A stretch of DNA of 64,000 bases from Venatoribacter cucullus (GTDB taxonomy: Bacteria; Pseudomonadota; Gammaproteobacteria; Pseudomonadales; Oceanobacteraceae). Positions within the stretch are counted from its first letter, which is position 1. Each line of letters starts with the position of its first letter. The stretch covers positions 1,860,001 to 1,924,000 of the forward strand of contig NZ_CP046056.1 of NCBI RefSeq assembly GCF_016132445.1, in the 5' to 3' direction. Positions 1 to 64,000 of the stretch are shown piece after piece. A model generated the notes under the pieces. The model saw only the letters and a program-made list of their open reading frames with translations. It was not told the DNA's origin and did not search any database. The position numbers and the translations under genes were made by a program.

Positions 1-320
1 TCCGCACTGCCCTGTTTATGCCAGCTGAAACCTGCCGGCAAGCCGTCGGTATCCCAGCCCTTACTGGCCACCAGACTGTATTTCAACTCGCCCGGCTGGG
101 GCTGACCGGAGCGCATCAGGCTGTAACTGGTGGCCTGCAGCGGCTCCTGAATACCGGTTTTTCGGGCATCGGGCTGCCACACAAACTGACGTACCTGCAG
201 GCCTTGTTTAATCGCATCCAGCCGCAAGGCGGCCAGCCGGGTGTCACGGGCGCTGGGTTTCAGCATCATGACCGAGCCGATAATCAGCAGCACGCCGGCA
301 CCGACAATCATCCAGATCAT
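1..320 (-). CDS. Membrane-anchored protein of unknown function, 5' part only
   Basis: The frame starts at an ATG that overlaps the uup stop codon in an ATGA arrangement and stays open to the window edge, so only about the first 106 residues are visible. The protein starts with one hydrophobic segment (about residues 2-20, rich in I, V, L and G) followed by a soluble, mostly polar part. This fits a single-pass inner-membrane protein facing the periplasm. The overlap with uup implies translational coupling and a shared transcript. I do not recognise the family. Confidence 0.7.
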   Translation of the reverse strand, partial: MIWMIVGAGVLLIIGSVMMLKPSARDTRLAALRLDAIKQGLQVRQFVWQPDARKTGIQEPLQATSYSLMRSGQPQPGELKYSLVASKGWDTDGLPAGFSWHKQGSA

Positions 321-2230
321 GAGCTCATTTCCTCCAGTTCCAGCCAGCGTTCTTCCAGAGCCTCAAGGGCGGCTTCAGCAGCCGCCAGATCCGCCAGCAC
401 CTGCTGCACGTCAGCCTGATCGCGGCTGTAAAAATCCGCGGCGGCCGTGATAGCGGCCAGTTCATCGCGTTTGGCTTCTGCGGCGGCGATCTGGTCCGGC
501 AACTGCTCCAGCTCGCGCTGCAATTTGTACGACAGTTTCCTGGCCGGCGCTGGCGCCGGGGCGGCCGTCACCGCTGGTTTGGCCGGCGCCGGGGCCCTGG
601 CCGCTTTGGCGGCCGTGCGCTCGTCATCCTGCTGCTGTTTTTGCTGCGCTTTCACGCGTTCCTGCCAGTCGCTGTAGCCACCCACATGCTCTTCAATATG
701 GCCGTTCTCGCTGAACACCCATAAGTGTGTGACCACGTTATCAATAAAGGCCCGGTCGTGACTGACCAGCAACAGGGTGCCCTTGTAATCCATCAGCCGC
801 TCTTCCAGCAGCTCCAGGGTTTCCACATCGAGGTCGTTGGTGGGTTCGTCCATCACCAGCAGGTTGCAGGGTTTGAGGAATAATTTGGCCAGCAGCACCC
901 GGTTACGCTCACCACCGGATAAGGCTTTCACCGGCGTACGGGCGCGCGCCGGAGCAAACAGGAAATCTTGCAGATAACCCAGAATGTGCCGGCTCTGACC
1001 GTTCACCTCGACCTGATCTTTGCCATCGCCGACGTTATCGGCAATGGACTTTTCTTCATCCAGAATATGGCGGGCCTGATCAAAGTAGGACACCTCCAGC
1101 TTGGTGCCGGTGTGCAGCGTGCCGGATTGCGGCGCAATGGTACCCAGCAATAACTTTAACAAGGTACTTTTGCCCACGCCGTTGGGGCCGACCAGACCAA
1201 TACGGTCGCCGCGCATTACCAGCGTGGAAAAGTCATTCACCTGCAGCTTGTCTTTCCAGGCGTAGCTGACGTTCTTCAGCTCAAACACCTGTTTACCGGA
1301 GTTTTCGGCCTGACTCATGTTGATCTTCGCCGCGCCCTGCACATCCCGGCGGACGCTGCGTTCTTTACGCATTTCTTTCAGTCGTAACACCCGGCCTTCG
1401 TTACGGGTACGGCGTGCTTCAACGCCTTTGCGGATCCACTTTTCTTCTTCGGCCAGACGCTTGTCGAACAGGGCATTCTGGGTGGCTTCGTCTTCCAGAC
1501 GCTTTTCGCGGTATTCAATAAAACTCTGGTAATCGCCCACCCAGTTGTACAGGTTGCCACGATCCAGCTCCACAATCCGGGTGGCCAGATTCTGCACAAA
1601 GGCCCGGTCGTGACTGATAAATACCAGCGACCCCTGAAATTGTTTTAACTGCTCTTCCAGCCACTCGATGGTGGCCACATCCATATGGTTGGTCGGCTCA
1701 TCCAGAATTAATAAATCCGGCTCCACGACTAAGGCCCGGGCCAGCATTACGCGCCGCTGCCAGCCACCAGACAGTTCCGAAAACAAGGCTTCGGCAGGTA
1801 AATTCAGGCGCTGAATAATGGCATCGACTTTTTGCTGCCAGCTCCAGCCATCACCGGCTTCAATCTGCGCCTGCAGCTGTTCCAGACGCTTCAGGTCAAC
1901 CTGTTCGCCTTTGGCAATTTCATCATGATATTCAGCAATGGCATGGCCGATAGCCCCCAGACCTTCGGCCACCACATCGTAAACCGGGGTATGAGTGGTG
2001 GGCGGCAACTCTTGCTGCAAAGCCGCTACCCGCAGCATATCGAGGTACTCGACCCGGCCATCATCGGGGGTAACCTGGCGGTTCAGCATTTTCAGCAGGG
2101 TCGACTTACCCTCACCGTTACGCCCTACCACACACAGGCGTTCGCCGCTGTGTATTTCCAGATCCACCTTGTCGAGCAGTACATGATCGCCAAAGGCCAA
2201 CTCTGCCTGCTTCAGACTTACCAACACCAT
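317..2230 (-). CDS. uup: ABC-F family ATPase, Uup type
   Basis: This is a soluble ATPase with two ABC cassettes and no membrane domain, 637 residues. ABC-F proteins act on ribosomes or, for Uup, are tied to DNA-structure stability and excision of transposons. The first cassette has Walker A at 36-44, an LSGGW signature at 153-157 and Walker B ending in DEPTNH near 178-182. The second has Walker A at 348-356, LSGGE at 437-441 and Walker B near 457-463. The linker between them is charged and helical. A proline/alanine-rich stretch (about 545-565) leads to a C-terminal coiled coil (about 565-637), which separates Uup from EttA-like members. Length and domain order are normal for Uup. The gene is divergent from the efflux pump that starts at 2428. 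Confidence 0.9.
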   Translation of the reverse strand: MVLVSLKQAELAFGDHVLLDKVDLEIHSGERLCVVGRNGEGKSTLLKMLNRQVTPDDGRVEYLDMLRVAALQQELPPTTHTPVYDVVAEGLGAIGHAIAEYHDEIAKGEQVDLKRLEQLQAQIEAGDGWSWQQKVDAIIQRLNLPAEALFSELSGGWQRRVMLARALVVEPDLLILDEPTNHMDVATIEWLEEQLKQFQGSLVFISHDRAFVQNLATRIVELDRGNLYNWVGDYQSFIEYREKRLEDEATQNALFDKRLAEEEKWIRKGVEARRTRNEGRVLRLKEMRKERSVRRDVQGAAKINMSQAENSGKQVFELKNVSYAWKDKLQVNDFSTLVMRGDRIGLVGPNGVGKSTLLKLLLGTIAPQSGTLHTGTKLEVSYFDQARHILDEEKSIADNVGDGKDQVEVNGQSRHILGYLQDFLFAPARARTPVKALSGGERNRVLLAKLFLKPCNLLVMDEPTNDLDVETLELLEERLMDYKGTLLLVSHDRAFIDNVVTHLWVFSENGHIEEHVGGYSDWQERVKAQQKQQQDDERTAAKAARAPAPAKPAVTAAPAPAPARKLSYKLQRELEQLPDQIAAAEAKRDELAAITAAADFYSRDQADVQQVLADLAAAEAALEALEERWLELEEMSS

Positions 2231-2427
2231 GCTTGCACTACCTGTTACGGAAAAGAGGGGGAGTATACAGGCAGCACCGGCTTACTGCTGCCCCTGTGCA
2301 AGCCGGTCGCTTTGTAACTGTCTGTTATTGACAAATGCCGTTCTGATACACTGTCGCCCGCTCCGATGCGGGTGACCGGCAGCATCGCGCAGCGTTCTCT
2401 TTTTTACCCCGGCAGCGGATCACAATA

Positions 2428-3570
2428 ATGACAATACATCTGAATCAGGGGCATATCGCCGCCCTCTGTCTGGCACTGGGCTTGGCTATCTGGATGCTGG
2501 CCGGCAGCCTGAGCCCGGAACAGCCCTTTCACAACACCCGCCCACTGGTACTGGATGATGGCCTGGCGCGGGTGCAGGTTGAACGGATGCAGGGCAGCCT
2601 GACCCGCTACGACGTCAGTTTTTCCGGCCACACCGCCGCCAACCGGCGGGTGGAATTACGCTCAGAAATGCGCGGCCGCATTATTGCCGTCCACCAGCCC
2701 AAAGGCGCCCGGGTACAAGCCGGTGATCTGCTGCTGGAACTGGATGCCCGCGACTGGCCGGCGCGGGTTAAGCAGGCCGAAGCCAATCTGCGCCAGCGCG
2801 AACTGGAAGCCCGCAGCGCCAAAGAACTGGCCCAGCGAGGGCTGGCCAATGAAGCGCAGCTGGCCCAGGCCGAAACCCAGCGCGCCAATGCCGAAGCCGA
2901 ATTAACCAACGCCCGCATCCAGCTGGCCGCCACCAAAGTGCGCGCGCCCTTTGCCGGTATTGTCGATCAGCGCCATGTGGAAGCCGGTGATTTTATTCAG
3001 GAATACGCGCCATTAATGGTGTTGCTGGATTTTGACCCCTGGCTGATCAAAGGCCAGGTATCCGAGCGCGACGCCCCGCGGGTACGGATCGGCGACCCGG
3101 CCTGGGCCGAACTGGCCGATGGCAAGCGGGTGGAAGGCCGTATCCGCTTTGTGTCCAGCGAGGCCGACCCGGCCACCCGCATGCTGACGGTCGAAATGGA
3201 AGCTGACCGCGGCAGCCTGGCACAGGACAGCGCGATCAGCAGCGGCCTGACCGCCCGTATTCATGTGCCGCAGCAGGAAACCTGGGCCTACTATATTTCC
3301 CCGGCGCTGCTGATGCTGAACGATAACGGCCAGCTGGGGCTGAAAGGCATTGATGAACAGAACCGCGTCATCTTCCGGCCGGTGGATCTGCTGAAGGCCG
3401 ATAACCGTGGTATCTGGGTGCACGGGCTGGGCGCTGAGGCGCAGATTATCACCGTTGGCCAGGGCTATGTGGATTACGGCCAGACCGTGACGCCGGTGTA
3501 TAAAACCGCTGACCCGCAGACGGCCACCGACGCAGCGTCGGCCAACACCCCCGTACTCAGTGCGGAGTAA
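2428..3570 (+). CDS. RND efflux periplasmic adaptor (membrane fusion protein)
   Basis: This 380-residue protein has one N-terminal membrane anchor (about residues 9-26) and the HlyD/MFP layout: a first lipoyl half, an alpha-helical hairpin rich in A, E, Q and R (about 110-165), the second lipoyl half and a beta-barrel domain. Such adaptors bridge an inner-membrane RND pump and an outer-membrane channel. The next gene, 3 bp downstream, is the RND pump, so the two form an operon. No TolC-type outer-membrane partner is in the window. The ribosome site before this ATG is weak. The substrate cannot be told from sequence. Confidence 0.88.
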   Translation: MTIHLNQGHIAALCLALGLAIWMLAGSLSPEQPFHNTRPLVLDDGLARVQVERMQGSLTRYDVSFSGHTAANRRVELRSEMRGRIIAVHQPKGARVQAGDLLLELDARDWPARVKQAEANLRQRELEARSAKELAQRGLANEAQLAQAETQRANAEAELTNARIQLAATKVRAPFAGIVDQRHVEAGDFIQEYAPLMVLLDFDPWLIKGQVSERDAPRVRIGDPAWAELADGKRVEGRIRFVSSEADPATRMLTVEMEADRGSLAQDSAISSGLTARIHVPQQETWAYYISPALLMLNDNGQLGLKGIDEQNRVIFRPVDLLKADNRGIWVHGLGAEAQIITVGQGYVDYGQTVTPVYKTADPQTATDAASANTPVLSAE

Positions 3571-3573
3571 GCC

Positions 3574-6500
3574 ATGAACACCATTATTGATGCCGCCCTG
3601 CACCGTTCACGTACGGTGCTGATGCTGTTCTGTCTGGTCATGCTGATCGGACTGTTTACCCTGAACAGCATTCCCAAAGAAAGCAGCCCGGATATTACCG
3701 TGCCCTTTGTCTATGTATCAGTGGTCCACGACGGTATCTCACCGCAGGATGCCGATACCCTGATTTTCAAACCGCTGGAAAAAGAGCTGCGCAGTATTGA
3801 TGGCCTGAAAGAAATGGTCTCCACCGCCAGCAGCGGTCATTTGTCGATTACGCTGGAGTTTTACACCGATGTGAACGTCGATCAGGCGCTGCTCGACGTG
3901 CGTCAGAAGGTCGATGACGCCAAGGGAGAGCTCCCCACCGACAGCAAAGAGCCCAGAGTGCGGGAAATCAACGTAGCGTTGTTTCCGGTATTGGTGGTGA
4001 CCCTGTCCGGTGATGTGGAAGAGTCGGTACTGTACGCCGTGGCCGATGACCTGCAGGATCGTATTGAAGCCCTGCCCGGCGTGCTGGAGGCCAGCATTCA
4101 GGGTAAACGTGAAGAAATTGCCGAAATTATTGTCGATCCGGCCCGCATGGATAACTACGGCTTATCCTTCGCCGATCTGGCCCGGTTAGTGGGCAATAAC
4201 AACCAGCTGGTCGCCAGTGAAGACCTCGATACCGGCGCCGGCCGTTTTGCCGTTAAAGTCCCCGGCCTGATTGAAAGCATTCCCGATATTCTGCAGCTGC
4301 CGGTGAAGGTTAACGGCGACCAGGTGGTGCTGTTTCAGGATATCGCCGTGGGACGGCTGGCCTACAAAGACCGCCAGAACAGCGCCCGGGTAAATGGCAA
4401 ACCGGCGGTGACGCTGGAAATCAAAAAACGCATCGGCTCCAACATTATTCAGACCCTGGACGACGTTAAAGCGGTGGTGGCACAGGTGCAGCCCTACTGG
4501 CCGGCCGGCATTCAGGCCGGCACCCTGCAGGATGAGTCACGCCAGATTCAGGAAATGCTCAACGACCTGTTCAATAACGTGCTGGTCGCCACGCTGCTGG
4601 TGATGATGCTGGTGCTGGGTAGTCTCGGACTGCGTACTTCGGTACTGGTTGGGCTGATTATTCCCGGTGCTTTTCTGATGTCGCTGATTGTGCTGCACGC
4701 CAGCGGCTACACCATGAACATGGTGGTGCTGTTTGCCCTGATTCTGTCGGTCGGCATGCTGGTCGACGGCGGCATTGTGGTGACCGAATACGCCGACCGC
4801 CGGCTGGCGGAAGGCGCCAGCCGGCGTCAGGCCTACCGCGAAGCGGCGCAGCGCATGGCCTGGCCGGTCATTGCTTCCACCGCCACCACCCTGGCGGTGT
4901 TTTTACCGCTGTTGTTCTGGCCTGGCACCACCGGCGAATTTATGAAATTCCTGCCGCTGACGCTGCTGTATACCCTCAGCGCCTCGCTGATTATGGCGCT
5001 GATCGTCATTCCGACCATCGGTGCGGTGTGGGGCGGCAAGGGTTATCACGATCCGGCCATTCTCAGCACCCTACAGGCGGCGGAAGAAGGCCATTTCAGC
5101 GACATTAAAGGCGCGACCGGATTATATCTGCGTATTTTGCATGCTGCCCTGCAGCGGCCGTTGCAGGTGCTGGGGCTGGCCATCGCGGCACTGGTGGCCA
5201 GTTTTATGCTATATGGCGCGCTCGGGCATGGGGTGGAGTTTTTCCCCGACGTCGATGCCGATGTCGGTATGGTGGATATCCGTGCCCGCGGCAACCTGTC
5301 GTTGCAGGAACGCGAACAGCTGGTACTGGCGGCCGAGCGGCGCATCTTTGATATGGCCGAAATCCAGTCCATCTACACCACCACCTTTATCAAAGGCCCT
5401 AACGATGCCGCTGCAGATCTGATTGGCCGTATTCAGATTGAACTGGTGAACTGGCAACAGCGCCGGCCCATGGAAGACATTCTTGCCGATGTCGAACAAC
5501 GCACCGCCAGCCTGGCCGGCATTATTATCGAAACCCAGAAGAAACAGGGTGGTCCTGCCAGTGGCGCCGATATCCAGCTGCAGTTTACCGGGGCCAGCCC
5601 GGAGGCCATCCGGCCGCTGCTGGAACAAACCCGCGCCCTGTTTGCCGCCGACCCGCAATTAAAGGACGTGCGCGATGACCTGCCGCTGGACGGGGTGGAA
5701 TGGCAGCTGACCATCAACCGCGAACAGGCCAGCCGCTTCGGTACCGATATTGCCAGTACCGGTGCCTTAATCCGCATGATTACCGGAGGCCAGAAAGTGG
5801 GCGAGTTCCAGCCCGATTTCAGTGACGACGAAATCGAAATTCTGCTGCGTTATCCGCAGGGCCAGCGCCATATTAACCAGTTCACCGATATCAATATCCA
5901 GACCCCTTACGGACTGGTGCCGGTGGGCAACTTTATGCAGCAGCAGGCGATGCCGAAAAGCGGCGATGTGGTGCGTATTGATGGCAAATACCGCTACCGC
6001 ATTACCGCCAACGTCACCGAAGGCGTTAACGCTAATGCGAAAACCCTGGAACTGGGGGAGGCTCTGAAGACGCTGGACTGGCGCAGCGCCGGGGTGGAAC
6101 CGAAATTCCGCGGCAACTTTGAACAGATGGCCGAAACCGGCAGCTTCCTTGGCGCCGCCTTCGGTATTGCCCTGTTTCTGATGGCCACCATTCTGGTCAC
6201 CCAGTTCAACAGCTTTTATCAGGCCGGCCTGATTATGAGCGCCATTATTCTGTCGGTGATCGGCGTTCTACTGGGCCTGCTGATCCGTGGCGAACCCTTT
6301 GGCATTGTTATGAGCGGCGTCGGGGTAATTGCCCTGGCCGGTATCGTGGTGAATAACAACATTATTCTGATCGACACCTACAACCAGATGATTGAACGCG
6401 GCCTCGACCCCGTTGAAGCCGCCATGCGCACCGGCGCCCAGCGTCTGCGGCCGGTCATGCTGACCGCCATTACGACCGTGGTGGGCCTGATGCCGATGGT

Positions 6501-6714
6501 GCTGCAGTGGAATATCGACATTCTGCACCAGTCGTTCAGTATCGGCGCACCGTCATCGCAATGGTGGACCCAGCTGTCCACCGCCATTGCCGGCGGCCTG
6601 ACCTTTGCCACGGTTCTTACGCTGATACTGACCCCCTGCCTGCTGGTGCTGGGGGAACGCCGGCACCTGGTCGCCGGCCGCCGTATCCTGCCCTCACCGG
6701 AGCAGATTACCTGA
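3574..6714 (+). CDS. RND efflux pump permease (HAE1-like)
   Basis: This inner-membrane proton-driven transporter of 1046 residues has the duplicated RND plan: TM1 at about 13-30, a large periplasmic loop, TM2-6 at about 335-485, TM7 near 530, a second loop, and TM8-12 at about 865-1020. It is co-transcribed with the adaptor upstream. In TM4 the family's paired aspartates (AcrB D407 and D408) read LVDGG, so D398 is kept and the second is Gly399. In TM10 the region reads VVNNN rather than containing AcrB's Lys940. The relay is therefore that of a divergent RND subgroup, and the coupling ion or mechanism may differ. Substrate is unknown. Confidence 0.88.
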   Translation: MNTIIDAALHRSRTVLMLFCLVMLIGLFTLNSIPKESSPDITVPFVYVSVVHDGISPQDADTLIFKPLEKELRSIDGLKEMVSTASSGHLSITLEFYTDVNVDQALLDVRQKVDDAKGELPTDSKEPRVREINVALFPVLVVTLSGDVEESVLYAVADDLQDRIEALPGVLEASIQGKREEIAEIIVDPARMDNYGLSFADLARLVGNNNQLVASEDLDTGAGRFAVKVPGLIESIPDILQLPVKVNGDQVVLFQDIAVGRLAYKDRQNSARVNGKPAVTLEIKKRIGSNIIQTLDDVKAVVAQVQPYWPAGIQAGTLQDESRQIQEMLNDLFNNVLVATLLVMMLVLGSLGLRTSVLVGLIIPGAFLMSLIVLHASGYTMNMVVLFALILSVGMLVDGGIVVTEYADRRLAEGASRRQAYREAAQRMAWPVIASTATTLAVFLPLLFWPGTTGEFMKFLPLTLLYTLSASLIMALIVIPTIGAVWGGKGYHDPAILSTLQAAEEGHFSDIKGATGLYLRILHAALQRPLQVLGLAIAALVASFMLYGALGHGVEFFPDVDADVGMVDIRARGNLSLQEREQLVLAAERRIFDMAEIQSIYTTTFIKGPNDAAADLIGRIQIELVNWQQRRPMEDILADVEQRTASLAGIIIETQKKQGGPASGADIQLQFTGASPEAIRPLLEQTRALFAADPQLKDVRDDLPLDGVEWQLTINREQASRFGTDIASTGALIRMITGGQKVGEFQPDFSDDEIEILLRYPQGQRHINQFTDINIQTPYGLVPVGNFMQQQAMPKSGDVVRIDGKYRYRITANVTEGVNANAKTLELGEALKTLDWRSAGVEPKFRGNFEQMAETGSFLGAAFGIALFLMATILVTQFNSFYQAGLIMSAIILSVIGVLLGLLIRGEPFGIVMSGVGVIALAGIVVNNNIILIDTYNQMIERGLDPVEAAMRTGAQRLRPVMLTAITTVVGLMPMVLQWNIDILHQSFSIGAPSSQWWTQLSTAIAGGLTFATVLTLILTPCLLVLGERRHLVAGRRILPSPEQIT

Positions 6715-6728
6715 ACCCTGCCAGCGGC

Positions 6729-6759
6729 CGGACAGAACCACCGGGCCGGGTTCTGTCCG
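6729..6759 (+). terminator. Hairpin after the RND operon
   Basis: An 11-bp perfect stem (CGGACAGAACC with GGTTCTGTCCG) closes a 9-base loop 14 bp after the pump stop codon. There is no run of T after it, so it is not a standard intrinsic terminator. It may protect the 3' end or act with Rho. Confidence 0.45.
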
Positions 6760-6824
6760 CCCCTCTGCAATAACGGCAAGCGGCTGCAAGTGACTGAAAA
6801 AAATCAAAAAAATAAAAATAGGGT

Positions 6825-6852
6825 TTGACATCCAAAGCGGCGTAAGTAGAAT
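6825..6852 (+). promoter_or_regulatory. Sigma-70 promoter of the tRNA array
   Basis: A perfect -35 box TTGACA (6825-6830) is followed by a 16-bp spacer and TAGAAT (6847-6852), five of six matches to the -10 consensus. An A/T-rich stretch (6797-6820) lies upstream in the position of an UP element, and a GC-rich discriminator follows the -10 box, as is usual for stable-RNA promoters under stringent control. The first tRNA begins about 20 bases downstream. Confidence 0.85.
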
Positions 6853-6872
6853 GCCCACCTGTTTTGAGCAAG

Positions 6873-6948
6873 GGGTGTTTAGCTCAGCTGGGAGAGCATC
6901 TGCCTTACAAGCAGAGGGTCGGCGGTTCGATCCCGTCAACACCCACCA
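6873..6948 (+). tRNA. tRNA-Val (anticodon TAC), copy 1
   Basis: This is a 76-base cloverleaf. The acceptor arms GGGTGTT and AACACCC pair, the anticodon loop CTTACAA gives TAC (reads GUA and related Val codons), the T-loop reads TTCGATC, and CCA is encoded. It is first in an array of six. Confidence 0.97.
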
Positions 6949-6971
6949 AACTCAAAACAAGTGACGTATGC

Positions 6972-7048
6972 GGACTGGTAGTTCAGTTGGTTAGAATACC
7001 GGCCTGTCACGCCGGGGGTCGCGGGTTCGAGCCCCGTCCAGTCCGCCA
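6972..7048 (+). tRNA. tRNA-Asp (anticodon GTC), copy 1
   Basis: This is a 77-base cloverleaf with acceptor arms GGACTGG and CCAGTCC, discriminator G, encoded CCA, and anticodon loop CTGTCAC giving GTC (GAC/GAU codons). It lies 23 bases after the first tRNA-Val. Confidence 0.97.
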
Positions 7049-7052
7049 TTTT

Positions 7053-7128
7053 GGGTGTTTAGCTCAGCTGGGAGAGCATCTGCCTTACAAGCAGAGGGTC
7101 GGCGGTTCGATCCCGTCAACACCCACCA
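7053..7128 (+). tRNA. tRNA-Val (anticodon TAC), copy 2
   Basis: The sequence is identical over all 76 bases to the copy at 6873. It starts only 4 bases after tRNA-Asp copy 1, so the two must be cut apart from one precursor. Confidence 0.97.
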
Positions 7129-7157
7129 ACACACTCTGTGTGTTAGTGACTTTATGC

Positions 7158-7234
7158 GGACTGGTAGTTCAGTTGGTTAGAATACCGGCCTGTCACGCCG
7201 GGGGTCGCGGGTTCGAGCCCCGTCCAGTCCGCCA
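7158..7234 (+). tRNA. tRNA-Asp (anticodon GTC), copy 2
   Basis: The sequence is identical to the copy at 6972. The spacer after tRNA-Val copy 2 differs from the first Val-Asp spacer except for the few bases just before tRNA-Asp (TATGC). Confidence 0.97.
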
Positions 7235-7269
7235 TTTACATCATCGTTAACGCTGTGTTGCGGTGGTTG

Positions 7270-7372
7270 ATAGTTTGGTGCAGTACAAGGCGTACCGCAG
7301 CGAGGACTCAAGGCATACCTGATGGTAGCCGCAGAGCCGAGCGAGGAACAACGCGGTAATGCGACAAACTAT
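7270..7372. repeat. 103-bp palindrome-ended element inside the tRNA array
   Basis: The element begins ATAGTTTG (7270-7277) and ends with its exact complement CAAACTAT (7365-7372). Pairing continues imperfectly inward (GTGCAGTA against TAATGCGA). Inside are two related GAGCGAGGA/CAGCGAGGA segments. There is no coding frame of note. It splits the third Val-Asp pair from the first two. The shape fits a small non-autonomous repeat (MITE- or REP-like), but only one copy is in the window, so mobility is inferred. Confidence 0.5.
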
Positions 7373-7389
7373 AAAGCACGAAAGAATAT

Positions 7390-7465
7390 GGGTGTTTAGC
7401 TCAGCTGGGAGAGCATCTGCCTTACAAGCAGAGGGTCGGCGGTTCGATCCCGTCAACACCCACCA
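7390..7465 (+). tRNA. tRNA-Val (anticodon TAC), copy 3
   Basis: The sequence is identical to the copies at 6873 and 7053. It lies 155 bases after tRNA-Asp copy 2, downstream of the palindrome-ended element. No separate strong promoter is visible, so it probably depends on read-through. Confidence 0.97.
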
Positions 7466-7492
7466 AATTCAACGTGTTATGTGACTTTATGC

Positions 7493-7569
7493 GGACTGGT
7501 AGTTCAGTTGGTTAGAATACCGGCCTGTCACGCCGGGGGTCGCGGGTTCGAGCCCCGTCCAGTCCGCCA
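7493..7569 (+). tRNA. tRNA-Asp (anticodon GTC), copy 3
   Basis: The sequence is identical to the copies at 6972 and 7158 and ends the array. The preceding bases GTGACTTTATGC are also identical to those before copy 2, which shows that a unit of spacer plus tRNA was duplicated. I see no clear intrinsic terminator after it. Confidence 0.97.
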
Positions 7570-7801
7570 TTTACGCCTGCTTCATCCCCTCCGGAACGAC
7601 TTCCCCGATTCAGTTTTTACTGCACCTTTGTCATCTTCCGTTCATCTGTCCGGGTTACTCTGCCCCGGCCTGGCGATAACCTGTTGTTATCAGGCGCGGA
7701 ACTTTAAGATCGTATGTTGCACTAAAACCAGAATCCTGATTTCTGGCACATGGATTGCTGATGTTTACAGGATGCTTTTTTCCACAGACAAGGAGAACAC
7801 T
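7570..7801. other. Intergenic leader region with two hairpins
   Basis: This gap has no gene. It holds two short inverted repeats: GATAAC / GTTATC around a 5-base loop (7675-7691) and CCAGAA / TTCTGG around a 7-base loop (7728-7746). They lie in what would be the leader or promoter region of the micro-ORF at 7802. A TTGCAC element at 7717 might be a -35 box, but no convincing -10 box follows. Confidence 0.35.
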
Positions 7802-7882
7802 ATGTCTGATTATATCGATGAGCTGCTGAACAGCGGTTTTGAAGATTACGAAGACGACGTCGACGACGCCGTAGAAATGTAA
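7802..7882 (+). CDS. Acidic 26-residue micro-ORF, function unknown
   Basis: An ATG is preceded by AAGGAG at good spacing and opens a 26-codon frame ending in TAA. The product is very acidic: 11 D/E residues, no K or R, and runs such as EDDVDD near its C-terminus, with a short amphipathic start (DYIDELLNSGF). The strong ribosome site and start in otherwise empty DNA argue that it is translated. Its last 37 bases overlap, in antiparallel orientation, the 3' end of the AraC gene. I recognise no family. It could be a small regulatory protein, or a leader peptide with nothing downstream. Confidence 0.55.
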   Translation: MSDYIDELLNSGFEDYEDDVDDAVEM

Positions 7883-8898
7883 TTCTTCCCCCTGTGCTCG
7901 CGGAAGCGGCCCGGCGCCTCGCCGGTCCAGCGCTTAAAGGCGCGCTGGAATGCCGCTGCCGAGCCAAACCCCAGTAAATACGCTACTTCCCCCAACGTCA
8001 GTGCCGTATCGCGCACATAGCTCACCGCCAGATCACGGCGGGTTTCATTCAGCACCTGCTGAAAACTGAATCCTTCATCCTGTAAGCGCCTGCGCACCGT
8101 CCAGGGCGCACTGTTCAACCGCTGGGCCACCTGCTCCAGGGTGGGGGTCTGACCATTCAGCAACGGGCCAATGGCACGCTCGGTCAGCTCACGATAGCTT
8201 AATCCCAGCCGTACCCGTTCCAGTTCCCGCGCCGCCAGCGTCTGCAAGGCAGCATACGTGGATGCACAACGACCGAGCACCGGCAGTACCAGTGCACCAG
8301 CTTTCAGCACCAACGCATTGCGCGTCGCGCCAAACTGCACCTCGCAGGGAAAATAATCGGCATAGCGGTCACGGTAAGCCGGCGGAGCAAACTCCACCTC
8401 CACCCGCAGCAGAATATCGCGGCGCCCGCTCAGCTGCTGTAAGAACTGCGCCCAGCCGGCCAGCACCGAATCCACCACAAAGAGGTTGTAGCCGTTATAA
8501 GGACTGATGGAATAAAACTGCAGAACGCCCTGCCCCTGGATCGTCTGAAACGAAGAACGGCCACGGGCATTAAAACTGCTCAGCAGTTCGTAGTCGGTGA
8601 GTGCCCGGCAGGCACTGCGGATATCCGGCGCACTTTGCGCCAGCAGGCCCGCCAGCCCCATGACCGGGGCCGACGTAAGGCGCCCCATGGCCAACCCCAG
8701 CCAGGGCATTGCCGCGGCCTGAATCAGGTCATGCCCCAGCCGCATAAAGCGTGGAATACTGATACGGGCCTGCGGCGACGCCAGCCGCACCGCATCCAGC
8801 TGATACTGGGCCAGCAAAGCCTCCGGCTGCCCCCCTTGTTCGCGCACCGCCCGCGCCATCAGTTCGGCGTAGGCGACGGAAATATCTCCCAGCCGCAT
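7846..8898 (-). CDS. AraC-family transcriptional regulator (arabinose_bd type N-terminus)
   Basis: This 350-residue cytoplasmic regulator has an N-terminal ligand-sensing domain of the arabinose_bd/OruR-like group (about 15-200) and a C-terminal AraC double helix-turn-helix (about 240-335). The second helix-turn-helix region contains the characteristic LGEVAYLLGFGSAAAFQRAF stretch and RWTGEAPGRFR. The ligand is unknown. The upstream gene (a membrane protein) ends 2 bp before this start, so they share a transcript. The C-terminal tail is Ser/Thr-rich, and its coding end overlaps the micro-ORF on the other strand. Confidence 0.88.
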   Translation of the reverse strand: MRLGDISVAYAELMARAVREQGGQPEALLAQYQLDAVRLASPQARISIPRFMRLGHDLIQAAAMPWLGLAMGRLTSAPVMGLAGLLAQSAPDIRSACRALTDYELLSSFNARGRSSFQTIQGQGVLQFYSISPYNGYNLFVVDSVLAGWAQFLQQLSGRRDILLRVEVEFAPPAYRDRYADYFPCEVQFGATRNALVLKAGALVLPVLGRCASTYAALQTLAARELERVRLGLSYRELTERAIGPLLNGQTPTLEQVAQRLNSAPWTVRRRLQDEGFSFQQVLNETRRDLAVSYVRDTALTLGEVAYLLGFGSAAAFQRAFKRWTGEAPGRFREHRGKNYISTASSTSSS

Positions 8899-8900
8899 AA

Positions 8901-9698
8901 TCAGGCGTCGAAATGGTGGTCGGGGCTAACGCCGGGCGCTTCCTCCCCGGCTGGCGCCACTGCAGCGGCCGGTTCATAAAACTCCAGCAAAAAGCGGTAC
9001 GCCAGCGACAGCATCACCAGCGAGATCAGGGTGCTGGCATACACGCCCAGCGCGGCCAGATAATTCAGCAGCAGATGGTCAAACCAGTACAGCAACAGAA
9101 AGGGCGCGGTCAGCAATAGCGGCAGCACAATCACCACCAGCACCAGCCGGCTGCCGTTACCGCGACTCATGGCCCAGGCGCGCTTCAGCGAGGTACGGCG
9201 ACCAATCGCCAGCTCAGGCAGGGTCACCGACAAACGTCCCCACAGATACACGGCCGGCAGCAGCGCCAGCATGGCCGCCGCAATGGCGCTGTCGCCCTGC
9301 CCGCCCAACACCAGCATAAGGCCGAACATTGCCACTCCGAACACCACCCCGGCGATCAGACCTATCTGCATGGCACGGATAAAGTAACGGAACTCCAGCC
9401 GGCCCCAGCCATGCAGCACCCGGGCCTGTTGCTGTTCTGCGGGCAGCAGCGTAAAGCCATGGCAGGCAGTGGCAAACAACACACTGAGGCCGACCGAGGC
9501 CAGCAATAAAATACCCTGCAACAACGGTCGCTGGTTATCCAGATACAACCCACCCAACCAATCGATCAGGGCCAGCAACGCAATAACCGGCATAAACATA
9601 CGCACAACCTGCGTGCGCTTGTACCACAGCAGCTGTACCGCTTCCCGGGCCAGATCGGTTACCGGCAATTCGGCTGGTAAGCCCAACGGACTTTTCAT
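8901..9698 (-). CDS. Polytopic inner-membrane protein, function unknown
   Basis: The 265-residue protein has about six hydrophobic segments: near 35-55, 60-80, 105-130, 135-155, 185-210 and 215-240. The chosen ATG at 9698 has GGGAG six bases upstream; an earlier in-frame GTG at 9704 is less likely. The protein ends in a short Ala/Pro-rich tail. The plan resembles YciC-like integral membrane proteins, but I see no signature motif. It is followed 2 bp later by the AraC regulator, which may control or sense the same process. Confidence 0.7.
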   Translation of the reverse strand: MKSPLGLPAELPVTDLAREAVQLLWYKRTQVVRMFMPVIALLALIDWLGGLYLDNQRPLLQGILLLASVGLSVLFATACHGFTLLPAEQQQARVLHGWGRLEFRYFIRAMQIGLIAGVVFGVAMFGLMLVLGGQGDSAIAAAMLALLPAVYLWGRLSVTLPELAIGRRTSLKRAWAMSRGNGSRLVLVVIVLPLLLTAPFLLLYWFDHLLLNYLAALGVYASTLISLVMLSLAYRFLLEFYEPAAAVAPAGEEAPGVSPDHHFDA

Positions 9699-9751
9699 GC
9701 ACACTCCCTTATTCGGTAAATACGCCCGGCAGTATGCCGTGACTTATTCAC

Positions 9752-9783
9752 AAAAAAAACGGTGGCCTGGCCACCGTTTTTTT
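9752..9783 (-). terminator. Intrinsic terminator of the DUF1329/YCF48/RND cluster
   Basis: The stem ACGGTGGCC / GGCCACCGT has long A and T tracts on both sides. It lies 18 bp past the stop of the RND exporter and could also terminate in the other direction. Confidence 0.9.
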
Positions 9784-9800
9784 ACTGCATTCGTTCAGAT

Positions 9801-12290
9801 TCAGCCAGCCGGCGGGATATCGCCATAGCGGGCTTTGTGACGGGCAATAATGCGTTCCGGACGTAACAGATAATGCGCCAGTGCCGGCAACAGAATCAGC
9901 GCCCCCAGCATGTTCAGCAAGAACATAAAGGTCAGCAGAATACCCATGTCGGCCTGGAATTTGATCGGTGAGAAAATCCAGGTCGCCACACCAATAGCCA
10001 GGGTAATACCGGTGAAACTCACCGCTTTACCTGTAGATTTCAGCGTCGCCAGGAAGGCGTCCTGCATCGATTTACCCTGAATCAACAGCACTTCCAGACG
10101 GCTGTAAATATAGATGCCGTAGTCCACACCAATACCCACCCCCAGTGCAATTACCGGCAGCGTGGCCACTTTCACCCCGATGCCCAGCATGGTCATTAAC
10201 GCCTCGCTGAGAATGGACGTCAGCACCAGCGGCAGAATAATACAGGCCACGGCGGTGAAGGAACGGAAGGTGATAAAGCACAGCGTAAACACCACCACGT
10301 AGACGAAAATCAGCATGGTGCCCTGAGCACTTTCGATTACCTGATTGGTCGCGGCTTCGATACCGGCATTACCGGAGGCCAGCTGGAAACGAACCGGTAC
10401 GGAGCTGATTTCGCCTGCGGCAATAGCCGCTTCAGTTTCGGCCAGGTTATAGCTGAAATATTTTTCATCGACCTGATCATCAAACTGTTTTTTGAAGGCT
10501 TCTACTGCATTCACAGCCGTGGTCAGAGTCTGCGCTTTGTGATCATTCAGATAAATAATAACCGGTGCCATCGAGCAATCCGGGTTCAGCAATGAACCGG
10601 GAGCACGCTGAATGGAGGTGTTCAGAATGGTCTGGTTACGCGACAGCGCCGACCATTTGATATTGCCTTCGTTCATGGCTTTGGTGACCAGCTTGGAAAC
10701 CGTTACCAGTGATACCGCAGACTGCACGCCATCGACGTTCTGCATGTACCACATAAAGCGATCAACCACGTCCATCACTTTAAAGCTGTTGCACTGCTCT
10801 TTAGCGGTTTCCACCATCACCACCAGTACATCCGAACTGGTGGAATAGTTGGACACCATAAAATCGTTATCCAGGTTATAGCGGGAATCGGCACGCAGTT
10901 CCGGCGCACCTTTATCCAGGTCGCCAATCTGCAGATCACGGCTCATGTAATAACCGGCAACGGCCATGGCCACGGCAACAATAATCGGCAGCGGTGCCAC
11001 TTTCGGGTTAGCAAAATAAGACAGTGCTTTCCACAGTTTCGGATCAGAGGCTTCCGCTTTCTGGGCGTGGGCCACACCGGATTGGCTGATGCCCACATAA
11101 GACATAACAACGGGCAGCAGAATCAGGTTGGTCACAATAATAACGGCCACACCGATACTGGCGGCGATGGCCAGTTCCTGAATAACGCCAATATCAATAA
11201 ACAGCAGGGTCAGGAACCCCATGCCGTCGCTCAGCAGCGCCAGCATACCCGGCACATAGAGACCACGGAATGCATGACGGGCAGCCTGTACATTGTTGGC
11301 ACCTTTACCCGCTTCAATGGCAATGCCGTTAATAATCTGTACGCCATGGGAAATACCGATAGCAAACACCAGAAACGGCACCAGTACCGAATACAGGTCA
11401 ATGGTGTAACCCAGTAACCCCAGCAAACCCAGCTGCCAAACCACCGCAATCAATGACGCAATAATAGGAATTAACGTACCACGCGGACAACGGGAATACA
11501 GATACAGCAGGAAAGCGGTCATCAGAATGGCGGCAATGAAGAAATAAGCAATTGAGACCGCCCCATCCAGCAGGTCACCAAGCTTTTTCGGCGTACCGGT
11601 GATGTAAATCTGATACGGACTGCCTTCGCCGCCAAACTCAGCCCGGATCTTATTTTCCAGATCGGCAGAGAATTTCTGATAGCTCAGACGCTCACCGGTT
11701 TCCGGATCAAATTCGGTCAGCGGTACGTCAATAATGGAAGAACGGAAATCGTTGGCGACCAGACGGCCGACCTCACCAGACTTCAGAATATTCTGCCGTA
11801 CCTGCTCCAGGCTTTCGGCGCTGCCATCGTAGGTGCTTGGCACCACCGGCCCACCCTGGAAACCTTCTTCGGTCACTTCGGTCCAGCGGGTATTCGGCGT
11901 CCACAAGGATTGCATGGCCGAGCGGTCAACCCCTTTAACGAAGAACACCTCATCGTTAATTTTGCTCAGGGTTTCCATGTATTCGCGGGTAAAAATATCA
12001 CCCTGTTTGGCTTCAACGGCAATTTTGACGTTGGCCACACCGCTTTTCATATCATCGGCATGCACCAGATAATTCTGGATATATTCATGCTGCAGCGGAA
12101 TGTATTTTTCGATACTGGAATCCAGTTTGGTTTTGGTTAAACCAAACGCAAACAGTGCCGTCAGCACCGCCAGAATCAGCAAAACCAGCAGGCGGTTGTT
12201 AAACAGCACACGCTCCAGGAACGGCTCGGTCTCCATCGACAGAATGTAGTGTTCCGGAACGGTAGAATAATGATGTTTTTGTTCAGACAT
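9801..12290 (-). CDS. MMPL/RND-superfamily exporter
   Basis: This 829-residue inner-membrane protein has the two-fold RND/MMPL plan: TM1 at about 33-53, a periplasmic domain, TM2-6 at about 235-400, TM7 near 430, a second domain, and TM8-12 at about 670-800. The second half carries the MMPL-type motif GVGIGVDYGIYIYSR; the matching site in the first half reads AIGISHGVQI. It is more like the lipid and hopanoid exporters of this superfamily than the drug pumps. It lies 2 bp downstream of the YCF48 gene and in the same run as DUF1329, an arrangement known from hydrocarbon- and steroid-degrading proteobacteria, where export of a hydrophobic molecule or envelope factor is assumed. The substrate is unproven. 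Confidence 0.85.
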   Translation of the reverse strand: MSEQKHHYSTVPEHYILSMETEPFLERVLFNNRLLVLLILAVLTALFAFGLTKTKLDSSIEKYIPLQHEYIQNYLVHADDMKSGVANVKIAVEAKQGDIFTREYMETLSKINDEVFFVKGVDRSAMQSLWTPNTRWTEVTEEGFQGGPVVPSTYDGSAESLEQVRQNILKSGEVGRLVANDFRSSIIDVPLTEFDPETGERLSYQKFSADLENKIRAEFGGEGSPYQIYITGTPKKLGDLLDGAVSIAYFFIAAILMTAFLLYLYSRCPRGTLIPIIASLIAVVWQLGLLGLLGYTIDLYSVLVPFLVFAIGISHGVQIINGIAIEAGKGANNVQAARHAFRGLYVPGMLALLSDGMGFLTLLFIDIGVIQELAIAASIGVAVIIVTNLILLPVVMSYVGISQSGVAHAQKAEASDPKLWKALSYFANPKVAPLPIIVAVAMAVAGYYMSRDLQIGDLDKGAPELRADSRYNLDNDFMVSNYSTSSDVLVVMVETAKEQCNSFKVMDVVDRFMWYMQNVDGVQSAVSLVTVSKLVTKAMNEGNIKWSALSRNQTILNTSIQRAPGSLLNPDCSMAPVIIYLNDHKAQTLTTAVNAVEAFKKQFDDQVDEKYFSYNLAETEAAIAAGEISSVPVRFQLASGNAGIEAATNQVIESAQGTMLIFVYVVVFTLCFITFRSFTAVACIILPLVLTSILSEALMTMLGIGVKVATLPVIALGVGIGVDYGIYIYSRLEVLLIQGKSMQDAFLATLKSTGKAVSFTGITLAIGVATWIFSPIKFQADMGILLTFMFLLNMLGALILLPALAHYLLRPERIIARHKARYGDIPPAG

Positions 12291-12292
12291 GT

Positions 12293-13510
12293 TCAGAAAT
12301 CCCCGGCGGCCATACTGATGGCCTGATCAATCAATTCACCTGCAGCATTCAGACGCATAACGCCGGCCTCACCCACCAGTACGAAGTTGCCATCAGAGGC
12401 TTCGGCAACGGCAGCGTAGGCTTTACGGCCTTCGATAATAAGCGCCCGGGGCTGTTGCATCTGGGCGTCAAACATCACCACTGAACCGGCGTTACCCACC
12501 AGCAGAGTGCGGCGGCTGCTGATGGCGCCGGACAGCAGGGTTTGTTCACTGCCGGTGTTCATTTCCATCCAGCTGATGCCACCATCGGTAGAACGGAATA
12601 CGTGACCACGCAGACCAAACAACAGCTGCTGATCACGGTCAGCGACCAGACCGAACAATGAACCATCGTAAGGGGAATCCAGCACCGCCCAGCTTTCGCC
12701 CAGGTCCTCGGAGCGCATAATCAGGCCCATTTCACCAACGATCATCAGTGAGCGGCCACCCACGGAGGTAATAGCATTCAGGTGCAGACGATCGGGGTTG
12801 GGTAAACGGGACGAAGCATCTACCCAGTTTTCACCGCCATCACGGGTTTCAAACAGCATGCCGTAAGCACCAACGGCAAAACCGCGGCGGGCATCGTAGA
12901 ACCACACATCCAGAAACGGCTTGGTGGAACCACTGTTCATATCGTAACTGGCATCGCTGACCGCGAATTCGGCGTTTTCGAGTGCCGCAGTGGCTTCTTC
13001 AACGGCTACGTCATCACCACGGGCTTCAGCATCGGCCAGTGCCTGTTCGGCGGCCTGCTGCATTTTTTCTGCAGCCGCCACAATAGCCTTATTGGCAATG
13101 AAACCATCAAACTGCTTGGTCCAGCTCTGACCACCATCATCGGTACGCAGAATGACGCCATCATGGCCGGCGGCCCAGCCGATCTGACCGGAAGGGAAAT
13201 GCAAAGACGTCAGGGTTACCGATACCGGCACCCGGGCTTGTTTCCAGGTGTGACCATCGTCATCCGACAGCACAATATGGCCGTGCGAACCAGCGGCAAT
13301 CAGACGGCGATCGGCCCGTACCACATCCAGCATCAGCGTCTGATGGGCACGCTGGGTTTCAAAAGCCGGGGTATTCAGGGGGTCCTGCCAGTTGGCCTGG
13401 GCGGAGGTGGACAGCGCCAGTAAGGCAAACAGTCCGCCAATTCGGGTAAAGCCTGCAGTCGCCAGCCGCTTACAGGCACAGGCGAGAGACTGAACCAAAT
13501 CAGAAAACAT
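12293..13510 (-). CDS. YCF48-like beta-propeller protein, exported
   Basis: The protein begins with a signal peptide (hydrophobic GGLFALLALSTSAQA, predicted cut before NWQDP) followed by repeated Asp-box type motifs of the form (S/T)xDxGxxW: DDDGHTW, DDGGQSW, RDGGENW, EDLGESW and TDGGISW. These mark a BNR/YCF48-type beta-propeller located in the periplasm or envelope. An Ala/Glu-rich helical insert (about 145-180) interrupts the propeller. I chose the ATG at 13510 because GGAG lies six bases upstream and it gives a compact signal peptide; an in-frame ATG at 13570 would add 20 residues. It is a likely partner of the RND exporter immediately downstream. Confidence 0.8.
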   Translation of the reverse strand: MFSDLVQSLACACKRLATAGFTRIGGLFALLALSTSAQANWQDPLNTPAFETQRAHQTLMLDVVRADRRLIAAGSHGHIVLSDDDGHTWKQARVPVSVTLTSLHFPSGQIGWAAGHDGVILRTDDGGQSWTKQFDGFIANKAIVAAAEKMQQAAEQALADAEARGDDVAVEEATAALENAEFAVSDASYDMNSGSTKPFLDVWFYDARRGFAVGAYGMLFETRDGGENWVDASSRLPNPDRLHLNAITSVGGRSLMIVGEMGLIMRSEDLGESWAVLDSPYDGSLFGLVADRDQQLLFGLRGHVFRSTDGGISWMEMNTGSEQTLLSGAISSRRTLLVGNAGSVVMFDAQMQQPRALIIEGRKAYAAVAEASDGNFVLVGEAGVMRLNAAGELIDQAISMAAGDF

Positions 13511-13645
13511 ATTGAGCTCCGTTGTTATAGTAATTGCGGAAGCGGGCAGTCTAGCCGAGCGGTTAACCATTGACTAACGTCCTATTGTTACGATGTGTAA
13601 TAGAGATTAGCACAGCCGGGCTGCTGTCTGCTGCGTGGCAGCCCA

Positions 13646-13677
13646 CAAAAAAACGGACCAGCAGTGCTGATCCGTTC
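13646..13677 (-). terminator. Intrinsic terminator after DUF1329
   Basis: On the minus strand the stem AACGGATCAGC / GCTGGTCCGTT (one G-T pair) is followed by seven T. It stands between the DUF1329 gene and the YCF48 gene, so the latter pair may be transcribed separately or by read-through. Confidence 0.85.
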
Positions 13678-13687
13678 CTGACTTCAC

Positions 13688-15055
13688 TCAGCGCTTACCG
13701 CGCCGGCGCAATTCGGCCGGAGTAAAGTAACGCTCGCCCGGTGGCTCCTGGCTGTAATCAATAGTGCTGCCTTCCTCGTTATCCATGCCCTGCACGTAAT
13801 AACGTTTGGATTGCAGATCGTGGTAGGCCTCCATGGTGCTCCAGGTGACCGGCAGTTCGTAGTAGGTTTTGATGTAGGCCATGCTGACCCGCCATAATTC
13901 GCCGGTCTGGTCGTACAGGTCGGCTACGGCAATGCCCCAGGTATCTTCATCCAGATAAAACACCCGTTTACCGTAAGCATGGCGTACACCGTCTTTTAAT
14001 GTCGCTTCCACCACCCACACCCGGTGTTTCTCATAGCGGGTATATTCCGGATTCAAATGGCCGGGCTTGATCAGGTCTTTGTATTTAACCTTGTCAGAAC
14101 TGAGCTGGTAGTTGTTGTAAGGAATAAATACTTCCTTTTTACCCACCAGTTTCCAGTTATAACGGTCCGGGGCACCGTTAAAAATGTCGGTATCGTCGGC
14201 GTAACGCAGGCCGTCAGCCGCAGCAATGGGCGTATCGTAAGCCAGGTTCGGCGCCAGCCGGACACGGCGCTGACCAGCGTTATAACCCCAGGCCTGGCGT
14301 GGCTGCTGCACCTGATTCAGGGGTTCATGCAATAACACCGCACCACCGGCCAGACGTGCCGGCGCGCGGGTGTATGAGAGGTAATAGAACAGAATATTGT
14401 TCAGATCCTCGATGCTTTTATCCTGCCGATAGTAGTTGAACTCAATTTCCTGCTGCACCAGTACCGGTGAGAAACTGCCGTCGGTCTGTACCGCAATCTC
14501 GGCCGCGCGGCGTACCAGATACACGCCACGCCAGCGGGCAATGTGGTTCCAGATGGCTTCCAGGCCGTTTTTGGCAATCGGGAACGGAATGCCGCCATAG
14601 GCATACTGCAGGCCGTTACCATCTTTGGTTAACTCGGCCCGGATGGCGTTTTTGTACGTGTTTTCATACACCCAGTCCGGTGCCGCGGCCGTGCGCCGGG
14701 TCGGATAAATGGGCATGGCAAAGGTATTCGGATAGGTACGGAATAAGCCTTTCTGCCCTTCGGTAAGATATTGCGAATACTGCGCCATATTGGCCGCAGT
14801 AATAACGAAAAGAGGTTTGTCTTTACTGAACGGATCAACATGCGGCTGACCCGCTTTGCTGTAACCCACCGGCGGCAGGCTCAGACCGCCACGCCAAGGC
14901 GGAATATCACTGCCATTACCCGCCCGCTCACCACCCAGTGGTGTCAGGGTGGTTTTCAGTTTGTCTGCTTCCTGTACCGATACTGCCGCCAATGCTGACG
15001 GCACAACAAATGCTAACGCTAATGCACCAGCCGCGATCCAATTATTTTTTTTCAT
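13688..15055 (-). CDS. DUF1329 domain protein, exported
   Basis: This 455-residue protein has a clear signal peptide (KK followed by a hydrophobic core ending ALA before AVSVQEADKL). The body is typical of DUF1329: near the start a TPLGGERAGNGSDIPPW stretch with further conserved aromatic segments, and a tyrosine-rich second half. Fold relatives (LolA/LolB-like lipid binders) suggest handling of lipids or hydrophobic compounds in the periplasm; this is inference. In many genomes DUF1329 is paired with a DUF1302 outer-membrane protein and followed by YCF48 and RND genes. Here YCF48 and RND are present but no DUF1302 gene is in the locus. Confidence 0.88.
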   Translation of the reverse strand: MKKNNWIAAGALALAFVVPSALAAVSVQEADKLKTTLTPLGGERAGNGSDIPPWRGGLSLPPVGYSKAGQPHVDPFSKDKPLFVITAANMAQYSQYLTEGQKGLFRTYPNTFAMPIYPTRRTAAAPDWVYENTYKNAIRAELTKDGNGLQYAYGGIPFPIAKNGLEAIWNHIARWRGVYLVRRAAEIAVQTDGSFSPVLVQQEIEFNYYRQDKSIEDLNNILFYYLSYTRAPARLAGGAVLLHEPLNQVQQPRQAWGYNAGQRRVRLAPNLAYDTPIAAADGLRYADDTDIFNGAPDRYNWKLVGKKEVFIPYNNYQLSSDKVKYKDLIKPGHLNPEYTRYEKHRVWVVEATLKDGVRHAYGKRVFYLDEDTWGIAVADLYDQTGELWRVSMAYIKTYYELPVTWSTMEAYHDLQSKRYYVQGMDNEEGSTIDYSQEPPGERYFTPAELRRRGKR

Positions 15056-15127
15056 TATGCGACCTCTGTTTTACCGCAGTGTGCGGCAATCTTCCCGCAG
15101 CAAGAATAAAGAAACTTGCCGCGATGC

Positions 15128-17752
15128 TCAAATCAAACTCTTGCTGACCACTTCGTACACATCTTTCGACAGACTGCCGTGCTCCTTAATACGCTGTAAA
15201 CGGGCTTTCATAACCTGCCCCGCGGCCGGCACCAGGCGCTGCCAGCGGGTCAGAGGGGTCAGTAACCGCGCCGCAATCTGCGGATTACTATCATTCAGTT
15301 TCAGCACCGCATCGGTCAGCAGGTCGTAGCCGGCGCCATCGGCACGGTGAAAGTTCACCAGCGACTGATTGGCAAATGCCCCCAGCACTGAACGTACTTT
15401 GTTCGGGTTACGCCAGTCAAAAGCCTCATGCTGCAACAGGGCCTGCACCTGCTCCACCGTACCGAATTCAGCCGAGCCGGCCTGCACCGCCAGCCATTGA
15501 TTCACCACCAGCGGGTCGTGCTGCCAGCGCTGCCAGAAATCGGCCAGCAAGGCTTCCGCCTGCACCCGTTCACCGGAATTCACCAGCGCCACCAGTGCCG
15601 CCATCTGGTCGGTCATATTATCCGCCTGCTGGTACTGGCGCCGGGCCTGCTCCATACCTTCAGCACTGCTTTTTACCCAGTAGCTGAGGGCCAGATTCTT
15701 CAGACTGCGGGCCGCCATGGCAGCCGGCTGCGGCTGATAGGGGGCGGTGCTGTGCAGGCGCTGATAACAGGCGGCGAAATCGCTGGCCAGGGCCACGGCC
15801 AGCGCCTGCTGTACCTGCCGGCGGGCGCTATGAATGGCAAGCGGATCAATGACTGCAGAAAACTCGGCAATGTAGGCCTCAGACGGAAGATTCAGCAGAT
15901 AAGCGACCATGGCCGGGTCCAGCTGCGTATCGGCCAGCAGCGCACTCAACGCCTGCTGCTCGGCCGCTGCCAGACGGAAGCGGCCCGCGCGGGCGCGGTC
16001 AATCCAGCGCAGCATCAGACGCTGACCAGCATCCCAGCGGTTAAAGCCATCGCTGTCGTGCTGCAGTAAAAACAGCAGGTCTTCATCGCTTTGCTCAAAG
16101 TCCACTTTCACCGGTGCCGAAAAATCACGCAACAGCGACAACCGTGGTTCTTCCGCCAGGCCGCTGAAGACAAAGGTTTGTTCAGATTCGGTCAGATGCA
16201 GTACCTGGCTGGCCTCCGTCCAGGCATTGGCGGGGCTTACCTGCACCGGTAAATCATCCCCGTTGCTGCCAATCAGGCCCAGTTGTACCGGAATCCACAT
16301 CGGTAATTTATTGCTTTGTCCCGGCGTATCCGGGCAGTGCTGGCGCAGGGTTAAGTGCAGCTGCTGGGCGGTGGCATCGTAATGGCTTTCAACCTGTACC
16401 ACCGGCGTACCGGCTTGCTTGTACCAGCGTTTGAACAGGGTTAAATCAACCTTATTGGCATCCTGCAGCGCCTGTACAAAATCATGAATGGTCACGGCCT
16501 GACCATCATGGCGTTCAAAGTACAGATCCGTGCCTTTGCGGAAGCCCTCTTTACCGAGAATTTTATGCAGCATGCCAACCACTTCGGCACCTTTTTCATA
16601 AATGGTAACGGTATAGAAGTTGGAAATTTCAATAAAGGAATCCGGCTGTACCGGGTGCGCCATCGGGCCGCTGTCTTCGGCAAACTGTACGGTGCGCATA
16701 ATATTGGCGTCTTCAATGCGTTTAACCGTGGCGGAATGCATATCAGCCGAAAAACAGGCATCGCGGAATACGGTAAAGCCTTCTTTCAGGCTGAGCTGGA
16801 ACCAGTCACGACAGGTCACACGGTTGCCCGACCAGTTGTGGAAATATTCGTGCGCCACAATGGCTTCAATGCGCTGATACGCCGTGTCGGTCGCCGTGGC
16901 CGGATTAGCCAGCACACAGGATGAATTAAAAATATTCAGGCCTTTATTTTCCATCGCGCCCATATTGAAATCGTCCACCGCCACGATCATAAAAATATCC
17001 AGATCGTATTCGCGCCCATACACTTCTTCGTCCCAGCGCATGGAACGCTTCAGCGCATCGAGTGCGTACTCGGTTTTGTCGATATTGCGCGGCTCAACAA
17101 AAATCTGCAGCGTCACGTTACGGCCACTCATGGTGGTGAACTGATCTTCTTTCACCAATAAATCGCCAGCCACTAATGCAAATAAATAGGCCGGTTTTTT
17201 ATGCGGATCGTGCCAGGTAACGCGACGGCGGCCGCCTTCGGTGGTATCGGCCACTTTATTACCATTGGAAAGCAGTACCGGATATTGTTCGGCGTCGGCA
17301 TTAATATGAGTGGTGAATACCGACATCACATCCGGACGATCCGGGTAATAGGTAATGCGGCGGAAACCTTCGGCTTCACACTGAGTGCAGTACATTCCGC
17401 CGGAGCGATACAGCCCCTCCAGTGCGGTATTGGCGGCCGGATCAATGCGCACTGAAACTTCCAGCACAAACTCAGCCGGCACTGTGGTAATGGTCAGGCT
17501 TTCCTCATCCAGCTGATAATCCTGTGCGTCCAGCAATGTGCCGTTCAGATGAATACTCAGCAGCTCCAGCCCCTGCCCGTTCAGCAGCAGCGGTGCGTCA
17601 GCTGCTGCTGCGCTGTTGCGACGAAAGGTCAGCCGGCTGTCAACCCGGGTATGATCCTCATGCAGATCAAACTCCAGCTCGGTGGCATCGAGCCAGTAAT
17701 CCGGGGCGCGGTAATCCTGCAGATGAATGGCTTGGGGCTGTGCATCACGCAT
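15128..17752 (-). CDS. pepN: Aminopeptidase N (M1 family zinc metallopeptidase)
   Basis: PepN removes N-terminal residues from peptides in the cytoplasm. The 874-residue protein has the M1 signature: the substrate-binding GAMEN at 265-269 and the zinc site HEYFH at 301-305 with the third ligand Glu324 in LKEGF. Length and domain order match proteobacterial PepN: an N-terminal beta domain, a catalytic domain, a small beta domain and an all-helical C-terminal domain from about 545. AGGA lies seven bases before the chosen ATG. It is the last gene of the run that starts with nadK, with 29 bp between it and the DUF2797 gene. Confidence 0.95.
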   Translation of the reverse strand: MRDAQPQAIHLQDYRAPDYWLDATELEFDLHEDHTRVDSRLTFRRNSAAAADAPLLLNGQGLELLSIHLNGTLLDAQDYQLDEESLTITTVPAEFVLEVSVRIDPAANTALEGLYRSGGMYCTQCEAEGFRRITYYPDRPDVMSVFTTHINADAEQYPVLLSNGNKVADTTEGGRRRVTWHDPHKKPAYLFALVAGDLLVKEDQFTTMSGRNVTLQIFVEPRNIDKTEYALDALKRSMRWDEEVYGREYDLDIFMIVAVDDFNMGAMENKGLNIFNSSCVLANPATATDTAYQRIEAIVAHEYFHNWSGNRVTCRDWFQLSLKEGFTVFRDACFSADMHSATVKRIEDANIMRTVQFAEDSGPMAHPVQPDSFIEISNFYTVTIYEKGAEVVGMLHKILGKEGFRKGTDLYFERHDGQAVTIHDFVQALQDANKVDLTLFKRWYKQAGTPVVQVESHYDATAQQLHLTLRQHCPDTPGQSNKLPMWIPVQLGLIGSNGDDLPVQVSPANAWTEASQVLHLTESEQTFVFSGLAEEPRLSLLRDFSAPVKVDFEQSDEDLLFLLQHDSDGFNRWDAGQRLMLRWIDRARAGRFRLAAAEQQALSALLADTQLDPAMVAYLLNLPSEAYIAEFSAVIDPLAIHSARRQVQQALAVALASDFAACYQRLHSTAPYQPQPAAMAARSLKNLALSYWVKSSAEGMEQARRQYQQADNMTDQMAALVALVNSGERVQAEALLADFWQRWQHDPLVVNQWLAVQAGSAEFGTVEQVQALLQHEAFDWRNPNKVRSVLGAFANQSLVNFHRADGAGYDLLTDAVLKLNDSNPQIAARLLTPLTRWQRLVPAAGQVMKARLQRIKEHGSLSKDVYEVVSKSLI

Positions 17753-17781
17753 AACAATGTCCTGCTGTATTCGGCGGTGGA

Positions 17782-18618
17782 TCAGGCGCTGAAGGCGACC
17801 TGATAAGAGGTGTATTTACGCAAATTGATCACACCACTGTCGAGCAGCAGATACTGCCCTTTCAGGCCCAGTAAGCGGCCGCGGACCTGTGGTGTTTTGT
17901 CCAGATTAAGGCTGACAATTTTGGCCGGATATTGCAGCACCGGGTAATGAAAATGCTGCCCGGTGCTGGCCTCCAGTAACTGAATGGCTGCCGGCCCATG
18001 TTCACGCTGCAGTGCCAGTAATTCGCCGCTGAAATGCCCGAATAAGCGGTCGCGTTCGGCGGCCAGATTCAATAACGGGGCATCACCTTTTAATAACGCC
18101 CGCCAGTTGGTTTTATCGGCCACCTCGCGGCGGAACAAATCTTCCAGCAAACCGGATAACCGCCGCGTCGCCACGCGGGCGATGGGCAAGGCCTGCACCG
18201 CACCCTGATCCAGCCAGCGGGTCGGCATCTGGGTGGCACGGGTAATACCGACCTTAAGCCCGGACGAGTTGGCCAGATACACAATATGTTCGTTAAAACA
18301 CACCTGTTCGGCCCAGTCCGGTTCGCGACAGGTACCCAGATGAAAATGGCATTTTTCCGGGCTCATCATGCAGCTGTCGCATTGTGCCAGCGAGGTAAAG
18401 CAAGGGTAACAATAGCCCTGCGCAAAACTGGTTTTGGTGCGCCGGCCACAGGCACTGCAGTGAATGGCGCCCTGGTAATCCAGCTGTACCGTCTGCCCCA
18501 GCAAAGCATTCAGACCGGTGCGGGTTTTACCCAGCACCAGTTCATAGTGCGCCGCGCCATCGGTAGTCGCGCTGATCGCCATTTTTTCCAGCTGGCCCTG
18601 TAGCTGCACTGAACGCAT
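17782..18618 (-). CDS. DUF2797 family protein with zinc-ribbon cysteines
   Basis: The 278-residue soluble protein matches DUF2797. It has a cysteine-rich centre (CSACGRR, CYPCF, CDSCMMSPEKC and a later HLGTC, roughly residues 52-98) that should bind zinc. It also has a segment VYLANSSGLKVGITRATQMPTRW (split in reading: VYLANSSGLKVGIT then RATQMPTRW) that recalls GIY-YIG-like or nucleic-acid enzymes. The function is not established. It starts 3 bp after the DUF1315 stop and belongs to the nadK-pepN run. Confidence 0.82.
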   Translation of the reverse strand: MRSVQLQGQLEKMAISATTDGAAHYELVLGKTRTGLNALLGQTVQLDYQGAIHCSACGRRTKTSFAQGYCYPCFTSLAQCDSCMMSPEKCHFHLGTCREPDWAEQVCFNEHIVYLANSSGLKVGITRATQMPTRWLDQGAVQALPIARVATRRLSGLLEDLFRREVADKTNWRALLKGDAPLLNLAAERDRLFGHFSGELLALQREHGPAAIQLLEASTGQHFHYPVLQYPAKIVSLNLDKTPQVRGRLLGLKGQYLLLDSGVINLRKYTSYQVAFSA

Positions 18619-18621
18619 GGA

Positions 18622-18888
18622 TTAATGCAGCGTCAGAATCTGAACGTCGTCCTGATCATCGTCATGATCGTGTTTACCTTCCGACTTGCAGGCATCTTCC
18701 ATGTAGCCGACGCGCATATTGGCCGGTAAATCATGCAGCTGTTCGTAATAAATAACGGCTTCCATACAAAGTTCACGCTGCTCCGCCTCCAGTTTGCGGC
18801 CATCCGGCCAGCGCCCCAGCTCAATGGCGGTACGCAGGTTCTGATAAATTTCCGGGGTCAGGGCTTTAATCAGTTGTTCAAGTGTCAT
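18622..18888 (-). CDS. DUF1315 (YeaC-like) small protein
   Basis: This 88-residue cytoplasmic protein has the DUF1315 pattern: helical LEQLIKALTPEIYQNL, then LGRWPDGRKL and a central QRELCMEAVIYYE segment. The C-terminal tail is rich in D and H (DHDDDQDD), which may bind metal. The start codon lies 11 bp inside the end of glpG, so translation is coupled. Function is unknown. Together with DUF2797 it forms a pair of small uncharacterised genes common beside pepN in gammaproteobacteria. Confidence 0.82.
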   Translation of the reverse strand: MTLEQLIKALTPEIYQNLRTAIELGRWPDGRKLEAEQRELCMEAVIYYEQLHDLPANMRVGYMEDACKSEGKHDHDDDQDDVQILTLH

Positions 18889-19735
18889 GAGAACCTCGAG
18901 CAGAAGGTTTGAATTGTGTCGCCACCGGCCATATCAGGCCCAGCAGCATACCAGTAATCAGGCCGCCAAAATGTGCGCCATGAGCCGTGCCGCTAAGGCC
19001 CGGCATCAGAGTGTCGGCGCCCAGTGTGAGCAGTAACCAACCGACCATCACCGGCAATAACATCGTGGGTAAAGCATAAGGCACACGGCGCAGACGGATG
19101 CCCACCCAGCCCAGCAGCCCCATAGTAACGCCGGACAAACCGCCAAAGGCGGGGCCGGCATACCACCACTGAATGGCATTGCCGAGCCAGCCGCACAGTA
19201 ACAGCAACGCCAGCAGGGCCAGCCAGCCGTCCAGCTGTTCTACCCGGCGGGCCAGAATCCACCACCACAGGCCGTTAAACAGCAGGTGCACCAAGGAAAA
19301 ATGCAACAACACCGGCCGCCATAACTCCCACAGTCCAAGGGTTGCATAAGGCTGCCAGCTGAAGCGCTGTTGCGGCCAGAATTCAGCGCCGGCCTGCAAC
19401 CAGCTGTGCCAGTCCGTACTGACCTGCATCCAGCCAAAAAACACCACCAGGCCCAGTAAAATGACACTGCTGACCGGCGTGGCAAACACCGTCAGCCACA
19501 GCGGCAAACTGCCCGGCTGCACCGGTTGCGCCTGCCGCTGCTGAATATCGCCCTGCTGCCAGTGCTGCAGCCATTCCTGTACCCGCGGCACATCGGCGGC
19601 ATCCGCCAGCAACAGACACTGGCGGCCAGCCTCATTCATAACCACACGATGCGGAATGCGCTCAGCCCAGAGTTTTTGCGTTAACGGCGCTAAGTCCAGC
19701 CCAGCATCGGCTTCCAGAATCAGAATGGGCGGCAT
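18878..19735 (-). CDS. glpG: Rhomboid intramembrane serine protease
   Basis: The 285-residue protein has an N-terminal cytoplasmic domain (about 1-75) like that of E. coli GlpG, then six membrane segments from about residue 78. The catalytic serine is Ser201 in the GGLSG motif. The partner is His255 in AHGAHFGG on the last segment; the HLLFN motif (150-154) of TM2 is also present. The enzyme cleaves transmembrane substrates within the inner membrane. It starts just after the metallophosphatase stop and overlaps the DUF1315 start. Confidence 0.9.
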   Translation of the reverse strand: MPPILILEADAGLDLAPLTQKLWAERIPHRVVMNEAGRQCLLLADAADVPRVQEWLQHWQQGDIQQRQAQPVQPGSLPLWLTVFATPVSSVILLGLVVFFGWMQVSTDWHSWLQAGAEFWPQQRFSWQPYATLGLWELWRPVLLHFSLVHLLFNGLWWWILARRVEQLDGWLALLALLLLCGWLGNAIQWWYAGPAFGGLSGVTMGLLGWVGIRLRRVPYALPTMLLPVMVGWLLLTLGADTLMPGLSGTAHGAHFGGLITGMLLGLIWPVATQFKPSARGSHDT

Positions 19736-19736
19736 C

Positions 19737-20693
19737 TCAGCGTTCCGTTTTTTCCACCCGCACCCAGGTAAATTTACCCATTTGCAGTGAGGTTTCCTGA
19801 TCCATCCGGTACGCCGCCAGCCGCCCGTATTTTACCGCGCTGTAATCGAGACAGGCGATGTTCGGGGTAATAGGCGCCGGAATGCCCTGCATCCAGTAAT
19901 GGCCGATAAACAGCGGTTTTTCCTGCGGTCCGTAAAACAACAGCTGGTCTTTTTCTTCCGGCGACAACATGCCATGTTCAATGTCGTCCGGCAGCGGATC
20001 AGGCTGAAACACCACATCGTTATAATGCTTAGGATTTTCAGCCCAGAATTTGGTGCGGAAGAATTGCCGTACCATGCCGTCTTTAGCGACCATCGAGCGG
20101 TTGCCGGGTAATTTCAGTGACGTACCACGCAGCATGCGGTCCATAAACTGATACAAAAACGAATTGGTATTCACCGACTCAGCCAATAACGATGTATGCA
20201 GTGTATTACCGCCATAACGGCGTTGGTATTCGTCGATCATGGCCTGATCCCAGCAGGCATGAACTACCCGGAAATGCTCATAATCGAGGAATAATGGCAG
20301 GGTAATAAACCAGTCGAGAAATTCGCGGAATTCCTGCTGATAATTGGCAAACTGCTGCAGAGTTTGCTCAACAATAAAATTATTGCGCTTGGTGTGCTGG
20401 CGCAGATAAGGCTGATTGAACCCCGGTGGCGCCTCGGTTAAATAGGTAACCACATTGTATTCGTGATTACCCATCACAATATCAGCATGGCCGGCGTCCA
20501 CCATGTCGCGCACGATATGACAGGCAAGACGGATATTCGGTCCGCGATCGATAATATCACCGAGAAACACCACCTTGCGTTTAGGGTGCTGGTAAATACC
20601 GTTCTTTTTGCTGTAGCCCATCTGTTCCAGCAGGCGGATCAGGGTGTTACCACAACCATGAATATCACCGATCAGATCGTATCCCTGGTGCAT
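19737..20693 (-). CDS. Metallophosphoesterase (PPP/calcineurin-like)
   Basis: The dinuclear metal site motifs appear in order: GDIHG near the N-terminus, GDIIDRGP, then GNHEYN, with a later GHYWM histidine. The protein is a cytoplasmic hydrolase of phosphate esters related to serine/threonine phosphatases and ApaH-like enzymes; the substrate is unknown. I chose the ATG at 20693 (MHQGYDLIGDIHG) because it follows the nadK stop by 2 bp and has GGGGA just upstream in the nadK end. The longer frame from 20738 would lie inside nadK. Length is 318 residues. Confidence 0.85.
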   Translation of the reverse strand: MHQGYDLIGDIHGCGNTLIRLLEQMGYSKKNGIYQHPKRKVVFLGDIIDRGPNIRLACHIVRDMVDAGHADIVMGNHEYNVVTYLTEAPPGFNQPYLRQHTKRNNFIVEQTLQQFANYQQEFREFLDWFITLPLFLDYEHFRVVHACWDQAMIDEYQRRYGGNTLHTSLLAESVNTNSFLYQFMDRMLRGTSLKLPGNRSMVAKDGMVRQFFRTKFWAENPKHYNDVVFQPDPLPDDIEHGMLSPEEKDQLLFYGPQEKPLFIGHYWMQGIPAPITPNIACLDYSAVKYGRLAAYRMDQETSLQMGKFTWVRVEKTER

Positions 20694-20695
20694 AC

Positions 20696-21580
20696 TTAAT
20701 CCCCCAGGTTGCTGCTCCAGCCCAGTTTGGTGCGGCAAATTTCATAAAAATTGTGCCCCTTGGGATGAATCAGTTTCAGTTTATGGGCTTTCTTGCGGAT
20801 GGTAATGGTATCGCCCGGTGCACAGGTAATATCAGTCTGGCCATCGCAGCTGATGGTCGGATAAATCTGTTGTTGCGGATCAATGACGATTTTAATTTCA
20901 CTCTTACCATCTACCACAATCGGACGGCTCGACAGGGTGTGCGGAAACATCGGTACCAGCACCAGCGCATCCAGCTTGGGGTGCATAATCGGGCCACCGC
21001 CGGATAACGCATACGCGGTAGAACCGGTTGGGGTCGATACAATCAGGCCATCGGAGCGCTGGTTGTACACATACTGGCCTTCAATCCACAGATCGAAACC
21101 GATCATGCGGGTGGCCTTACCCGGGTGCAGCACCACATCGTTCAGCGCCGAAGCCGTGGCAATGGGGTTGCCGTCACGTTTTACTTCAGCATCCAGCAAA
21201 AAACGCAGCTCGCTGATGTATTCACCGTTCAGCACCGCCTGCACCGCATCGCACATATCGTCATCCGGGCTGATATCGGTGAGGAAGCCCAGCCGGCCGC
21301 GGTTAATGCCCAGCACCGGCGTGTTGTAACGGGCCAGCGCCCGCGCTGCGCCCAGCAGGCTGCCATCACCACCCACCACAATCACCAGATCGCTGATTTC
21401 ACCGAGCAGATTCACATTGCTCACCTGCATGGCATGGCCGGGCATCACCTCAGCAATACGGTCATCCAGAATGACATGGTAGCCTTCATCGATCAGATAA
21501 CGGGACAGGCGCTTGATGGTCTCAATCACCTTGTTGCTGTTAAGACGGCCGATAATGCCGATATTGCGGAATTCTTCCAT
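20696..21580 (-). CDS. nadK: NAD kinase
   Basis: NAD kinase makes NADP from NAD and ATP in the cytoplasm. The 294-residue protein shows GGDGS at 70-74, with catalytic Asp72, the NRGRLGFLTD motif, the conserved NE/D-type ALNDVVLH segment and TPTGSTAYALSGGGP (the nucleotide-binding glycine-rich motif). Length is normal. It is the first gene of the run glpG-DUF1315-DUF2797-pepN. Confidence 0.96.
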   Translation of the reverse strand: MEEFRNIGIIGRLNSNKVIETIKRLSRYLIDEGYHVILDDRIAEVMPGHAMQVSNVNLLGEISDLVIVVGGDGSLLGAARALARYNTPVLGINRGRLGFLTDISPDDDMCDAVQAVLNGEYISELRFLLDAEVKRDGNPIATASALNDVVLHPGKATRMIGFDLWIEGQYVYNQRSDGLIVSTPTGSTAYALSGGGPIMHPKLDALVLVPMFPHTLSSRPIVVDGKSEIKIVIDPQQQIYPTISCDGQTDITCAPGDTITIRKKAHKLKLIHPKGHNFYEICRTKLGWSSNLGD

Positions 21581-21669
21581 TGCTGTGACCTGATACCTTG
21601 CTGGTACAACGACTGTGGGGAGGCCCCGGAAAGCTGTCGTTTATACCACAGCGGGGACAAAAACGCTTG

Positions 21670-22569
21670 TCAGGCGGAGGTGGCCCGGCCCAGTCCCGGA
21701 TACCCGCGCCGCCCCTGCAAACCGCCGCTGTGCACCAGCAGCAGGCGCTGCCCCGCCAGCAAGGCGCTGCGCTGTTCCAGTGCCTGTACCAGCTTGGCGG
21801 TATACACCGGCTCCAAGGGTAAACCGAGGGCATCATAACGCTGAATCAGCGCCAGCAGTTGCACACTGCAGCGGGCGAAACCTCCGCCGTGAGCATCGTC
21901 TATTAATTGCCACGACACTGCCGCCGGCATCTGCTGTTGCCACTGACGCCGCCGCTCGCCCTGATCGGCGACCGCATTCACGCCCACCAGCAGCGTTCTG
22001 CTGTCCAATGCCGCCAACCCTTGCGCCAGCCCCAGCGCTGTGGTGCCAGAGCCCACCGCCAGCCACACCTGATCGTAACCGGCAGCAAGCTCTGCCAGAG
22101 CCCGGCAGCCCTGCAAACCCGGCTCGCCGGCACCGCCTTCGGGAATCACCAGCGCCTGATGCTGGGCCGCCAGCATCTGTTGCCAGCTCAAATCGTAGCG
22201 CCGCGCCCACTGGCTACGATCAAGAAATTCCAGCTGCGCTCCCAGTGCCAGACAATCCTGCAAGGTAGGGGTTAGAGGAGCACTGGCATAACCGCGTACC
22301 AGCAAGCGGGCCGGCACTTGCGCACGGGCTGCCAGATGGGCCAGTGCATGCAGATGATTGGAATGAGCGCCGCCAAAGCTCAGCAAAGATTGATAATGAC
22401 CGTCCTGAAACTGCTGCCACCAGCCCTGCAGTTTCAGCCATTTATTGCCGGACAAGCCCGGATCGACCCGATCCAGCCTGAGTACATCGACGTATAAAGA
22501 AGGGGAAGCAGCCGCTGCCGGCAGAGGCTGCAAAAACGCCTGCCAGACAGGCGGTGCCGGTAACGGCAT
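21670..22569 (-). CDS. PLP-dependent enzyme, ACC deaminase / D-cysteine desulfhydrase family
   Basis: The fold-type II PLP protein of 299 residues has the lysine motif SGNKWLKL with Lys43 as the likely Schiff-base residue. FGGAHSNHLHALA then binds the cofactor phosphate and substrate, and VGSGTTALGLAQGL is the second glycine-rich loop. Family members deaminate D-cysteine or 1-aminocyclopropane-1-carboxylate; I cannot choose between these from the sequence. Its ATG overlaps the TGA of the upstream coiled-coil gene (TGATG), so the two are coupled. Confidence 0.82.
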   Translation of the reverse strand: MPLPAPPVWQAFLQPLPAAAASPSLYVDVLRLDRVDPGLSGNKWLKLQGWWQQFQDGHYQSLLSFGGAHSNHLHALAHLAARAQVPARLLVRGYASAPLTPTLQDCLALGAQLEFLDRSQWARRYDLSWQQMLAAQHQALVIPEGGAGEPGLQGCRALAELAAGYDQVWLAVGSGTTALGLAQGLAALDSRTLLVGVNAVADQGERRRQWQQQMPAAVSWQLIDDAHGGGFARCSVQLLALIQRYDALGLPLEPVYTAKLVQALEQRSALLAGQRLLLVHSGGLQGRRGYPGLGRATSA

Positions 22570-23342
22570 CAGAATTTACGTTTTTCCAGCGGATTGGCCG
22601 GGATGCCGAACGGCGAATGTTCAGCATCAAACTCTTTGGATAACTGCGCCGCCAGGTTTTCCGAGGTATTGATACGCTCACCGTTATACAACGCCGCCGT
22701 GCGCTGGGATAACTCGCGGATACGTTCGTTTTTTTCCGGGTATTGCAGATCAAATTCAATCAGCAGCTTTTTGGCCGCCTTGTAATAATTGGTGGCGGTA
22801 ATCACATCGCCGCGGCCGGCGGCCACATCGCCCTGCGCGGTGTAAGTATCCACTTCCCGTTCCAGCAGGGTCAGGCGCAGATAACGACGGTATTCCAGCA
22901 GCGCCGCTTCCGACAATTCACGCCGCTTTTGCATCAGCGTCAGGGTTTTCAGAATCCTGCCGATATAACGCCGGGCCAGACGCAGTTCACGGTCACTTTT
23001 GAAAATCCGGCGATTGCCCTTGCCTTCTTCGATGCGTTGTTTGTAGGGCTCGGGGTCAAATAACCCTTCGCTCTGTTTGCTGCCGGCTTTGGGCAGAGCC
23101 TGCGCGTACAGCGCATACAGCTGGCCGACCCGTTCCAGCACCAGCAACTGCACTTCACGGAAATTGTCCATCTGGATAACAAACTCCAGCGCCTCCAGTA
23201 AATCTTCGGCACTTTGTTTGATCCCGCGCGCCTGCAGCCGCTGCGACTGCTGATTCTGCTGACGCCGGCCCAGCCACACCAATCCGGCCAGAATCAGGCT
23301 GATGGGTAACGCAATGGCAATAACCAACCCTAATTCAGACAT
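22569..23342 (-). CDS. Anchored coiled-coil protein of unknown function
   Basis: The 257-residue protein starts with one membrane segment (about residues 5-25), followed by a long, highly charged helical region rich in Q, E, R and L. A middle part ([12 protein letters not shown]) and a TPR-like segment ([17 protein letters not shown]) lie in the second half. The ATG at 23342 is preceded by GGAG at about ten bases; an in-frame GTG at 23360 is less likely. The short gap to topA on the other strand means the two are divergently transcribed. I do not recognise the family. Confidence 0.7.
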
Positions 23343-23482
23343 TCCAACCCGTCTCCACACTGCAGACCGTCAACATGACAACGGTCTGTCAATCGCTGCC
23401 AAAGATTCATAATGAGCGCGAGTTTAGCAACAAAACCGGCCGCTGGCGCCCCCGCCAAACCTTACAACCAGCCCACTCGGGC

Positions 23483-23511
23483 TTGACCGCCCCCCCAGGT
23501 CTCCCTATAAA
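23483..23511 (+). promoter_or_regulatory. Sigma-70 promoter of topA
   Basis: TTGACC (23483-23488), a 17-bp spacer and TATAAA (23506-23511) form a near-consensus promoter. Transcription would start near 23518, about 50 bases before the topA ATG. The spacer contains an unusual run of seven C, a feature that could make the promoter sensitive to supercoiling; this last point is inference. Confidence 0.8.
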
Positions 23512-23566
23512 GTGTCGGTTTTCCGTGCACCCGCGCCGCAAACTACAGAAGGTAAAGCAAAGGATT

Positions 23567-26206
23567 ATGGGCAAATCGCTGGTTATTGTGGAGTCGCCGG
23601 CCAAGGCGAAGACCATCAACAAGTATCTGGGTAACGACTTTATCGTTAAATCCAGCGTCGGCCATGTCCGTGATCTGCCGGTATCGGGTTCTGCCCAGCC
23701 CAGCGATCCGAAAGAACGCGCCCGTCAGGCGGCCTTAACGCGGAAACTGTCGCCGGAAGAAAAAGCCATTTATAAAAAGAACAAAGCCCGCGAACAGCTG
23801 GTTGGCCGTATGGGCATTGACCCGGACAAACACTGGGAAGCCCATTACCAGATTCTGCCCGGCAAAGAAAAAGTGGTGGAAGAATTGCAACGGTTGGCCA
23901 AAGACGCCGACCATATTTATCTGGCAACGGATTTGGACCGCGAAGGAGAAGCCATTGCCTGGCACCTGCGCGAGATTATTGGCAACAGCAAAAAAGAATA
24001 CCGCCGGGTGGTGTTCAACGAAATTACCAAAAAAGCCATCCAGCAGGCCTTTGAACGCCCGTCCGAACTGAATATGAACCGGGTGAACGCCCAGCAGGCG
24101 CGCCGTTTCCTTGACCGCGTGGTCGGCTTTATGGTGTCACCGCTGCTGTGGGCCAAAGTCGCCCGTGGCTTATCCGCCGGCCGGGTGCAGTCGGTTGCGG
24201 TACGTCTGATTGTCGAGCGCGAGCGCGAAATCCGCGCCTTTATACCGGAAGAATACTGGGAAGCTTTTGCCGCTACGGCCACGCCGGCTGGTGAAGCCCT
24301 GCGCTTACAGGTCAGCCGCCACAACGGGGCCGAATTCCGCCCCACCAACGAAGCCGATACCAGCAGTGCGCTGGCCTTGTTACGTCAGCAAACCCTGCAG
24401 GTAAGCAAGCGCGAAGACAAACCCACCAGCTCCAAGCCGGCCGCCCCCTTTATTACCTCCACCCTGCAGCAGGCCGCCAGTACCCGGCTGGGCTTCAGCG
24501 TGAAAAAAACCATGACCCTGGCCCAGCGTCTGTACGAAGCCGGTTACATCACCTACATGCGTACCGACTCCACCAACCTGAGCCAGGACGCGCTGGAATC
24601 GGTGCGCCAGTACATTGATAAACACCTGGGTGAAGCTTACCTGCCGGCGCAACCGCGCCTGTACAGCAGCAAAGAAGGCGCCCAGGAAGCGCACGAAGCC
24701 ATCCGCCCGTCGGATGTGCGTCTGAAAGCCAGTGACCTGGCCAGCATGGAACCGGATGCCCAGCGCCTGTACGACCTGATCTGGCGCCGCTTTGTCGCCT
24801 GTCAGATCAACGATGCAGAATTCACCAGCACCAGCATCAGCGTCAGCGCCGGCACCTTTGAGCTGCGTACCCGCGGCCGCGTGATGCGTTTTGACGGCCA
24901 CCTGAAAGTGCTGGCCGCCATGGGCAAAGGCGAAGAAGACGTCCTGCTGCCGGATGTGCACGAAGGCGACACGCTGAACCTGACCGACCTGGAACCCAAG
25001 CAACACTTTACCAAGCCGTCACCGCGCTTCTCGGAAGCGGCACTGGTAAAAGAACTGGAAAAACGCGGTATCGGCCGCCCGTCCACCTACGCCTCGATTA
25101 TTTCCACCATTCAGGAACGTGGTTATGTCAGCCTGAAAGGCCGGCGTTTTTATGCCGAAAAAATGGGCGATATCGTTACCAGCCGGCTGGTCGAAAACTT
25201 CAGCGAACTGATGGATTTTGGCTTCACCGCCAGCATGGAAGAACAGCTTGACCATATTGCCGAAGGCGATGCCAACTGGACCGACGTACTGGACAATTTT
25301 TACCAGGATTTCCAGCACAAACTGGAAGTCGCCGAAGGTGAACAGGGCATGCGCCCGAATGACCCGGTCAACACCGACATCCCCTGCCCGGCCTGTGGCC
25401 GGCCGATGCAGATCCGCACCGGCACCACCGGGGTATTCCTCGGCTGCTCCGGCTACAGCCTGCCGCCGAAAGAGCGCTGCACCCAAACCCTGAACCTGAT
25501 TGCCGGTGATGAAGCCATTGCCGCCGATGAAGACGAAGAAGCCGAAAGCCGGCGTCTGATGCACAAACACCGCTGCAAACTCTGTGATGCCGCCATGGAC
25601 AGCTACCTGCTGGACGAACAGCGCAAGCTGCACATTTGCGGTAACAACCCAGACTGCAGCGGCTTTGAAGTGGAAACCGGCCAGTTCAAACTGAAAGGCT
25701 ACGACGGCCCGACGCTGGAATGTGATAAATGCGGCAGCGAAATGCAGCTGAAATCCGGCCGTTTCGGCAAGTATTTCGGCTGTACCAACAGCAGCTGCAA
25801 AAATACCCGTAAATTGCTGAAAAGCGGCGAAGCAGCACCACCGAAAATGGATGCGGTGCCGATGCCGGAACTGAAATGCCAGAAAGTGGATGACCACTAT
25901 GTTCTGCGTGATGGCGCCACCGGTTTATTCCTGGCCGCCAGTCAGTTCCCGAAAAAACGTGAAACCCGCGCACCATTAGTTGCAGAACTGCTGCCCTATC
26001 AGGCGCTGTTACCGGAAAAATATCACTATCTGCTCGATGCCCCACGCCAGGATAACGACGGCAACCCCGCCATTATCCGGTACAGCCGCAAGACCAAAGA
26101 GCAGTACGTTATGACCGAACAGGACGGTAAAGCCACCGGCTGGTCAGCTTGGTACAACGCCGGAAAATGGCAGGTGGACGAGAAAAAGAAAGCCGCCAAA
26201 AAATAA
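23567..26206 (+). CDS. topA: DNA topoisomerase I (type IA)
   Basis: TopA relaxes negative supercoils by a tyrosine-DNA intermediate. The 879-residue protein has the Toprim domain with Glu9 in [10 protein letters not shown] and the DLDREGE motif at 122-128. The active tyrosine is Tyr330 in ITYMRTDST. Three C-terminal zinc ribbons follow (CPACGRP, CKLCDAA, CDKCGSE), then a basic tail rich in lysine. I start at 23567 because AAGGA lies five bases upstream, the family begins [15 protein letters not shown], and the promoter lies inside the longer open frame. A terminator follows directly. Confidence 0.97.
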
Positions 26207-26221
26207 CGGCTACCCAACCTG

Positions 26222-26247
26222 AAAAACCCGGCTTGCCGGGTTTTTTT
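26222..26247 (+). terminator. Intrinsic terminator of topA
   Basis: The short stem AACCCGGC / GCCGGGTT is followed by a run of seven T, 20 bp past the topA stop. Confidence 0.93.
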
Positions 26248-26362
26248 ACGCCCGGGTACAGGCATCCCCTGTGCGTTATCTCATGCCTGAGTAGCAATTC
26301 ACTGAGCCATCCGGCTGTAAGACGCCGGCCCGAAAATGCGAATATCTGCGGATTTTTATCAT

Positions 26363-26395
26363 GTGGGGGCATTGCTAATTTACGGATTCCCCCAC
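26363..26395 (+). promoter_or_regulatory. Leader hairpin just before the comEA ribosome site
   Basis: A perfect 7-bp stem (GTGGGGG with CCCCCAC) encloses a 19-base loop and ends six bases before the AGGAGAG ribosome site of comEA. It might affect translation or mRNA stability. Confidence 0.45.
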
Positions 26396-26412
26396 TACTC
26401 AGGAGAGTTACC

Positions 26413-26685
26413 ATGCAATGGATCAAGCATCTGTTCGCTGCCGCATTATTATCCGTAAGCCTGCTGGCCGGCGCCGCCGAACCCACTGACGCCAAAATCA
26501 ATCTTAATACCGCGACCGCGGCTGAACTGACCCAGCTGAACGGCATTGGCAAAGCGAAAGCCGAAGCGATTGTGCTGTTCCGCAAACAGCAGGGTGGTTT
26601 TAAATCCGTGGATGAGCTGACGCAGATTAAAGGCATCGGTGCGGCCATTGTGGATAAAAACCGCGCCCGTCTGACGCTGGAATAA
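26413..26685 (+). CDS. comEA: ComEA-type helix-hairpin-helix DNA-binding protein
   Basis: The 90-residue protein has a signal peptide (cut near GAAEPTD) and two helix-hairpin-helix motifs: LNGIGKAKAEAI and IKGIGAAIVDKN. Such periplasmic proteins bind incoming double-stranded DNA during natural transformation, although single-domain ComEA relatives are widespread and not always tied to competence. AGGAGAG lies at good spacing before the ATG; the longer open frame upstream is not used. No other competence gene is nearby. Confidence 0.88.
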   Translation: MQWIKHLFAAALLSVSLLAGAAEPTDAKINLNTATAAELTQLNGIGKAKAEAIVLFRKQQGGFKSVDELTQIKGIGAAIVDKNRARLTLE

Positions 26686-26697
26686 AGCGTCCGGCAT

Positions 26698-26737
26698 AAA
26701 AAAACCGGCCACTGCAAACGCACTGGCCGGTTTTTTT
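26698..26737. terminator. Bidirectional terminator between comEA and the lipoprotein gene
   Basis: The stem AAACCGGCCA / TGGCCGGTTT carries a run of A before it and T after it. It lies between two converging genes and should end both transcripts. Confidence 0.92.
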
Positions 26738-26759
26738 ATGGTTTTTTTAACGGTGTTTT

Positions 26760-27467
26760 TTAATCGGTAAAACGACAGTTGCCCCACTCACAACGCACCA
26801 GCAGATAACTGCCATCCGGGCACCGGGCCTCATACACTTCATTGGGCCAGGAATTCTTCAGCAGATGAATTTCACCACCGGCACAGCCCTGGCGCTGGCT
26901 CATACGCTCAACCACATAAAATGAACGTCCATACACCTTGCCACTGCTCTGGGCCACCGCGGCACGTTTCAGTTTCAGGTCAGTGCCTTCCTGCTGCAGG
27001 CGGCGCTGCAGCCCCACCAGCTCTTCGTACATACGTTTGTTGCCACGTAAATCCTGATCACCGTTGTTATAGGCGTTCAGTACGTTGCGGCACTCGGCAT
27101 CGGCTTTGGCGGCATCCTGCAGACGTTCAGCAATATCGGCTTCGGCACTGGCCACAATATTCCAGGTGACCGCCATCGCCAGCCGGGCACCGGTTTCCAC
27201 CCGTTCATCACTGATCTGCACCACGTCGTAAGCCAGACCAAAATCAGCCCCTTCAACAAAGGTGCCGTTACGCTGCCACCAGTTCTGACGGGCCAGTAAT
27301 GCGGTCTGACGCATATCCGGGCTGATACCCTGACAGGCGTCGGCCCACAGCCGCAGATGAGTATCTTTTTCCAGCGCGTAATACACCGCTTCGCCGGTGG
27401 GAGATAAGGGGTTAGAGCTGCAACCCTGCAGCAACACCAACAATGCAAGCAGTCCGGTCAGACGCAT
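26760..27467 (-). CDS. Predicted lipoprotein of unknown function
   Basis: The N-terminus is a lipoprotein signal with the lipobox ending at Cys16 (LLQGC), followed by SSN, which does not carry the inner-membrane retention Asp at +2, so outer-membrane sorting is likely. The 235-residue body is helical in its centre (about 95-170) and has several cysteines near the C-terminus (QGCAGGE, RCPDG, VRCEWGNC). I recognise no family. The glutaredoxin-like gene lies 15 bp upstream on the same strand. Confidence 0.75.
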   Translation of the reverse strand: MRLTGLLALLVLLQGCSSNPLSPTGEAVYYALEKDTHLRLWADACQGISPDMRQTALLARQNWWQRNGTFVEGADFGLAYDVVQISDERVETGARLAMAVTWNIVASAEADIAERLQDAAKADAECRNVLNAYNNGDQDLRGNKRMYEELVGLQRRLQQEGTDLKLKRAAVAQSSGKVYGRSFYVVERMSQRQGCAGGEIHLLKNSWPNEVYEARCPDGSYLLVRCEWGNCRFTD

Positions 27468-27482
27468 AGGAATATTCCTTGT

Positions 27483-27779
27483 TCAGAGGGATTCAGAAGA
27501 GAGAGAGGGGGCCAGACAGCCCTGCTGCTGCAACCAGCGCCGCAACGCGGCGGCATCAAAGGGCCAGTCAAGCTCGGCCCCGGAGGCTTCGTGCAACAAC
27601 ACCGGAATACGCACCCCGTAACGATTGAGCAGGTCATCACTGTCGGCAATATCGTCCAGATACAGATCTTCGCTCAGCTGCCCCTGTAAAGGCAGCAATA
27701 AAGCCTGCGCCTGTTCACACAGATGGCAGGCTTCGGTGCTCATTAAAACTAACGCCACGGGTCGCTCCGGCAACAGCAT
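27483..27779 (-). CDS. Glutaredoxin-like (DUF836) protein
   Basis: The 98-residue protein has the thioredoxin-fold pattern of the glutaredoxin/DUF836 group: a beta strand ALVLMSTEAC, the redox motif CHLC at about 18-21, and the cis-proline region RIPVLLH. It probably acts as a cytoplasmic thiol-disulfide protein. The start shown gives the normal length for this family. It is likely co-transcribed with the lipoprotein gene. Confidence 0.82.
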   Translation of the reverse strand: MLLPERPVALVLMSTEACHLCEQAQALLLPLQGQLSEDLYLDDIADSDDLLNRYGVRIPVLLHEASGAELDWPFDAAALRRWLQQQGCLAPSLSSESL

Positions 27780-27827
27780 CAGCAGGCAGTATAGCCGCTG
27801 CTGCCGGTTGGCTGAATAGCGCCAACC

Positions 27828-28889
27828 TTATTCCTTAGCCGCAGTTTCAGCAGCGGGCACCCCGCTCAGCAGTTGGTTAATGCCATGATGGAAGGCCTGC
27901 CACACCGGCAGCCGGCTTTCTTCCGGCAGCATTTGCTGCACCAGGTCCTTTAATGTTTGCGCGGCATTGGCCAGCGGGCTGGCTTTATCCAGTGCGCGCA
28001 GATAGCTGTCGACATAAGAGGCCAGCGGCGCTTTCAGGCTTTCCAGCTCCGGGGTCGGTAATTGTGGCTGGAACTGCGAATAAGCACGGGTACTGACCAC
28101 ACTGGTCTGCTGCACCAGATTCAGGCTCATAGAGGCCAGCTGCGCGCCATCAAAGCCCAGCTCCATGGCATCCCCCAGGGCACGGCCGATATCACCGGCA
28201 AAGAAGCGCTCACTCAGGCTTTGTACGTCATCAAACAAACCGGTTAAGGCGGTGCGTTCGGCCTCGCTGAGGCTGCCGGCTACTTCCATATTCCAGCTGC
28301 GCTGGCTGCTGATGGCCATGGATTCACCCGCCGCCGAACGGCTTTGGCTGAGACTCTGGCTTTGTTCAAAACTGACGGTAACGCGGTCGCCCTCACGGGT
28401 CAGCACCTCCAGTGAAAAAGCATTGGCCACGTTCAGGCTGTCACTGCGGGCGGTTAATACCGGTGCCGGCTGCGGATTACGGATATTACCGGCCAGTTCA
28501 TCCAGTCCCTGATTCACCAGCTCCCGACCGGCGGCAATGTCACCCTTCAGGTTATCGTCCAGCATCCCCAGGCCTTTCAGCATATCGGTGGCTTCGGCGT
28601 AACCTTTTTCAATGCCCTCACGGGCGGCCTGCAGGCGCTGCTCCAGCCGACCGGCATCCGCGCCCTGCACACGCAGCTGATTCAGACCATTCTGTACATG
28701 CTGCAGAATATTACGCGCGGTTTCCTGCGGGCTTTGTTTTTCGCCCACACTCACCACACCGGGCATGGTTTTGGCCAGTGATTCGGTCAGGGCTTTATCC
28801 GGCTCGGCGCTTTTATCGGTGCGGGTTGGGGTCGGGGTGGTTTTGCTGTCGGGCAGACGGAATTGCCCGGGATTCAGATTAATGGCCAT
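27828..28889 (-). CDS. DUF5610 domain protein
   Basis: The 353-residue soluble protein has no signal peptide. The stretch from about 55 to 150 (ARNILQHVQNGLNQLR to EGIEKGYAEATDMLKGLGML) has the DUF5610 look. A central region rich in S and Q (about 180-205) separates it from a helical C-terminal half. The N-terminal 50 residues are rich in T, P, S and K and probably disordered. Function is unknown. It stands alone between the glutaredoxin gene and an AraC gene. Confidence 0.7.
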   Translation of the reverse strand: MAINLNPGQFRLPDSKTTPTPTRTDKSAEPDKALTESLAKTMPGVVSVGEKQSPQETARNILQHVQNGLNQLRVQGADAGRLEQRLQAAREGIEKGYAEATDMLKGLGMLDDNLKGDIAAGRELVNQGLDELAGNIRNPQPAPVLTARSDSLNVANAFSLEVLTREGDRVTVSFEQSQSLSQSRSAAGESMAISSQRSWNMEVAGSLSEAERTALTGLFDDVQSLSERFFAGDIGRALGDAMELGFDGAQLASMSLNLVQQTSVVSTRAYSQFQPQLPTPELESLKAPLASYVDSYLRALDKASPLANAAQTLKDLVQQMLPEESRLPVWQAFHHGINQLLSGVPAAETAAKE

Positions 28890-28947
28890 GACGTTATCCC
28901 TGTTGAAAGCGGTATTGGTTCAGTTATCGGCCGTTCAGCGTTTAACT

Positions 28948-29982
28948 TTAATCCGCCGCTGCAGCCTGCCGGCGCTGATTACGGTATTCCACCGGCGTCT
29001 GACCGGTCCAGCGTTTGAACGCCCGGTAAAAAGTGCTGGGCTCGGAAAAACCGGTCAGGTAGACGATTTCATCAATGGTTTCATCGGTACCCGCCAGCAG
29101 GCGTTTGGCCAGGTTGCAGCGGTAGTCGGCCAGTAACTGATTGAAGTTGGTACCGGCCTCGGCTAACCGGGTCCGCAGCGTACGGGCCTTCAGCTGTAAG
29201 TGGGTGGCCACATCGTCGAGACTGACATCGCCGGTTTCGAGAATTTCCCCGAATACCCGGTACACCCGGGCAACAATATCCTGCCGCTCCAGCTTGGCCA
29301 CATGCTCAATGGCCAGTTTTTCATGCAGCTGCAGCAATTCCGGCTCGGCATGGAAGGACGGCTGCTCCAGCAGCGTCTGCGGGAAATAAATGCGGTTATC
29401 CGCCTGTCCGAAGGTAACCGGGCAGCCGAAGATACATTCATGGCCACGACTGTCGGCGGGTGCGGCATGGCTGAAATGCAAGGCGGAAGGCTGAAACGCG
29501 CCGTCAGTCACGTAACGGAAGAAGCGGATCAGCCCCAGCGCCATACATTCGCTCAGGTGACGCAAACCGGCGACTTTGCCACTGGCACTATCGACCAGAA
29601 TAAACGCCTGATCACCTTCCAGGCCGGTACTGGCCTGTGACGCATCACTGAGCAGACGCTGATAATTCAGCGCCCGCTTCAGTCCGTCACCAAAGGTAGG
29701 GGACGATAAAAACAGGTATTGCAAAACCTGCCCTTTATAAACCGGCATGTGTTCGCCCAGATGCAGGCCGATATCAGCATCGCCGGTTTCCTGCTCCAGC
29801 ACCTGCCAGAACAACACCTGCGCCTGATGCGGGGTACGGATATTACGATCACGCAGCAATTCCGGGGTAACCCCCAGCCGGGCAAAAACCCGGTCTACAT
29901 CCAGCCCCATGCTCAGCATGGCCTGATGGGCCAGCTGGATCATAACGCCGGAGTCGCGCAATTCTGTCATTCCGCCGGACAT
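28948..29982 (-). CDS. AraC-family transcriptional regulator
   Basis: The protein has an arabinose_bd-type sensing domain (LAHQAMLSMGLDVDRVFARL at the start) and a C-terminal AraC domain with IDEIVYLTGFSEPSTFYRAF and RWTGQTPVEYR. I place the start at 29982 (344 residues) because the family begins near this point and an AGGA lies upstream, though at a slightly long distance. The longer frame to 30174 would overlap the divergent MaoC gene and leave no promoter room. With this start, 178 bp separate the two genes, a usual layout for a regulator and its target. Confidence 0.83.
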   Translation of the reverse strand: MSGGMTELRDSGVMIQLAHQAMLSMGLDVDRVFARLGVTPELLRDRNIRTPHQAQVLFWQVLEQETGDADIGLHLGEHMPVYKGQVLQYLFLSSPTFGDGLKRALNYQRLLSDASQASTGLEGDQAFILVDSASGKVAGLRHLSECMALGLIRFFRYVTDGAFQPSALHFSHAAPADSRGHECIFGCPVTFGQADNRIYFPQTLLEQPSFHAEPELLQLHEKLAIEHVAKLERQDIVARVYRVFGEILETGDVSLDDVATHLQLKARTLRTRLAEAGTNFNQLLADYRCNLAKRLLAGTDETIDEIVYLTGFSEPSTFYRAFKRWTGQTPVEYRNQRRQAAAAD

Positions 29983-30160
29983 AAGTGATTGAATTTCCTG
30001 TTGGTAAGGCTGCGATTCTGCCAGATACCGGCGCTGCTGCAAGCCCTGTTGACCAATCTGACGCGCGGCGGCTGCAGGCGGCGCCAATGACGGCTCCTCT
30101 GCAACCAGTAGTCTGTCCGGTGCATGACTGATCACCACGAATAAAAAAAGCGGATAGCCC

Positions 30161-31078
30161 ATGACCGACGCCACCCGATTGCATTTTCAGGACACCCCCG
30201 GCTTATTAAGCCAGTACGGCCGTGCCCTGCTCGCCCGCCCCGGTAAAACCTCCTCACCGCACCTGCCCGGTATTGAAGCCTGGCAAACCAGCGTCCGCGC
30301 CGATGCAGACAAAGTGGCAGCCTACGCCCGGGTCTGTGGTTTTAACCCCGACGCCCCCGGCCTGCCCATTACTTACCCGCATATTCTGGCCTTTCCGCTG
30401 CATATGGAGCTGATGCTGCACAAAGATTTTCCGTTAGCGCTGATGGGGCTGGTGCATATCCGCAACCACATTACCCAGCACCGGACCATACAACTCAGCG
30501 ACAAACTGGATATCTGCTGCCGCTTTAACCCGTTGCAGGAAACCGACAAAGGGCTGGAGTTTGATATCTGTACCGAAATCAGCTGTGGCGGCGAGATCGT
30601 CTGGGAATCGGTCAGCACCAACCTGGCCCGCCACCCGCGCAGCAGCCAACGCCGTACTGCCCGGGTGCGCCCGGCGCCGGCCAGCTTCAGCGAGCATGAA
30701 GACTGGGAACTGGCCAGCAATCTGGGCCGGCGGTATGCGCGGGTTTCCGGTGACTCCAACCCCATTCACCTGTTTACGCTCAGCGCCCGCCTGTTTGGTT
30801 TCCCCCGCCATATTGCCCACGGCATGTGGAGCAAAGCCCGCGCCGCCGCCACCCTGATGCCCCTCCTGAACAGCGAACGCTGCAGCCTCAGCTGCGATTT
30901 CCGCCTGCCGCTGTTTCTGCCCGCCAGCGCCGTACTGCACTGGAACCCACCGCAGCAGCACACACCCGCCAGCACCCATTTTGAACTGCGCAGCAGTGAC
31001 GGCCATAAAACCCATCTGCAGGGCCGGGTTTTCATTCCCGATACGGCTGCTATGATGCCGCTCACCACACAACAATAA
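30161..31078 (+). CDS. MaoC-like acyl dehydratase / hydratase
   Basis: The 305-residue soluble protein has a C-terminal hot-dog domain with the hydratase 2 motif (YARVSGDSNPIHL, then FGFPRHIAHGMW), where Asp and His of D-x-N-P-I-H are catalytic in the family. The N-terminal half is a second, degenerate hot-dog domain. Such enzymes hydrate enoyl-CoA, supplying fatty-acid oxidation or storage polyester synthesis. The substrate here is not determined. It is divergent from an AraC regulator and followed 15 bp later by an envelope protein. Confidence 0.82.
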   Translation: MTDATRLHFQDTPGLLSQYGRALLARPGKTSSPHLPGIEAWQTSVRADADKVAAYARVCGFNPDAPGLPITYPHILAFPLHMELMLHKDFPLALMGLVHIRNHITQHRTIQLSDKLDICCRFNPLQETDKGLEFDICTEISCGGEIVWESVSTNLARHPRSSQRRTARVRPAPASFSEHEDWELASNLGRRYARVSGDSNPIHLFTLSARLFGFPRHIAHGMWSKARAAATLMPLLNSERCSLSCDFRLPLFLPASAVLHWNPPQQHTPASTHFELRSSDGHKTHLQGRVFIPDTAAMMPLTTQQ

Positions 31079-31093
31079 TAACCGGGCTCACCT

Positions 31094-31702
31094 ATGAATA
31101 ACCTGCGGAATAACCTGCGGAATAACCTGCGGACTTACCGGCACAATCTGCTGACCACCGGCCTGCTGGCGCTCGCCTTAACCACTCCGGCCGTGCAGGC
31201 AGACGGCAGCTTTATTGCCCTGCTGGGCGGCACCACCGAATCAGCAGATATGGATTCCAGCGGCACCAGCTGGCGTCTGCTGTTTGGCCCACGGGCCACC
31301 GACAACCTCAGCTTTGAAATGGGCCTGATGGATCTCGGCGAAGCCCGCAATACCATCAGCGGTGCCAACAACAGCGGCATCAGCCGTTTTCATCCGCAGG
31401 GCGGCTTGTTCAGCCTGAGCTACCGCTTCGGCGTGCTGGAACAGCTGGATCTGTTTGTAAAAGGCGGCTTTAACCTCTGGTATGCCGACTTTGACCGCGT
31501 CAGCATTGATGCCAGCAATGTCCGCACGGAAGAACAGGACAGTGTTTCCGGCGTCAGCATGATTACCGGCGCCGGGCTGATGTGGTGGGTTCTGCCCGAT
31601 CTGGCGGTACGGGCCGAACTGGAAACCACCGAACTGGAAAGCCGGGAATTTCCCAACACCCGTTTTCAGTTGCTCACGCTGGGTGTACAGTACGATTTCT
31701 GA
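31094..31702 (+). CDS. Small outer-membrane beta-barrel-like protein
   Basis: The 202-residue protein has a signal peptide (core LLTTGLLALALTTPAVQA, cut before DGSF) and alternating beta-strand-like segments ending in FQLLTLGVQYDF, a C-terminal aromatic that fits an OmpA/OmpW-like eight-stranded barrel. Ahead of the signal core the residues NNLR are repeated three times, from a 12-bp tandem repeat. It is co-directional with the MaoC gene 15 bp upstream. I cannot name a family with confidence. Confidence 0.65.
   Translation: MNNLRNNLRNNLRTYRHNLLTTGLLALALTTPAVQADGSFIALLGGTTESADMDSSGTSWRLLFGPRATDNLSFEMGLMDLGEARNTISGANNSGISRFHPQGGLFSLSYRFGVLEQLDLFVKGGFNLWYADFDRVSIDASNVRTEEQDSVSGVSMITGAGLMWWVLPDLAVRAELETTELESREFPNTRFQLLTLGVQYDF
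31097..31132 (+). repeat. Three perfect 12-bp tandem repeats at a gene start
   Basis: AATAACCTGCGG occurs three times in a row (31097, 31109, 31121), right after the ATG. Each unit encodes NNLR and keeps frame, so copy-number change would lengthen or shorten the signal peptide's basic region by four residues. Confidence 0.95.
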
Positions 31703-32002
31703 ACAGCAGCGACCGATAACGCCAACCTTGTCACAAAACGATCATCTATGCCCCGGTTGCGCCATGTCCGGGGTGGTGGCGGGCGAAGATTGAGACTTTT
31801 GTCATATCAAAACCTTTCACATTTGCATACAGTGGCCCGTCGCGTCGCGTCATAAAGTAGCGTTTTACTGCTACTTCCGGTAACACCCTGGGCTTTGTCT
31901 GGCCCAGACGGTCGCCGGAACGCCCGTTCTGTATACGCACGACAGCCATGGCACAGGCTTTGCTGTCGATTAAGGTTAACCTCATCTGCGACCGTACCGC
32001 CT
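31703..32002. other. 300-bp intergenic region before the third AraC gene
   Basis: I see no gene, RNA or clear terminator here. The region carries several short inverted repeats, such as CCCCGG / CCGGGG around 31751-31770 and AGTAG / CTACT near 31857-31875, and probably contains the promoter of the AraC gene at 32003. Confidence 0.3.
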
Positions 32003-33052
32003 ATGAACATGGAACAAAGTTACGTCTCTGCTGCCCTGGTCCGTCCTCTTGTGGATGCTGCCGGCCCGACTTTCTTTGATCAGCTGCCTGCTGATGAATC
32101 CGGCCATATCCAGCGGATTCTCAAGCAGCTGCGCGATCCTGATACCCGCCTGAATACCGACGATGCCGATGAGCTGATCAGCCTGCTGATTAACCGCACC
32201 GGCAACGAAGCCCTGTGTGTTCAGGCCGCGCACAAATTCAATGTGCACAGCAGCTGCCAGTTACAGCACCTGTTTTTGTGCTGTAACACATTGCGCGAAG
32301 CGCTGTATTACCTGGAAAAATTCTCCACGCTGCTCAGTGATGAGCTGGAAATTCAGGTTACCCGCACCCGCGATAACATCATCAAAGTGAAATTGCCGGT
32401 GGCCGATAACTTTATTCTGGCCGCCCAGCGTCACCGCACTGAAATGGCGATCAGCACCCTGCTGAACTGGCTGCGCCAGCTCTGTGGTGCCGAGCTGCAA
32501 ATCAGCAATATCAGTGTACCGTTCCCGGCCACTCAGTACGCCCCGCAATACAGCCAGCAATGGCGCAGCGAGATTGAATTCAACGCCGGTGAGTGTGCCA
32601 TTCAGTTTCACAGCAAATGGCTGGATGAAGGGCTGCACAACACCAATCCGCATATTCTGAATATGATGAAGCGCGAGGTGGAAGAACAGTACCGCAAGCT
32701 GGCGCGTTCCGGCGCCTTGTCAGAACGCATCCGCAAAGCCTTTACGCAGAATAAAATCCGCCTCAATGCCAACCAGCAGGAAGTGGCCGATTACTTTCAC
32801 ATCAGCGCCCGCACCCTGAACCGGCACCTGCACCGCGAAGATACGTCGCTGAAGCAGATTGTCACCAGCGTGCGTCTGGAAACCACTCGTCACCTGCTGA
32901 CCAGCACCGATGACAGTATTGAGCAAATCGCGCTCACCGTCGGCTTATCCGGCCGCCGCACGCTGGACCGGATTTTTATCAAAGAAATGAATATGAGCCC
33001 GGCACAATACCGCCAGCATCAGCGTCAGGAAGCACTGGTCGTTAACGGCTGA
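32003..33052 (+). CDS. AraC-family transcriptional regulator
   Basis: The 349-residue protein has an N-terminal sensing domain of the arabinose_bd type and a C-terminal AraC domain with VADYFHISARTLNRHL as the first recognition unit and IEQIALTVGLSGRRTLDRIF as the second. I chose the ATG at 32003 (MNMEQSYVS); the longer frame from 31895 reads through non-conserved basic sequence. The ribosome site is weak, so a start six bases later is possible. Its last 28 bases overlap the end of the converging hydrolase gene. The target is unknown. Confidence 0.8.
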   Translation: MNMEQSYVSAALVRPLVDAAGPTFFDQLPADESGHIQRILKQLRDPDTRLNTDDADELISLLINRTGNEALCVQAAHKFNVHSSCQLQHLFLCCNTLREALYYLEKFSTLLSDELEIQVTRTRDNIIKVKLPVADNFILAAQRHRTEMAISTLLNWLRQLCGAELQISNISVPFPATQYAPQYSQQWRSEIEFNAGECAIQFHSKWLDEGLHNTNPHILNMMKREVEEQYRKLARSGALSERIRKAFTQNKIRLNANQQEVADYFHISARTLNRHLHREDTSLKQIVTSVRLETTRHLLTSTDDSIEQIALTVGLSGRRTLDRIFIKEMNMSPAQYRQHQRQEALVVNG

Positions 33053-34059
33053 GTGTGCGCATCCGGCAGGGACGCCGGTACTCTTTTCTCCTGCGCGGCA
33101 ATAAATTCCAGCGCCCGCAGTTCCATCCAGTAAGTCTGATCCTTACTGCGGCGAATAAAGCCGACATGGCCACCGCTGGCCGGTATTTCCAGATGTAAAA
33201 ACTCGTGTTGTTGTGCCAGTTGCTGCGGAAAGCAGGCCGCTGACAAAAACGGATCATTACGGGCATTTACCAGCAGGGTTGGCACCTTCAGCTCAGCCAG
33301 ATAATTCAGGCTGCTGGATTGCTGCCAGTAATCCAGCGCATCGCGGAAGCCGTGCAATGGCGCGGTGTAGCGGTCATCAAACTGCTGGAAATTACGGATA
33401 TTCTGATAGCCGTCGACGCTGATCAGCTGCGGAAAGCGCTGCGCTTTAATACGCATTTTTTCGCCCAGATCGCGCAGAAAGCGCCACATAAAAATCCGGT
33501 TACGGCGTTTGGCCAGCTGCAGAGCGCTGCCGTGTAAATCACAGGGCACAGAAAAGGCCACCACCGAGCGCACCGCCGCCGGCATCTGCGCCGCCTCCCG
33601 GCCGGCATACACCAGGCTTAAATTACCGCCCATGGAAAAACCCACCAGATGAATACGCTGGTAGCCACAGGCCACGGCATGCTGCACCACCGCGTGCAGG
33701 TCTTCGGTGGCGCCACTGTGGTACATCCGCGGTAAGCGGTTGGGTTCGCCACTGCAGGCTCGGAAGTTCCAGGCCAGGGCATCAAAACCCTGGCGGTTGG
33801 CCTGACGGGCCACCCCCAGCACATAGGGCCGGCGTGAATGGCCTTCCAGGCCGTGCGAAATAATCACCAATGGCCGTGGCTGGGTACTGGCGGCACAACG
33901 GCTCCAGTCCAGATCAAGAAAGTCACCATCACCCAGTTCCAGCCGTTCACGCTGTAAGTGTTCACTGGGCAAGCGCCGCACCAGCGTCGGCAGAATACTT
34001 TGCACATAGCCATTGGCCAGCGCCGGTGGCGGAGTATAGGAAGAGGTGATCAGGGGCAT
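33025..34059 (-). CDS. YheT-family alpha/beta hydrolase
   Basis: The 344-residue cytoplasmic hydrolase has the nucleophile elbow GFSMGG with Ser142, the oxyanion region SHGLEGHSRRPYV, an acid in NARNDPFL and the histidine in ASGGHVGF. This matches the YheT/ABHD group of putative esterases, the natural substrate of which is not known. Its stop lies inside the end of the AraC gene on the other strand (28-bp overlap). Confidence 0.88.
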   Translation of the reverse strand: MPLITSSYTPPPALANGYVQSILPTLVRRLPSEHLQRERLELGDGDFLDLDWSRCAASTQPRPLVIISHGLEGHSRRPYVLGVARQANRQGFDALAWNFRACSGEPNRLPRMYHSGATEDLHAVVQHAVACGYQRIHLVGFSMGGNLSLVYAGREAAQMPAAVRSVVAFSVPCDLHGSALQLAKRRNRIFMWRFLRDLGEKMRIKAQRFPQLISVDGYQNIRNFQQFDDRYTAPLHGFRDALDYWQQSSSLNYLAELKVPTLLVNARNDPFLSAACFPQQLAQQHEFLHLEIPASGGHVGFIRRSKDQTYWMELRALEFIAAQEKRVPASLPDAHTQPLTTSAS

Positions 34060-34109
34060 GGGGATTCCGGTCGGTTAAGCTGGCCGCATTGTAACGGCCG
34101 TTACCGGTT

Positions 34110-34466
34110 TCAGAAACGCTTATTCAGATAATTACGGATGGCTTCCGGGCTGTACAGCCAGCGCGGGCCCTGGTCATCATCGACCCGCAGGCAGGGCACC
34201 CGCGGTTCACCACCACCGTTAAGCAGCTCATTACGATAAGCGTTCACACGCACCACGTCTTTTTCCACCACCCGCAAACCCAGCTTTTCGCAGTGGCGTT
34301 TAATGGCAATGGAGGAGGCACAACTGCGGCAGTAGTACAGATGCATACGGCGCGATTCGCGCTCCAGCAGGTCGCGCTGTTGCGCGCTGCAGGGTTGTGG
34401 CCGCACCGGCACCAGCCGGTCAACCAGATCCAGTGCCTTGCCTTTCAGATGTCTCGTCAGCTTCAT
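34110..34466 (-). CDS. Glutathione S-transferase N-terminal-like protein
   Basis: The 118-residue protein has a thioredoxin-fold domain: MHLYYCRSCASSIAIKRHCEKL, with a CRSC redox-like motif, then a cis-proline segment RVPCLRVDD and the ending SPEAIRNYLNKRF. This is the GST_N/glutaredoxin 3 pattern without a GST C-terminal domain. A basic N-terminal extension of about 40 residues may be an anchor or a binding tail. The function is probably thiol chemistry in the cytoplasm. Confidence 0.75.
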   Translation of the reverse strand: MKLTRHLKGKALDLVDRLVPVRPQPCSAQQRDLLERESRRMHLYYCRSCASSIAIKRHCEKLGLRVVEKDVVRVNAYRNELLNGGGEPRVPCLRVDDDQGPRWLYSPEAIRNYLNKRF

Positions 34467-34574
34467 CAGCGTACGCCGTCAATCAGAATGGGGCGGCATT
34501 GTAGGCATCTGCAGAAAAATAGCTACCCATAAAGCTCAGCAGGGAGCATTACCGGCCTCAGACTTTGGTCTTTG

Positions 34575-34685
34575 TCAGGCCGGCAGATTCAGATACAGCA
34601 CGGTGGCCATGGCCACCAGCACCGTAATACTCAGCAACCAGCGGCTGCGCTGGCAAAAGCGGCAAGGCGGGCGCGGGCTGTTCAT
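34575..34685 (-). CDS. 36-residue membrane micro-protein downstream of lepB
   Basis: A 37-codon frame begins 9 bp after the lepB stop with AAGGCGG upstream of its ATG, so it is well placed for translation in the lepB transcript. The product has a Pro/Cys/Arg-rich start (PRPPCRFCQRSR) and one hydrophobic helix (WLLSITVLVAMATVLYL), which gives a single-pass protein with the positive end inside. The CxxC pair might bind metal. I recognise no family. Confidence 0.55.
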   Translation of the reverse strand: MNSPRPPCRFCQRSRWLLSITVLVAMATVLYLNLPA

Positions 34686-34694
34686 GCGGCCGCC

Positions 34695-35525
34695 TTATTC
34701 AATCCAGCCATTGCGGCTGAAGGATGGAATATCGCCCCAGCTGTCCCAGTGCATCCACACCGCCACCGCTTTACCCACGATGTTGCGGTCCGGCACCATG
34801 CCCCAGGCGCGGCTGTCAGCACTGTTGCCACGGTTGTCACCCATGGTAAAGAAATGCCCGTCCGGTACGGTCCATTCCCCCTCCGGCCCCGCCCAGACCA
34901 CCGGCCCGCCGGTTACCGGCGAACGGCCGATCATCCACTGCACCGCGGCGCCAGTGTCACCGAACTGCTCCTGCGCCATGATTTTTTGCGGCCGCCAGGA
35001 CGGTTCACCGCCCAGCTCTTGCGTGGGTACGGCTTCACCATTGATGGTGAGCTGACGGTTGCGGTAGACAATATGATCACCGGGCAGACCAATGACCCGC
35101 TTAATGAAATAACGCGGATCATCGGGCGGAAAAAACACCATCACATCGCCGCGGGCCGGCTCACCGGTCGGAATTAAGGTATTGCCGAACACCGGCATGC
35201 GCAGGCCGTAATGAAACTTGCTGACCAGAATAAAGTCACCCTGAATCAGCCCCGGCTCCATGGAACCGGACGGAATCTGAAACGGTTCGGCAATAAAAGA
35301 ACGCAACACGAACACAATGGCCAGCACCGGAAAAAACGACTTGGCCTGCTCCACCACAAAAGACTCGGTTTCGGCCTTGTGAATGTCCTCAGGGTGCGCC
35401 TTATCGGCAATCAGCTGCTGCGCCCGGGACTGGCGCTGCGGTGCCAGCCAGACTTTATCCAATAACGCCACGACACCGGTAGCGGCGGTCAGTACCAGTA
35501 AAATCAGGGGAAAATCGATATCCAT
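34695..35525 (-). CDS. lepB: Signal peptidase I
   Basis: LepB cleaves signal peptides of exported proteins at the outer face of the inner membrane. The 276-residue protein has two N-terminal membrane segments (about 5-25 and 63-80). The catalytic serine is Ser88 in IPSGSMEP and the general base is Lys142 in FIKRVIGLPGD. The later GDNRGNSADSR box is also complete. Length is slightly short of E. coli LepB but typical for the wider group. No lepA is beside it in this window. Confidence 0.96.
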   Translation of the reverse strand: MDIDFPLILLVLTAATGVVALLDKVWLAPQRQSRAQQLIADKAHPEDIHKAETESFVVEQAKSFFPVLAIVFVLRSFIAEPFQIPSGSMEPGLIQGDFILVSKFHYGLRMPVFGNTLIPTGEPARGDVMVFFPPDDPRYFIKRVIGLPGDHIVYRNRQLTINGEAVPTQELGGEPSWRPQKIMAQEQFGDTGAAVQWMIGRSPVTGGPVVWAGPEGEWTVPDGHFFTMGDNRGNSADSRAWGMVPDRNIVGKAVAVWMHWDSWGDIPSFSRNGWIE

Positions 35526-35592
35526 ACCATCACTTATTGTTCAGATGAGGCCGGCATTCTAACCGGCACGGTAAAGGCATGCGAGCCTGCGC

Positions 35593-35949
35593 TCAGCCCA
35601 TTTCACTGCGGAAGACAAAATAGACCGCGCCGATCAGGCACAGTGCCGCCCAGACGTAATCCAGCTTCAGCGGTTCTTTTAAATAAAACAGAGCAAAGGG
35701 CACAAACACGCTGAGGGTAATCACCTCCTGTATCACCTTCAGCTGCCCCACCGACAGCACGGTATAACCAATGCGGTTGGCCGGCACCTGCAGCAAGTAT
35801 TCAAACAGGGCAATGCCCCAGCTGACCAGCGCCGCAATCACCCAAGGCTTGTGGTTCATGGTTTTCAGGTGGGCGTACCAGGCAAAGGTCATAAAGACGT
35901 TACTGCAGATCAGCAAACCAACAGAAATCGCGACCGGAGAAATGCTCAT
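35593..35949 (-). CDS. DUF486 (DMT-like) four-helix membrane protein
   Basis: The 118-residue protein has four membrane helices and the DUF486 pattern: SNVFMTFAWYAHL in helix 1, and LFEYLLQVPANRIGY and QLKVIQEVITLSVFVPF in the middle. Members belong to the drug/metabolite transporter superfamily, but no substrate is established. The gene begins 9 bp after the dgt stop, so it shares that transcript. Confidence 0.88.
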   Translation of the reverse strand: MSISPVAISVGLLICSNVFMTFAWYAHLKTMNHKPWVIAALVSWGIALFEYLLQVPANRIGYTVLSVGQLKVIQEVITLSVFVPFALFYLKEPLKLDYVWAALCLIGAVYFVFRSEMG

Positions 35950-35958
35950 GGTACGGAC

Positions 35959-37308
35959 TCAGAAATGCGCCGGGCCGGGCTGATAACCGGAAAACTGCCG
36001 GGCAATCTGCGCCGCGTAGTTATCGGTCATGCCGGAAATAAAATCGATGGCGCGCATATAGGCTTCATACAGCGTCCAGTCGCTCTGCGGCGCTGAACGC
36101 CCCATTAATTCCAGTACCCGCTGATTACGGAAGGTGGCCTGGCCATCCAGCACCCGCTCGCGCACCGCCAGTAAAAAGGCTTCCAGCAAGGTGCCTAACG
36201 TGGAATAGGAACCGATTTCCACCGCCAGTTTGCGGTTATCGCGGAAAATCCGTTCCCGCGCCATTTGCTTGGCGGCCGCCACCACCTGACGCACCGGCGC
36301 CGGGCAGTAATCAATCAGATCCCCCTGCAACTGGCCGGCCAGCAACTGCTGTTCATGGCGCACGAAAGCGGTACTGGCCGCGGTTACCAGCACTTCCATA
36401 GCCAGCCCACGCAGACTTTGCAGGCGCCGGCGCAGGGTATCGGCCTGTTCCAGCTCGGCCTGCACCGCCGGCCAATGATCGTCCAGCAACGGGCGCAGCA
36501 GGTCTTCCACTTCCTGATACTGCAGCAGGCCCATTTCGATGCCGTCTTCCAGATCAATCAGGCCGTAACAGATGTCATCGGCGGCTTCCAGCAGATACAC
36601 CAGCGGATGCCGTGCCCAGCAATCCGGTTTTAATTCCAGCAACCCCAACTGGTTGGCGACCTGGCGCAAAATCGGTAATTCGGTCTGATAACAGCCGAAT
36701 TTTTTCGCTTCACCACGCTGCACGTAATCCACCGTCCAGGGGTATTTCAGAAAGGCCCCCAGGGTGCCGTAGGTAAGACGTAAGCCACCGCTGAACCGGT
36801 GCGATTCCACCTGCGTGACAATGCGAAAGCCCTGCGCATTGCCTTCAAAGGTTTGCAGGTCAGCACGCTCAATGTCACTCAACCCTTGCAGAAAATGCGC
36901 ATTGCCCGCTTCGCGGAACCAGTGCCGGATAGCGTCTTCACCGGTGTGGCCATAAGGTGGGTTGCCGATATCGTGGGCCAGACAAGCCGCCTGCACCAGC
37001 GCGCCCACATCATTGGCGTTTAAACCCAGTGGCAGTTTATCGAGCAGCGCCCGCCCTACCCGGGTACCCAGTGAGCGGCCCACACAGCCCACTTCCAGGC
37101 TGTGGGTCAGGCGGCTGTGCACATGGTCGTTCTCGGCCAGCGGATGCACCTGGGTTTTACGATCCAGGCGACGAAACGCGGAAGAAAAAATAATGCGATC
37201 GTAGTCTTTATCGAAGGGAGTGCGGCCGGGTTCCAGATCCAGCGTACCCTGAGGCTCGCCAAAGCGGGTGGCAGACAACAGTTTGTGCCAGTGCATCGTT
37301 GCAGACAT
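35959..37308 (-). CDS. dgt: Deoxyguanosinetriphosphate triphosphohydrolase-like protein
   Basis: The enzyme family cuts dNTPs to nucleoside and triphosphate. The 449-residue protein has the HD-domain metal ligands: His64 and His69 in HVHSRLTHSLEVG, then His112-Asp113 in LAHDIGNPPYGHTGE. The length and the RTPFDKDYDRIIFSSAFRRLDRKTQ region (read in parts: RTPFDKDYDRII, then FSSAFRRLDRKTQ) are typical of the Dgt group rather than YfbR. Substrate preference is not fixed by sequence. The DUF486 gene follows. Confidence 0.92.
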   Translation of the reverse strand: MSATMHWHKLLSATRFGEPQGTLDLEPGRTPFDKDYDRIIFSSAFRRLDRKTQVHPLAENDHVHSRLTHSLEVGCVGRSLGTRVGRALLDKLPLGLNANDVGALVQAACLAHDIGNPPYGHTGEDAIRHWFREAGNAHFLQGLSDIERADLQTFEGNAQGFRIVTQVESHRFSGGLRLTYGTLGAFLKYPWTVDYVQRGEAKKFGCYQTELPILRQVANQLGLLELKPDCWARHPLVYLLEAADDICYGLIDLEDGIEMGLLQYQEVEDLLRPLLDDHWPAVQAELEQADTLRRRLQSLRGLAMEVLVTAASTAFVRHEQQLLAGQLQGDLIDYCPAPVRQVVAAAKQMARERIFRDNRKLAVEIGSYSTLGTLLEAFLLAVRERVLDGQATFRNQRVLELMGRSAPQSDWTLYEAYMRAIDFISGMTDNYAAQIARQFSGYQPGPAHF

Positions 37309-37359
37309 GATCGGTTCCTGATCGGAAAAATAACAATGCGGCGCAGTATATCGGCCGCG

Positions 37360-38004
37360 TCAGCGTGGCTCCAGCACCGGCAACAGGCCGCTTTCGGCAA
37401 TGCCATCAAACACAAACTGCACCGCCAGTGCGCACAGCAATACCCCCATCACCCGGGTAATCACCTGCATACCGGTCACGCCCAGCAAACGGTTAAGCTG
37501 CGTGGCCGCCAGCAGGCTGACCAGGGTCAGCAGCATCACCACGCCCAGCATGGCAAACACGGTAAACTGCTCCAGCAAATGCCCTTTGGTTTGCGCCATT
37601 AACAAAATCAGCGCGCCCATGGTGCCGGGACCGGCAATCAACGGCAGCGCCAGCGGAAACACCGAGACATCGCGTTTGCCCATGGCCTCTTCTTCCTCTT
37701 CCGCGGTCGGGCTGTTGGCCGATGAGCTGCGGGCAAACACCATATCAATGCCCATTAACAGCAACATAATGCCGCCGGCGGTGCGTAACGCCGCCAGCGA
37801 AATACCCAGCGCGTGCAGCAACCAGTCACCAATAATGGCAAACAGCCCCAGCACAATGGTGGCAATGGCAACGCCGCGGATGGCCATACGCCGGCGCGCC
37901 GGCTGGCTGGCATTCACAGTAATGGCGGCAAAAATGGCCGACACATCAATCGGGCTGACGGTGGCAAATAACGTGGCCAGCGCCACGGCGGCGGTATCGC
38001 CCAT
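37360..38004 (-). CDS. MarC-family membrane protein
   Basis: The 214-residue protein has six hydrophobic segments and the MarC pattern: a conserved LATLFATVSPIDV at the start, LPLIAGPGTMGALILL in the middle, and RVMGVLLCALAVQFVFDG near the end. It acts in the inner membrane. Despite the name, no role in drug resistance has been shown for the family. It is not clearly in an operon with dgt; 51 bp separate them. Confidence 0.9.
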   Translation of the reverse strand: MGDTAAVALATLFATVSPIDVSAIFAAITVNASQPARRRMAIRGVAIATIVLGLFAIIGDWLLHALGISLAALRTAGGIMLLLMGIDMVFARSSSANSPTAEEEEEAMGKRDVSVFPLALPLIAGPGTMGALILLMAQTKGHLLEQFTVFAMLGVVMLLTLVSLLAATQLNRLLGVTGMQVITRVMGVLLCALAVQFVFDGIAESGLLPVLEPR

Positions 38005-38224
38005 GCAAACTCCTTAAAACGCTCCGGGTTAAGACCGGCTACGCCAAATAATAAAACCGTCCAGCTACCCCTAAGGTGTTACAGGCCAACCGACCTGATG
38101 CGCTGTTTTCGTCCCGGTCGGTCATAGCCGGCTCCCGGCTGGCCCCCTAGCGTGATCCGGCTGCGCTCAACCTGCCTTCTGACGCTGCCATTCTTACCAC
38201 AATAACAAAACGGGATAACCCATC

Positions 38225-40567
38225 ATGAAAACCCTGCTTTCACAGACCACCGCGGTGGTCGCCGGCCGTGGCGGCTGGCGCTGCAAAACGCCGCTGCTCA
38301 GCTTACCACTGCTGCTCAGTGCCTGTATTACCGAGTTACCGGGCGAATTTCCGCACCAGGAAGAACTCTGCCGTACCGACACAGCCCGCGAACAACAACG
38401 GGCCGCCTCAGCCGCGAATTTTCCGGCCCCCCAGATTACGGCATTAAGCGTAAACGGCAACACAGCCTGGACGGCCGGCGCCGGTGGCGTTCCCCTGCTG
38501 ACCCCGGGCGATGAAGTTACCCTGACCGGCAGCGGTTTTGGTGCCGGCACCGACATCGATTTTTCCAAAATCATGATCGGCAACACCCGCATTCTGGAAA
38601 CCGACCTGAAAATGTTCCAACAATTATTGGCCATTAACGATCAGGTCAATTTTGAAACCGACGAACAAATCGACAGCTGGCCGAAAAATATTCTCAGCTG
38701 GAACGACAGTGAAATCCGCTTCCGCGTTCCCGATCATGTCAGTGGCGGTGCATTAATTGTGCAGATTCAGAAACGCACCGGCGCCAATGAATCGCTGTTA
38801 AATCCGGGCCAGCCGCATAATGTGATTGATGCACAAACCTCGCGCATTATTTCCGACACCTTCCAGCACGAGTGTGATGTGGTATCGCAATTAAGCGATG
38901 TTAAAGCCACCAGCCCCATTGCCGTACAGGTGAATAACCCGGGCTTTGAGCAACTGGTGGAAAAAGGCCGCCAGGCCTTCTGGTCGTACGATTACAACAT
39001 CGGCGTGGCGCACAGTGTGCGCAAACTCGACTGGGATGCCATTTTCTCCTACAAAGCCAACGACCCCATTGCCGGTGGCAAAGCCGACCCGGTAAAACTC
39101 TTCGGTGCCATTAAAAACGTGCGCGGGCAGGTACCGGACGAAGCCATCGACGACGTGTATTTTGCGCCCTACCCGATGGCCACGCCGATTCCGGGCTTCC
39201 TCACCACGGAGCCCGCCAAACTGCAAGGCAATACCAAAGACACCGGCTGGGCCGGTTACCGTTACGCCGAAGCCAGCGAACCTTACAAAGGCAATGGCTC
39301 GTGGATTGGTTTTAACTGCGCCTCCTGTCACGGCTATCAGATCCGTTATGAACAAGCACCTGGGCAGACCGTCACCAAAGTCATCCCAGGCCTGCCCAAC
39401 CCGGGCTGGAGCATGAAATGGACGGTACTGCAGACCCTGACCAACACCTTTGAAGGCATTTACGCCAAAGAAGAAGGCCCCAGCTGGGCCAGCGGCAACA
39501 AGGATATTGCCAAAGACATGCTGATTTACCACATGCCGGCCGGCACTGGTGAACACAACATGGTGCGCATGGTCGGCGAAGGCAGCCACACCGATAACGA
39601 CTACCAGTTCTCACCCATTGCCATTCCTAACGTCACCAACTACATGGCCATCCGCCGCTCGTTATCGCACACCGAGTCGTACGTTGGCTTTGAAGGTTCT
39701 TATATCCACTCCGAAGAACCCGATGGTGCCCAGGGTAATATGAGCAAAGAGTGGCTGGAAGCGCTGACTGCGTATATGACCACGCTGGATGCAAACGATG
39801 ACGACCTGCGCAATGTGGGCCTGTACCGCTGGCTGAAATACCGCAATAAATTGCAGCCGCAAACCGGTGCCGCCGTCAGTGAGGGCGAATTTGTTCAGCA
39901 AGGCTGGCAGCAATACGCTGGCGTCAGCGCGGCGGTTAACCGTGGTAAAGCCACTTATGAACGCGACTGCAGCAGCTGCCACGCCGATGCCTTAGGCGCT
40001 CATACCAATGAAAAAATGCTGCGCCTGGATGAAGTCGGCCGCTTCTTTACCCCGACCATTTACCAGAAAGAAAACCAGTCTATCCGCGTCAGTTTCCTGC
40101 GTGATCTGTACTGGACCCAGCATCGTGGTCTGCTGTCCGACGGCCACGTGCGCAATCTGGAAGATCTGGTCAGCCCGGATCGTTGCTCACCGGGTACGGC
40201 GCTGTACAACAACTACTACACCTTGCACGCCCCGGTCCGCCCGGCCGCCGGTGGCCCGGATCACGTGCTGCCCTACCCCGACCTGAACCGCAAAGGCGAT
40301 GTATTCCGCGTACCCAAATCGAAATACATCACCAAACTTGACCGTGGCTACAAGCGCAACTTATTTATTGAACGGCATAAATACTTTGTCGAAGTGCCCT
40401 GGGATAAAAACCATTACTACTGGGATTACCAGAAAATGCGCAGCGAATACGGCCCGGCGGAAATGGGTACCGGCAAACCGATTGGCATGCCGGACGCACC
40501 GCACCCCTGGTGTGCCGGTAACAACGCCGAAGTGGACGATCTGGTGCAGTATCTGCTAACGCTGTAA
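38225..40567 (+). CDS. Di-heme c-type cytochrome lipoprotein with IPT/TIG-like domain
   Basis: The 780-residue protein has a lipoprotein signal ending at Cys34 (LLSAC), an IPT/TIG-like domain (about 75-200, with TPGDEVTLTGSGFG), and two heme c motifs, CASCH at 365-369 and CSSCH at 582-586. The C-terminal part (RGLLSDGHVRNLEDLV) is like the di-heme peroxidase/MauG and RoxA groups, in which one heme may activate oxygen or peroxide. It would be held on the outer membrane facing the periplasm or outside. Two hemes 217 residues apart and no near neighbour gene make a terminal oxygenase or peroxidase plausible, but this is inference. Confidence 0.7.
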   Translation: MKTLLSQTTAVVAGRGGWRCKTPLLSLPLLLSACITELPGEFPHQEELCRTDTAREQQRAASAANFPAPQITALSVNGNTAWTAGAGGVPLLTPGDEVTLTGSGFGAGTDIDFSKIMIGNTRILETDLKMFQQLLAINDQVNFETDEQIDSWPKNILSWNDSEIRFRVPDHVSGGALIVQIQKRTGANESLLNPGQPHNVIDAQTSRIISDTFQHECDVVSQLSDVKATSPIAVQVNNPGFEQLVEKGRQAFWSYDYNIGVAHSVRKLDWDAIFSYKANDPIAGGKADPVKLFGAIKNVRGQVPDEAIDDVYFAPYPMATPIPGFLTTEPAKLQGNTKDTGWAGYRYAEASEPYKGNGSWIGFNCASCHGYQIRYEQAPGQTVTKVIPGLPNPGWSMKWTVLQTLTNTFEGIYAKEEGPSWASGNKDIAKDMLIYHMPAGTGEHNMVRMVGEGSHTDNDYQFSPIAIPNVTNYMAIRRSLSHTESYVGFEGSYIHSEEPDGAQGNMSKEWLEALTAYMTTLDANDDDLRNVGLYRWLKYRNKLQPQTGAAVSEGEFVQQGWQQYAGVSAAVNRGKATYERDCSSCHADALGAHTNEKMLRLDEVGRFFTPTIYQKENQSIRVSFLRDLYWTQHRGLLSDGHVRNLEDLVSPDRCSPGTALYNNYYTLHAPVRPAAGGPDHVLPYPDLNRKGDVFRVPKSKYITKLDRGYKRNLFIERHKYFVEVPWDKNHYYWDYQKMRSEYGPAEMGTGKPIGMPDAPHPWCAGNNAEVDDLVQYLLTL

Positions 40568-40586
40568 TTCCTTTCGCAAATTCCAG

Positions 40587-40608
40587 GCCCGCTCCGGCGG
40601 GCTTTTTT
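40587..40608 (+). terminator. Intrinsic terminator of the cytochrome gene
   Basis: GCCCGC and GCGGGC pair around a TCCG loop, followed by six T, 20 bp after the stop codon. Confidence 0.93.
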
Positions 40609-40641
40609 ATAATCTGAAACACCCCCCTACCAACGCCTTGT

Positions 40642-40655
40642 TAGACCATGGTCGC
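40642..40655 (+). promoter_or_regulatory. Candidate CrbR operator, distal site
   Basis: TAGACCATGGTCGC matches the acs-upstream site TAGACCATTGTCTA at 11 of 14 positions. It lies 164 bp before the DUF4212 start. It is the weakest of the three sites because the second half-site is degenerate. Confidence 0.4.
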
Positions 40656-40738
40656 GGCTGTTTTCAAGCATTGAAAAATTACCCAACCTATTGTTTTTAA
40701 ACAAAAAAACAACCAAAAAAACCCCTTAACCCCACGGT

Positions 40739-40752
40739 AAGACCAATGTCTA
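40739..40752 (+). promoter_or_regulatory. Candidate CrbR operator, promoter-proximal site
   Basis: AAGACCAATGTCTA matches the acs-upstream site at 12 of 14 positions and keeps the spaced half-sites AGAC-N4-GTCT. It lies 67 bp before the DUF4212 start. Possible -10 hexamers follow at 40771 (CATACT) and 40779 (TAGGTT), and no good -35 box is present, as expected for an activator-dependent promoter. Confidence 0.5.
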
Positions 40753-40818
40753 GCTGTCGTGCCTTAACAACATACTGCTAGGTTGAAACGGCATTCAAAT
40801 AATAAATCCGGAGGGGTT

Positions 40819-41079
40819 ATGGATACTGATAAAAACAACGCAGCCGCATATTGGAAGGCCAATGTCCGTCTGATTCTTGGCAGCCTGTTTGTGTGGGCGC
40901 TGGTGTCATACGGTTTTGCCATCATTCTGCGTCCGATGTTAGCGGGCATTAATGTTGGCGGAGCAGACCTTGGGTTCTGGTTTGCTCAGCAAGGTGCAAT
41001 CATCACCTTTATCGCAATCATTTTTCACTACGCGTGGCGAATGAACAAACTCGATAAAGAATTCGGCGTCGAGGAGTGA
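40819..41079 (+). CDS. DUF4212 small subunit of a sodium:solute symporter
   Basis: The 86-residue protein has two membrane helices (about 17-37 and 50-72) and the DUF4212 pattern (AYWKANVRLILGSLFVWALVSYG in parts, then GFWFAQQGAI). It regularly precedes and works with VC_2705-type symporters. I start at 40819 because GGAGGGG lies just upstream; the longer frame from 40783 has no ribosome site. The symporter gene begins 4 bp after its stop, so they form an operon. Confidence 0.92.
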   Translation: MDTDKNNAAAYWKANVRLILGSLFVWALVSYGFAIILRPMLAGINVGGADLGFWFAQQGAIITFIAIIFHYAWRMNKLDKEFGVEE

Positions 41080-41083
41080 GAAT

Positions 41084-42850
41084 ATGAGTCAATTTGCGAT
41101 TAACCTGCTGTTTGTTGGCGCATCCTTTGTACTGTACTTCGGTATCGCCATCTGGGCCCGCGCCGGGTCTACCAAAGAATATTATGTCGCGGGTGGTGGC
41201 GTACACCCGGTTGCCAACGGTATGGCAACTGCCGCTGACTGGATGTCAGCTGCATCGTTTATCTCCATGGCCGGTCTGCTGTCGGTAGGTTACGTTAACT
41301 CGTCCTTCCTGATGGGCTGGACCGGTGGTTACGTGCTGCTGGCCATGCTGCTGGCTCCGTACCTGCGTAAGTTCGGTAAGTTCACCGTGCCCGACTTTAT
41401 CGGTGACCGTTTCTACAGCCGCGGTGCGCGCCTGGTCGCCGTAATCTGTCTGATCGTGGCGTCTGTTACCTACGTAATCGGTCAGATGACCGGTGCCGGT
41501 GTAGCCTTCTCCCGCTTCCTGGAAGTAAGCAGCACCGCCGGTATCTGGATTGCCGCCGGTGTGGTACTGGTTTACGCCGTACTGGGTGGTATGAAAGGTA
41601 TTACCTACACCCAGGTGGCTCAGTACGTGGTACTGATCATTGCTTACACCATTCCTGCCGTGTTCATCTCTCTGCAGTTAACCGGTAACGCCATTCCGTC
41701 ACTGGGTATGTTCGGTACTCACACCGAGTCTGGTCTGCCGCTGCTGGAAAAACTGAACCAGGTGGTTAATGACCTGGGCTTCCAGGACTACACCGCTGAC
41801 GTCGACAACAAACTGAACATGCTGTTGTTCACCCTGTCGCTGATGATCGGTACCGCTGGTCTGCCGCACGTAATCATCCGTTTCTTCACCGTACCGAAAG
41901 TAGCCGACGCCCGTTGGTCTGCTGGCTGGGCACTGGTGTTCATTGCCATGCTGTACCTGACTGCTCCGGCCGTAGGTTCCATGGCTCGTCTGAACCTGAT
42001 GAACACCGTGTATCCGGAAGGCACCAGTGCTCCGGCGCTGGAATACGCTGAACGTCCTGAGTGGATCAAGACCTGGGAAGAAACTGGTCTGGTGAAATTT
42101 GAAGACAAAAACAGCGATGGCCGTATCCAGGTGTACAACGACAAAAACGCTAACTTTGCCGACACCGCTGCCGAGCGTGGTTGGAACGGTAACGAGCTGA
42201 CCGTTAACAACGACATCATGGTACTGGCTAACCCGGAAATTGCCGGTCTGCCGGGCTGGGTAATCGGTCTGATTGCTGCCGGTGGTATTGCGGCTGCACT
42301 GTCTACCGCTGCCGGTCTGCTGCTCGCCATTTCCTCTGCGGTATCCCACGACCTGATCAAGAATATGATCAAGCCGGATATCAGTGAGAAAGGTGAACTG
42401 ATGGCTGCCCGTATCTCCATGACCGTTGCCATTCTGCTGGCCACCTGGCTGGGTCTGAACCCACCCGGTTTCGCCGCACAAACGGTAGCTCTGGCGTTCG
42501 GTATTGCCGCAGCGTCGATCTTCCCGGCACTGATGATGGGTATCTTCTCCAAGCGGGTGAACAACCGTGGCGCGGTTGCCGGTATGCTGGCAGGTCTGCT
42601 GAGCACACTGGTGTATATCTTCACCTTCCTGGGTTGGTTCTTCATTCCGGGTACCAACACCCTGGCCAACACTCCGGATAATTGGCTGCTGGGTATCTCC
42701 CCGCTGTCGTTCGGTGCGGTGGGTGCGATGATCAACTTTGCTGTGGCTTATGTGGTGTCGTTCGCCACCGAAGAACCGCCGCAGGAAATTCAGGATCTGG
42801 TAGAAAGCGTACGTACTCCAAAAGGTGCTGGCGCTGCTGTTGATCACTGA
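41084..42850 (+). CDS. Sodium:solute symporter, VC_2705/ActP-like
   Basis: The 588-residue protein has about 13 membrane helices and the SSS-family pattern, with FITMAGLLSVGY-like and GLPHVIIRFFTVPK segments. An acidic insert of about 95 residues near the middle (about 320-385, EDKNSDGRIQVYND) sits in a loop and looks like a calcium-binding or other regulatory loop. This subfamily is annotated for acetate or short organic acid uptake. The candidate operators upstream and the nearby acs and CrbS/CrbR genes support acetate. ATG is preceded by GAGGAG within the DUF4212 end. Confidence 0.9.
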   Translation: MSQFAINLLFVGASFVLYFGIAIWARAGSTKEYYVAGGGVHPVANGMATAADWMSAASFISMAGLLSVGYVNSSFLMGWTGGYVLLAMLLAPYLRKFGKFTVPDFIGDRFYSRGARLVAVICLIVASVTYVIGQMTGAGVAFSRFLEVSSTAGIWIAAGVVLVYAVLGGMKGITYTQVAQYVVLIIAYTIPAVFISLQLTGNAIPSLGMFGTHTESGLPLLEKLNQVVNDLGFQDYTADVDNKLNMLLFTLSLMIGTAGLPHVIIRFFTVPKVADARWSAGWALVFIAMLYLTAPAVGSMARLNLMNTVYPEGTSAPALEYAERPEWIKTWEETGLVKFEDKNSDGRIQVYNDKNANFADTAAERGWNGNELTVNNDIMVLANPEIAGLPGWVIGLIAAGGIAAALSTAAGLLLAISSAVSHDLIKNMIKPDISEKGELMAARISMTVAILLATWLGLNPPGFAAQTVALAFGIAAASIFPALMMGIFSKRVNNRGAVAGMLAGLLSTLVYIFTFLGWFFIPGTNTLANTPDNWLLGISPLSFGAVGAMINFAVAYVVSFATEEPPQEIQDLVESVRTPKGAGAAVDH

Positions 42851-42862
42851 TCATAATAAAAA

Positions 42863-42896
42863 CCTGAGGCGGCACCGCCGGCCTCAGGGCTTTTTT
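42863..42896 (+). terminator. Intrinsic terminator of the symporter operon
   Basis: CCTGAGGC and GCCTCAGG pair (with an inner GGC / GCC) and are followed by six T, 12 bp after the stop codon. Confidence 0.92.
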
Positions 42897-42898
42897 AA

Positions 42899-42925
42899 AC
42901 GGGCCTTTTACAGGCCCGTTTTTAT
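42899..42925 (+). terminator. Second hairpin with T tract, before the next gene
   Basis: ACGGGCC and GGCCCGT pair around a 6-7 base loop and are followed by TTTT. It lies 2 bases after the first terminator and 19 bases before the next ATG. It may be a back-up terminator. Confidence 0.8.
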
Positions 42926-42943
42926 TCAGGAAATATAATAATT

Positions 42944-43456
42944 ATGTTGTGGACCATTATTGCTGTTGCAGTGTCAGGCCTGGGGGCTGCGGGTATCGCA
43001 CTGCTGTTACGGAAACTCAGTGGCAACCGTTTGCCGAAATGGCTTATTCCGGTATTTGCCGGAGCCGGTATGCTGGCCTATCAGATCAGCTGGGAATACA
43101 GCTGGTTCGAGCATCAGTCAGCCCGTCAGCCGGAAGGTGCGTTGGTGGTGGCAACCGAACAGAACCCGGAAATCTGGCGTCCCTGGACATTCCATATTCC
43201 CATGACCAACGCCTACACCGTACTGGATACCAACCGTATCGATAAGCGGGTAGCCGGTAACGATACCGTCGCCAGCTTTATTCTGTACCGCTTTGAAAAA
43301 CAACACGTAGACCGCGTAGTGCCGCAGGCTTATCTGCTTAATTGCACCACCGCCGAACTGGTGCCATTAAAAAGCCCCAGCGAACCGGATGCACAGAAAA
43401 TCAAACGCCTGTCGCAAGACGACAAACTGTACAGCGCGGTATGTGGTAAACAATAA
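42944..43456 (+). CDS. Anchored periplasmic protein of unknown function
   Basis: The 170-residue protein has two hydrophobic helices (about 2-22 and 35-55) and a soluble C-terminal part. The sequence WEYSWFEHQSARQPEGALVVA and FHIPMTNAYTV are its most distinctive stretches. AGGAAAT precedes the ATG. Two strong hairpins with T tracts lie between it and the symporter, so it probably has its own promoter or depends on read-through. I recognise no family; homologues of unknown function are common beside VC_2705-type symporters, but I cannot verify this here. Confidence 0.7.
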   Translation: MLWTIIAVAVSGLGAAGIALLLRKLSGNRLPKWLIPVFAGAGMLAYQISWEYSWFEHQSARQPEGALVVATEQNPEIWRPWTFHIPMTNAYTVLDTNRIDKRVAGNDTVASFILYRFEKQHVDRVVPQAYLLNCTTAELVPLKSPSEPDAQKIKRLSQDDKLYSAVCGKQ

Positions 43457-43485
43457 AACGGGGGGTTGTATTTCTGCGCTGAGCT

Positions 43486-44097
43486 TCAGCGCTTGAAATG
43501 CACCAGTTTGATGTACATTAATGCCGTTGAAATAACATCACCCATGGCGGTGTGACGCTCAATCACCGGCACTTTTAAGTCTTCCGCAATATCCTCAAAT
43601 TTAAGCCCCACCGGCATCTGCGGATGCACCCGGCGCTTGCGCAAAGTGTACAGATCGGCCACATCAATAAAACGGTTGGGTAGCTCAAAGTTATACAGCT
43701 GGCGGATATAACGGTTAAGAATGGCGCGGTCGTAATCAATGTAATAACCGACAATGGGCCGGTTACCGACAAAATCCAACAGGTTCTCAATGGCTTCTGA
43801 CACCGCCACACCTTTATGCCGGTCTTCACGGCGCAGATAATGCACCCGCACCGCATCCGGGTCGGTAATGGCGTTGGAGTTCACCACCAGATCCAGAGCC
43901 TGCGATAAGCGGATTTCCCCGCCTTTTACGCACACGGCAGCAATGCTCAGCAACTCGCCTTTCTTTTTATCAAAAATACTGGTTTCACAATCCAGCACCA
44001 CCACTTCATCGCCTTTATAAGGCTCAGCCAGATGCTGCCAGCGGCCTTTCGGCAGCTGATAACCAGGAATAAGCTGGCGCAACCAGAACGGCATCAT
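43486..44097 (-). CDS. DEDD-family 3'-5' exonuclease (DnaQ-like)
   Basis: The 203-residue protein has the first exonuclease motif VLDCETS with Asp36 and Glu38, a central segment VGYYIDYDRAILNRY (motif II, Asp in YIDYD) and a late HTAMGDVISTA (motif III). This is the catalytic set of DnaQ-like nucleases. It is short and lacks a polymerase-binding tail, so a role in RNA or DNA trimming outside the replicase is more likely than proofreading. Its start overlaps the DUF294 gene stop (ATGA). This exonuclease-DUF294 pair is typically next to CrbS-like kinases. Confidence 0.85.
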   Translation of the reverse strand: MMPFWLRQLIPGYQLPKGRWQHLAEPYKGDEVVVLDCETSIFDKKKGELLSIAAVCVKGGEIRLSQALDLVVNSNAITDPDAVRVHYLRREDRHKGVAVSEAIENLLDFVGNRPIVGYYIDYDRAILNRYIRQLYNFELPNRFIDVADLYTLRKRRVHPQMPVGLKFEDIAEDLKVPVIERHTAMGDVISTALMYIKLVHFKR

Positions 44098-45902
44098 CCG
44101 AAGCTCTCCAGATGATAATGATTAATTAATAACTGCTTGAACTTCTTCACCCGGTGCAGCGCATGGCGCAACAGACTGCGGTCAACACTGCGCATGGCTG
44201 ATAAGCTCAGCTGCTGACTGAGGCCCGGATTATCCACCCCGCTTTCCAGTTGCTGGCGCAGACGGATACGCAAAAAGAACAGCAACGCATCTTTTAAACC
44301 CTGCACCACTTCCGGGGCCAGTACCTGTAATTCCTGTAAGCGGTCCAGCCTTACCAGGGTGTTGGTGTCACTGACGCCAAATTCAAAGGACAGCGCCCGC
44401 ACCCCATGCACCAGCGGAAAAATACCGCCTTTTTTAATATCAATATGGCCATGGTCTTCGCGGATATTACCGAGGAAATTCAGCGGCGTTTCAAACTTCA
44501 GTGCCGGGCGGGCAAACCAGGCCGACGCCACACTGGAGCGCAACTCCGGCTTCTGCCAGCTGCGTTTTACCTGCCGGAATAATTCCATATCCCCGCAAAT
44601 GGCTTCGCCATCCATAAAAATAGCCATATTCATCATGGCTTCCGGGCTGGCGGAATTCAGCCAGCGGCCCACTTTGCCCTGCCAGCCGTCCACGGTATTA
44701 ATCCAGCTGTCGTTAATAAACATCACCCCACCCGGGCACGGCGGATAGCCGAAATCCAGCAAGGCCTGATGAAAACTCTGCAACAACGGCAACACGGCTT
44801 CGCGGTCGTGCTCGTTTTTCAGAATAATGGCGTTGTCCTGGTCGGTTTTCAGAATCTGCTCGCCGCGCCCTTCACTGCCCAGCACCAGAATGCACACACT
44901 CTGCTGCAGACGCTTGGGGAAAATCAGCTCAAAAGCCCGCTGCATCAGACGCCGGTTAAGCGTGGTAATTAACTCCATAATGGCGACAATTTTCACACCC
45001 TGCTGATTCAGGCTGTCGATCAATACTTCCAGGCGTTTGGCGGCGATGACCAGCTCTTTCAGGGTTTTCGACTGCTCAATCCGCATGGCAATAACATGAG
45101 AGTGGGTTGAAAACACACTCAGCATATCCATTAATTCCAGCATGCCGACAATATCGCCATCGCGGGTAACCACCACCCGCTCAATATGATGCTGGGTCAT
45201 TTTCAGCAACGCATTAAACAGGAAGTCGCCGTATTTCACTTCAATCAGATTAAACTGAGCAATGTCCGCCACTTTGGTTTGCTTGGTTTTATCCCCCAGC
45301 AACGTAGCCCGCAGCAGATCGGTGCCGGTAACAATGCCGATTTCTTTGGCTGTGCGCACCAGCACCGCATCGTATTTCTGCTCTTCCATAATGGCCGCCA
45401 CGCGGCTGAGGCTGGTCTGGCCGGTAACGTACACCGGCGGGCGGATGCTTTCTTCATCAATGCGGGACAGAATAAATTCTGACACCCCGGCCCCGCTGTC
45501 ACGCTGCTCAACCAGATTCTGCCGGGTTCCTAAATCCGTTTTAAAATAAACCGAGAAATCTTTGGATTTATCCAGCAGGTGAATGAAGTTTTTGGTTTTC
45601 AGTAAATAGCACAGCGTTTCTTCCGTGGCCGTGTACTTATGCTTGCAGCCGGATTCCAGAATGGCACGCACATCAAAAATATCTTCATTGCCGTAACGCG
45701 CATACAGCTTATTGCCGCTCTGATCCGTTTCCGAAACCACCCCTTTATACACAATAAACAAACCGGGTGAGGCATCCCCTTCGTTCAGAATAACGCTGCC
45801 GGCCGGATAAAAAACCAGATCCAGATGCCCGGTAAGCCACTGCAACTGTTCCGGCTCCAGAAAGCTGAACGGTGGCTGATTAAGATTGATCTGAATGGTC
45901 AT
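44094..45902 (-). CDS. cNMP-binding, CBS and DUF294 nucleotidyltransferase-like protein
   Basis: The 602-residue protein has an N-terminal cyclic-nucleotide-binding fold (about 15-130), two CBS domains (about 155-275, with IGIVTGTDLL and DIVGMLELMDML), then a DUF294 nucleotidyltransferase domain (VLGSEGRGEQILKTDQDNAI, the GSxxR and DxD-like residues) and a DUF294 C-terminal helical part. It may sense nucleotides and modify a partner, as in PII-uridylyltransferase-like enzymes. I start at 45902 because AGGA lies upstream and the cNMP domain follows at the usual distance; an in-frame extension to 46082 runs across a terminator and is unlikely to be used. Confidence 0.85.
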   Translation of the reverse strand: MTIQINLNQPPFSFLEPEQLQWLTGHLDLVFYPAGSVILNEGDASPGLFIVYKGVVSETDQSGNKLYARYGNEDIFDVRAILESGCKHKYTATEETLCYLLKTKNFIHLLDKSKDFSVYFKTDLGTRQNLVEQRDSGAGVSEFILSRIDEESIRPPVYVTGQTSLSRVAAIMEEQKYDAVLVRTAKEIGIVTGTDLLRATLLGDKTKQTKVADIAQFNLIEVKYGDFLFNALLKMTQHHIERVVVTRDGDIVGMLELMDMLSVFSTHSHVIAMRIEQSKTLKELVIAAKRLEVLIDSLNQQGVKIVAIMELITTLNRRLMQRAFELIFPKRLQQSVCILVLGSEGRGEQILKTDQDNAIILKNEHDREAVLPLLQSFHQALLDFGYPPCPGGVMFINDSWINTVDGWQGKVGRWLNSASPEAMMNMAIFMDGEAICGDMELFRQVKRSWQKPELRSSVASAWFARPALKFETPLNFLGNIREDHGHIDIKKGGIFPLVHGVRALSFEFGVSDTNTLVRLDRLQELQVLAPEVVQGLKDALLFFLRIRLRQQLESGVDNPGLSQQLSLSAMRSVDRSLLRHALHRVKKFKQLLINHYHLESFG

Positions 45903-45958
45903 CGAAGCATCCTGTGGCAGATTCCGTCTGCAATAAGCATAGAGGTAAAACGCAGAGA

Positions 45959-45987
45959 TAAAAAAGGCACCGTCAAACGACGGTGCC
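45959..45987 (-). terminator. Intrinsic terminator in the leader of the DUF294 gene
   Basis: On the minus strand GGCACCGTC and GACGGTGCC pair around GTTT and are followed by six T. It lies 57 bases before the DUF294 start codon. No gene ends here on this strand, so it is an attenuator or the end of a small RNA that begins downstream of the TAGAAT near 46104-46109. Confidence 0.8.
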
Positions 45988-46228
45988 AAGGGGAGCCCCA
46001 GCTCAGAGGCAAGGATCGCACTGCCGCCAGACAGCCACAGTGCAGATTCAGAAAACGATAACTCTCCGACATAGACAGCCATGCACTACAGAGTAATGGC
46101 GCTATTCTAATGGCGGAAGCGCGCCGGCTCAGCCCGACCATAGTAGCAGGCTGAACAGGACGGCCTGTGCCGGCCGCACGGGCGTGATAAACTGCCCCGC
46201 AAACGATAAAAAGACTTCAAGGACTCCT

Positions 46229-49200
46229 ATGATCCCGGTATGGCAGCTGGTTTCGATTTCCGTTCTGTACATTGCAACCCTGTTCTGGATTGCCTGGTAC
46301 GGCGACCGCCGCGCCCAGCAAGGCAAACCCATTCATAACAGCGGCACCGTCTACAGCCTGTCGCTGGCGGTGTACTGCACCTCCTGGACCTTCTATGGCG
46401 CCGTTGGTCAGGCCGCGACCAGTGGCTGGATGTTCCTGAGTATTTATGTCGGCCCGATTCTGTTTCTGCTGCTGTTCTGGCGCATGCTCAGCAAAATTAT
46501 CCGCATCGCCAAAGAAAAACGTCTGACCTCCATCGCCGACTTTATCGGCACCCGTTATGGCCGCGACCACACATTGGCCATTCTTATTACCATTGTGGCG
46601 CTGCTGGGGGTTATTCCCTATGTGGCGCTGCAGTTAAAAGCCATTGCCACCACCTTTGAGCTGGCGACCCAGCCGCTGGGCGTCAGCGTGGCCGGCAGCC
46701 TGCCCTTCTGGGAAGACACGGCCTTTCATATCAGCTGGGCCATGGCCCTGTTTGTGATTATTTTCGGTACCCGCGATATCGACGCCAGCGAGCAGCACCC
46801 GGGGATGATTCTGGCGGTGGCCTTTGAATCCATCGTAAAGCTGGCCGCCATTCTGATTGTCGGCTTCTGGGTGGTAACCACCCTGTACGACACCCCGCTG
46901 GGATTTCTGACCTTATCGGCCAGCGTTATTCCCGACCACCCGATCTTTAACAGCAATATTATTTCGGTAGCCTTTTTGCTGCAGAGCCTGCTGGCCGGCT
47001 TCGCCATTCTGTGTCTGCCACGCCAGTTTCAGGTCGCGGTTATTGAAAACGAATCGCCCCGCCATGTGCACACCGCGCGCTGGTTATTCCCGCTCTATTT
47101 GTTGCTGATGGTCGCCTTTGTGGTGCCCATCGCCCTGACCGGCCAGATGTTTATGCACGACCTGGGCTTTACCCCGGATACCTACGTTATCAGCCTGCCG
47201 GTCGCGCTGGGCCAGAAATTAATGGCCATTATCGGTTTTATCGGCGGTGGCAGCGCCGCCACCGGCATGATTATTGTGGCCACCATTGCCATCAGCACCA
47301 TGGTGTCGAACGAGCTGGTGCTGCCGGTATTTTTCCGCAACTCCAGCCACAATGGTGAGCCGCAGCAATCGTCCAACATCCGCACGCTGGTGCTGACGGT
47401 ACGCCGGCTGGTCATCGTTATGGTCATGCTGTTGTCGTACGGCTTTTACCGCTGGGTCGGCGAGTTTGAATCCCTGGCCGCCATCGGCCTGTTGTCCTTT
47501 GCGGCCGTGGCGCAGTTTGCCCCGGCCTTAATCGGTGGCCTGCTGTGGCAGGGAGCCAACCGTCAGGGCGCCATTGCCGGCGTGCTGGGCGGCACCTTTG
47601 TGTGGTTCTTTACCCTGTTGTGGCCGGTGATCATGCAGGAACTGACCGCCACCGGCATTACCCCCGACAAATTCTTCGGCATGGAGCTGGACCGCTTCAG
47701 CTTCGGCGTGATCCTCAGCCTGTGGGTGAATATTTCGCTGTTTGTATTCTTCTCGGTGGTCACCAACGCCTCGGTGCGGGAACGCATGCTGGCCAGCGAT
47801 TTCACCAGCACCAAAGCCCTGCAACCGGCCAATAAACTGTCGCCCGGTTTAAGCTGCAAAGTCGACGACGTGCGCGTGGTACTGGAACGTATTCTGGGCT
47901 ACAAAAAAACCGAAGCATTTTTTGCTGAATACCAGTCCCACCACGGCATCCAGTACGACCATGCGCCGGCCTCGGCCGAATTACTGCGCGATACCGAAAA
48001 ACTGCTGGCCTCGGTGGTGGGTTCGTCGTCGGCACGGGTCATTTTTTCCACCCTGCTCGGTGGTGAACAGATTCAGATCCGCGACCTCGCCTTCCTCGCC
48101 AGTGAAGCCAGCCAGGCCTTTGCCATGAGCCGCGAACAACTGCAGGCAGCGCTGGAAAACCTGCAGCAGGGTGTGAGCGTGGTTGACCGCAATCTCAACC
48201 TGGTGGCCTGGAACAGCCGTTATCTGGAAATATTCAATTATCCGCCGGGGCTGATTCAGGTGGGCAAACCCATTGCCGAAATCATTGCCTTTAACGCTGG
48301 CCGTGGCTTCTGCGGCAGCGGCACCATCGAACAACAGGTAGCGCGGCGGATGAATTTTCTGCGCGCCGGCTCGTCGCATAACTTTGAACGCCAGTTGCCC
48401 AATGGCGTGGTCATTCTGATGCAAGGTCACCCGATGCCGGATGGTGGTTTCGTAACCAGTTTTACCGACATCACCATTCACCGCAAAGCCGAACAGGCGC
48501 TGAAAGAAGCCAATATCAGCCTGGAACAACGGGTGGAAGAAAGCAGCGAAGAACTGGCCGACCTGACCGCCCAGCTGATTGAAGCCAACACCAGCAAAAC
48601 CCGCTTCCTGGCCGCCGCCGGCCACGACCTGATGCAACCACTGAACGCCGCCAAGCTGTTTGCCTCAACCCTGGCCCAGCACAACCTCAGCGACGATCAG
48701 CGGCATTTATTAAACCACCTGGAAGGCTCGCTGCAGTCGGCCGAAGACGTGCTGTCGGTACTGGTGGAAATATCCAAACTGGATGCCGGTGCCATTGAGC
48801 CGGTGGTACGACCGGTACAGCTGAATACCGTGCTGAAACCACTGCGTGATGAATTTACCGCGCTGGCGGCCGAAAAAGGCCTGCGCCTGCGTTTCCACAG
48901 CGGCGACCACTGGGTACTCAGCGACCCGCACTGGCTGCGGCGCATTATTCAGAACCTGGTTTCCAACGCCGTGCGCTACACCAACAAAGGCGGCGTATTA
49001 CTGGGTTGCCGCAAACGCGGCCAGGAACTGGTGATTGAAGTGTGGGACAGCGGCCCCGGCATTCCGAAATCCAAACTGGGAGAAATTTTCCGCGAATTCA
49101 AACGCCTGCACACCAGCAAAGACAGCAAAGGGCTGGGGCTGGGGCTGGCCATTGTCGACCGCATGGCCAAACGCATGGGCCACCGCATTGAAGTGGATTC

Positions 49201-49663
49201 CTGGGTGGATTACGGCAGCCGCTTCCGCCTGATAGTGCCCATTACCGAAGCGGCACTGGTAAAACAGGACAACCGCGACCAGCAGGCACGGGTATCCGGC
49301 AGCTTTGAAGGCATGAAAACCTTTGTTATCGACAATGACCCGGAAGTGCTGGCCGGCATGAACGCCCTACTGAACAGCTGGCAATGCGAGGTATACAGCT
49401 GCAGCGATATGGAAGACGCCTTAAAAGTACCCTTTACGCCACAGATTATGCTGTCGGACTACCAGCTGGATAACGACGAAACCGGTCTGGAAGTAATGAA
49501 AGCCCTGCGGCAGAAATTCGGTGACGAACTTCCCGGGGTACTGATCACCGCCGACCCACGCCCGGCGGTAGAAGAAGAAGCCCGCGAACTGGGCTTCTAT
49601 TTCCTGCGCAAACCCCTGCGGCCAGCGGCGTTACGGGCGTTACTGCGGAGGATGATTCGGTAG
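46229..49663 (+). CDS. crbS: Hybrid sensor kinase fused to sodium:solute symporter domain (CrbS-like)
   Basis: The 1144-residue protein has 13 membrane helices of the SSS family (residues about 1-540), a PAS-like domain (about 640-770), a histidine kinase core with phospho-acceptor His799 in AAGHDLMQPLN, an ATPase domain with DSGPGIPKSKLGEIF, and a C-terminal receiver with Asp1077. This is the CbrA/CrbS/MxtR architecture. CrbS senses acetate-related signals and drives CrbR to turn on acs. The assignment as CrbS rests on the adjacent LuxR regulator and acs. I use the ATG at 46229 with AAGGA upstream; an ATG at 46184 has no ribosome site. Confidence 0.88.
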   Translation: MIPVWQLVSISVLYIATLFWIAWYGDRRAQQGKPIHNSGTVYSLSLAVYCTSWTFYGAVGQAATSGWMFLSIYVGPILFLLLFWRMLSKIIRIAKEKRLTSIADFIGTRYGRDHTLAILITIVALLGVIPYVALQLKAIATTFELATQPLGVSVAGSLPFWEDTAFHISWAMALFVIIFGTRDIDASEQHPGMILAVAFESIVKLAAILIVGFWVVTTLYDTPLGFLTLSASVIPDHPIFNSNIISVAFLLQSLLAGFAILCLPRQFQVAVIENESPRHVHTARWLFPLYLLLMVAFVVPIALTGQMFMHDLGFTPDTYVISLPVALGQKLMAIIGFIGGGSAATGMIIVATIAISTMVSNELVLPVFFRNSSHNGEPQQSSNIRTLVLTVRRLVIVMVMLLSYGFYRWVGEFESLAAIGLLSFAAVAQFAPALIGGLLWQGANRQGAIAGVLGGTFVWFFTLLWPVIMQELTATGITPDKFFGMELDRFSFGVILSLWVNISLFVFFSVVTNASVRERMLASDFTSTKALQPANKLSPGLSCKVDDVRVVLERILGYKKTEAFFAEYQSHHGIQYDHAPASAELLRDTEKLLASVVGSSSARVIFSTLLGGEQIQIRDLAFLASEASQAFAMSREQLQAALENLQQGVSVVDRNLNLVAWNSRYLEIFNYPPGLIQVGKPIAEIIAFNAGRGFCGSGTIEQQVARRMNFLRAGSSHNFERQLPNGVVILMQGHPMPDGGFVTSFTDITIHRKAEQALKEANISLEQRVEESSEELADLTAQLIEANTSKTRFLAAAGHDLMQPLNAAKLFASTLAQHNLSDDQRHLLNHLEGSLQSAEDVLSVLVEISKLDAGAIEPVVRPVQLNTVLKPLRDEFTALAAEKGLRLRFHSGDHWVLSDPHWLRRIIQNLVSNAVRYTNKGGVLLGCRKRGQELVIEVWDSGPGIPKSKLGEIFREFKRLHTSKDSKGLGLGLAIVDRMAKRMGHRIEVDSWVDYGSRFRLIVPITEAALVKQDNRDQQARVSGSFEGMKTFVIDNDPEVLAGMNALLNSWQCEVYSCSDMEDALKVPFTPQIMLSDYQLDNDETGLEVMKALRQKFGDELPGVLITADPRPAVEEEARELGFYFLRKPLRPAALRALLRRMIR

Positions 49664-49724
49664 AAGCTGTGGGGTTGAGGGTTAATCGTTCAGGGTTCTG
49701 CGTGCCCGGTAGTTAAGCCAGCGC

Positions 49725-49759
49725 ACGCCCAACGCTTAACGCCGAACGCCGAACGCCCA
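49725..49759. repeat. Five tandem heptamers between converging crbS and crbR
   Basis: The units ACGCCCA, ACGCTTA, ACGCCGA, ACGCCGA and ACGCCCA follow one another without gap, and the next two bases continue AC. The fixed part is ACGC--A. They end 3 bases before the crbR stop codon (49763), within a 99-bp gap. Confidence 0.85.
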
Positions 49760-49762
49760 ACA

Positions 49763-50440
49763 TCACTCCATCTGCCCCGCCATAGTGGTATCCGGCTTTT
49801 CAAAATCCAGACTTTGCACAGCAATAACCGCCTGGGTGCGGGTACGCACGCCCAGCTTGCGGAAAATCGCGGTAACGTGGGCTTTAATGGTGGCTTCGCT
49901 GACGTCCAGATCGTAGGCGATCTGTTTGTTCAGCATACCTTCCGACATCATGCTTAATACACGGAACTGCTGCGGCGTAAGGCTGGCCAGACGGTTGGCC
50001 AGATCCAGCGCATTCTGGTCTGGGTGATGCTGATGGCGGCGCGCCGCTTCCGGCAGATAAATATCACCTTCCAGCACCCGGCCAATGGCGCTGGCAATAT
50101 CATCCAGCGAGGCCGACTTGGGAATATAACCCGAAGCTTCATGGTCAATGGCCTGACACATAATGGCCGGGTCTTCACAGGCCGACACCACCATCACCGG
50201 AATTTCCGGGTAGTGCGAACGCAAAAACACCAGCCCGGAATAGCCATGCGCACCCGGCATCTGTAAATCCAGCAGAATAAGGTCGGCATCTTTGTGCTGT
50301 TCCACCACCTGCTGCAGTTCCGGCAAAGACTCTGCCTGGGCAATGGTCACATCCGGCACCAGCTGCTTTACCGCCTGCTGCATGGCTGTGCGGAACAGCG
50401 GATGGTCATCAGCGATAATAATTTTCTGTGCGAGCTGCAT
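49763..50440 (-). CDS. crbR: LuxR-type response regulator (CrbR-like)
   Basis: The 225-residue regulator has a receiver domain with Asp11/Asp12 in IIADDHPLF and the phospho-acceptor Asp58 in LILLDLQMPG. The C-terminal LuxR helix-turn-helix contains LTPQQFRVLSMMSEGMLNK and VSEATIKAHVTAIFRKLGV. I start at 50440 because AGGGA lies five bases upstream of that ATG; 50452 and 50467 are alternatives. It converges on crbS and lies beside acs, which matches CrbR/ErdR. It would activate acs and the symporter operon. Confidence 0.88.
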   Translation of the reverse strand: MQLAQKIIIADDHPLFRTAMQQAVKQLVPDVTIAQAESLPELQQVVEQHKDADLILLDLQMPGAHGYSGLVFLRSHYPEIPVMVVSACEDPAIMCQAIDHEASGYIPKSASLDDIASAIGRVLEGDIYLPEAARRHQHHPDQNALDLANRLASLTPQQFRVLSMMSEGMLNKQIAYDLDVSEATIKAHVTAIFRKLGVRTRTQAVIAVQSLDFEKPDTTMAGQME

Positions 50441-50531
50441 AGATTCCCTCATATCTGAGCCGGTCATATTCAGCCGGCAGCGGTTATTTTTTTATTGTGC
50501 ACCCATGATGCTAGCAGGGGTTCAGAAAAGC

Positions 50532-50567
50532 AAAAAACTGCCCAGGGAGATTATCCCGGGGCAGTTT
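50532..50567 (-). terminator. Intrinsic terminator of acs
   Basis: On the minus strand AAACTGCCC pairs with GGGCAGTTT around a 15-base loop with its own inner CGGGA / TCCC-like pairing, and is followed by TTTT. It lies 17 bp past the acs stop. Confidence 0.85.
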
Positions 50568-50583
50568 CCTTACACGCCGACCC

Positions 50584-52536
50584 TCACTTACGGTTCAGAC
50601 GCTGATCCACCAGGGTTTCCACCACCGACGGATCGGCCAGAGTAGAAATATCACCCAGAGCATCGTGCTCGTTGGCGGCAATTTTACGCAGAATACGGCG
50701 CATAATCTTACCCGAGCGGGTTTTTGGCAGCCCGGAAGTGATCTGAATCAAATCCGGTGTCGCAATCGGGCCAATCTCAGCACGTACCCAGTTACGCAGC
50801 TCTTTCACCAGTTCTTCACTGGCCTGTTCGCCGCTGTTCAGAGTGACGTATACATAGATACCCTGACCTTTAATATCGTGCGGATAACCCACCACCGCAG
50901 CCTCGGCCACTTTCGGGTGCGATACCAGCGCGCTTTCTACTTCAGCGGTACCCATACGGTGGCCGGATACGTTAATAACGTCGTCCACACGGCCGGTAAT
51001 CCAGTAGTAACCGTCTTCATCACGACGGGCACCATCACCGGTGAAATACATACCGCGGAAGGTGGAGAAATAAGTCTGCACATACCGCTCATGGTCACCG
51101 TACACGGTACGGGCCTGGCCCGGCCAGCTGTCGACAATCACCAGGTTACCTTCGGTTGCACCTTCCAGGATCATGCCAGTGTTGTCCACCAGCGCCGGCT
51201 GCACACCAAAGAACGGACGGGTAGCCGAACCGGGTTTGGTATCGGTTGCACCCGGCAGCGGGGTAATCATGATGCCGCCGGTTTCAGTCTGCCACCAGGT
51301 ATCCACAATCGGGCAGCGCTCTTCACCGATAACACGGTAATACCATTCCCAGGCTTCCGGGTTAATCGGCTCGCCCACAGAACCCAGCAGACGCAGGGAT
51401 TCACGATGGGTATTTTCCACCGCCCGTGAACCTTCAGCCATCAGCGAGCGGATAGCGGTCGGCGCGGTGTACAGAATGTTCACCTGGTGCTTATCCACGA
51501 TTTGCGAGAAACGGTTGATATCCGGATAGTTCGGTACGCCTTCGCACATCAGGGTAATGGCACCGTTCAGCAGCGGTCCGTACAGAATATAGGTGTGGCC
51601 GGTAATCCAGCCCACGTCGGCGGTACACCAGTACACATCGCCTTCGTGGTAATCAAAAATGTACTGATGGGTAATAGAGGCATACACCAGATAACCACCA
51701 GTGGTATGCACCACGCCTTTCGGCTTACCAGTTGAACCGGAGGTGTACAGGATAAACAGCGGGTCTTCGGCGTTCATTTCTTCCGCCGGGCAATGCGGAG
51801 AAGCCACTTTAACCAGGTCGTGGTACCACACATCACGGGCCGCGTGCCAGGCCACGTTACCGCCGGTACGCTTCACCACAATCACTTTTTCCAGTGAACG
51901 GATGGCCGGGTTGGTTAACGCTTCATCGACGTTGGCTTTCAGCGCCACGTTCTTACCACCGCGCACACCTTCGTCGGCGGTGATTACAATTTTGGCATTA
52001 CTGTCTTCAATACGGCCGGCCAGTGCATCCGGCGAGAAACCACCAAACACCACGGAATGCACTGCACCAATACGGGTACAGGCCAGCATCGCCACGGCGG
52101 CTTCCGGGATCATCGGCATGTAAATACACACCACATCACCCTTGCGCACGCCCTGGCCACGCAGCGCGTTGGCAAAACGGGATACTTCTTCGTGCAGCTC
52201 GCGGTAGGTAATATGACGGTCTTCAGACGGGTCATCGCCTTCCCAGATAATAGCCGTCTGGTCACCGCGGGTTTCCAGGTGACGATCCAGACAGTTCACA
52301 GAAGTATTCAGCGTGCCGTCTTCAAACCACTTGATATCCACATTGTGGTCATCGAATGAAACGTTGCGCACACGGGTAAAAGGCTTCATCCAGTCGATAC
52401 GCTGCATGGCCTGCTCGCGCCAGAACCCTTCCGGGTTAATGATGGACTGCTGATACATCTGCAGATACTTTTCGTTATTGATCCAGGCGGAATCCGAAAA
52501 TTCCTGCTTTACCGGATACAATTTCTGGTCGCTCAT
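50584..52536 (-). CDS. acs: Acetyl-CoA synthetase
   Basis: Acs activates acetate with ATP and CoA to acetyl-CoA in the cytoplasm. The 650-residue protein has the AMP-forming signature [15 protein letters not shown] and the C-terminal acetylated lysine motif [17 protein letters not shown]-like [10 protein letters not shown] is also present. I start at 52536 because AGGAG lies upstream and the family begins there; the longer frame to 52638 would lie in the promoter. The gene has its own candidate operator 122 bp upstream and probably supplies the acetyl-CoA for growth on acetate. Confidence 0.96.
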
Positions 52537-52905
52537 AGCGTTCTCCTGCGAGTTATTATCATTGTTGGCTCGGCGCGGTGTCCGCACAGTAACTGACGTA
52601 ACCAATGCGCTTAATGCCTTTGCATTCATAGTGGTCATTGGCTGCCAAATGCTGAATTAGACAATGGTCTATCCACAATCCGGGCTGATTATGTCTTTTT
52701 TTTCAGCAGTGAGACGCCCAAACCCCATTCTGCCAAGCCGTGCGCCGGTTTCGTCCTTTATTACCGCATCCATGCCGGCCAATGCCCCCGACCAAAGCCG
52801 TACAAACACCGTACCGCGGTGGCACCTGCTACTTATGGCTAATTTCTCACCAATTCAGAACTGCACCATAGTGGTTCGGCACAACGACAATAACAGGAGA
52901 GTAAC
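52537..52905. other. 369-bp divergent promoter region between acs and the porin
   Basis: No gene is present. It holds the candidate CrbR operator (52658-52671), a possible acs -10 box TATGAA read on the minus strand (52625-52630), an eight-T run at 52692-52699, and the porin ribosome site AGGAG near 52896-52900. I saw no convincing sigma-54 or sigma-70 box for the porin. Confidence 0.4.
52658..52671 (-). promoter_or_regulatory. Candidate CrbR operator upstream of acs
   Basis: Read in the direction of acs this is TAGACCATTGTCTA, an imperfect palindrome with half-sites TAGAC and GTCTA around four bases. It is centred about 46 bases upstream of the start implied by the TATGAA -10 box, a usual place for an activator. 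Two similar sites lie upstream of the DUF4212/symporter operon. Confidence 0.55.
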
Positions 52906-54033
52906 ATGCGCAAGACTTCCGCGATTCTGCTGGCCGCTGCCCTGCCAATGGCTGTGCAGGCTGCTAATACCGAATTCACCTATGGTGGTTTTATTAAGTT
53001 CGACGCTATGTACAGCCAGTATTCAGATGGTGCTGCTACCAATGCCGGCGCACTTGAAGTTGGACGTGATTTTTATGTCCCGGCTGCTATCCCCACTGCT
53101 GGCGATAGTACAAGCAGTACTGATTTCACTGCCCGTTCTTCCCGTTTTAACTTTAAAACCGTAACCACGCTGGATAACGGTGAAAAGGTTACCGGCTTTG
53201 TTGAGCTGGATTTCCTGACCACCACTGAAGGGGATGAACGAGCCTCTAACTCATTTGCACCGCGTCTGCGTCATGCTTACTTCAGCTACAACAATGTACT
53301 GGTAGGTCAGACCTGGACTACCTTTATGAACGTTGGCGCCCTGCCGGAAATGGTCGACTTCTTCGGTGTTTCTGAAGGTACCGTATTTGGTCGTCAGTCC
53401 CAGATTCGCTACACCATGGGTAATCTGCAATTAGCCTTGGAAAACCCGGAAAGCACTATTGGTGGTGCTCGTGGTGGTGATGAAGTCGATCAATCCAAAA
53501 TGCCCGACCTGATTGCCCGCTACAACATTGCAGCCGGAGACCACTCTTTCAGTGTTGCCGGTATTGTTCGCCAGCTTTCAGATGACGATGGTGCTGGTAA
53601 CGATGACAGCGCAATGGGATACGGCGTAAACGTTGCAGGCGTTGTAAAACTGGGTGCTGATGACCTGAAATTCAGCGTTACTCACGGCCAGGTAGCCCGC
53701 TATGTAGGCTTGGGCGCAACAGCCGCCGACGCTGTGATAGTTGGAGCTGATATTGAGCCAACTGACGTAACAGCGGCATTTGTTGCCTACCGTCATTTCT
53801 GGAACCCGAAACTGCGCAGCACCGTTGCTTACTCAATGCTGGATGCTGATTATGAAGGAGCAGGTGCAGCGGCTTTGATTGAAAAATCCCAGAGCGCTCG
53901 TATTAACCTGATGTACTCACCGGTTAAAGAAGTGACTTACGGTGTGGAATACAGTAATTCTAAGATTGAGAAAGATGACAACACTGACGGCACCATGGAC
54001 CGTCTGCAGTTCACTGCCAAATACAGCTTCTGA
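52906..54033 (+). CDS. DcaP-like outer-membrane porin
   Basis: The 375-residue protein has a signal peptide cut after QAA and a beta-barrel body that ends in the aromatic residue Phe (FTAKYSF). The region with DFTARSSRFNF, GFVELDF and GQTWTTF is typical of the DcaP trimeric porins. These take up dicarboxylates or other organic acids. Its codon use is less GC-rich at the third position than its neighbours. AGGAG lies seven bases upstream of the ATG. It is divergent from acs, which suggests joint use in acetate or short-acid metabolism. Confidence 0.82.
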   Translation: MRKTSAILLAAALPMAVQAANTEFTYGGFIKFDAMYSQYSDGAATNAGALEVGRDFYVPAAIPTAGDSTSSTDFTARSSRFNFKTVTTLDNGEKVTGFVELDFLTTTEGDERASNSFAPRLRHAYFSYNNVLVGQTWTTFMNVGALPEMVDFFGVSEGTVFGRQSQIRYTMGNLQLALENPESTIGGARGGDEVDQSKMPDLIARYNIAAGDHSFSVAGIVRQLSDDDGAGNDDSAMGYGVNVAGVVKLGADDLKFSVTHGQVARYVGLGATAADAVIVGADIEPTDVTAAFVAYRHFWNPKLRSTVAYSMLDADYEGAGAAALIEKSQSARINLMYSPVKEVTYGVEYSNSKIEKDDNTDGTMDRLQFTAKYSF

Positions 54034-54051
54034 TCTTAAGTTGCTGTAACC

Positions 54052-54076
54052 AAACCCGGCTTCGGCCGGGTTTTTT
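54052..54076 (+). terminator. Intrinsic terminator of the porin gene
   Basis: AACCCGGC and GCCGGGTT pair around a TTCG loop and are followed by a T run, 18 bp past the stop codon. Confidence 0.93.
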
Positions 54077-54140
54077 ATTGCCTGTTATTCCCTCGCCCCG
54101 CACAATACCGACTGTCGAAAAACAACAATAAGGAACCTGC

Positions 54141-55163
54141 ATGGCCCGCCGCGATAAGCTGATTCAACCCAATGGACAACCCGCCTTCGGGCTGTTCAGC
54201 GACGGTGTCGAACAGATTAATTACCTTGATTATGACCTGCGCACCGCCATGGACCGTAAGCGCAGCGGGCTGGCCAAACGCTTCGGCTTTAATCAGTTTC
54301 AGTTTGTCAGCCTGCTCAGTGACGAGCTGATTATCGGTATCGCCATTGTCGACCTGAAACTGGTCAGCAACGCCTTTGTGTACCTGTACCAACCCGCCAC
54401 AAAACGCTTTGAAGAATTCAGTTTTTTACAGCCGCTGGCGCGCCACACCCACATTGACCCGCGCCCCAACAGCGGTGTGGCGGAATTCCGCCAGGGCAAT
54501 AACCTGTTGCGCATTCAGGCCAGCCATACGCCCGGTGTACGCAAACTGGAAGTAAACCTGCCCGGCAAACTGAGCATTGACGCCACCATCGACGAAAGCA
54601 CCTCCTACAACCCGCTGGCCATCTGCACCCGCGCCGGCTACACCGGCTGGGTGTTTACCCAGAAAAGCGCCGCTCAGGTGTGCCATGGCCGTGTGCAATG
54701 GCACGATCAGGCATTCGATTTACAACAACTGCGGGCACTGGCCGCCGTAGACTGGACCGGCGGCTACATGCGCCGCGAAACCTTCTGGAACTGGGGCAGC
54801 CTGTCGTGCCACCTGCGCGACGGCCGCCGGCTGGGCTTTAACCTGGCCGCCGGCGTTAACGAAACCGGCTTCACCGAAAACGCCCTGTGGCTGGACGGCC
54901 GCTTAATAAAAGTGGATATGGTGGATTTCCGTTTCGACCGCTACCAACCCAACCACAGCTGGGCCATGCGTTCCGCCGACGGCATTATTGACCTGCACTT
55001 TACCCCGCACGGACGCCGGCAGGATAAAACCAATGCGCTGGTTATTGCCTCAAATTTCAGCCAGTACTTCGGCCAGTACCACGGCGAAATACGCCTGCCG
55101 GGGGAAGTGATTCATCTGGAAGGGGAATGGGGATTGGCGGAGGATCACTTCGCTAAGTGGTAG
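54141..55163 (+). CDS. DUF2804 domain protein
   Basis: The 340-residue soluble protein matches DUF2804: LVSNAFVYLYQP in the first third, the central GYTGWVFTQKSAA and later DWTGGYMRRETFWNWGS (parts of the family core). Function is unknown; a role in lipid or phenolic metabolism has been suggested for relatives, without proof. AAGGAA precedes the ATG. It stands alone, with a terminator before it and a palindrome cluster after it. Confidence 0.82.
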   Translation: MARRDKLIQPNGQPAFGLFSDGVEQINYLDYDLRTAMDRKRSGLAKRFGFNQFQFVSLLSDELIIGIAIVDLKLVSNAFVYLYQPATKRFEEFSFLQPLARHTHIDPRPNSGVAEFRQGNNLLRIQASHTPGVRKLEVNLPGKLSIDATIDESTSYNPLAICTRAGYTGWVFTQKSAAQVCHGRVQWHDQAFDLQQLRALAAVDWTGGYMRRETFWNWGSLSCHLRDGRRLGFNLAAGVNETGFTENALWLDGRLIKVDMVDFRFDRYQPNHSWAMRSADGIIDLHFTPHGRRQDKTNALVIASNFSQYFGQYHGEIRLPGEVIHLEGEWGLAEDHFAKW

Positions 55164-55173
55164 GTTGACTTCC

Positions 55174-55357
55174 GCTGCGCGGCAGCTGATGCGGCCTTGG
55201 CCGTCACTGCGTGCCGGCTTTTTGCGGGCTGCGCCCGCAATAGGCCAGCCGGCAAGGCTGGCATAAAAAAGCCGTCACGCAGTGACGGCTAAACCAGCGG
55301 CTGTAAGCCGCACCAGCCCAACGGGCTGGCATACGCAGCACCAGCCTGCAAGGCTGG
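55174..55357. repeat. Cluster of seven short palindromes (REP/BIME-like)
   Basis: The hairpins are at 55174-55186, 55224-55238, 55244-55262, 55271-55289, 55297-55311, 55313-55329 and 55341-55357. Three share the core CCAGCC--GGCTGG and the others pair GC-rich halves with loops of 3-5 bases. The fourth is the ccm terminator. The region lies between the ends of two converging genes, where such palindromic repeats often gather. Confidence 0.7.
55264..55290 (-). terminator. Intrinsic terminator of the ccm operon
   Basis: On the minus strand GCCGTCAC and GTGACGGC form a perfect 8-bp stem around TGC, followed by six T. It lies 77 bp after the ccmI stop. Confidence 0.92.
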
Positions 55358-55366
55358 CCCAGAGCC

Positions 55367-56584
55367 TCAGGGCAGCTGCTCGCTGATGCGCAGCGTCAGC
55401 ACACCTTCATGCTTGTTGCTGACGCCAGTCAGCTCCGCCTGCCAGTCGCCACTCTGGGCGATGGGCTCTCCCGATAAAGAAATCCGTGCAGTAACGGTTA
55501 CTTTGGCCGCACTGCTCAGGTTCATATCCGCCACCATGGCCTGGCTGTCATTCAGGGTCACCAGCTGCGGTAAATCGGCCAGCGTCAGACGCTGCGCCGC
55601 CAGTGGCATGGGCGGGCCTTCCGGGTCGCGGGCCAGTACAAACACGGTAGTTTGTGGGTCCAGCTGCGCACGCACGGCATCCGACACTTCCACTAATATT
55701 TTCAGCTCGGCCCGTTGCAGGAAGCTTAAATCCACTGTTTCGCCCTGCTCACGCAGGCGTTCGGCGGCGCGTTCAATGCCCTGCACCAGCACCCGGGTTT
55801 CCGGAGTATCGGGCAGGCTTTGCCACAGCCGTTGCCAGTGCTGAATGGCATCGCGGTATTGCCCCAGTTCAAAGGCCATCATGCCGGCCAAGCCACGGGT
55901 TTGCGGCTGGTTAGGCTGCAGGGCCAGGGAGTCCTGCATTAATTTATAAATACCGGCATCAACTTGCTGGCCGCCGCCAAAGAACCGGGCCTGCGCCAGC
56001 AAGCTGAGCAAACTGGCGCGGTCAGCGACCGCTTCTTCGGGCAAGGTCAGCAGCAAGGCGCTGAAGACTTCATCAGCGCGCTCGTAATCACCATTATTCA
56101 GGCTCATACGGCCGAGCAGATACGACCATTCGGCGTTATCCGGGTAGCGTTGCGCGGAAACCTCTAATAAAGCCAGCAATTCCGTTTGTTCATTCTTGCT
56201 CAGTTCCGCTTCGGCGGCTTTCTGCAGCAGTTCGGTAGCACGCAGCTGGTCGCCCGCGCCCCATTGCTGATACAGCGCCAGGGTGGCCAGCAAACTGACC
56301 ACCAGCAACGCCAGCGCCAGTGGCCAGCGTTTGCGCACATCCACACTGCTCAGCCCCTGTTCGGCGGTGGCCGCCGCAGCCAGAAATTCACGGTCCAGTT
56401 CCAGCTGTAAGGCCTGCTTGCGGGCGTCATCCAGATCACTGGCGGCCACTTCACGGCTGCGTTCTTCGTACAGGCGCAGGTTTTCTTCGCTCTGGTCATT
56501 CACGTCCTGCGGGCGGCGGTACCACACCGGCACCAGCAGAAACATCAGCAGCACAATGGCCAGTAACAACGATGCCCAGATCAT
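55367..56584 (-). CDS. ccmI: Cytochrome c maturation protein CcmI
   Basis: CcmI is an inner-membrane chaperone that holds apocytochrome c for heme ligation. The 405-residue protein has two N-terminal membrane helices (about 2-20 and 88-107), a charged cytoplasmic loop between them, and a C-terminal part with TPR-like repeats (WSYLLGRMSLNNGDYERADEVF and a later similar repeat, in parts). It starts inside the ccmH stop (ATGA). It is the last gene of the ccm operon. Confidence 0.9.
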   Translation of the reverse strand: MIWASLLLAIVLLMFLLVPVWYRRPQDVNDQSEENLRLYEERSREVAASDLDDARKQALQLELDREFLAAAATAEQGLSSVDVRKRWPLALALLVVSLLATLALYQQWGAGDQLRATELLQKAAEAELSKNEQTELLALLEVSAQRYPDNAEWSYLLGRMSLNNGDYERADEVFSALLLTLPEEAVADRASLLSLLAQARFFGGGQQVDAGIYKLMQDSLALQPNQPQTRGLAGMMAFELGQYRDAIQHWQRLWQSLPDTPETRVLVQGIERAAERLREQGETVDLSFLQRAELKILVEVSDAVRAQLDPQTTVFVLARDPEGPPMPLAAQRLTLADLPQLVTLNDSQAMVADMNLSSAAKVTVTARISLSGEPIAQSGDWQAELTGVSNKHEGVLTLRISEQLP

Positions 56585-57039
56585 GAGGATTTCGCCTTAT
56601 TTTTCAGTGCCTGCAGACGCGCCTGCTCTGCTTCAGTTAACGGGGCCGGGGCGCGGCTCTGGTTGCGGCGCATACCAATCAGCAGCAGTACCCCCAGCAA
56701 CAGCAGCAGCAGCGGGCCGAACCACAGAATGATGGTTTCGGCTTTAAACGGCGGGTTGTAACGGACGAAATCGCCGTAACGGTCGACCATGTAGGCGACA
56801 ATTTCGGTATCGCTGGCACCGCCCTGCATCATTTCATAAATTTTGTCGCGCATATCCGCCGCCACCGGGGCATCGGAATCGGCCAGATTCTGGTTCTGGC
56901 ACTTGGGGCAGCGCAGGTCTTCCGCCAGCGAGGCAAAGCGCTTGTTGCGCAGTTCATCGTCAAACTGGTATTTGTGGCCATCCACCACTGCCAGCGCTGG
57001 CAGGCTGAACAGGCCGATTAACAACAGAATCAGTTTCAT
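56581..57039 (-). CDS. ccmH: Cytochrome c maturation protein CcmH
   Basis: The 152-residue protein has a signal/anchor helix at the start, the redox motif LRCPKCQNQ (reduces apocytochrome thiols for heme attachment), and a C-terminal membrane helix (about 105-123). The normal length and the position between ccmG and ccmI fit. The start overlaps the ccmG stop in ATGA. Confidence 0.95.
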   Translation of the reverse strand: MKLILLLIGLFSLPALAVVDGHKYQFDDELRNKRFASLAEDLRCPKCQNQNLADSDAPVAADMRDKIYEMMQGGASDTEIVAYMVDRYGDFVRYNPPFKAETIILWFGPLLLLLLGVLLLIGMRRNQSRAPAPLTEAEQARLQALKNKAKSS

Positions 57040-57551
57040 TGCATGGCCTCAAACTGTGGTGCCAGTTTTTCCCAGACGCGGGTGTTCAGGTCGCCCACGT
57101 GCTTGGCGCGGATAATACCTTTGCTGTCGACCAGGAAGGTTTCCGGCGCGCCGTAAACCCCCAGCTCCAGCCCCAGCATGCCGTCCGGGTCGCTGATATT
57201 GAACAGGTAAGGGTTGCCGTACAGCTGTAACCACTGCCGGGCTTTGAAGTCATCGTCTTTGTAGTTGATGCCAACAATATGGATGCCCTGCGCGGCCAAC
57301 GTATTCAGAAATTCATGCTCGGCCTTGCAGGTCGGGCACCAGGTGGCCCACACATTCACCAGCACCGGCTCGGCCGGCAAGGTGCGGGTTTCTTCACCCG
57401 ATTCCACGGTGTTCAGAATAAACTGCGGGAACGGCTTGCCGACCAAGGGCGATGGCAGCGAGGTTTTATCCTCCACGCCCAGACCAATCCAGAACAGTAC
57501 GCCCAGCGCGACAAAAATACCCAGCGGTACAAATAATAAGGTACGGTTCAT
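57036..57551 (-). CDS. ccmG: Thiol:disulfide oxidoreductase CcmG/DsbE
   Basis: The 171-residue protein has an N-terminal anchor helix (about 4-22) and a periplasmic thioredoxin domain with the active motif WCPTC. The GVYGAPETFLVD segment contains the cis-proline region. It keeps apocytochrome cysteines reduced. The start overlaps the ccmF stop. Confidence 0.96.
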   Translation of the reverse strand: MNRTLLFVPLGIFVALGVLFWIGLGVEDKTSLPSPLVGKPFPQFILNTVESGEETRTLPAEPVLVNVWATWCPTCKAEHEFLNTLAAQGIHIVGINYKDDDFKARQWLQLYGNPYLFNISDPDGMLGLELGVYGAPETFLVDSKGIIRAKHVGDLNTRVWEKLAPQFEAMQ

Positions 57552-59506
57552 GCGGCAGCCTCCGCCAGCCGGCGACGGGCCGGCCGGTAGCGTTTATCCA
57601 GAATCGCCAGCAGGCCACCCACCGACATAAAGATGGCGCCCAGCCATACCCAGCGCATAAAGGCTTTTACCTGCAGGCGCATACCCCAGGCACCATCGGC
57701 CAGCGGTTCGCCCATAGAGACATAGACATCGCGCCACAGGGTTACGTCCAGCGCGGCCTCGGTCATGATTGAGCCACTGGCGTTGTAGCGGCGTTTTTCC
57801 GGGGTCATCACCGTAATCAGTTTATCGTCACGGTACACTTCAATACGGGCAGCATCCGACACGTAGTTCGGCCCTTCAATATGGCCGGTTTCGGTCATCT
57901 CAAAGCGGTAATTGCCCAGTTCCGCGCTGTCGCCCGGCGCCATGCGCACGGCTTTTTCGATGCTGTAATTGGATACCATGGTGACGCCAATAATGCTGAT
58001 GGCCACGCCCAGGTGTGCCAGCACCATGCCCTGATAACTGAGGCCCAGTTTCGGCACCCGGCGCAGCTGACCACGGGCTTTCTGCCACACATCCAGCAAA
58101 GTAGCACCGATCAGCCAGAAGCTGACACCCATACCCAGCATTACCTGCCCGTTCAGTTCACCGTTGACGATGAACGGCGTGGCAATGCCCAGCAGCACTG
58201 CGGCCACCATGGCACCCAGCGTGGCGCGGCCGAGGCGTTTCAGTTCATCGGCTTTCCAGCGCGACATGGCGCCGTAGGCAATCACCAGCGCCAGCACCAG
58301 CGCCAGTGGCACAAACATGGTGTTGAACCAGGCCGCGCCAACGGAAATTTTGCCCAGCCCGGCAAAGTCGATCACCAGCGGGTACAGCGTGCCCAGCATT
58401 ACCGCCAGCGCCGCCACCACCAGCAACAGGTTATTCACCAGCAGGAAGCTCTCGCGCGATACCCACTCGTAACGGCCCACTGAAGCAACGGTCGGCGCTT
58501 TCAGGGCGTACAGCAGTAAGGAACCGCCCACACACAAGCCCAACAGCGCCAGAATAAAGACGCCGCGCTCGGGGTCGGAGGCAAAGGCATGCACCGAGGT
58601 GAGTACACCGGAACGCACCAGGAAGGTACCGAGCAAACTCAGCGAGAAGGCAAAAATGGCCAGCAGCACGGTCCAGCTTTTGAACAGGCCACGTTTTTCA
58701 GTCACGGCCAGAGAGTGCATTAAGGCAGTCGCCACCAGCCAGGGCATTAAGGAAGCGTTTTCCACCGGGTCCCAGAACCACCAGCCACCCCAACCCAGTT
58801 CGTAATAGGCCCACCAGCTGCCCAGGGCGATACCAATGGTCAGAAACACCCAGGCGGTGGTGGTCCAGGGCCGCGACCAGCGTGCCCAGGCGGCATCCAG
58901 CCGGCCGCCCAGCAAGGCGGCCAGGGCAAAGGCAAACACCACCGATAAGCCCACATAACCCATATAGAGCGTCGGCGGGTGCACGATTAAGCCGAAATCC
59001 TGCAGCAGCGGGTTCAGGTCAGCGCCTTCCACCGGTGCGGAGGGCAGATGCCGTTCAAAGGGGTTGGAAGTTTCCAGGGTAAACAGGATAAAACCGATCG
59101 ACACCAGCGCCATAACGGCCAGTACCCGGGCCACCATATCCAGCGGCAGGCTGCGGCTGAACAGCGCCACGGCAGCACTCCAGCCGCCCAGCATGGTTAC
59201 CCATAACAAGAGCGAGCCTTCGTGCGCGCCCCACACGGCGCTGATTTTATAGGGCGTGGGCAGCGCGGTATTGCTGTTGCTGGCCACATAGGCCACGGAA
59301 AAATCATCCACCACAAAGGCGTAGGTCAGCGCCAGCAGGCTGAGCAGTAAAAATACCGCCTGCGCGTTGGCCAGCGGCCGGGCATACGCCATCAGCCAAT
59401 CCTGGCGCAGGCGCAAACCGGTAACCGGCACCAGAAACTGCAGCACCGCTGCCACCAGCGCCAGAATCAGCGCCAGCTGGCCAAATTCAGGAATCAGCGG
59501 TTGCAT
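57548..59506 (-). CDS. ccmF: Heme lyase subunit CcmF
   Basis: The 652-residue inner-membrane protein has about 14-15 helices and the tryptophan-rich WWD motif WGGWWFWDPVENAS on a periplasmic loop, where heme from CcmE is bound for ligation. The start lies just after the ccmE stop. The length is normal. Confidence 0.97.
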   Translation of the reverse strand: MQPLIPEFGQLALILALVAAVLQFLVPVTGLRLRQDWLMAYARPLANAQAVFLLLSLLALTYAFVVDDFSVAYVASNSNTALPTPYKISAVWGAHEGSLLLWVTMLGGWSAAVALFSRSLPLDMVARVLAVMALVSIGFILFTLETSNPFERHLPSAPVEGADLNPLLQDFGLIVHPPTLYMGYVGLSVVFAFALAALLGGRLDAAWARWSRPWTTTAWVFLTIGIALGSWWAYYELGWGGWWFWDPVENASLMPWLVATALMHSLAVTEKRGLFKSWTVLLAIFAFSLSLLGTFLVRSGVLTSVHAFASDPERGVFILALLGLCVGGSLLLYALKAPTVASVGRYEWVSRESFLLVNNLLLVVAALAVMLGTLYPLVIDFAGLGKISVGAAWFNTMFVPLALVLALVIAYGAMSRWKADELKRLGRATLGAMVAAVLLGIATPFIVNGELNGQVMLGMGVSFWLIGATLLDVWQKARGQLRRVPKLGLSYQGMVLAHLGVAISIIGVTMVSNYSIEKAVRMAPGDSAELGNYRFEMTETGHIEGPNYVSDAARIEVYRDDKLITVMTPEKRRYNASGSIMTEAALDVTLWRDVYVSMGEPLADGAWGMRLQVKAFMRWVWLGAIFMSVGGLLAILDKRYRPARRRLAEAAA

Positions 59507-59507
59507 C

Positions 59508-59969
59508 TTAATACCTCGCCGATTTCAGAGCTTCTTTACCATCCTGGTGCGCTTTATCCAGTGCATCCTGCACCTCTGGCGGCATGTAGTTTTCATCATG
59601 CTTGGCCAGCACTTCTGAGGCTTCGAATACACCATCGGCGTTTAACTGGCCCAGCGCCACAATGCCCTGCCCTTCACGGAACAGGTCCGGCAGGATGCCT
59701 TCGTAACGAATGGTCACTTCGGCCATGCCATCGGTTACTTTGAAGGTAGCGCCCAGGCCCTGATCGGAGCGCACCACACTGCCAGCCACCACCAGGCCGC
59801 CGGCGCGCACGGTTTTACCCACCGGCACTTCGCCATCGGCAAATTGCGTCGGGGTCATAAACAGGTTGATGTTCTGGCTGAGGGAATAGGTCATCAGGCC
59901 CACCGCGGTGCCGACGCCGGCCACCAGAAACAAAATAAGCAGCAGACGTTTTTTACGCTGTGGGTGCAT
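59508..59969 (-). CDS. ccmE: Heme chaperone CcmE
   Basis: The 153-residue periplasmic heme carrier is anchored by one N-terminal helix (about 9-28). The covalent heme-binding His124 lies in [10 protein letters not shown] together with Tyr128. It overlaps the end of ccmD by 17 bp. Confidence 0.97.
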
Positions 59970-60141
59970 GTTTTTTCTCCCGACGCAGACGCTGAGCCTG
60001 CTGTTTCAGTAAACGACGACGTTGCAGACCAGGCAGCAACAGGTTCCAGATCACAATCAGGGCGGTCAGGCCGTAAGATAACCACACATAGAGCCCGTGA
60101 TTACCCATGGCCAGAAAGGCGGTAAAACTGTCGAAATGCAT
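59953..60141 (-). CDS. ccmD: Heme exporter accessory protein CcmD
   Basis: The 62-residue single-pass membrane protein has one helix (about 17-37) and a basic C-terminal tail ([17 protein letters not shown]). It holds holo-CcmE release together with CcmABC. The start overlaps the ccmC stop (TGATG). Confidence 0.92.
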
Positions 60142-60887
60142 CAGCGCTCCAGAATCTCTTTAACCCAGCTGCGTTTGCGTTCATGCCATAAAATTTCATT
60201 ACGGGTGCGCAGAATCACCAGTAAGGCAAAAAACAGGTAAGTGGTCACAATCATTATCAGCAGCGGAATCAGCATATCCGGGTGCATGCTGGGCTTTTCG
60301 GTCAGCTTCAGCGTCGCCGGTTGATGCAGGGTGTTCCACCACTCCACCGAATATTTAATGATGGGAATGTTCACTAAGCCCACCAGCGCCAGAATGGCGG
60401 CGGCTTTAAAGCCGCTTTCTTCTGAATCCATGGCTTTCTGCAGGGCGATAACGCCAAAGTACAGAAACAGCAGCAACAGCATGGAAGTTAAACGCGCATC
60501 CCACACCCACCAGGTGCCCCAGGTCGGCTTGCCCCAGATAGCGCCGGTCAGCAGCGCAATTAAGCAGAAACTGGCGCCCACCGGCGCAATCACTTTGGCC
60601 ACCCAGGCGGCCATTTTCATTTTCCAGATCAGGTAAACCGCCCCGGCCACCGCCATCATCATATAGGCGCTCTGGGCCAGCAGGGCCGCCGGCACATGGA
60701 TATAAATAATGCGGAAGCTGTTGCCTTGCAGGTAATCGGCCGGCGCATAGGCCAGGCCCCAGATTAAACCCACGACGGTGCCGACCGCCGACAGTCCGGC
60801 CAGCCAGGGAATCCAGCGCCCGGTAATGTCATAAAACCACTTCGGGGAACCCAGACGGTGATACAGCTGTTTCAGCCACTGCCACAT
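60141..60887 (-). CDS. ccmC: Heme transporter subunit CcmC
   Basis: The 248-residue inner-membrane protein has six helices and the WWD motif TWGTWWVWDARLTS. It presents heme to CcmE. I start at 60887 (MWQWLKQLYHRL) because the usual CcmC N-terminus begins there and it follows the ccmB stop by seven bases; the longer frame from 60935 lies inside ccmB. Confidence 0.95.
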   Translation of the reverse strand: MWQWLKQLYHRLGSPKWFYDITGRWIPWLAGLSAVGTVVGLIWGLAYAPADYLQGNSFRIIYIHVPAALLAQSAYMMMAVAGAVYLIWKMKMAAWVAKVIAPVGASFCLIALLTGAIWGKPTWGTWWVWDARLTSMLLLLFLYFGVIALQKAMDSEESGFKAAAILALVGLVNIPIIKYSVEWWNTLHQPATLKLTEKPSMHPDMLIPLLIMIVTTYLFFALLVILRTRNEILWHERKRSWVKEILER

Positions 60888-60894
60888 AAACACA

Positions 60895-61563
60895 CTACCG
60901 CGATAAGTTAAGTTTGAGCGCCGCACTGGCCGCAAAGGGGGTCAGACACAACGCCAACGCCAGCAGTGCCCCGAGGAACCCGAGCTGGCCGTTATAATCC
61001 ATACCAATGCCGGCGTGGTAAACCGCACTGGCTGCAAAGATAAGTACCGGAATGTAAAGGGGCAGAATCAGCAGGCTCAGTAACAAGCCACCACTGCGTA
61101 CCCCGGCGGTTAACGCTGCCCCCACCGCGCCCAGCAAACTGAGCACCGGCGTGCCGATTAATAAGCTCAGCAGCAAGGCGGCATAGGCTTCGTCCGGCAT
61201 ATTCAGCATTAACCCCAGCACCGGGGCCATCAGGGTAAGGGGTAAACCGCTGATACACCAATGCACCAGCGCTTTGCCCAGCGCCATGGCGTACAGAGAT
61301 TCCCCCGACGCCAGCCATTGCTCCAGCGAGCCGTCTTCAACATCGGCTTTATACAGTGCATCCAATGACAACAGCGTGGCCAGCAAGGCCGCCACCCAAA
61401 TTACCCCACCGGCGATTTTGCTTAAAAATTTCGGGTCCGGGTCCACTGCCAGCGGAAATAACGCCGCCACCATTAAAAAGAACATCAGCGGGTTCAGCCA
61501 TTCACCGGCATTGCGGGCGGCCAGCAGTAAATCGCGTTTAATGGTGGCTGTCACCAGGCTCAT
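60895..61563 (-). CDS. ccmB: Heme exporter membrane subunit CcmB
   Basis: The 222-residue protein has six hydrophobic segments and the conserved region LFPLAVDPDPKFLSKIAGGVIWVAALLA (in parts). It forms the membrane part of the CcmAB ABC transporter that frees holo-CcmE. Its start overlaps the ccmA stop (ATGA). Confidence 0.95.
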   Translation of the reverse strand: MSLVTATIKRDLLLAARNAGEWLNPLMFFLMVAALFPLAVDPDPKFLSKIAGGVIWVAALLATLLSLDALYKADVEDGSLEQWLASGESLYAMALGKALVHWCISGLPLTLMAPVLGLMLNMPDEAYAALLLSLLIGTPVLSLLGAVGAALTAGVRSGGLLLSLLILPLYIPVLIFAASAVYHAGIGMDYNGQLGFLGALLALALCLTPFAASAALKLNLSR

Positions 61564-62207
61564 ACTTTGTGACTCCCCAGCTCCAGCCGCTGCAGGTTAC
61601 CGATATTTTCCAGCGCATGGTGGCTGGTAATCACCACCGCCCCGCCGGCCTCCACCTGCTGCTGCAGTTTGCCTTCCAGCCACTGCACCCCGGCTTTATC
61701 CAATGCGGTGAAGGGTTCGTCCAGTATCCATAAGGGAGCAGGCGCAATACACAAACGGGCTAAGGCCACGCGGCGCTGCTGACCGGCGGATAATTGCTGA
61801 CAGGGGGTTTCTTCGTAGCCGCCCAGCTCCACTTCATCCAGCGCCGTCCATAAGGCATCGTCTGGCACAGACCAGCTGCTGACCAGCCAGCGCAGGTTTT
61901 CCAGCGGGGTTAAGGCTTTTTTAATGGCGGCCAGATGGCCCTGATACAAACGTTGCGCGGCATAGGCGGGAAAATCGGCGTATAAGTCCTGGCCGTGCCA
62001 GAGCAAATCACCGCTGTAATCGCGGTTCAGACCGGCCAGCAGACGTAACAAGGTGGTTTTACCGGCGCCGTTGGGGCCGGCCAGCTGCAGCAGGTCACCG
62101 TTGTGAACCTGCACGTCCAGCCCATCGAACAGCACCCGGTCGTCGCGTTCGCAACGCAGTTGCCGGGCTTGTAATGCAACGGATGAATGGCCGTAACGGG
62201 CAGTCAT
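61560..62207 (-). CDS. ccmA: Heme exporter ATPase CcmA
   Basis: The 215-residue ABC ATPase has Walker A GPNGAGKTT, the signature LSAGQQRR and Walker B LWILDEPFTALD. It powers CcmB. I start at 62207 because AAGG lies seven bases upstream; the frame open to 62225 uses a TTG. It is the first gene of the nine-gene operon and has a TATAAT box about 30 bases upstream. Confidence 0.95.
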   Translation of the reverse strand: MTARYGHSSVALQARQLRCERDDRVLFDGLDVQVHNGDLLQLAGPNGAGKTTLLRLLAGLNRDYSGDLLWHGQDLYADFPAYAAQRLYQGHLAAIKKALTPLENLRWLVSSWSVPDDALWTALDEVELGGYEETPCQQLSAGQQRRVALARLCIAPAPLWILDEPFTALDKAGVQWLEGKLQQQVEAGGAVVITSHHALENIGNLQRLELGSHKV

Positions 62208-62236
62208 GATGAGCCTTAATGACAAAATTCCGCCGC

Positions 62237-62242
62237 ATTATA
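62237..62242 (-). promoter_or_regulatory. -10 box of the ccm operon
   Basis: Read on the minus strand the hexamer is a perfect TATAAT, placing the transcript start near 62230, about 23 bases before ccmA. No clear -35 box lies 16-18 bases upstream. Confidence 0.55.
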
Positions 62243-62321
62243 TACAAAAACCCACTGTCGCGATGAACGGCCTGAAACTAACATGGGTAAAGATGGGTAA
62301 ACCTTGGCCGACATCAACATT

Positions 62322-64000
62322 ATGACCCCTGATTCCGTTCCGCTTATCTCCGCCGCGACCGTGAAAACTGCGCTGGCGCGACCTGCCACTGCCCCGGCCA
62401 GCAGTGCGGTGTCTGATGGCCGTGGCCAGCCCACCGCCACGGTGGAAATGCAGGTCAGCAGCAGCCAGCGCCAGCCCGAGGGTTTCCGCCTGACCCTGAC
62501 GTCTGCCCAGGGCCAGCAACTGCAGGTGCTCAGCGAACAGGATTTACCGGCCGGCAGCCGGTTGGTTCTGCAACTGCCCGACGCCAACACCTCTTCTGGT
62601 AAACCACTGCAGGTGCTCAGCATCAGCCTGCCGGCCGCCCCCGGCACCACGCCGGCACCACCTTCTGCCCCGGGTACTGCAACCGCCGCCGAGGCGCTGA
62701 CGCAGGTGCTGAACCGTTTTATTGCCGCCCGTTTAGGCTTGGGTGTTCAGCCGCAGCCGGCGCGCCCGGCTGCCGCCGCGGCCGATCTGTATGCCCGCCC
62801 TTCCGCCAGCACCATAGCCGGCACAGCCGCCGGTAACAGCAGCCCTTCAATTAACGCCGCCAGCGCCCGGACCGAACTGCTGAATTTGCTGCAGCAACTG
62901 GCCAGCCCGGGCTCAGTGAACACAGCGCCCCGTCCGCTCAGCAGCCAGACCAGTGCCACCAGCAACCTGATAACCAATACCACCGTGCCCGGCCAGCCTA
63001 TGCCGGTGGCGGTGCAACGGGTCTTGCAAAACTGGCTGCAAACCCTGCCCGCCCCGGCGCAGCTGAGCCAGCCGGCCGGCTTACAGCAAGCCATTCAGAA
63101 CAGCGGCCTGAGTTATGAACAGCGGTTATTCAGCGCCCTGAGTAACCCACCGGCCAGCAGTGGCCAGAGCAACACCGCCGAGGCCGGTAACCTGTTCCGG
63201 CAGCTGTGGCAACGGGCCGCCGCGCTGGCGCAACCCAATCCAGCCACGGGCGCTGCGGCCAATACAGCCGCCGGGGCAGCGCCCGGCCCTGCAGCAACCA
63301 ACCCTGCCAGCAGCAACGTGGCGGCGCTGCTGCAGGCGGTGCAGCAAACGCTGGAACAACCGGGTCAGTCCGGGTCTGCGACTACCGCTGGTAATATTGC
63401 GGCCACCAGCCCGGCCGCTCCCGGCTTGCTGGCCAGCCTGTTCAGCAGTGACCACAAAGCCGTATTGGGCAAAGCGCTGTTAATCTGGGCGCAACAGCTG
63501 CACCAGCACAGTGGCAACGACAGCCCGCCGCCGCGCACCCTGCCGATGCTGCCGCCGGCGGATGTGCCGGAAACTTTCCGCCTGCTGCAGGCGGCGCTGG
63601 CGCAAACTGAAACCGAGCAGGTGCAGCGCCTGCAGCAGGGCGACAGCTGGCAACTGCAGATTCCGCTGTTTTACCGCGATGGTGAAATGCCGCGTGAAGT
63701 GCAGCTGCACCTGCATAAAGACAGCGAGCAGAACGATGCCGATGGCAAACGCAAAGCGGTGCGCTGGCGGCTGCGGCTGCATTTTGACCTGCAACAGCTG
63801 GGGCCGCTGGATATTGATATTGAGCTGCAGTACCCGGCCCTCAGCGCCACCTTCTGGTCGCAACAGGCGCCAACCCTGACGCAACTGAACCGCGAGTTGC
63901 AGCCATTACGCCAGCGTCTGCAACAACTGGGCGTTGAGGTACAGGAACTGCAGGTGCGCCACGGCCAGCTGCCGGCACCGGAACGTAACCGTATCAGCCA
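62322..64000 (+). CDS. Flagellar hook-length control protein FliK-like, 3' part outside window
   Basis: The frame opens with ATG at 62322 and stays open to the window end, so at least 559 residues are visible. The protein is rich in A, Q, P, S, T and G in the first 390 residues, with low complexity. A more ordered C-terminal part begins near residue 430 (LQIPLFYRDGEMPREVQLHL, then RWRLRLHFDLQQLGPLDIDI), which is the pattern of the FliK hook-length control C-terminal domain. The gene next to ccmA is often a FliK-like protein. It would act in flagellar or related secretion. No other flagellar gene is in view. Confidence 0.75.
   Translation, partial: MTPDSVPLISAATVKTALARPATAPASSAVSDGRGQPTATVEMQVSSSQRQPEGFRLTLTSAQGQQLQVLSEQDLPAGSRLVLQLPDANTSSGKPLQVLSISLPAAPGTTPAPPSAPGTATAAEALTQVLNRFIAARLGLGVQPQPARPAAAAADLYARPSASTIAGTAAGNSSPSINAASARTELLNLLQQLASPGSVNTAPRPLSSQTSATSNLITNTTVPGQPMPVAVQRVLQNWLQTLPAPAQLSQPAGLQQAIQNSGLSYEQRLFSALSNPPASSGQSNTAEAGNLFRQLWQRAAALAQPNPATGAAANTAAGAAPGPAATNPASSNVAALLQAVQQTLEQPGQSGSATTAGNIAATSPAAPGLLASLFSSDHKAVLGKALLIWAQQLHQHSGNDSPPPRTLPMLPPADVPETFRLLQAALAQTETEQVQRLQQGDSWQLQIPLFYRDGEMPREVQLHLHKDSEQNDADGKRKAVRWRLRLHFDLQQLGPLDIDIELQYPALSATFWSQQAPTLTQLNRELQPLRQRLQQLGVEVQELQVRHGQLPAPERNRIS

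Follow-up and report, generated by a model that had tools for sequence, protein, structure and literature searches.

Genes and candidate sites of the acs region

The window analysed here, a stretch of 64,000 nucleotides from the genome of Venatoribacter cucullus, contains the following genes and ACTU-like sites, which are listed in the order of their coordinates.

40640-40656, minus strand: distal ACTU-like site of the symporter operon, CGCGACCATGGTCTAAC, spanning the initially annotated 40642-40655
40738-40754, plus strand: proximal ACTU-like site of the symporter operon, TAAGACCAATGTCTAGC, spanning the initially annotated 40739-40752
40819-41079, plus strand: DUF4212 small subunit of a sodium/substrate symporter, 86 aa (PF13937, TIGR03647)
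41084-42850, plus strand: VC_2705-family sodium/solute symporter, 588 aa (TIGR03648, 829.8 bits against a cut-off of 320.75)
44094-45902, minus strand: cNMP-binding/CBS/DUF294 protein (PF03445, PF10335, PF00571, PF00027)
46132-46148, minus strand: new, weak ACTU-like candidate site between crbS and the CBS-DUF294 gene, TGCTACTATGGTCGGGC, rank 5 with the published-site matrix
46229-49663, plus strand: crbS, hybrid sensor kinase (predicted SLC5-like domain, PAS, HisKA, HATPase, REC), alternative start 46184
49763-50467, minus strand: crbR/erdR, response regulator with REC and LuxR-type HTH domains (PF00072, 76.0 bits; PF00196, 67.0 bits)
50584-52536, minus strand: acs (TIGR02188, 1041.8 bits against a cut-off of 724.95)
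52656-52672, minus strand: ACTU-like (CrbR) candidate site upstream of acs, ATAGACCATTGTCTAAT, spanning the initially annotated 52658-52671
52827-52843, plus strand: new ACTU-like candidate site upstream of dcaP, TGCTACTTATGGCTAAT, rank 3 with the refined matrix
52906-54033, plus strand: dcaP-like outer-membrane porin, 375 aa, divergent from acs (PF19577 DcaP, 76.2 bits against 27; PDB 6eus, E 4.9e-23)

The PAS, HisKA, HATPase_c and C-terminal REC domains of CrbS are all present. Its membrane domain gave no Pfam or NCBIfam match, and the predicted fold (pLDDT 78.7) matches NIS, SMCT1 and SGLT2 (best Foldseek E 1.3e-8, TM 0.64/0.70), so that by this structural model CrbS carries an SLC5-type membrane domain. 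Among 70 families the best match of CrbR was NF041830 (ErdR) with 268.2 bits, which lies under the cut-off of 390 for that family, and its assignment as an orthologue rests on this best family match together with the gene neighbourhood. The dcaP product belongs to the DcaP-like porins by its match to the Pfam DcaP family and its similarity to a solved DcaP-like protein. For the CBS-DUF294 gene, 45902 is the probable start (MTIQINLNQ), the open reading frame offering an alternative at 46082, and a search for an Rfam RNA behind the terminator before this gene gave no match. Its product is likely a relative of the published CrbR target PFLU5625, which is taken as a CBS protein via a P. putida homologue.

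The initial annotation had reported one palindromic motif upstream of acs and twice upstream of the symporter genes, with crbS and crbR between these targets. The three sequences were found exactly at the coordinates given, the gene order agrees, and the core AGACCA-NN-GTC is common to all three sites. The acs site at 52658-52671 reads TAGACAATGGTCTA on the plus strand and TAGACCATTGTCTA towards acs, with 6 of 7 symmetric pairs; the proximal symporter site at 40739-40752 reads AAGACCAATGTCTA (4/7) and the distal one at 40642-40655, 97 bp away, reads TAGACCATGGTCGC (5/7). The claim that a good -35 box is lacking holds at the sites themselves and has to be qualified for the acs leader, where a weak sigma-70-like match (9/12) occurs at 52584-52555 on the minus strand.

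Match to the published ACTU motif

In the passages available from PMC5715377, ACTU is described as an inverted repeat that is required, as mutations show, for activation by CrbR in Pseudomonas fluorescens and that is placed at -52 to -36, just upstream of a sigma-70 promoter. The comparison with published CrbR/ErdR sites that the initial annotation had proposed shows that the sites match ACTU in their letters as well as in their placement ahead of the -10 box, and the activator-like placement it had claimed agrees with that of the published CrbR-dependent motif. The -10-like hexamers are of uneven quality: the one of acs is poor and lies 31 or 34 bp from the site centre, that of the proximal symporter site (TGC-TAGGTT, hexamer 40779-40784) matches 3/6 at 33 bp, that of dcaP (CATAGT, 52867-52872) 4/6 at 32 bp, and that of the CBS-DUF294 gene (TAGAAT, 46109-46104) 5/6 at 31 bp. 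In 58 promoters with a site, many of them from Halomonas relatives and not independent, -10-like hexamers peaked 31 bp past the motif centre (30%, versus 0-9% at each of 59 other offsets), in agreement with the published placement.

The consensus TAGAC-N4-GTCTA of the initial annotation did not prove special. With up to two mismatches it was found 7 times in the window versus 8.4 expected, and for this lack of enrichment it was dropped as a stand-alone test. With at most one mismatch it occurs at 8 places in the genome. Two of these are the proximal symporter site and the acs site, and of the remainder no fewer than three (L002, L006, L008) are apparently intergenic or at gene edges; palindromy by itself is therefore no proof. 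A matrix built from the four P. fluorescens sites and applied to about 128,000 window positions ranked 40640-40656 first, 52656-52672 fourth and 40738-40754 29th, but these ranks are not decisive alone, because such scores are expected by chance about 1.3 (distal), 5 (acs) and 42 (proximal) times per 64 kb. This matrix also gave further matches in the window at 13569-13585 and 31791-31807.

A refined matrix was assembled from 14 acs sites of relatives and the four published sites; it includes the site of the P. fluorescens actP operon and none from the window or from any DUF4212/VC_2705 promoter. In the window it ranked the acs site first, the distal symporter site second, the dcaP site third and the proximal symporter site fourth. 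The acs score did not occur in 2 Mb of simulated sequence, and 0.06 (distal) and 0.32 (proximal) matches are expected by chance per 64 kb. The pattern KACYWWNGTCKA has 12 matches in the 2.83 Mb genome, 9 of which lie inside ORFs of at least 118 aa, as judged from an ORF listing and not from gene calls; the only three outside are the acs, proximal and distal symporter sites. KACYWWNGKCTAA has only 3 matches in the 2.83 Mb, upstream of acs, the symporter (distal) and dcaP. Both patterns were defined after the sites had been seen.

Distribution of the sites among relatives

To follow the motif across the order, the sampled relatives were split by CrbR identity at a cut-off of 45%, and 62 of 63 acs copies were scored, the incomplete copy G226:C268 being dropped. 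The acs motif was present in 16/23 relatives with CrbR of at least 45% versus 3/29 without (Fisher p 2.3e-5), several of the 16 matches deviating from the GTC core; higher thresholds gave 15 versus 3 and 12 versus 3. Column-permuted matrices reached the acs threshold in a mean of 2.6 of the 23 relatives (maximum 8). Below the 45% cut-off these 3 of 29 are the only relatives with ACTU upstream of acs, and all three carry CrbR homologues of 42-44% identity. A second set of loci gave an acs site in 15/38 (permuted mean 3.7, maximum 10) and, before the exonuclease gene, sites in 0/12. In the same-family relative G219, TAGACCATTGTCTAA of the acs site is kept.

The initial annotation had named a match in most genomes with crbS and crbR as support, and for the symporter the motif did not reach most of them. 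Of 29 symporter loci in the order sample 28 were scored (L188 is without DUF4212), and at the 45% cut-off the motif was present in 5/16 with CrbR versus 3/12 without, which is not significant; a cut-off of 42%, chosen post hoc, gave 8/19 versus 0/9 (p = 0.029). The site was absent also in longer upstream stretches of G202, G145 and the second G218 copy. Upstream of DUF4212 the published matrix (score at least 9) matched 20/110 stretches (permuted mean 9.6, maximum 19), a set that includes the window and from which 1 of 111 loci was dropped for having fewer than 150 bases upstream; one of the 20 matches, at L072, is spurious since a contig end gave the wrong stretch, and this locus is also missing from the list of symporter loci (79/80). 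Directly upstream of the internal symporter gene, sites numbered 8/111 versus 8.5 after permutation. By these counts the motif is not general in the symporter family, and its candidacy as a general feature of VC_2705 symporters is unsupported both before DUF4212 in the 110 stretches and at the 45% CrbR cut-off. As seen after these tests, DUF4212 follows dcaP in some relatives, where a promoter directly before DUF4212 would not be required. G219, like the window, has two sites upstream of its symporter, about 102 bp apart. Judged from sequence, the symporter link is plain here and in some of the relatives, and weaker than the acs link.

For dcaP, G219 has a near-identical site, TGCGACTTATGGCTAAT, at unchanged distance; the two sites form the longest conserved blocks of its acs-dcaP region, at 15 bp apiece, and a conserved 10-bp block holds the -10 box of dcaP. 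In the order sample DcaP occurs in 12/24 relatives with CrbR versus 0/31 without (counts and CrbR identities entered by hand for the Fisher test), and in 9 of these 12 it lies beside acs, crbR or the symporter. Among 8 dcaP neighbour loci, picked by gene position and including five whose sites had already been seen, 7 had a site scoring at least 10 (permuted mean 0.24; 0 of 300 permutations reached 7). In G234 and G205 the top match is an acs site used in training the refined matrix, but the sites that face dcaP there reach 16.0 and 12.6 and leave the count unchanged; after reclassification of G226 it becomes 8/9 versus 0/4 for distant paralogues. Outside the order, 7 of 10 class-level relatives with a DcaP match have a copy no more than about 1.5 kb from a symporter, CBS or acs-like gene, and only 2 of these 7 show a site, in a sample not sorted by CrbR. 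In relatives DUF4212 and the symporter often come directly after the porin gene in the same orientation, likely as an operon, with the porin gene divergent from acs or crbR; the recurrent putative operator variant of the porin there is GACTAATGGCTAAT. In the second set of loci, a site was found upstream of the CBS gene at 8/14 (permuted mean 1.3, maximum 6). In the window this site scores only 4.7 with the refined matrix, and in G219 CTAGACCAATGTCGTGC, read by eye, is below the threshold of 8.5. The CBS-DUF294 gene is possibly a further CrbR target, and dcaP is the better supported of the two additional candidates.

A candidate CrbR regulon

It is highly probable that the sites are ACTU-type operators of a CrbS/CrbR acetate switch controlling acs, the symporter, dcaP and probably the CBS-DUF294 gene. 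What the analysis shows directly is the sequences themselves, how rare they are across the genome, where they stand with respect to -10-like boxes, that the acs motif goes with CrbR, and which genes flank dcaP. The candidate CrbR regulon of the initial annotation is supported in this form, its list of targets having been incomplete for dcaP and possibly the CBS-DUF294 gene. By analogy with published work on relatives, from which binding, phosphorylation, the sign of regulation and acetate as the signal are taken, phosphorylated CrbR would bind as a LuxR/NarL-type dimer to the imperfect 14-bp repeat, the centre of which would lie about 31-34 bp upstream of the -10 box, i.e. at about -43 to -46, and bound CrbR would stand in for the poor -35 box. 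It would activate acs, the DUF4212/VC_2705 symporter operon through its pair of sites and the divergent dcaP, and probably the CBS-DUF294 gene, and the regulon would connect the passage of acetate through the outer membrane with its uptake across the inner membrane and its activation. The acetate genes of this genome would so be placed under a published regulatory system, and with the operators supplied the regulon is directly testable.

That the sites belong instead to another LuxR/NarL-type response regulator is very unlikely. The genome has 15 matches to CrbR at E <= 1e-3, CrbR itself counted, and the three relatives with only a 42-44% homologue keep the acs motif, but across the order sample the motif follows CrbR, it equals the published CrbR-dependent motif, and crbR adjoins acs in this genome. 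It is unlikely, too, that the acs site alone is functional and that those at the symporter, dcaP and the CBS gene arose by chance or have decayed. The symporter association was not significant at the 45% cut-off, and with the published matrix the proximal site scores only moderately, but all three matches that fall outside ORFs in the genome sit at acs and the symporter, G219 shares the paired symporter sites and a conserved dcaP site, and acs, actP and the PFLU5625 gene are published CrbR targets. A mere coincidence of a common palindrome, to which the lack of enrichment of the initial consensus and its other apparently intergenic places would lend themselves, is extremely improbable in the face of the phylogenetic association of the acs motif with CrbR, the fixed distance to the -10 box and the genome-wide placement of the stricter KACYWWNGTCKA.

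The preferred reading, CrbR operators at all these genes, makes the region a new instance of a known regulon, as follows from the ACTU match; since motif and regulon were published in 2017, a CrbR regulon here is not novel. As far as the accessible text of PMC5715377 goes, the CrbS-CrbR (MxtR-ErdR) system of P. fluorescens SBW25 likewise uses a KAC-N4-GTC imperfect repeat about 31-34 bp upstream of the -10 box, and its targets comprise acs, the genes of an acetate-type symporter and its small partner, and the signal-transduction protein PFLU5625. Unlike in SBW25, the symporter here belongs to the DUF4212/VC_2705 type and has two sites, its genes form a cluster with crbS, crbR and acs, and a DcaP-like porin is added. 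In Vibrio vulnificus, the passages of PMC4409781 report gel shifts in which the CrbR homologue of AcsR/AcsS bound DNA upstream of acsA; they list no symporter among the array targets and give no operator sequence. The related EmaSR system of Acinetobacter baumannii has an actP gene nearby, but its EmaR motif is a different 15-bp sequence (parts of PMC9603970 and PMC10891947). According to the portions available, ErdR failed to bind the P. putida acsA-I promoter (PMC8402216), and most tested ErdR targets went up in a P. aeruginosa erdR mutant (PMC9927353).

The acs and symporter part is already a known kind of regulon, and dcaP is the target without a link to the CrbR switch in the literature searched: works on DcaP, on CrbR/ErdR with porins and on DUF4212 with acetate, mostly titles and openings of abstracts, held no such link, and the passages of PMC12997753 and PMC5715377 tie no porin to the regulator. 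We lean towards regarding the DcaP-like porin as a core, co-regulated member of the switch in many gammaproteobacteria, in which CrbR would switch on a whole uptake line of porin, DUF4212/VC_2705 symporter and acetyl-CoA synthetase. If so, the acetate switch would also govern outer-membrane entry, and acetate or other short carboxylates would become likely substrates of DcaP-like porins near acs. In the part of PMC4364456 available, CrbR has another meaning, carbenicillin resistance.

Palindromic sites in the window and the published ACTU motif

The initial annotation had proposed a CrbR regulon from one palindrome shared by the upstream regions of acs and the DUF4212/symporter pair; all three of its sequences stand exactly where it had placed them. 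Family searches identified the neighbouring genes as it had named them (DUF4212/symporter pair, crbS, crbR and acs), and the gene set around the sites comprises DUF4212, a VC_2705-family symporter, a CBS-DUF294 protein, an exonuclease, the hybrid kinase (CrbS), the LuxR-type response regulator (CrbR) and acetate--CoA ligase. CrbS carries the kinase domains PAS, HisKA, HATPase_c and REC; its first 557 residues have no match in Pfam or NCBIfam, and their predicted AlphaFold2 structure (pLDDT 78.7, 12 sequences) resembles the SLC5 transporters NIS, SMCT1 and SGLT2. CrbR consists of REC and a LuxR-type HTH, and its best NCBIfam family is ErdR, with 268 bits, under the curated 390.

The motif was already known, having been described in 2017 by Sepulveda and Lupas as ACTU, an imperfect inverted repeat that CrbR requires for activation in P. 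fluorescens; they reported it upstream of 91 out of 112 acs, actP, pflu0110 and pflu5625 homologues from 31 gammaproteobacteria (PMC5715377). In P. putida, ErdR is reported to bind the counterparts of three of these promoters, whereas it does not bind that of acsA-I (PMC8402216). According to gel shifts in P. aeruginosa, phosphorylated ErdR bound 13 of 15 ErdR promoters, and in an erdR mutant expression went up for most tested genes, with the exception of PA3235 of the acetate symporter operon (PMC9927353).

The consensus of the initial annotation was not enriched in the window when up to two mismatches were allowed (7 found, 8.4 expected), and an outside yardstick was called for. Allowing one mismatch, the genome has it eight times, twice at the acs and proximal symporter sites, and at least three of the rest appear from the ORF listing to be intergenic or at gene edges. 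Two matrices were used. The published matrix rests on the four P. fluorescens sites with experimental support in Table 4 of PMC5715377; the refined matrix combines these four, one of them from the P. fluorescens actP operon, with 14 sites found before acs in relatives, and leaves out every window site and every DUF4212/VC_2705 promoter site. Chance expectations were obtained from 2 Mb simulated with a first-order Markov background.

Candidate CrbR sites, with window rank and, in brackets, number of such scores expected per 64 kb
40640-40656, minus strand: distal symporter site; published matrix 1st (1.3), refined matrix 2nd (0.06)
40738-40754, plus strand: proximal symporter site; published 29th (42), refined 4th (0.32)
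46132-46148, minus strand: CBS site, in the crbS/CBS-DUF294 intergenic stretch; published 5th (5), refined unremarkable (about 38)
52656-52672, minus strand: acs site; published 4th (5), refined 1st (score never reached in the simulated 2 Mb)
52827-52843, plus strand: dcaP site, 79 bp before dcaP; published (8), refined 3rd (0.22)

The published matrix's second-best window match (13569-13585) falls at the beginning of a minus-strand ORF (12293-13570); its third-best (31791-31807) precedes a plus-strand ORF (31895-33052) by about 90 bp.

Pattern KACYWWNGTCKA, drawn from the published and window sites, has 12 matches in the 2.83 Mb genome, nine of them within ORFs of at least 118 aa in an ORF listing rather than gene calls; the other three are the acs and both symporter sites. 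Pattern KACYWWNGKCTAA has only three matches, at dcaP, acs and the distal symporter site. Since the two patterns were drawn up with the sites already in view, they measure rarity and placement, not independent prediction. The evidence supports well the view that the window sites are an ordinary instance of the published CrbR/ACTU regulon, although we infer CrbR binding in Venatoribacter cucullus throughout. Two targets were absent from the initial annotation, the dcaP porin and the CBS-DUF294 gene.

Motif and CrbR among relatives

When relatives were scanned, as the initial annotation had suggested, the acs motif tracked CrbR; the symporter link was not significant at the 45% identity cut-off for CrbR. 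The order sample comprised 55 relatives from the same order, and acs was scored in 52. With the published matrix (threshold 9, up to 350 bp before an acs copy), the motif was detected in 16 of the 23 genomes whose CrbR reaches at least 45% identity, although the GTC core is not kept in some of these matches, against 3 of 29 without (Fisher p = 2.3e-5); the counts were 15 and 3 at threshold 10, and 12 and 3 at threshold 11. Column-permuted matrices at threshold 9 reached a mean of 2.6 and a maximum of 8 of the 23 CrbR genomes, and each of the three exceptions has a CrbR homologue of 42-44%. In a second locus set (published matrix, at least 9), sites were found at 15 of 38 acs loci (permuted mean 3.7, maximum 10), 8 of 14 CBS gene loci (1.3, 6) and 2 of 19 stretches upstream of crbR (1.2, 4). 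As a natural negative, the stretches immediately upstream of the internal symporter gene scored at least 9 in 8 of 111 cases, against a permuted mean of 8.5. Upstream of crbS the second locus set gave 7 of 27 (1.8, 7), and CrbR might possibly control its own sensor gene.

For the symporter, the published matrix count before DUF4212 is little above chance (20 of 110 stretches, one of them spurious; permuted mean 9.6, maximum 19). With the refined matrix at threshold 9, sites in the order sample occurred in 5 of 16 cases above and 3 of 12 below the 45% CrbR cut-off, which is not significant, and permuted matrices gave a mean of 0.8 and a maximum of 4 on the symporter promoters of the 16. At a 42% CrbR cut-off, chosen afterwards, the figures become 8 of 19 versus 0 of 9 (p = 0.029). 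Among 79 of 80 named loci, a site of at least 8 lay within 600 bp at 14 of 17 loci showing CrbR in the locus, many of them from closely related Halomonadaceae, versus 17 of 62 others. Longer upstream stretches of seven fetched symporter regions contained no additional strong site.

The paired symporter sites are 97 bp apart in the window (40640-40754) and about 102 bp in the same-family relative G219; counting the window, 4 of the 22 promoters that have a proximal site show a spacing of 97-104 bp. A spacing of 102-104 bp before the symporter is seen in G219, another relative (G218) and Pseudomonas guineae. The symporter (41084-42850) shares 81-84% identity with its homologues from Halomonas, Vibrio metschnikovii and other families but only 70% with that of G219, where acs reaches 90% and crbR 85%; judging from these identities, it may have been replaced through horizontal transfer. 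An ORF of 170 aa directly 3' of it (42944-43456) has no Pfam or NCBIfam match.

A DcaP-like porin beside acs

A DcaP-like porin (PF19577; PDB 6eus, E 4.9e-23) is encoded divergently from acs. Its site, TGCTACTTATGGCTAAT in the window, is nearly unchanged in G219 as TGCGACTTATGGCTAAT, and in a pairwise alignment of the two acs-dcaP regions no conserved block is longer than those of the acs and dcaP sites, at 15 bp each; the dcaP -10 falls within a conserved 10-bp block, and an 11-bp block in the acs leader is also conserved. In the order sample, DcaP at E <= 1e-20 was detected in 12 of 24 relatives with CrbR versus 0 of 31 without (p = 6e-6), and nine of the 12 have a copy next to acs, crbR or DUF4212-symporter. 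A site of at least 10 was present at 7 of 8 neighbour dcaP loci, five of which had already been seen to carry sites before the test (permuted mean 0.24; 7 reached in 0 of 300 permutations). The dcaP of relative G226, first labelled distant, is adjacent on its contig, so that 8 of 9 neighbours have a site versus 0 of 4 distant paralogues, G221 being the sole neighbour without one. Since dcaP frequently stands back to back with acs or crbR, a part of these sites may act on the adjacent gene instead. Even so, a dcaP-facing variant, GACTAATGGCTAAT, recurs in G234, G205, G213, G233 and G193, and modified forms of it occur in G226, G219 and the window. DUF4212 comes next after dcaP, on the same strand, in seven relatives (G234, G205, G221, G213, G226, G233 and G193), suggesting an operon there. 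In a class-level sample, a DcaP match lay beside an acs-like, symporter or CBS gene in 7 of 10 relatives with DcaP, and only 2 of those 7 loci had a site. No porin linked to the CrbR regulator was found in the literature searched. There is good support for dcaP as an added regulon member.

Promoter geometry and the CBS-DUF294 gene

Among 58 site-bearing promoters, 30% have a -10-like hexamer exactly 31 bp past the motif centre, versus 0-9% at each of 59 other offsets. This peak, to which Halomonas acs promoters contribute heavily, puts the motif centre near -43.5, in agreement with the published ACTU placement of -52 to -36 (PMC5715377).

Candidate -10 elements in the window, with distance from the motif centre
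CBS: TAGAAT, 5/6, 31 bp
dcaP: CATAGT, 4/6, 32 bp
symporter: TAGGTT after TGC, 3/6, 33 bp
acs: CACTAT, 3/6, or TATGAA, 4/6, 31 or 34 bp

The CBS-DUF294 gene is tentatively suggested as an added target: its window site is weak, yet it belongs to a published target family. Between the candidate site with its -10 (46148-46104) and the gene start at 45902 stands a strong intrinsic terminator (45987-45966, minus strand; 9-bp stem, 7 G-C pairs, T6), so that a CrbR-driven transcript could end as a leader or small RNA of about 135 nt. It has no Rfam match, and no terminator was seen by eye in the corresponding upstream region of G219. A weak sigma-70-like match (9/12; 52584-52555, minus strand) follows the ACTU site of acs, within the leader.
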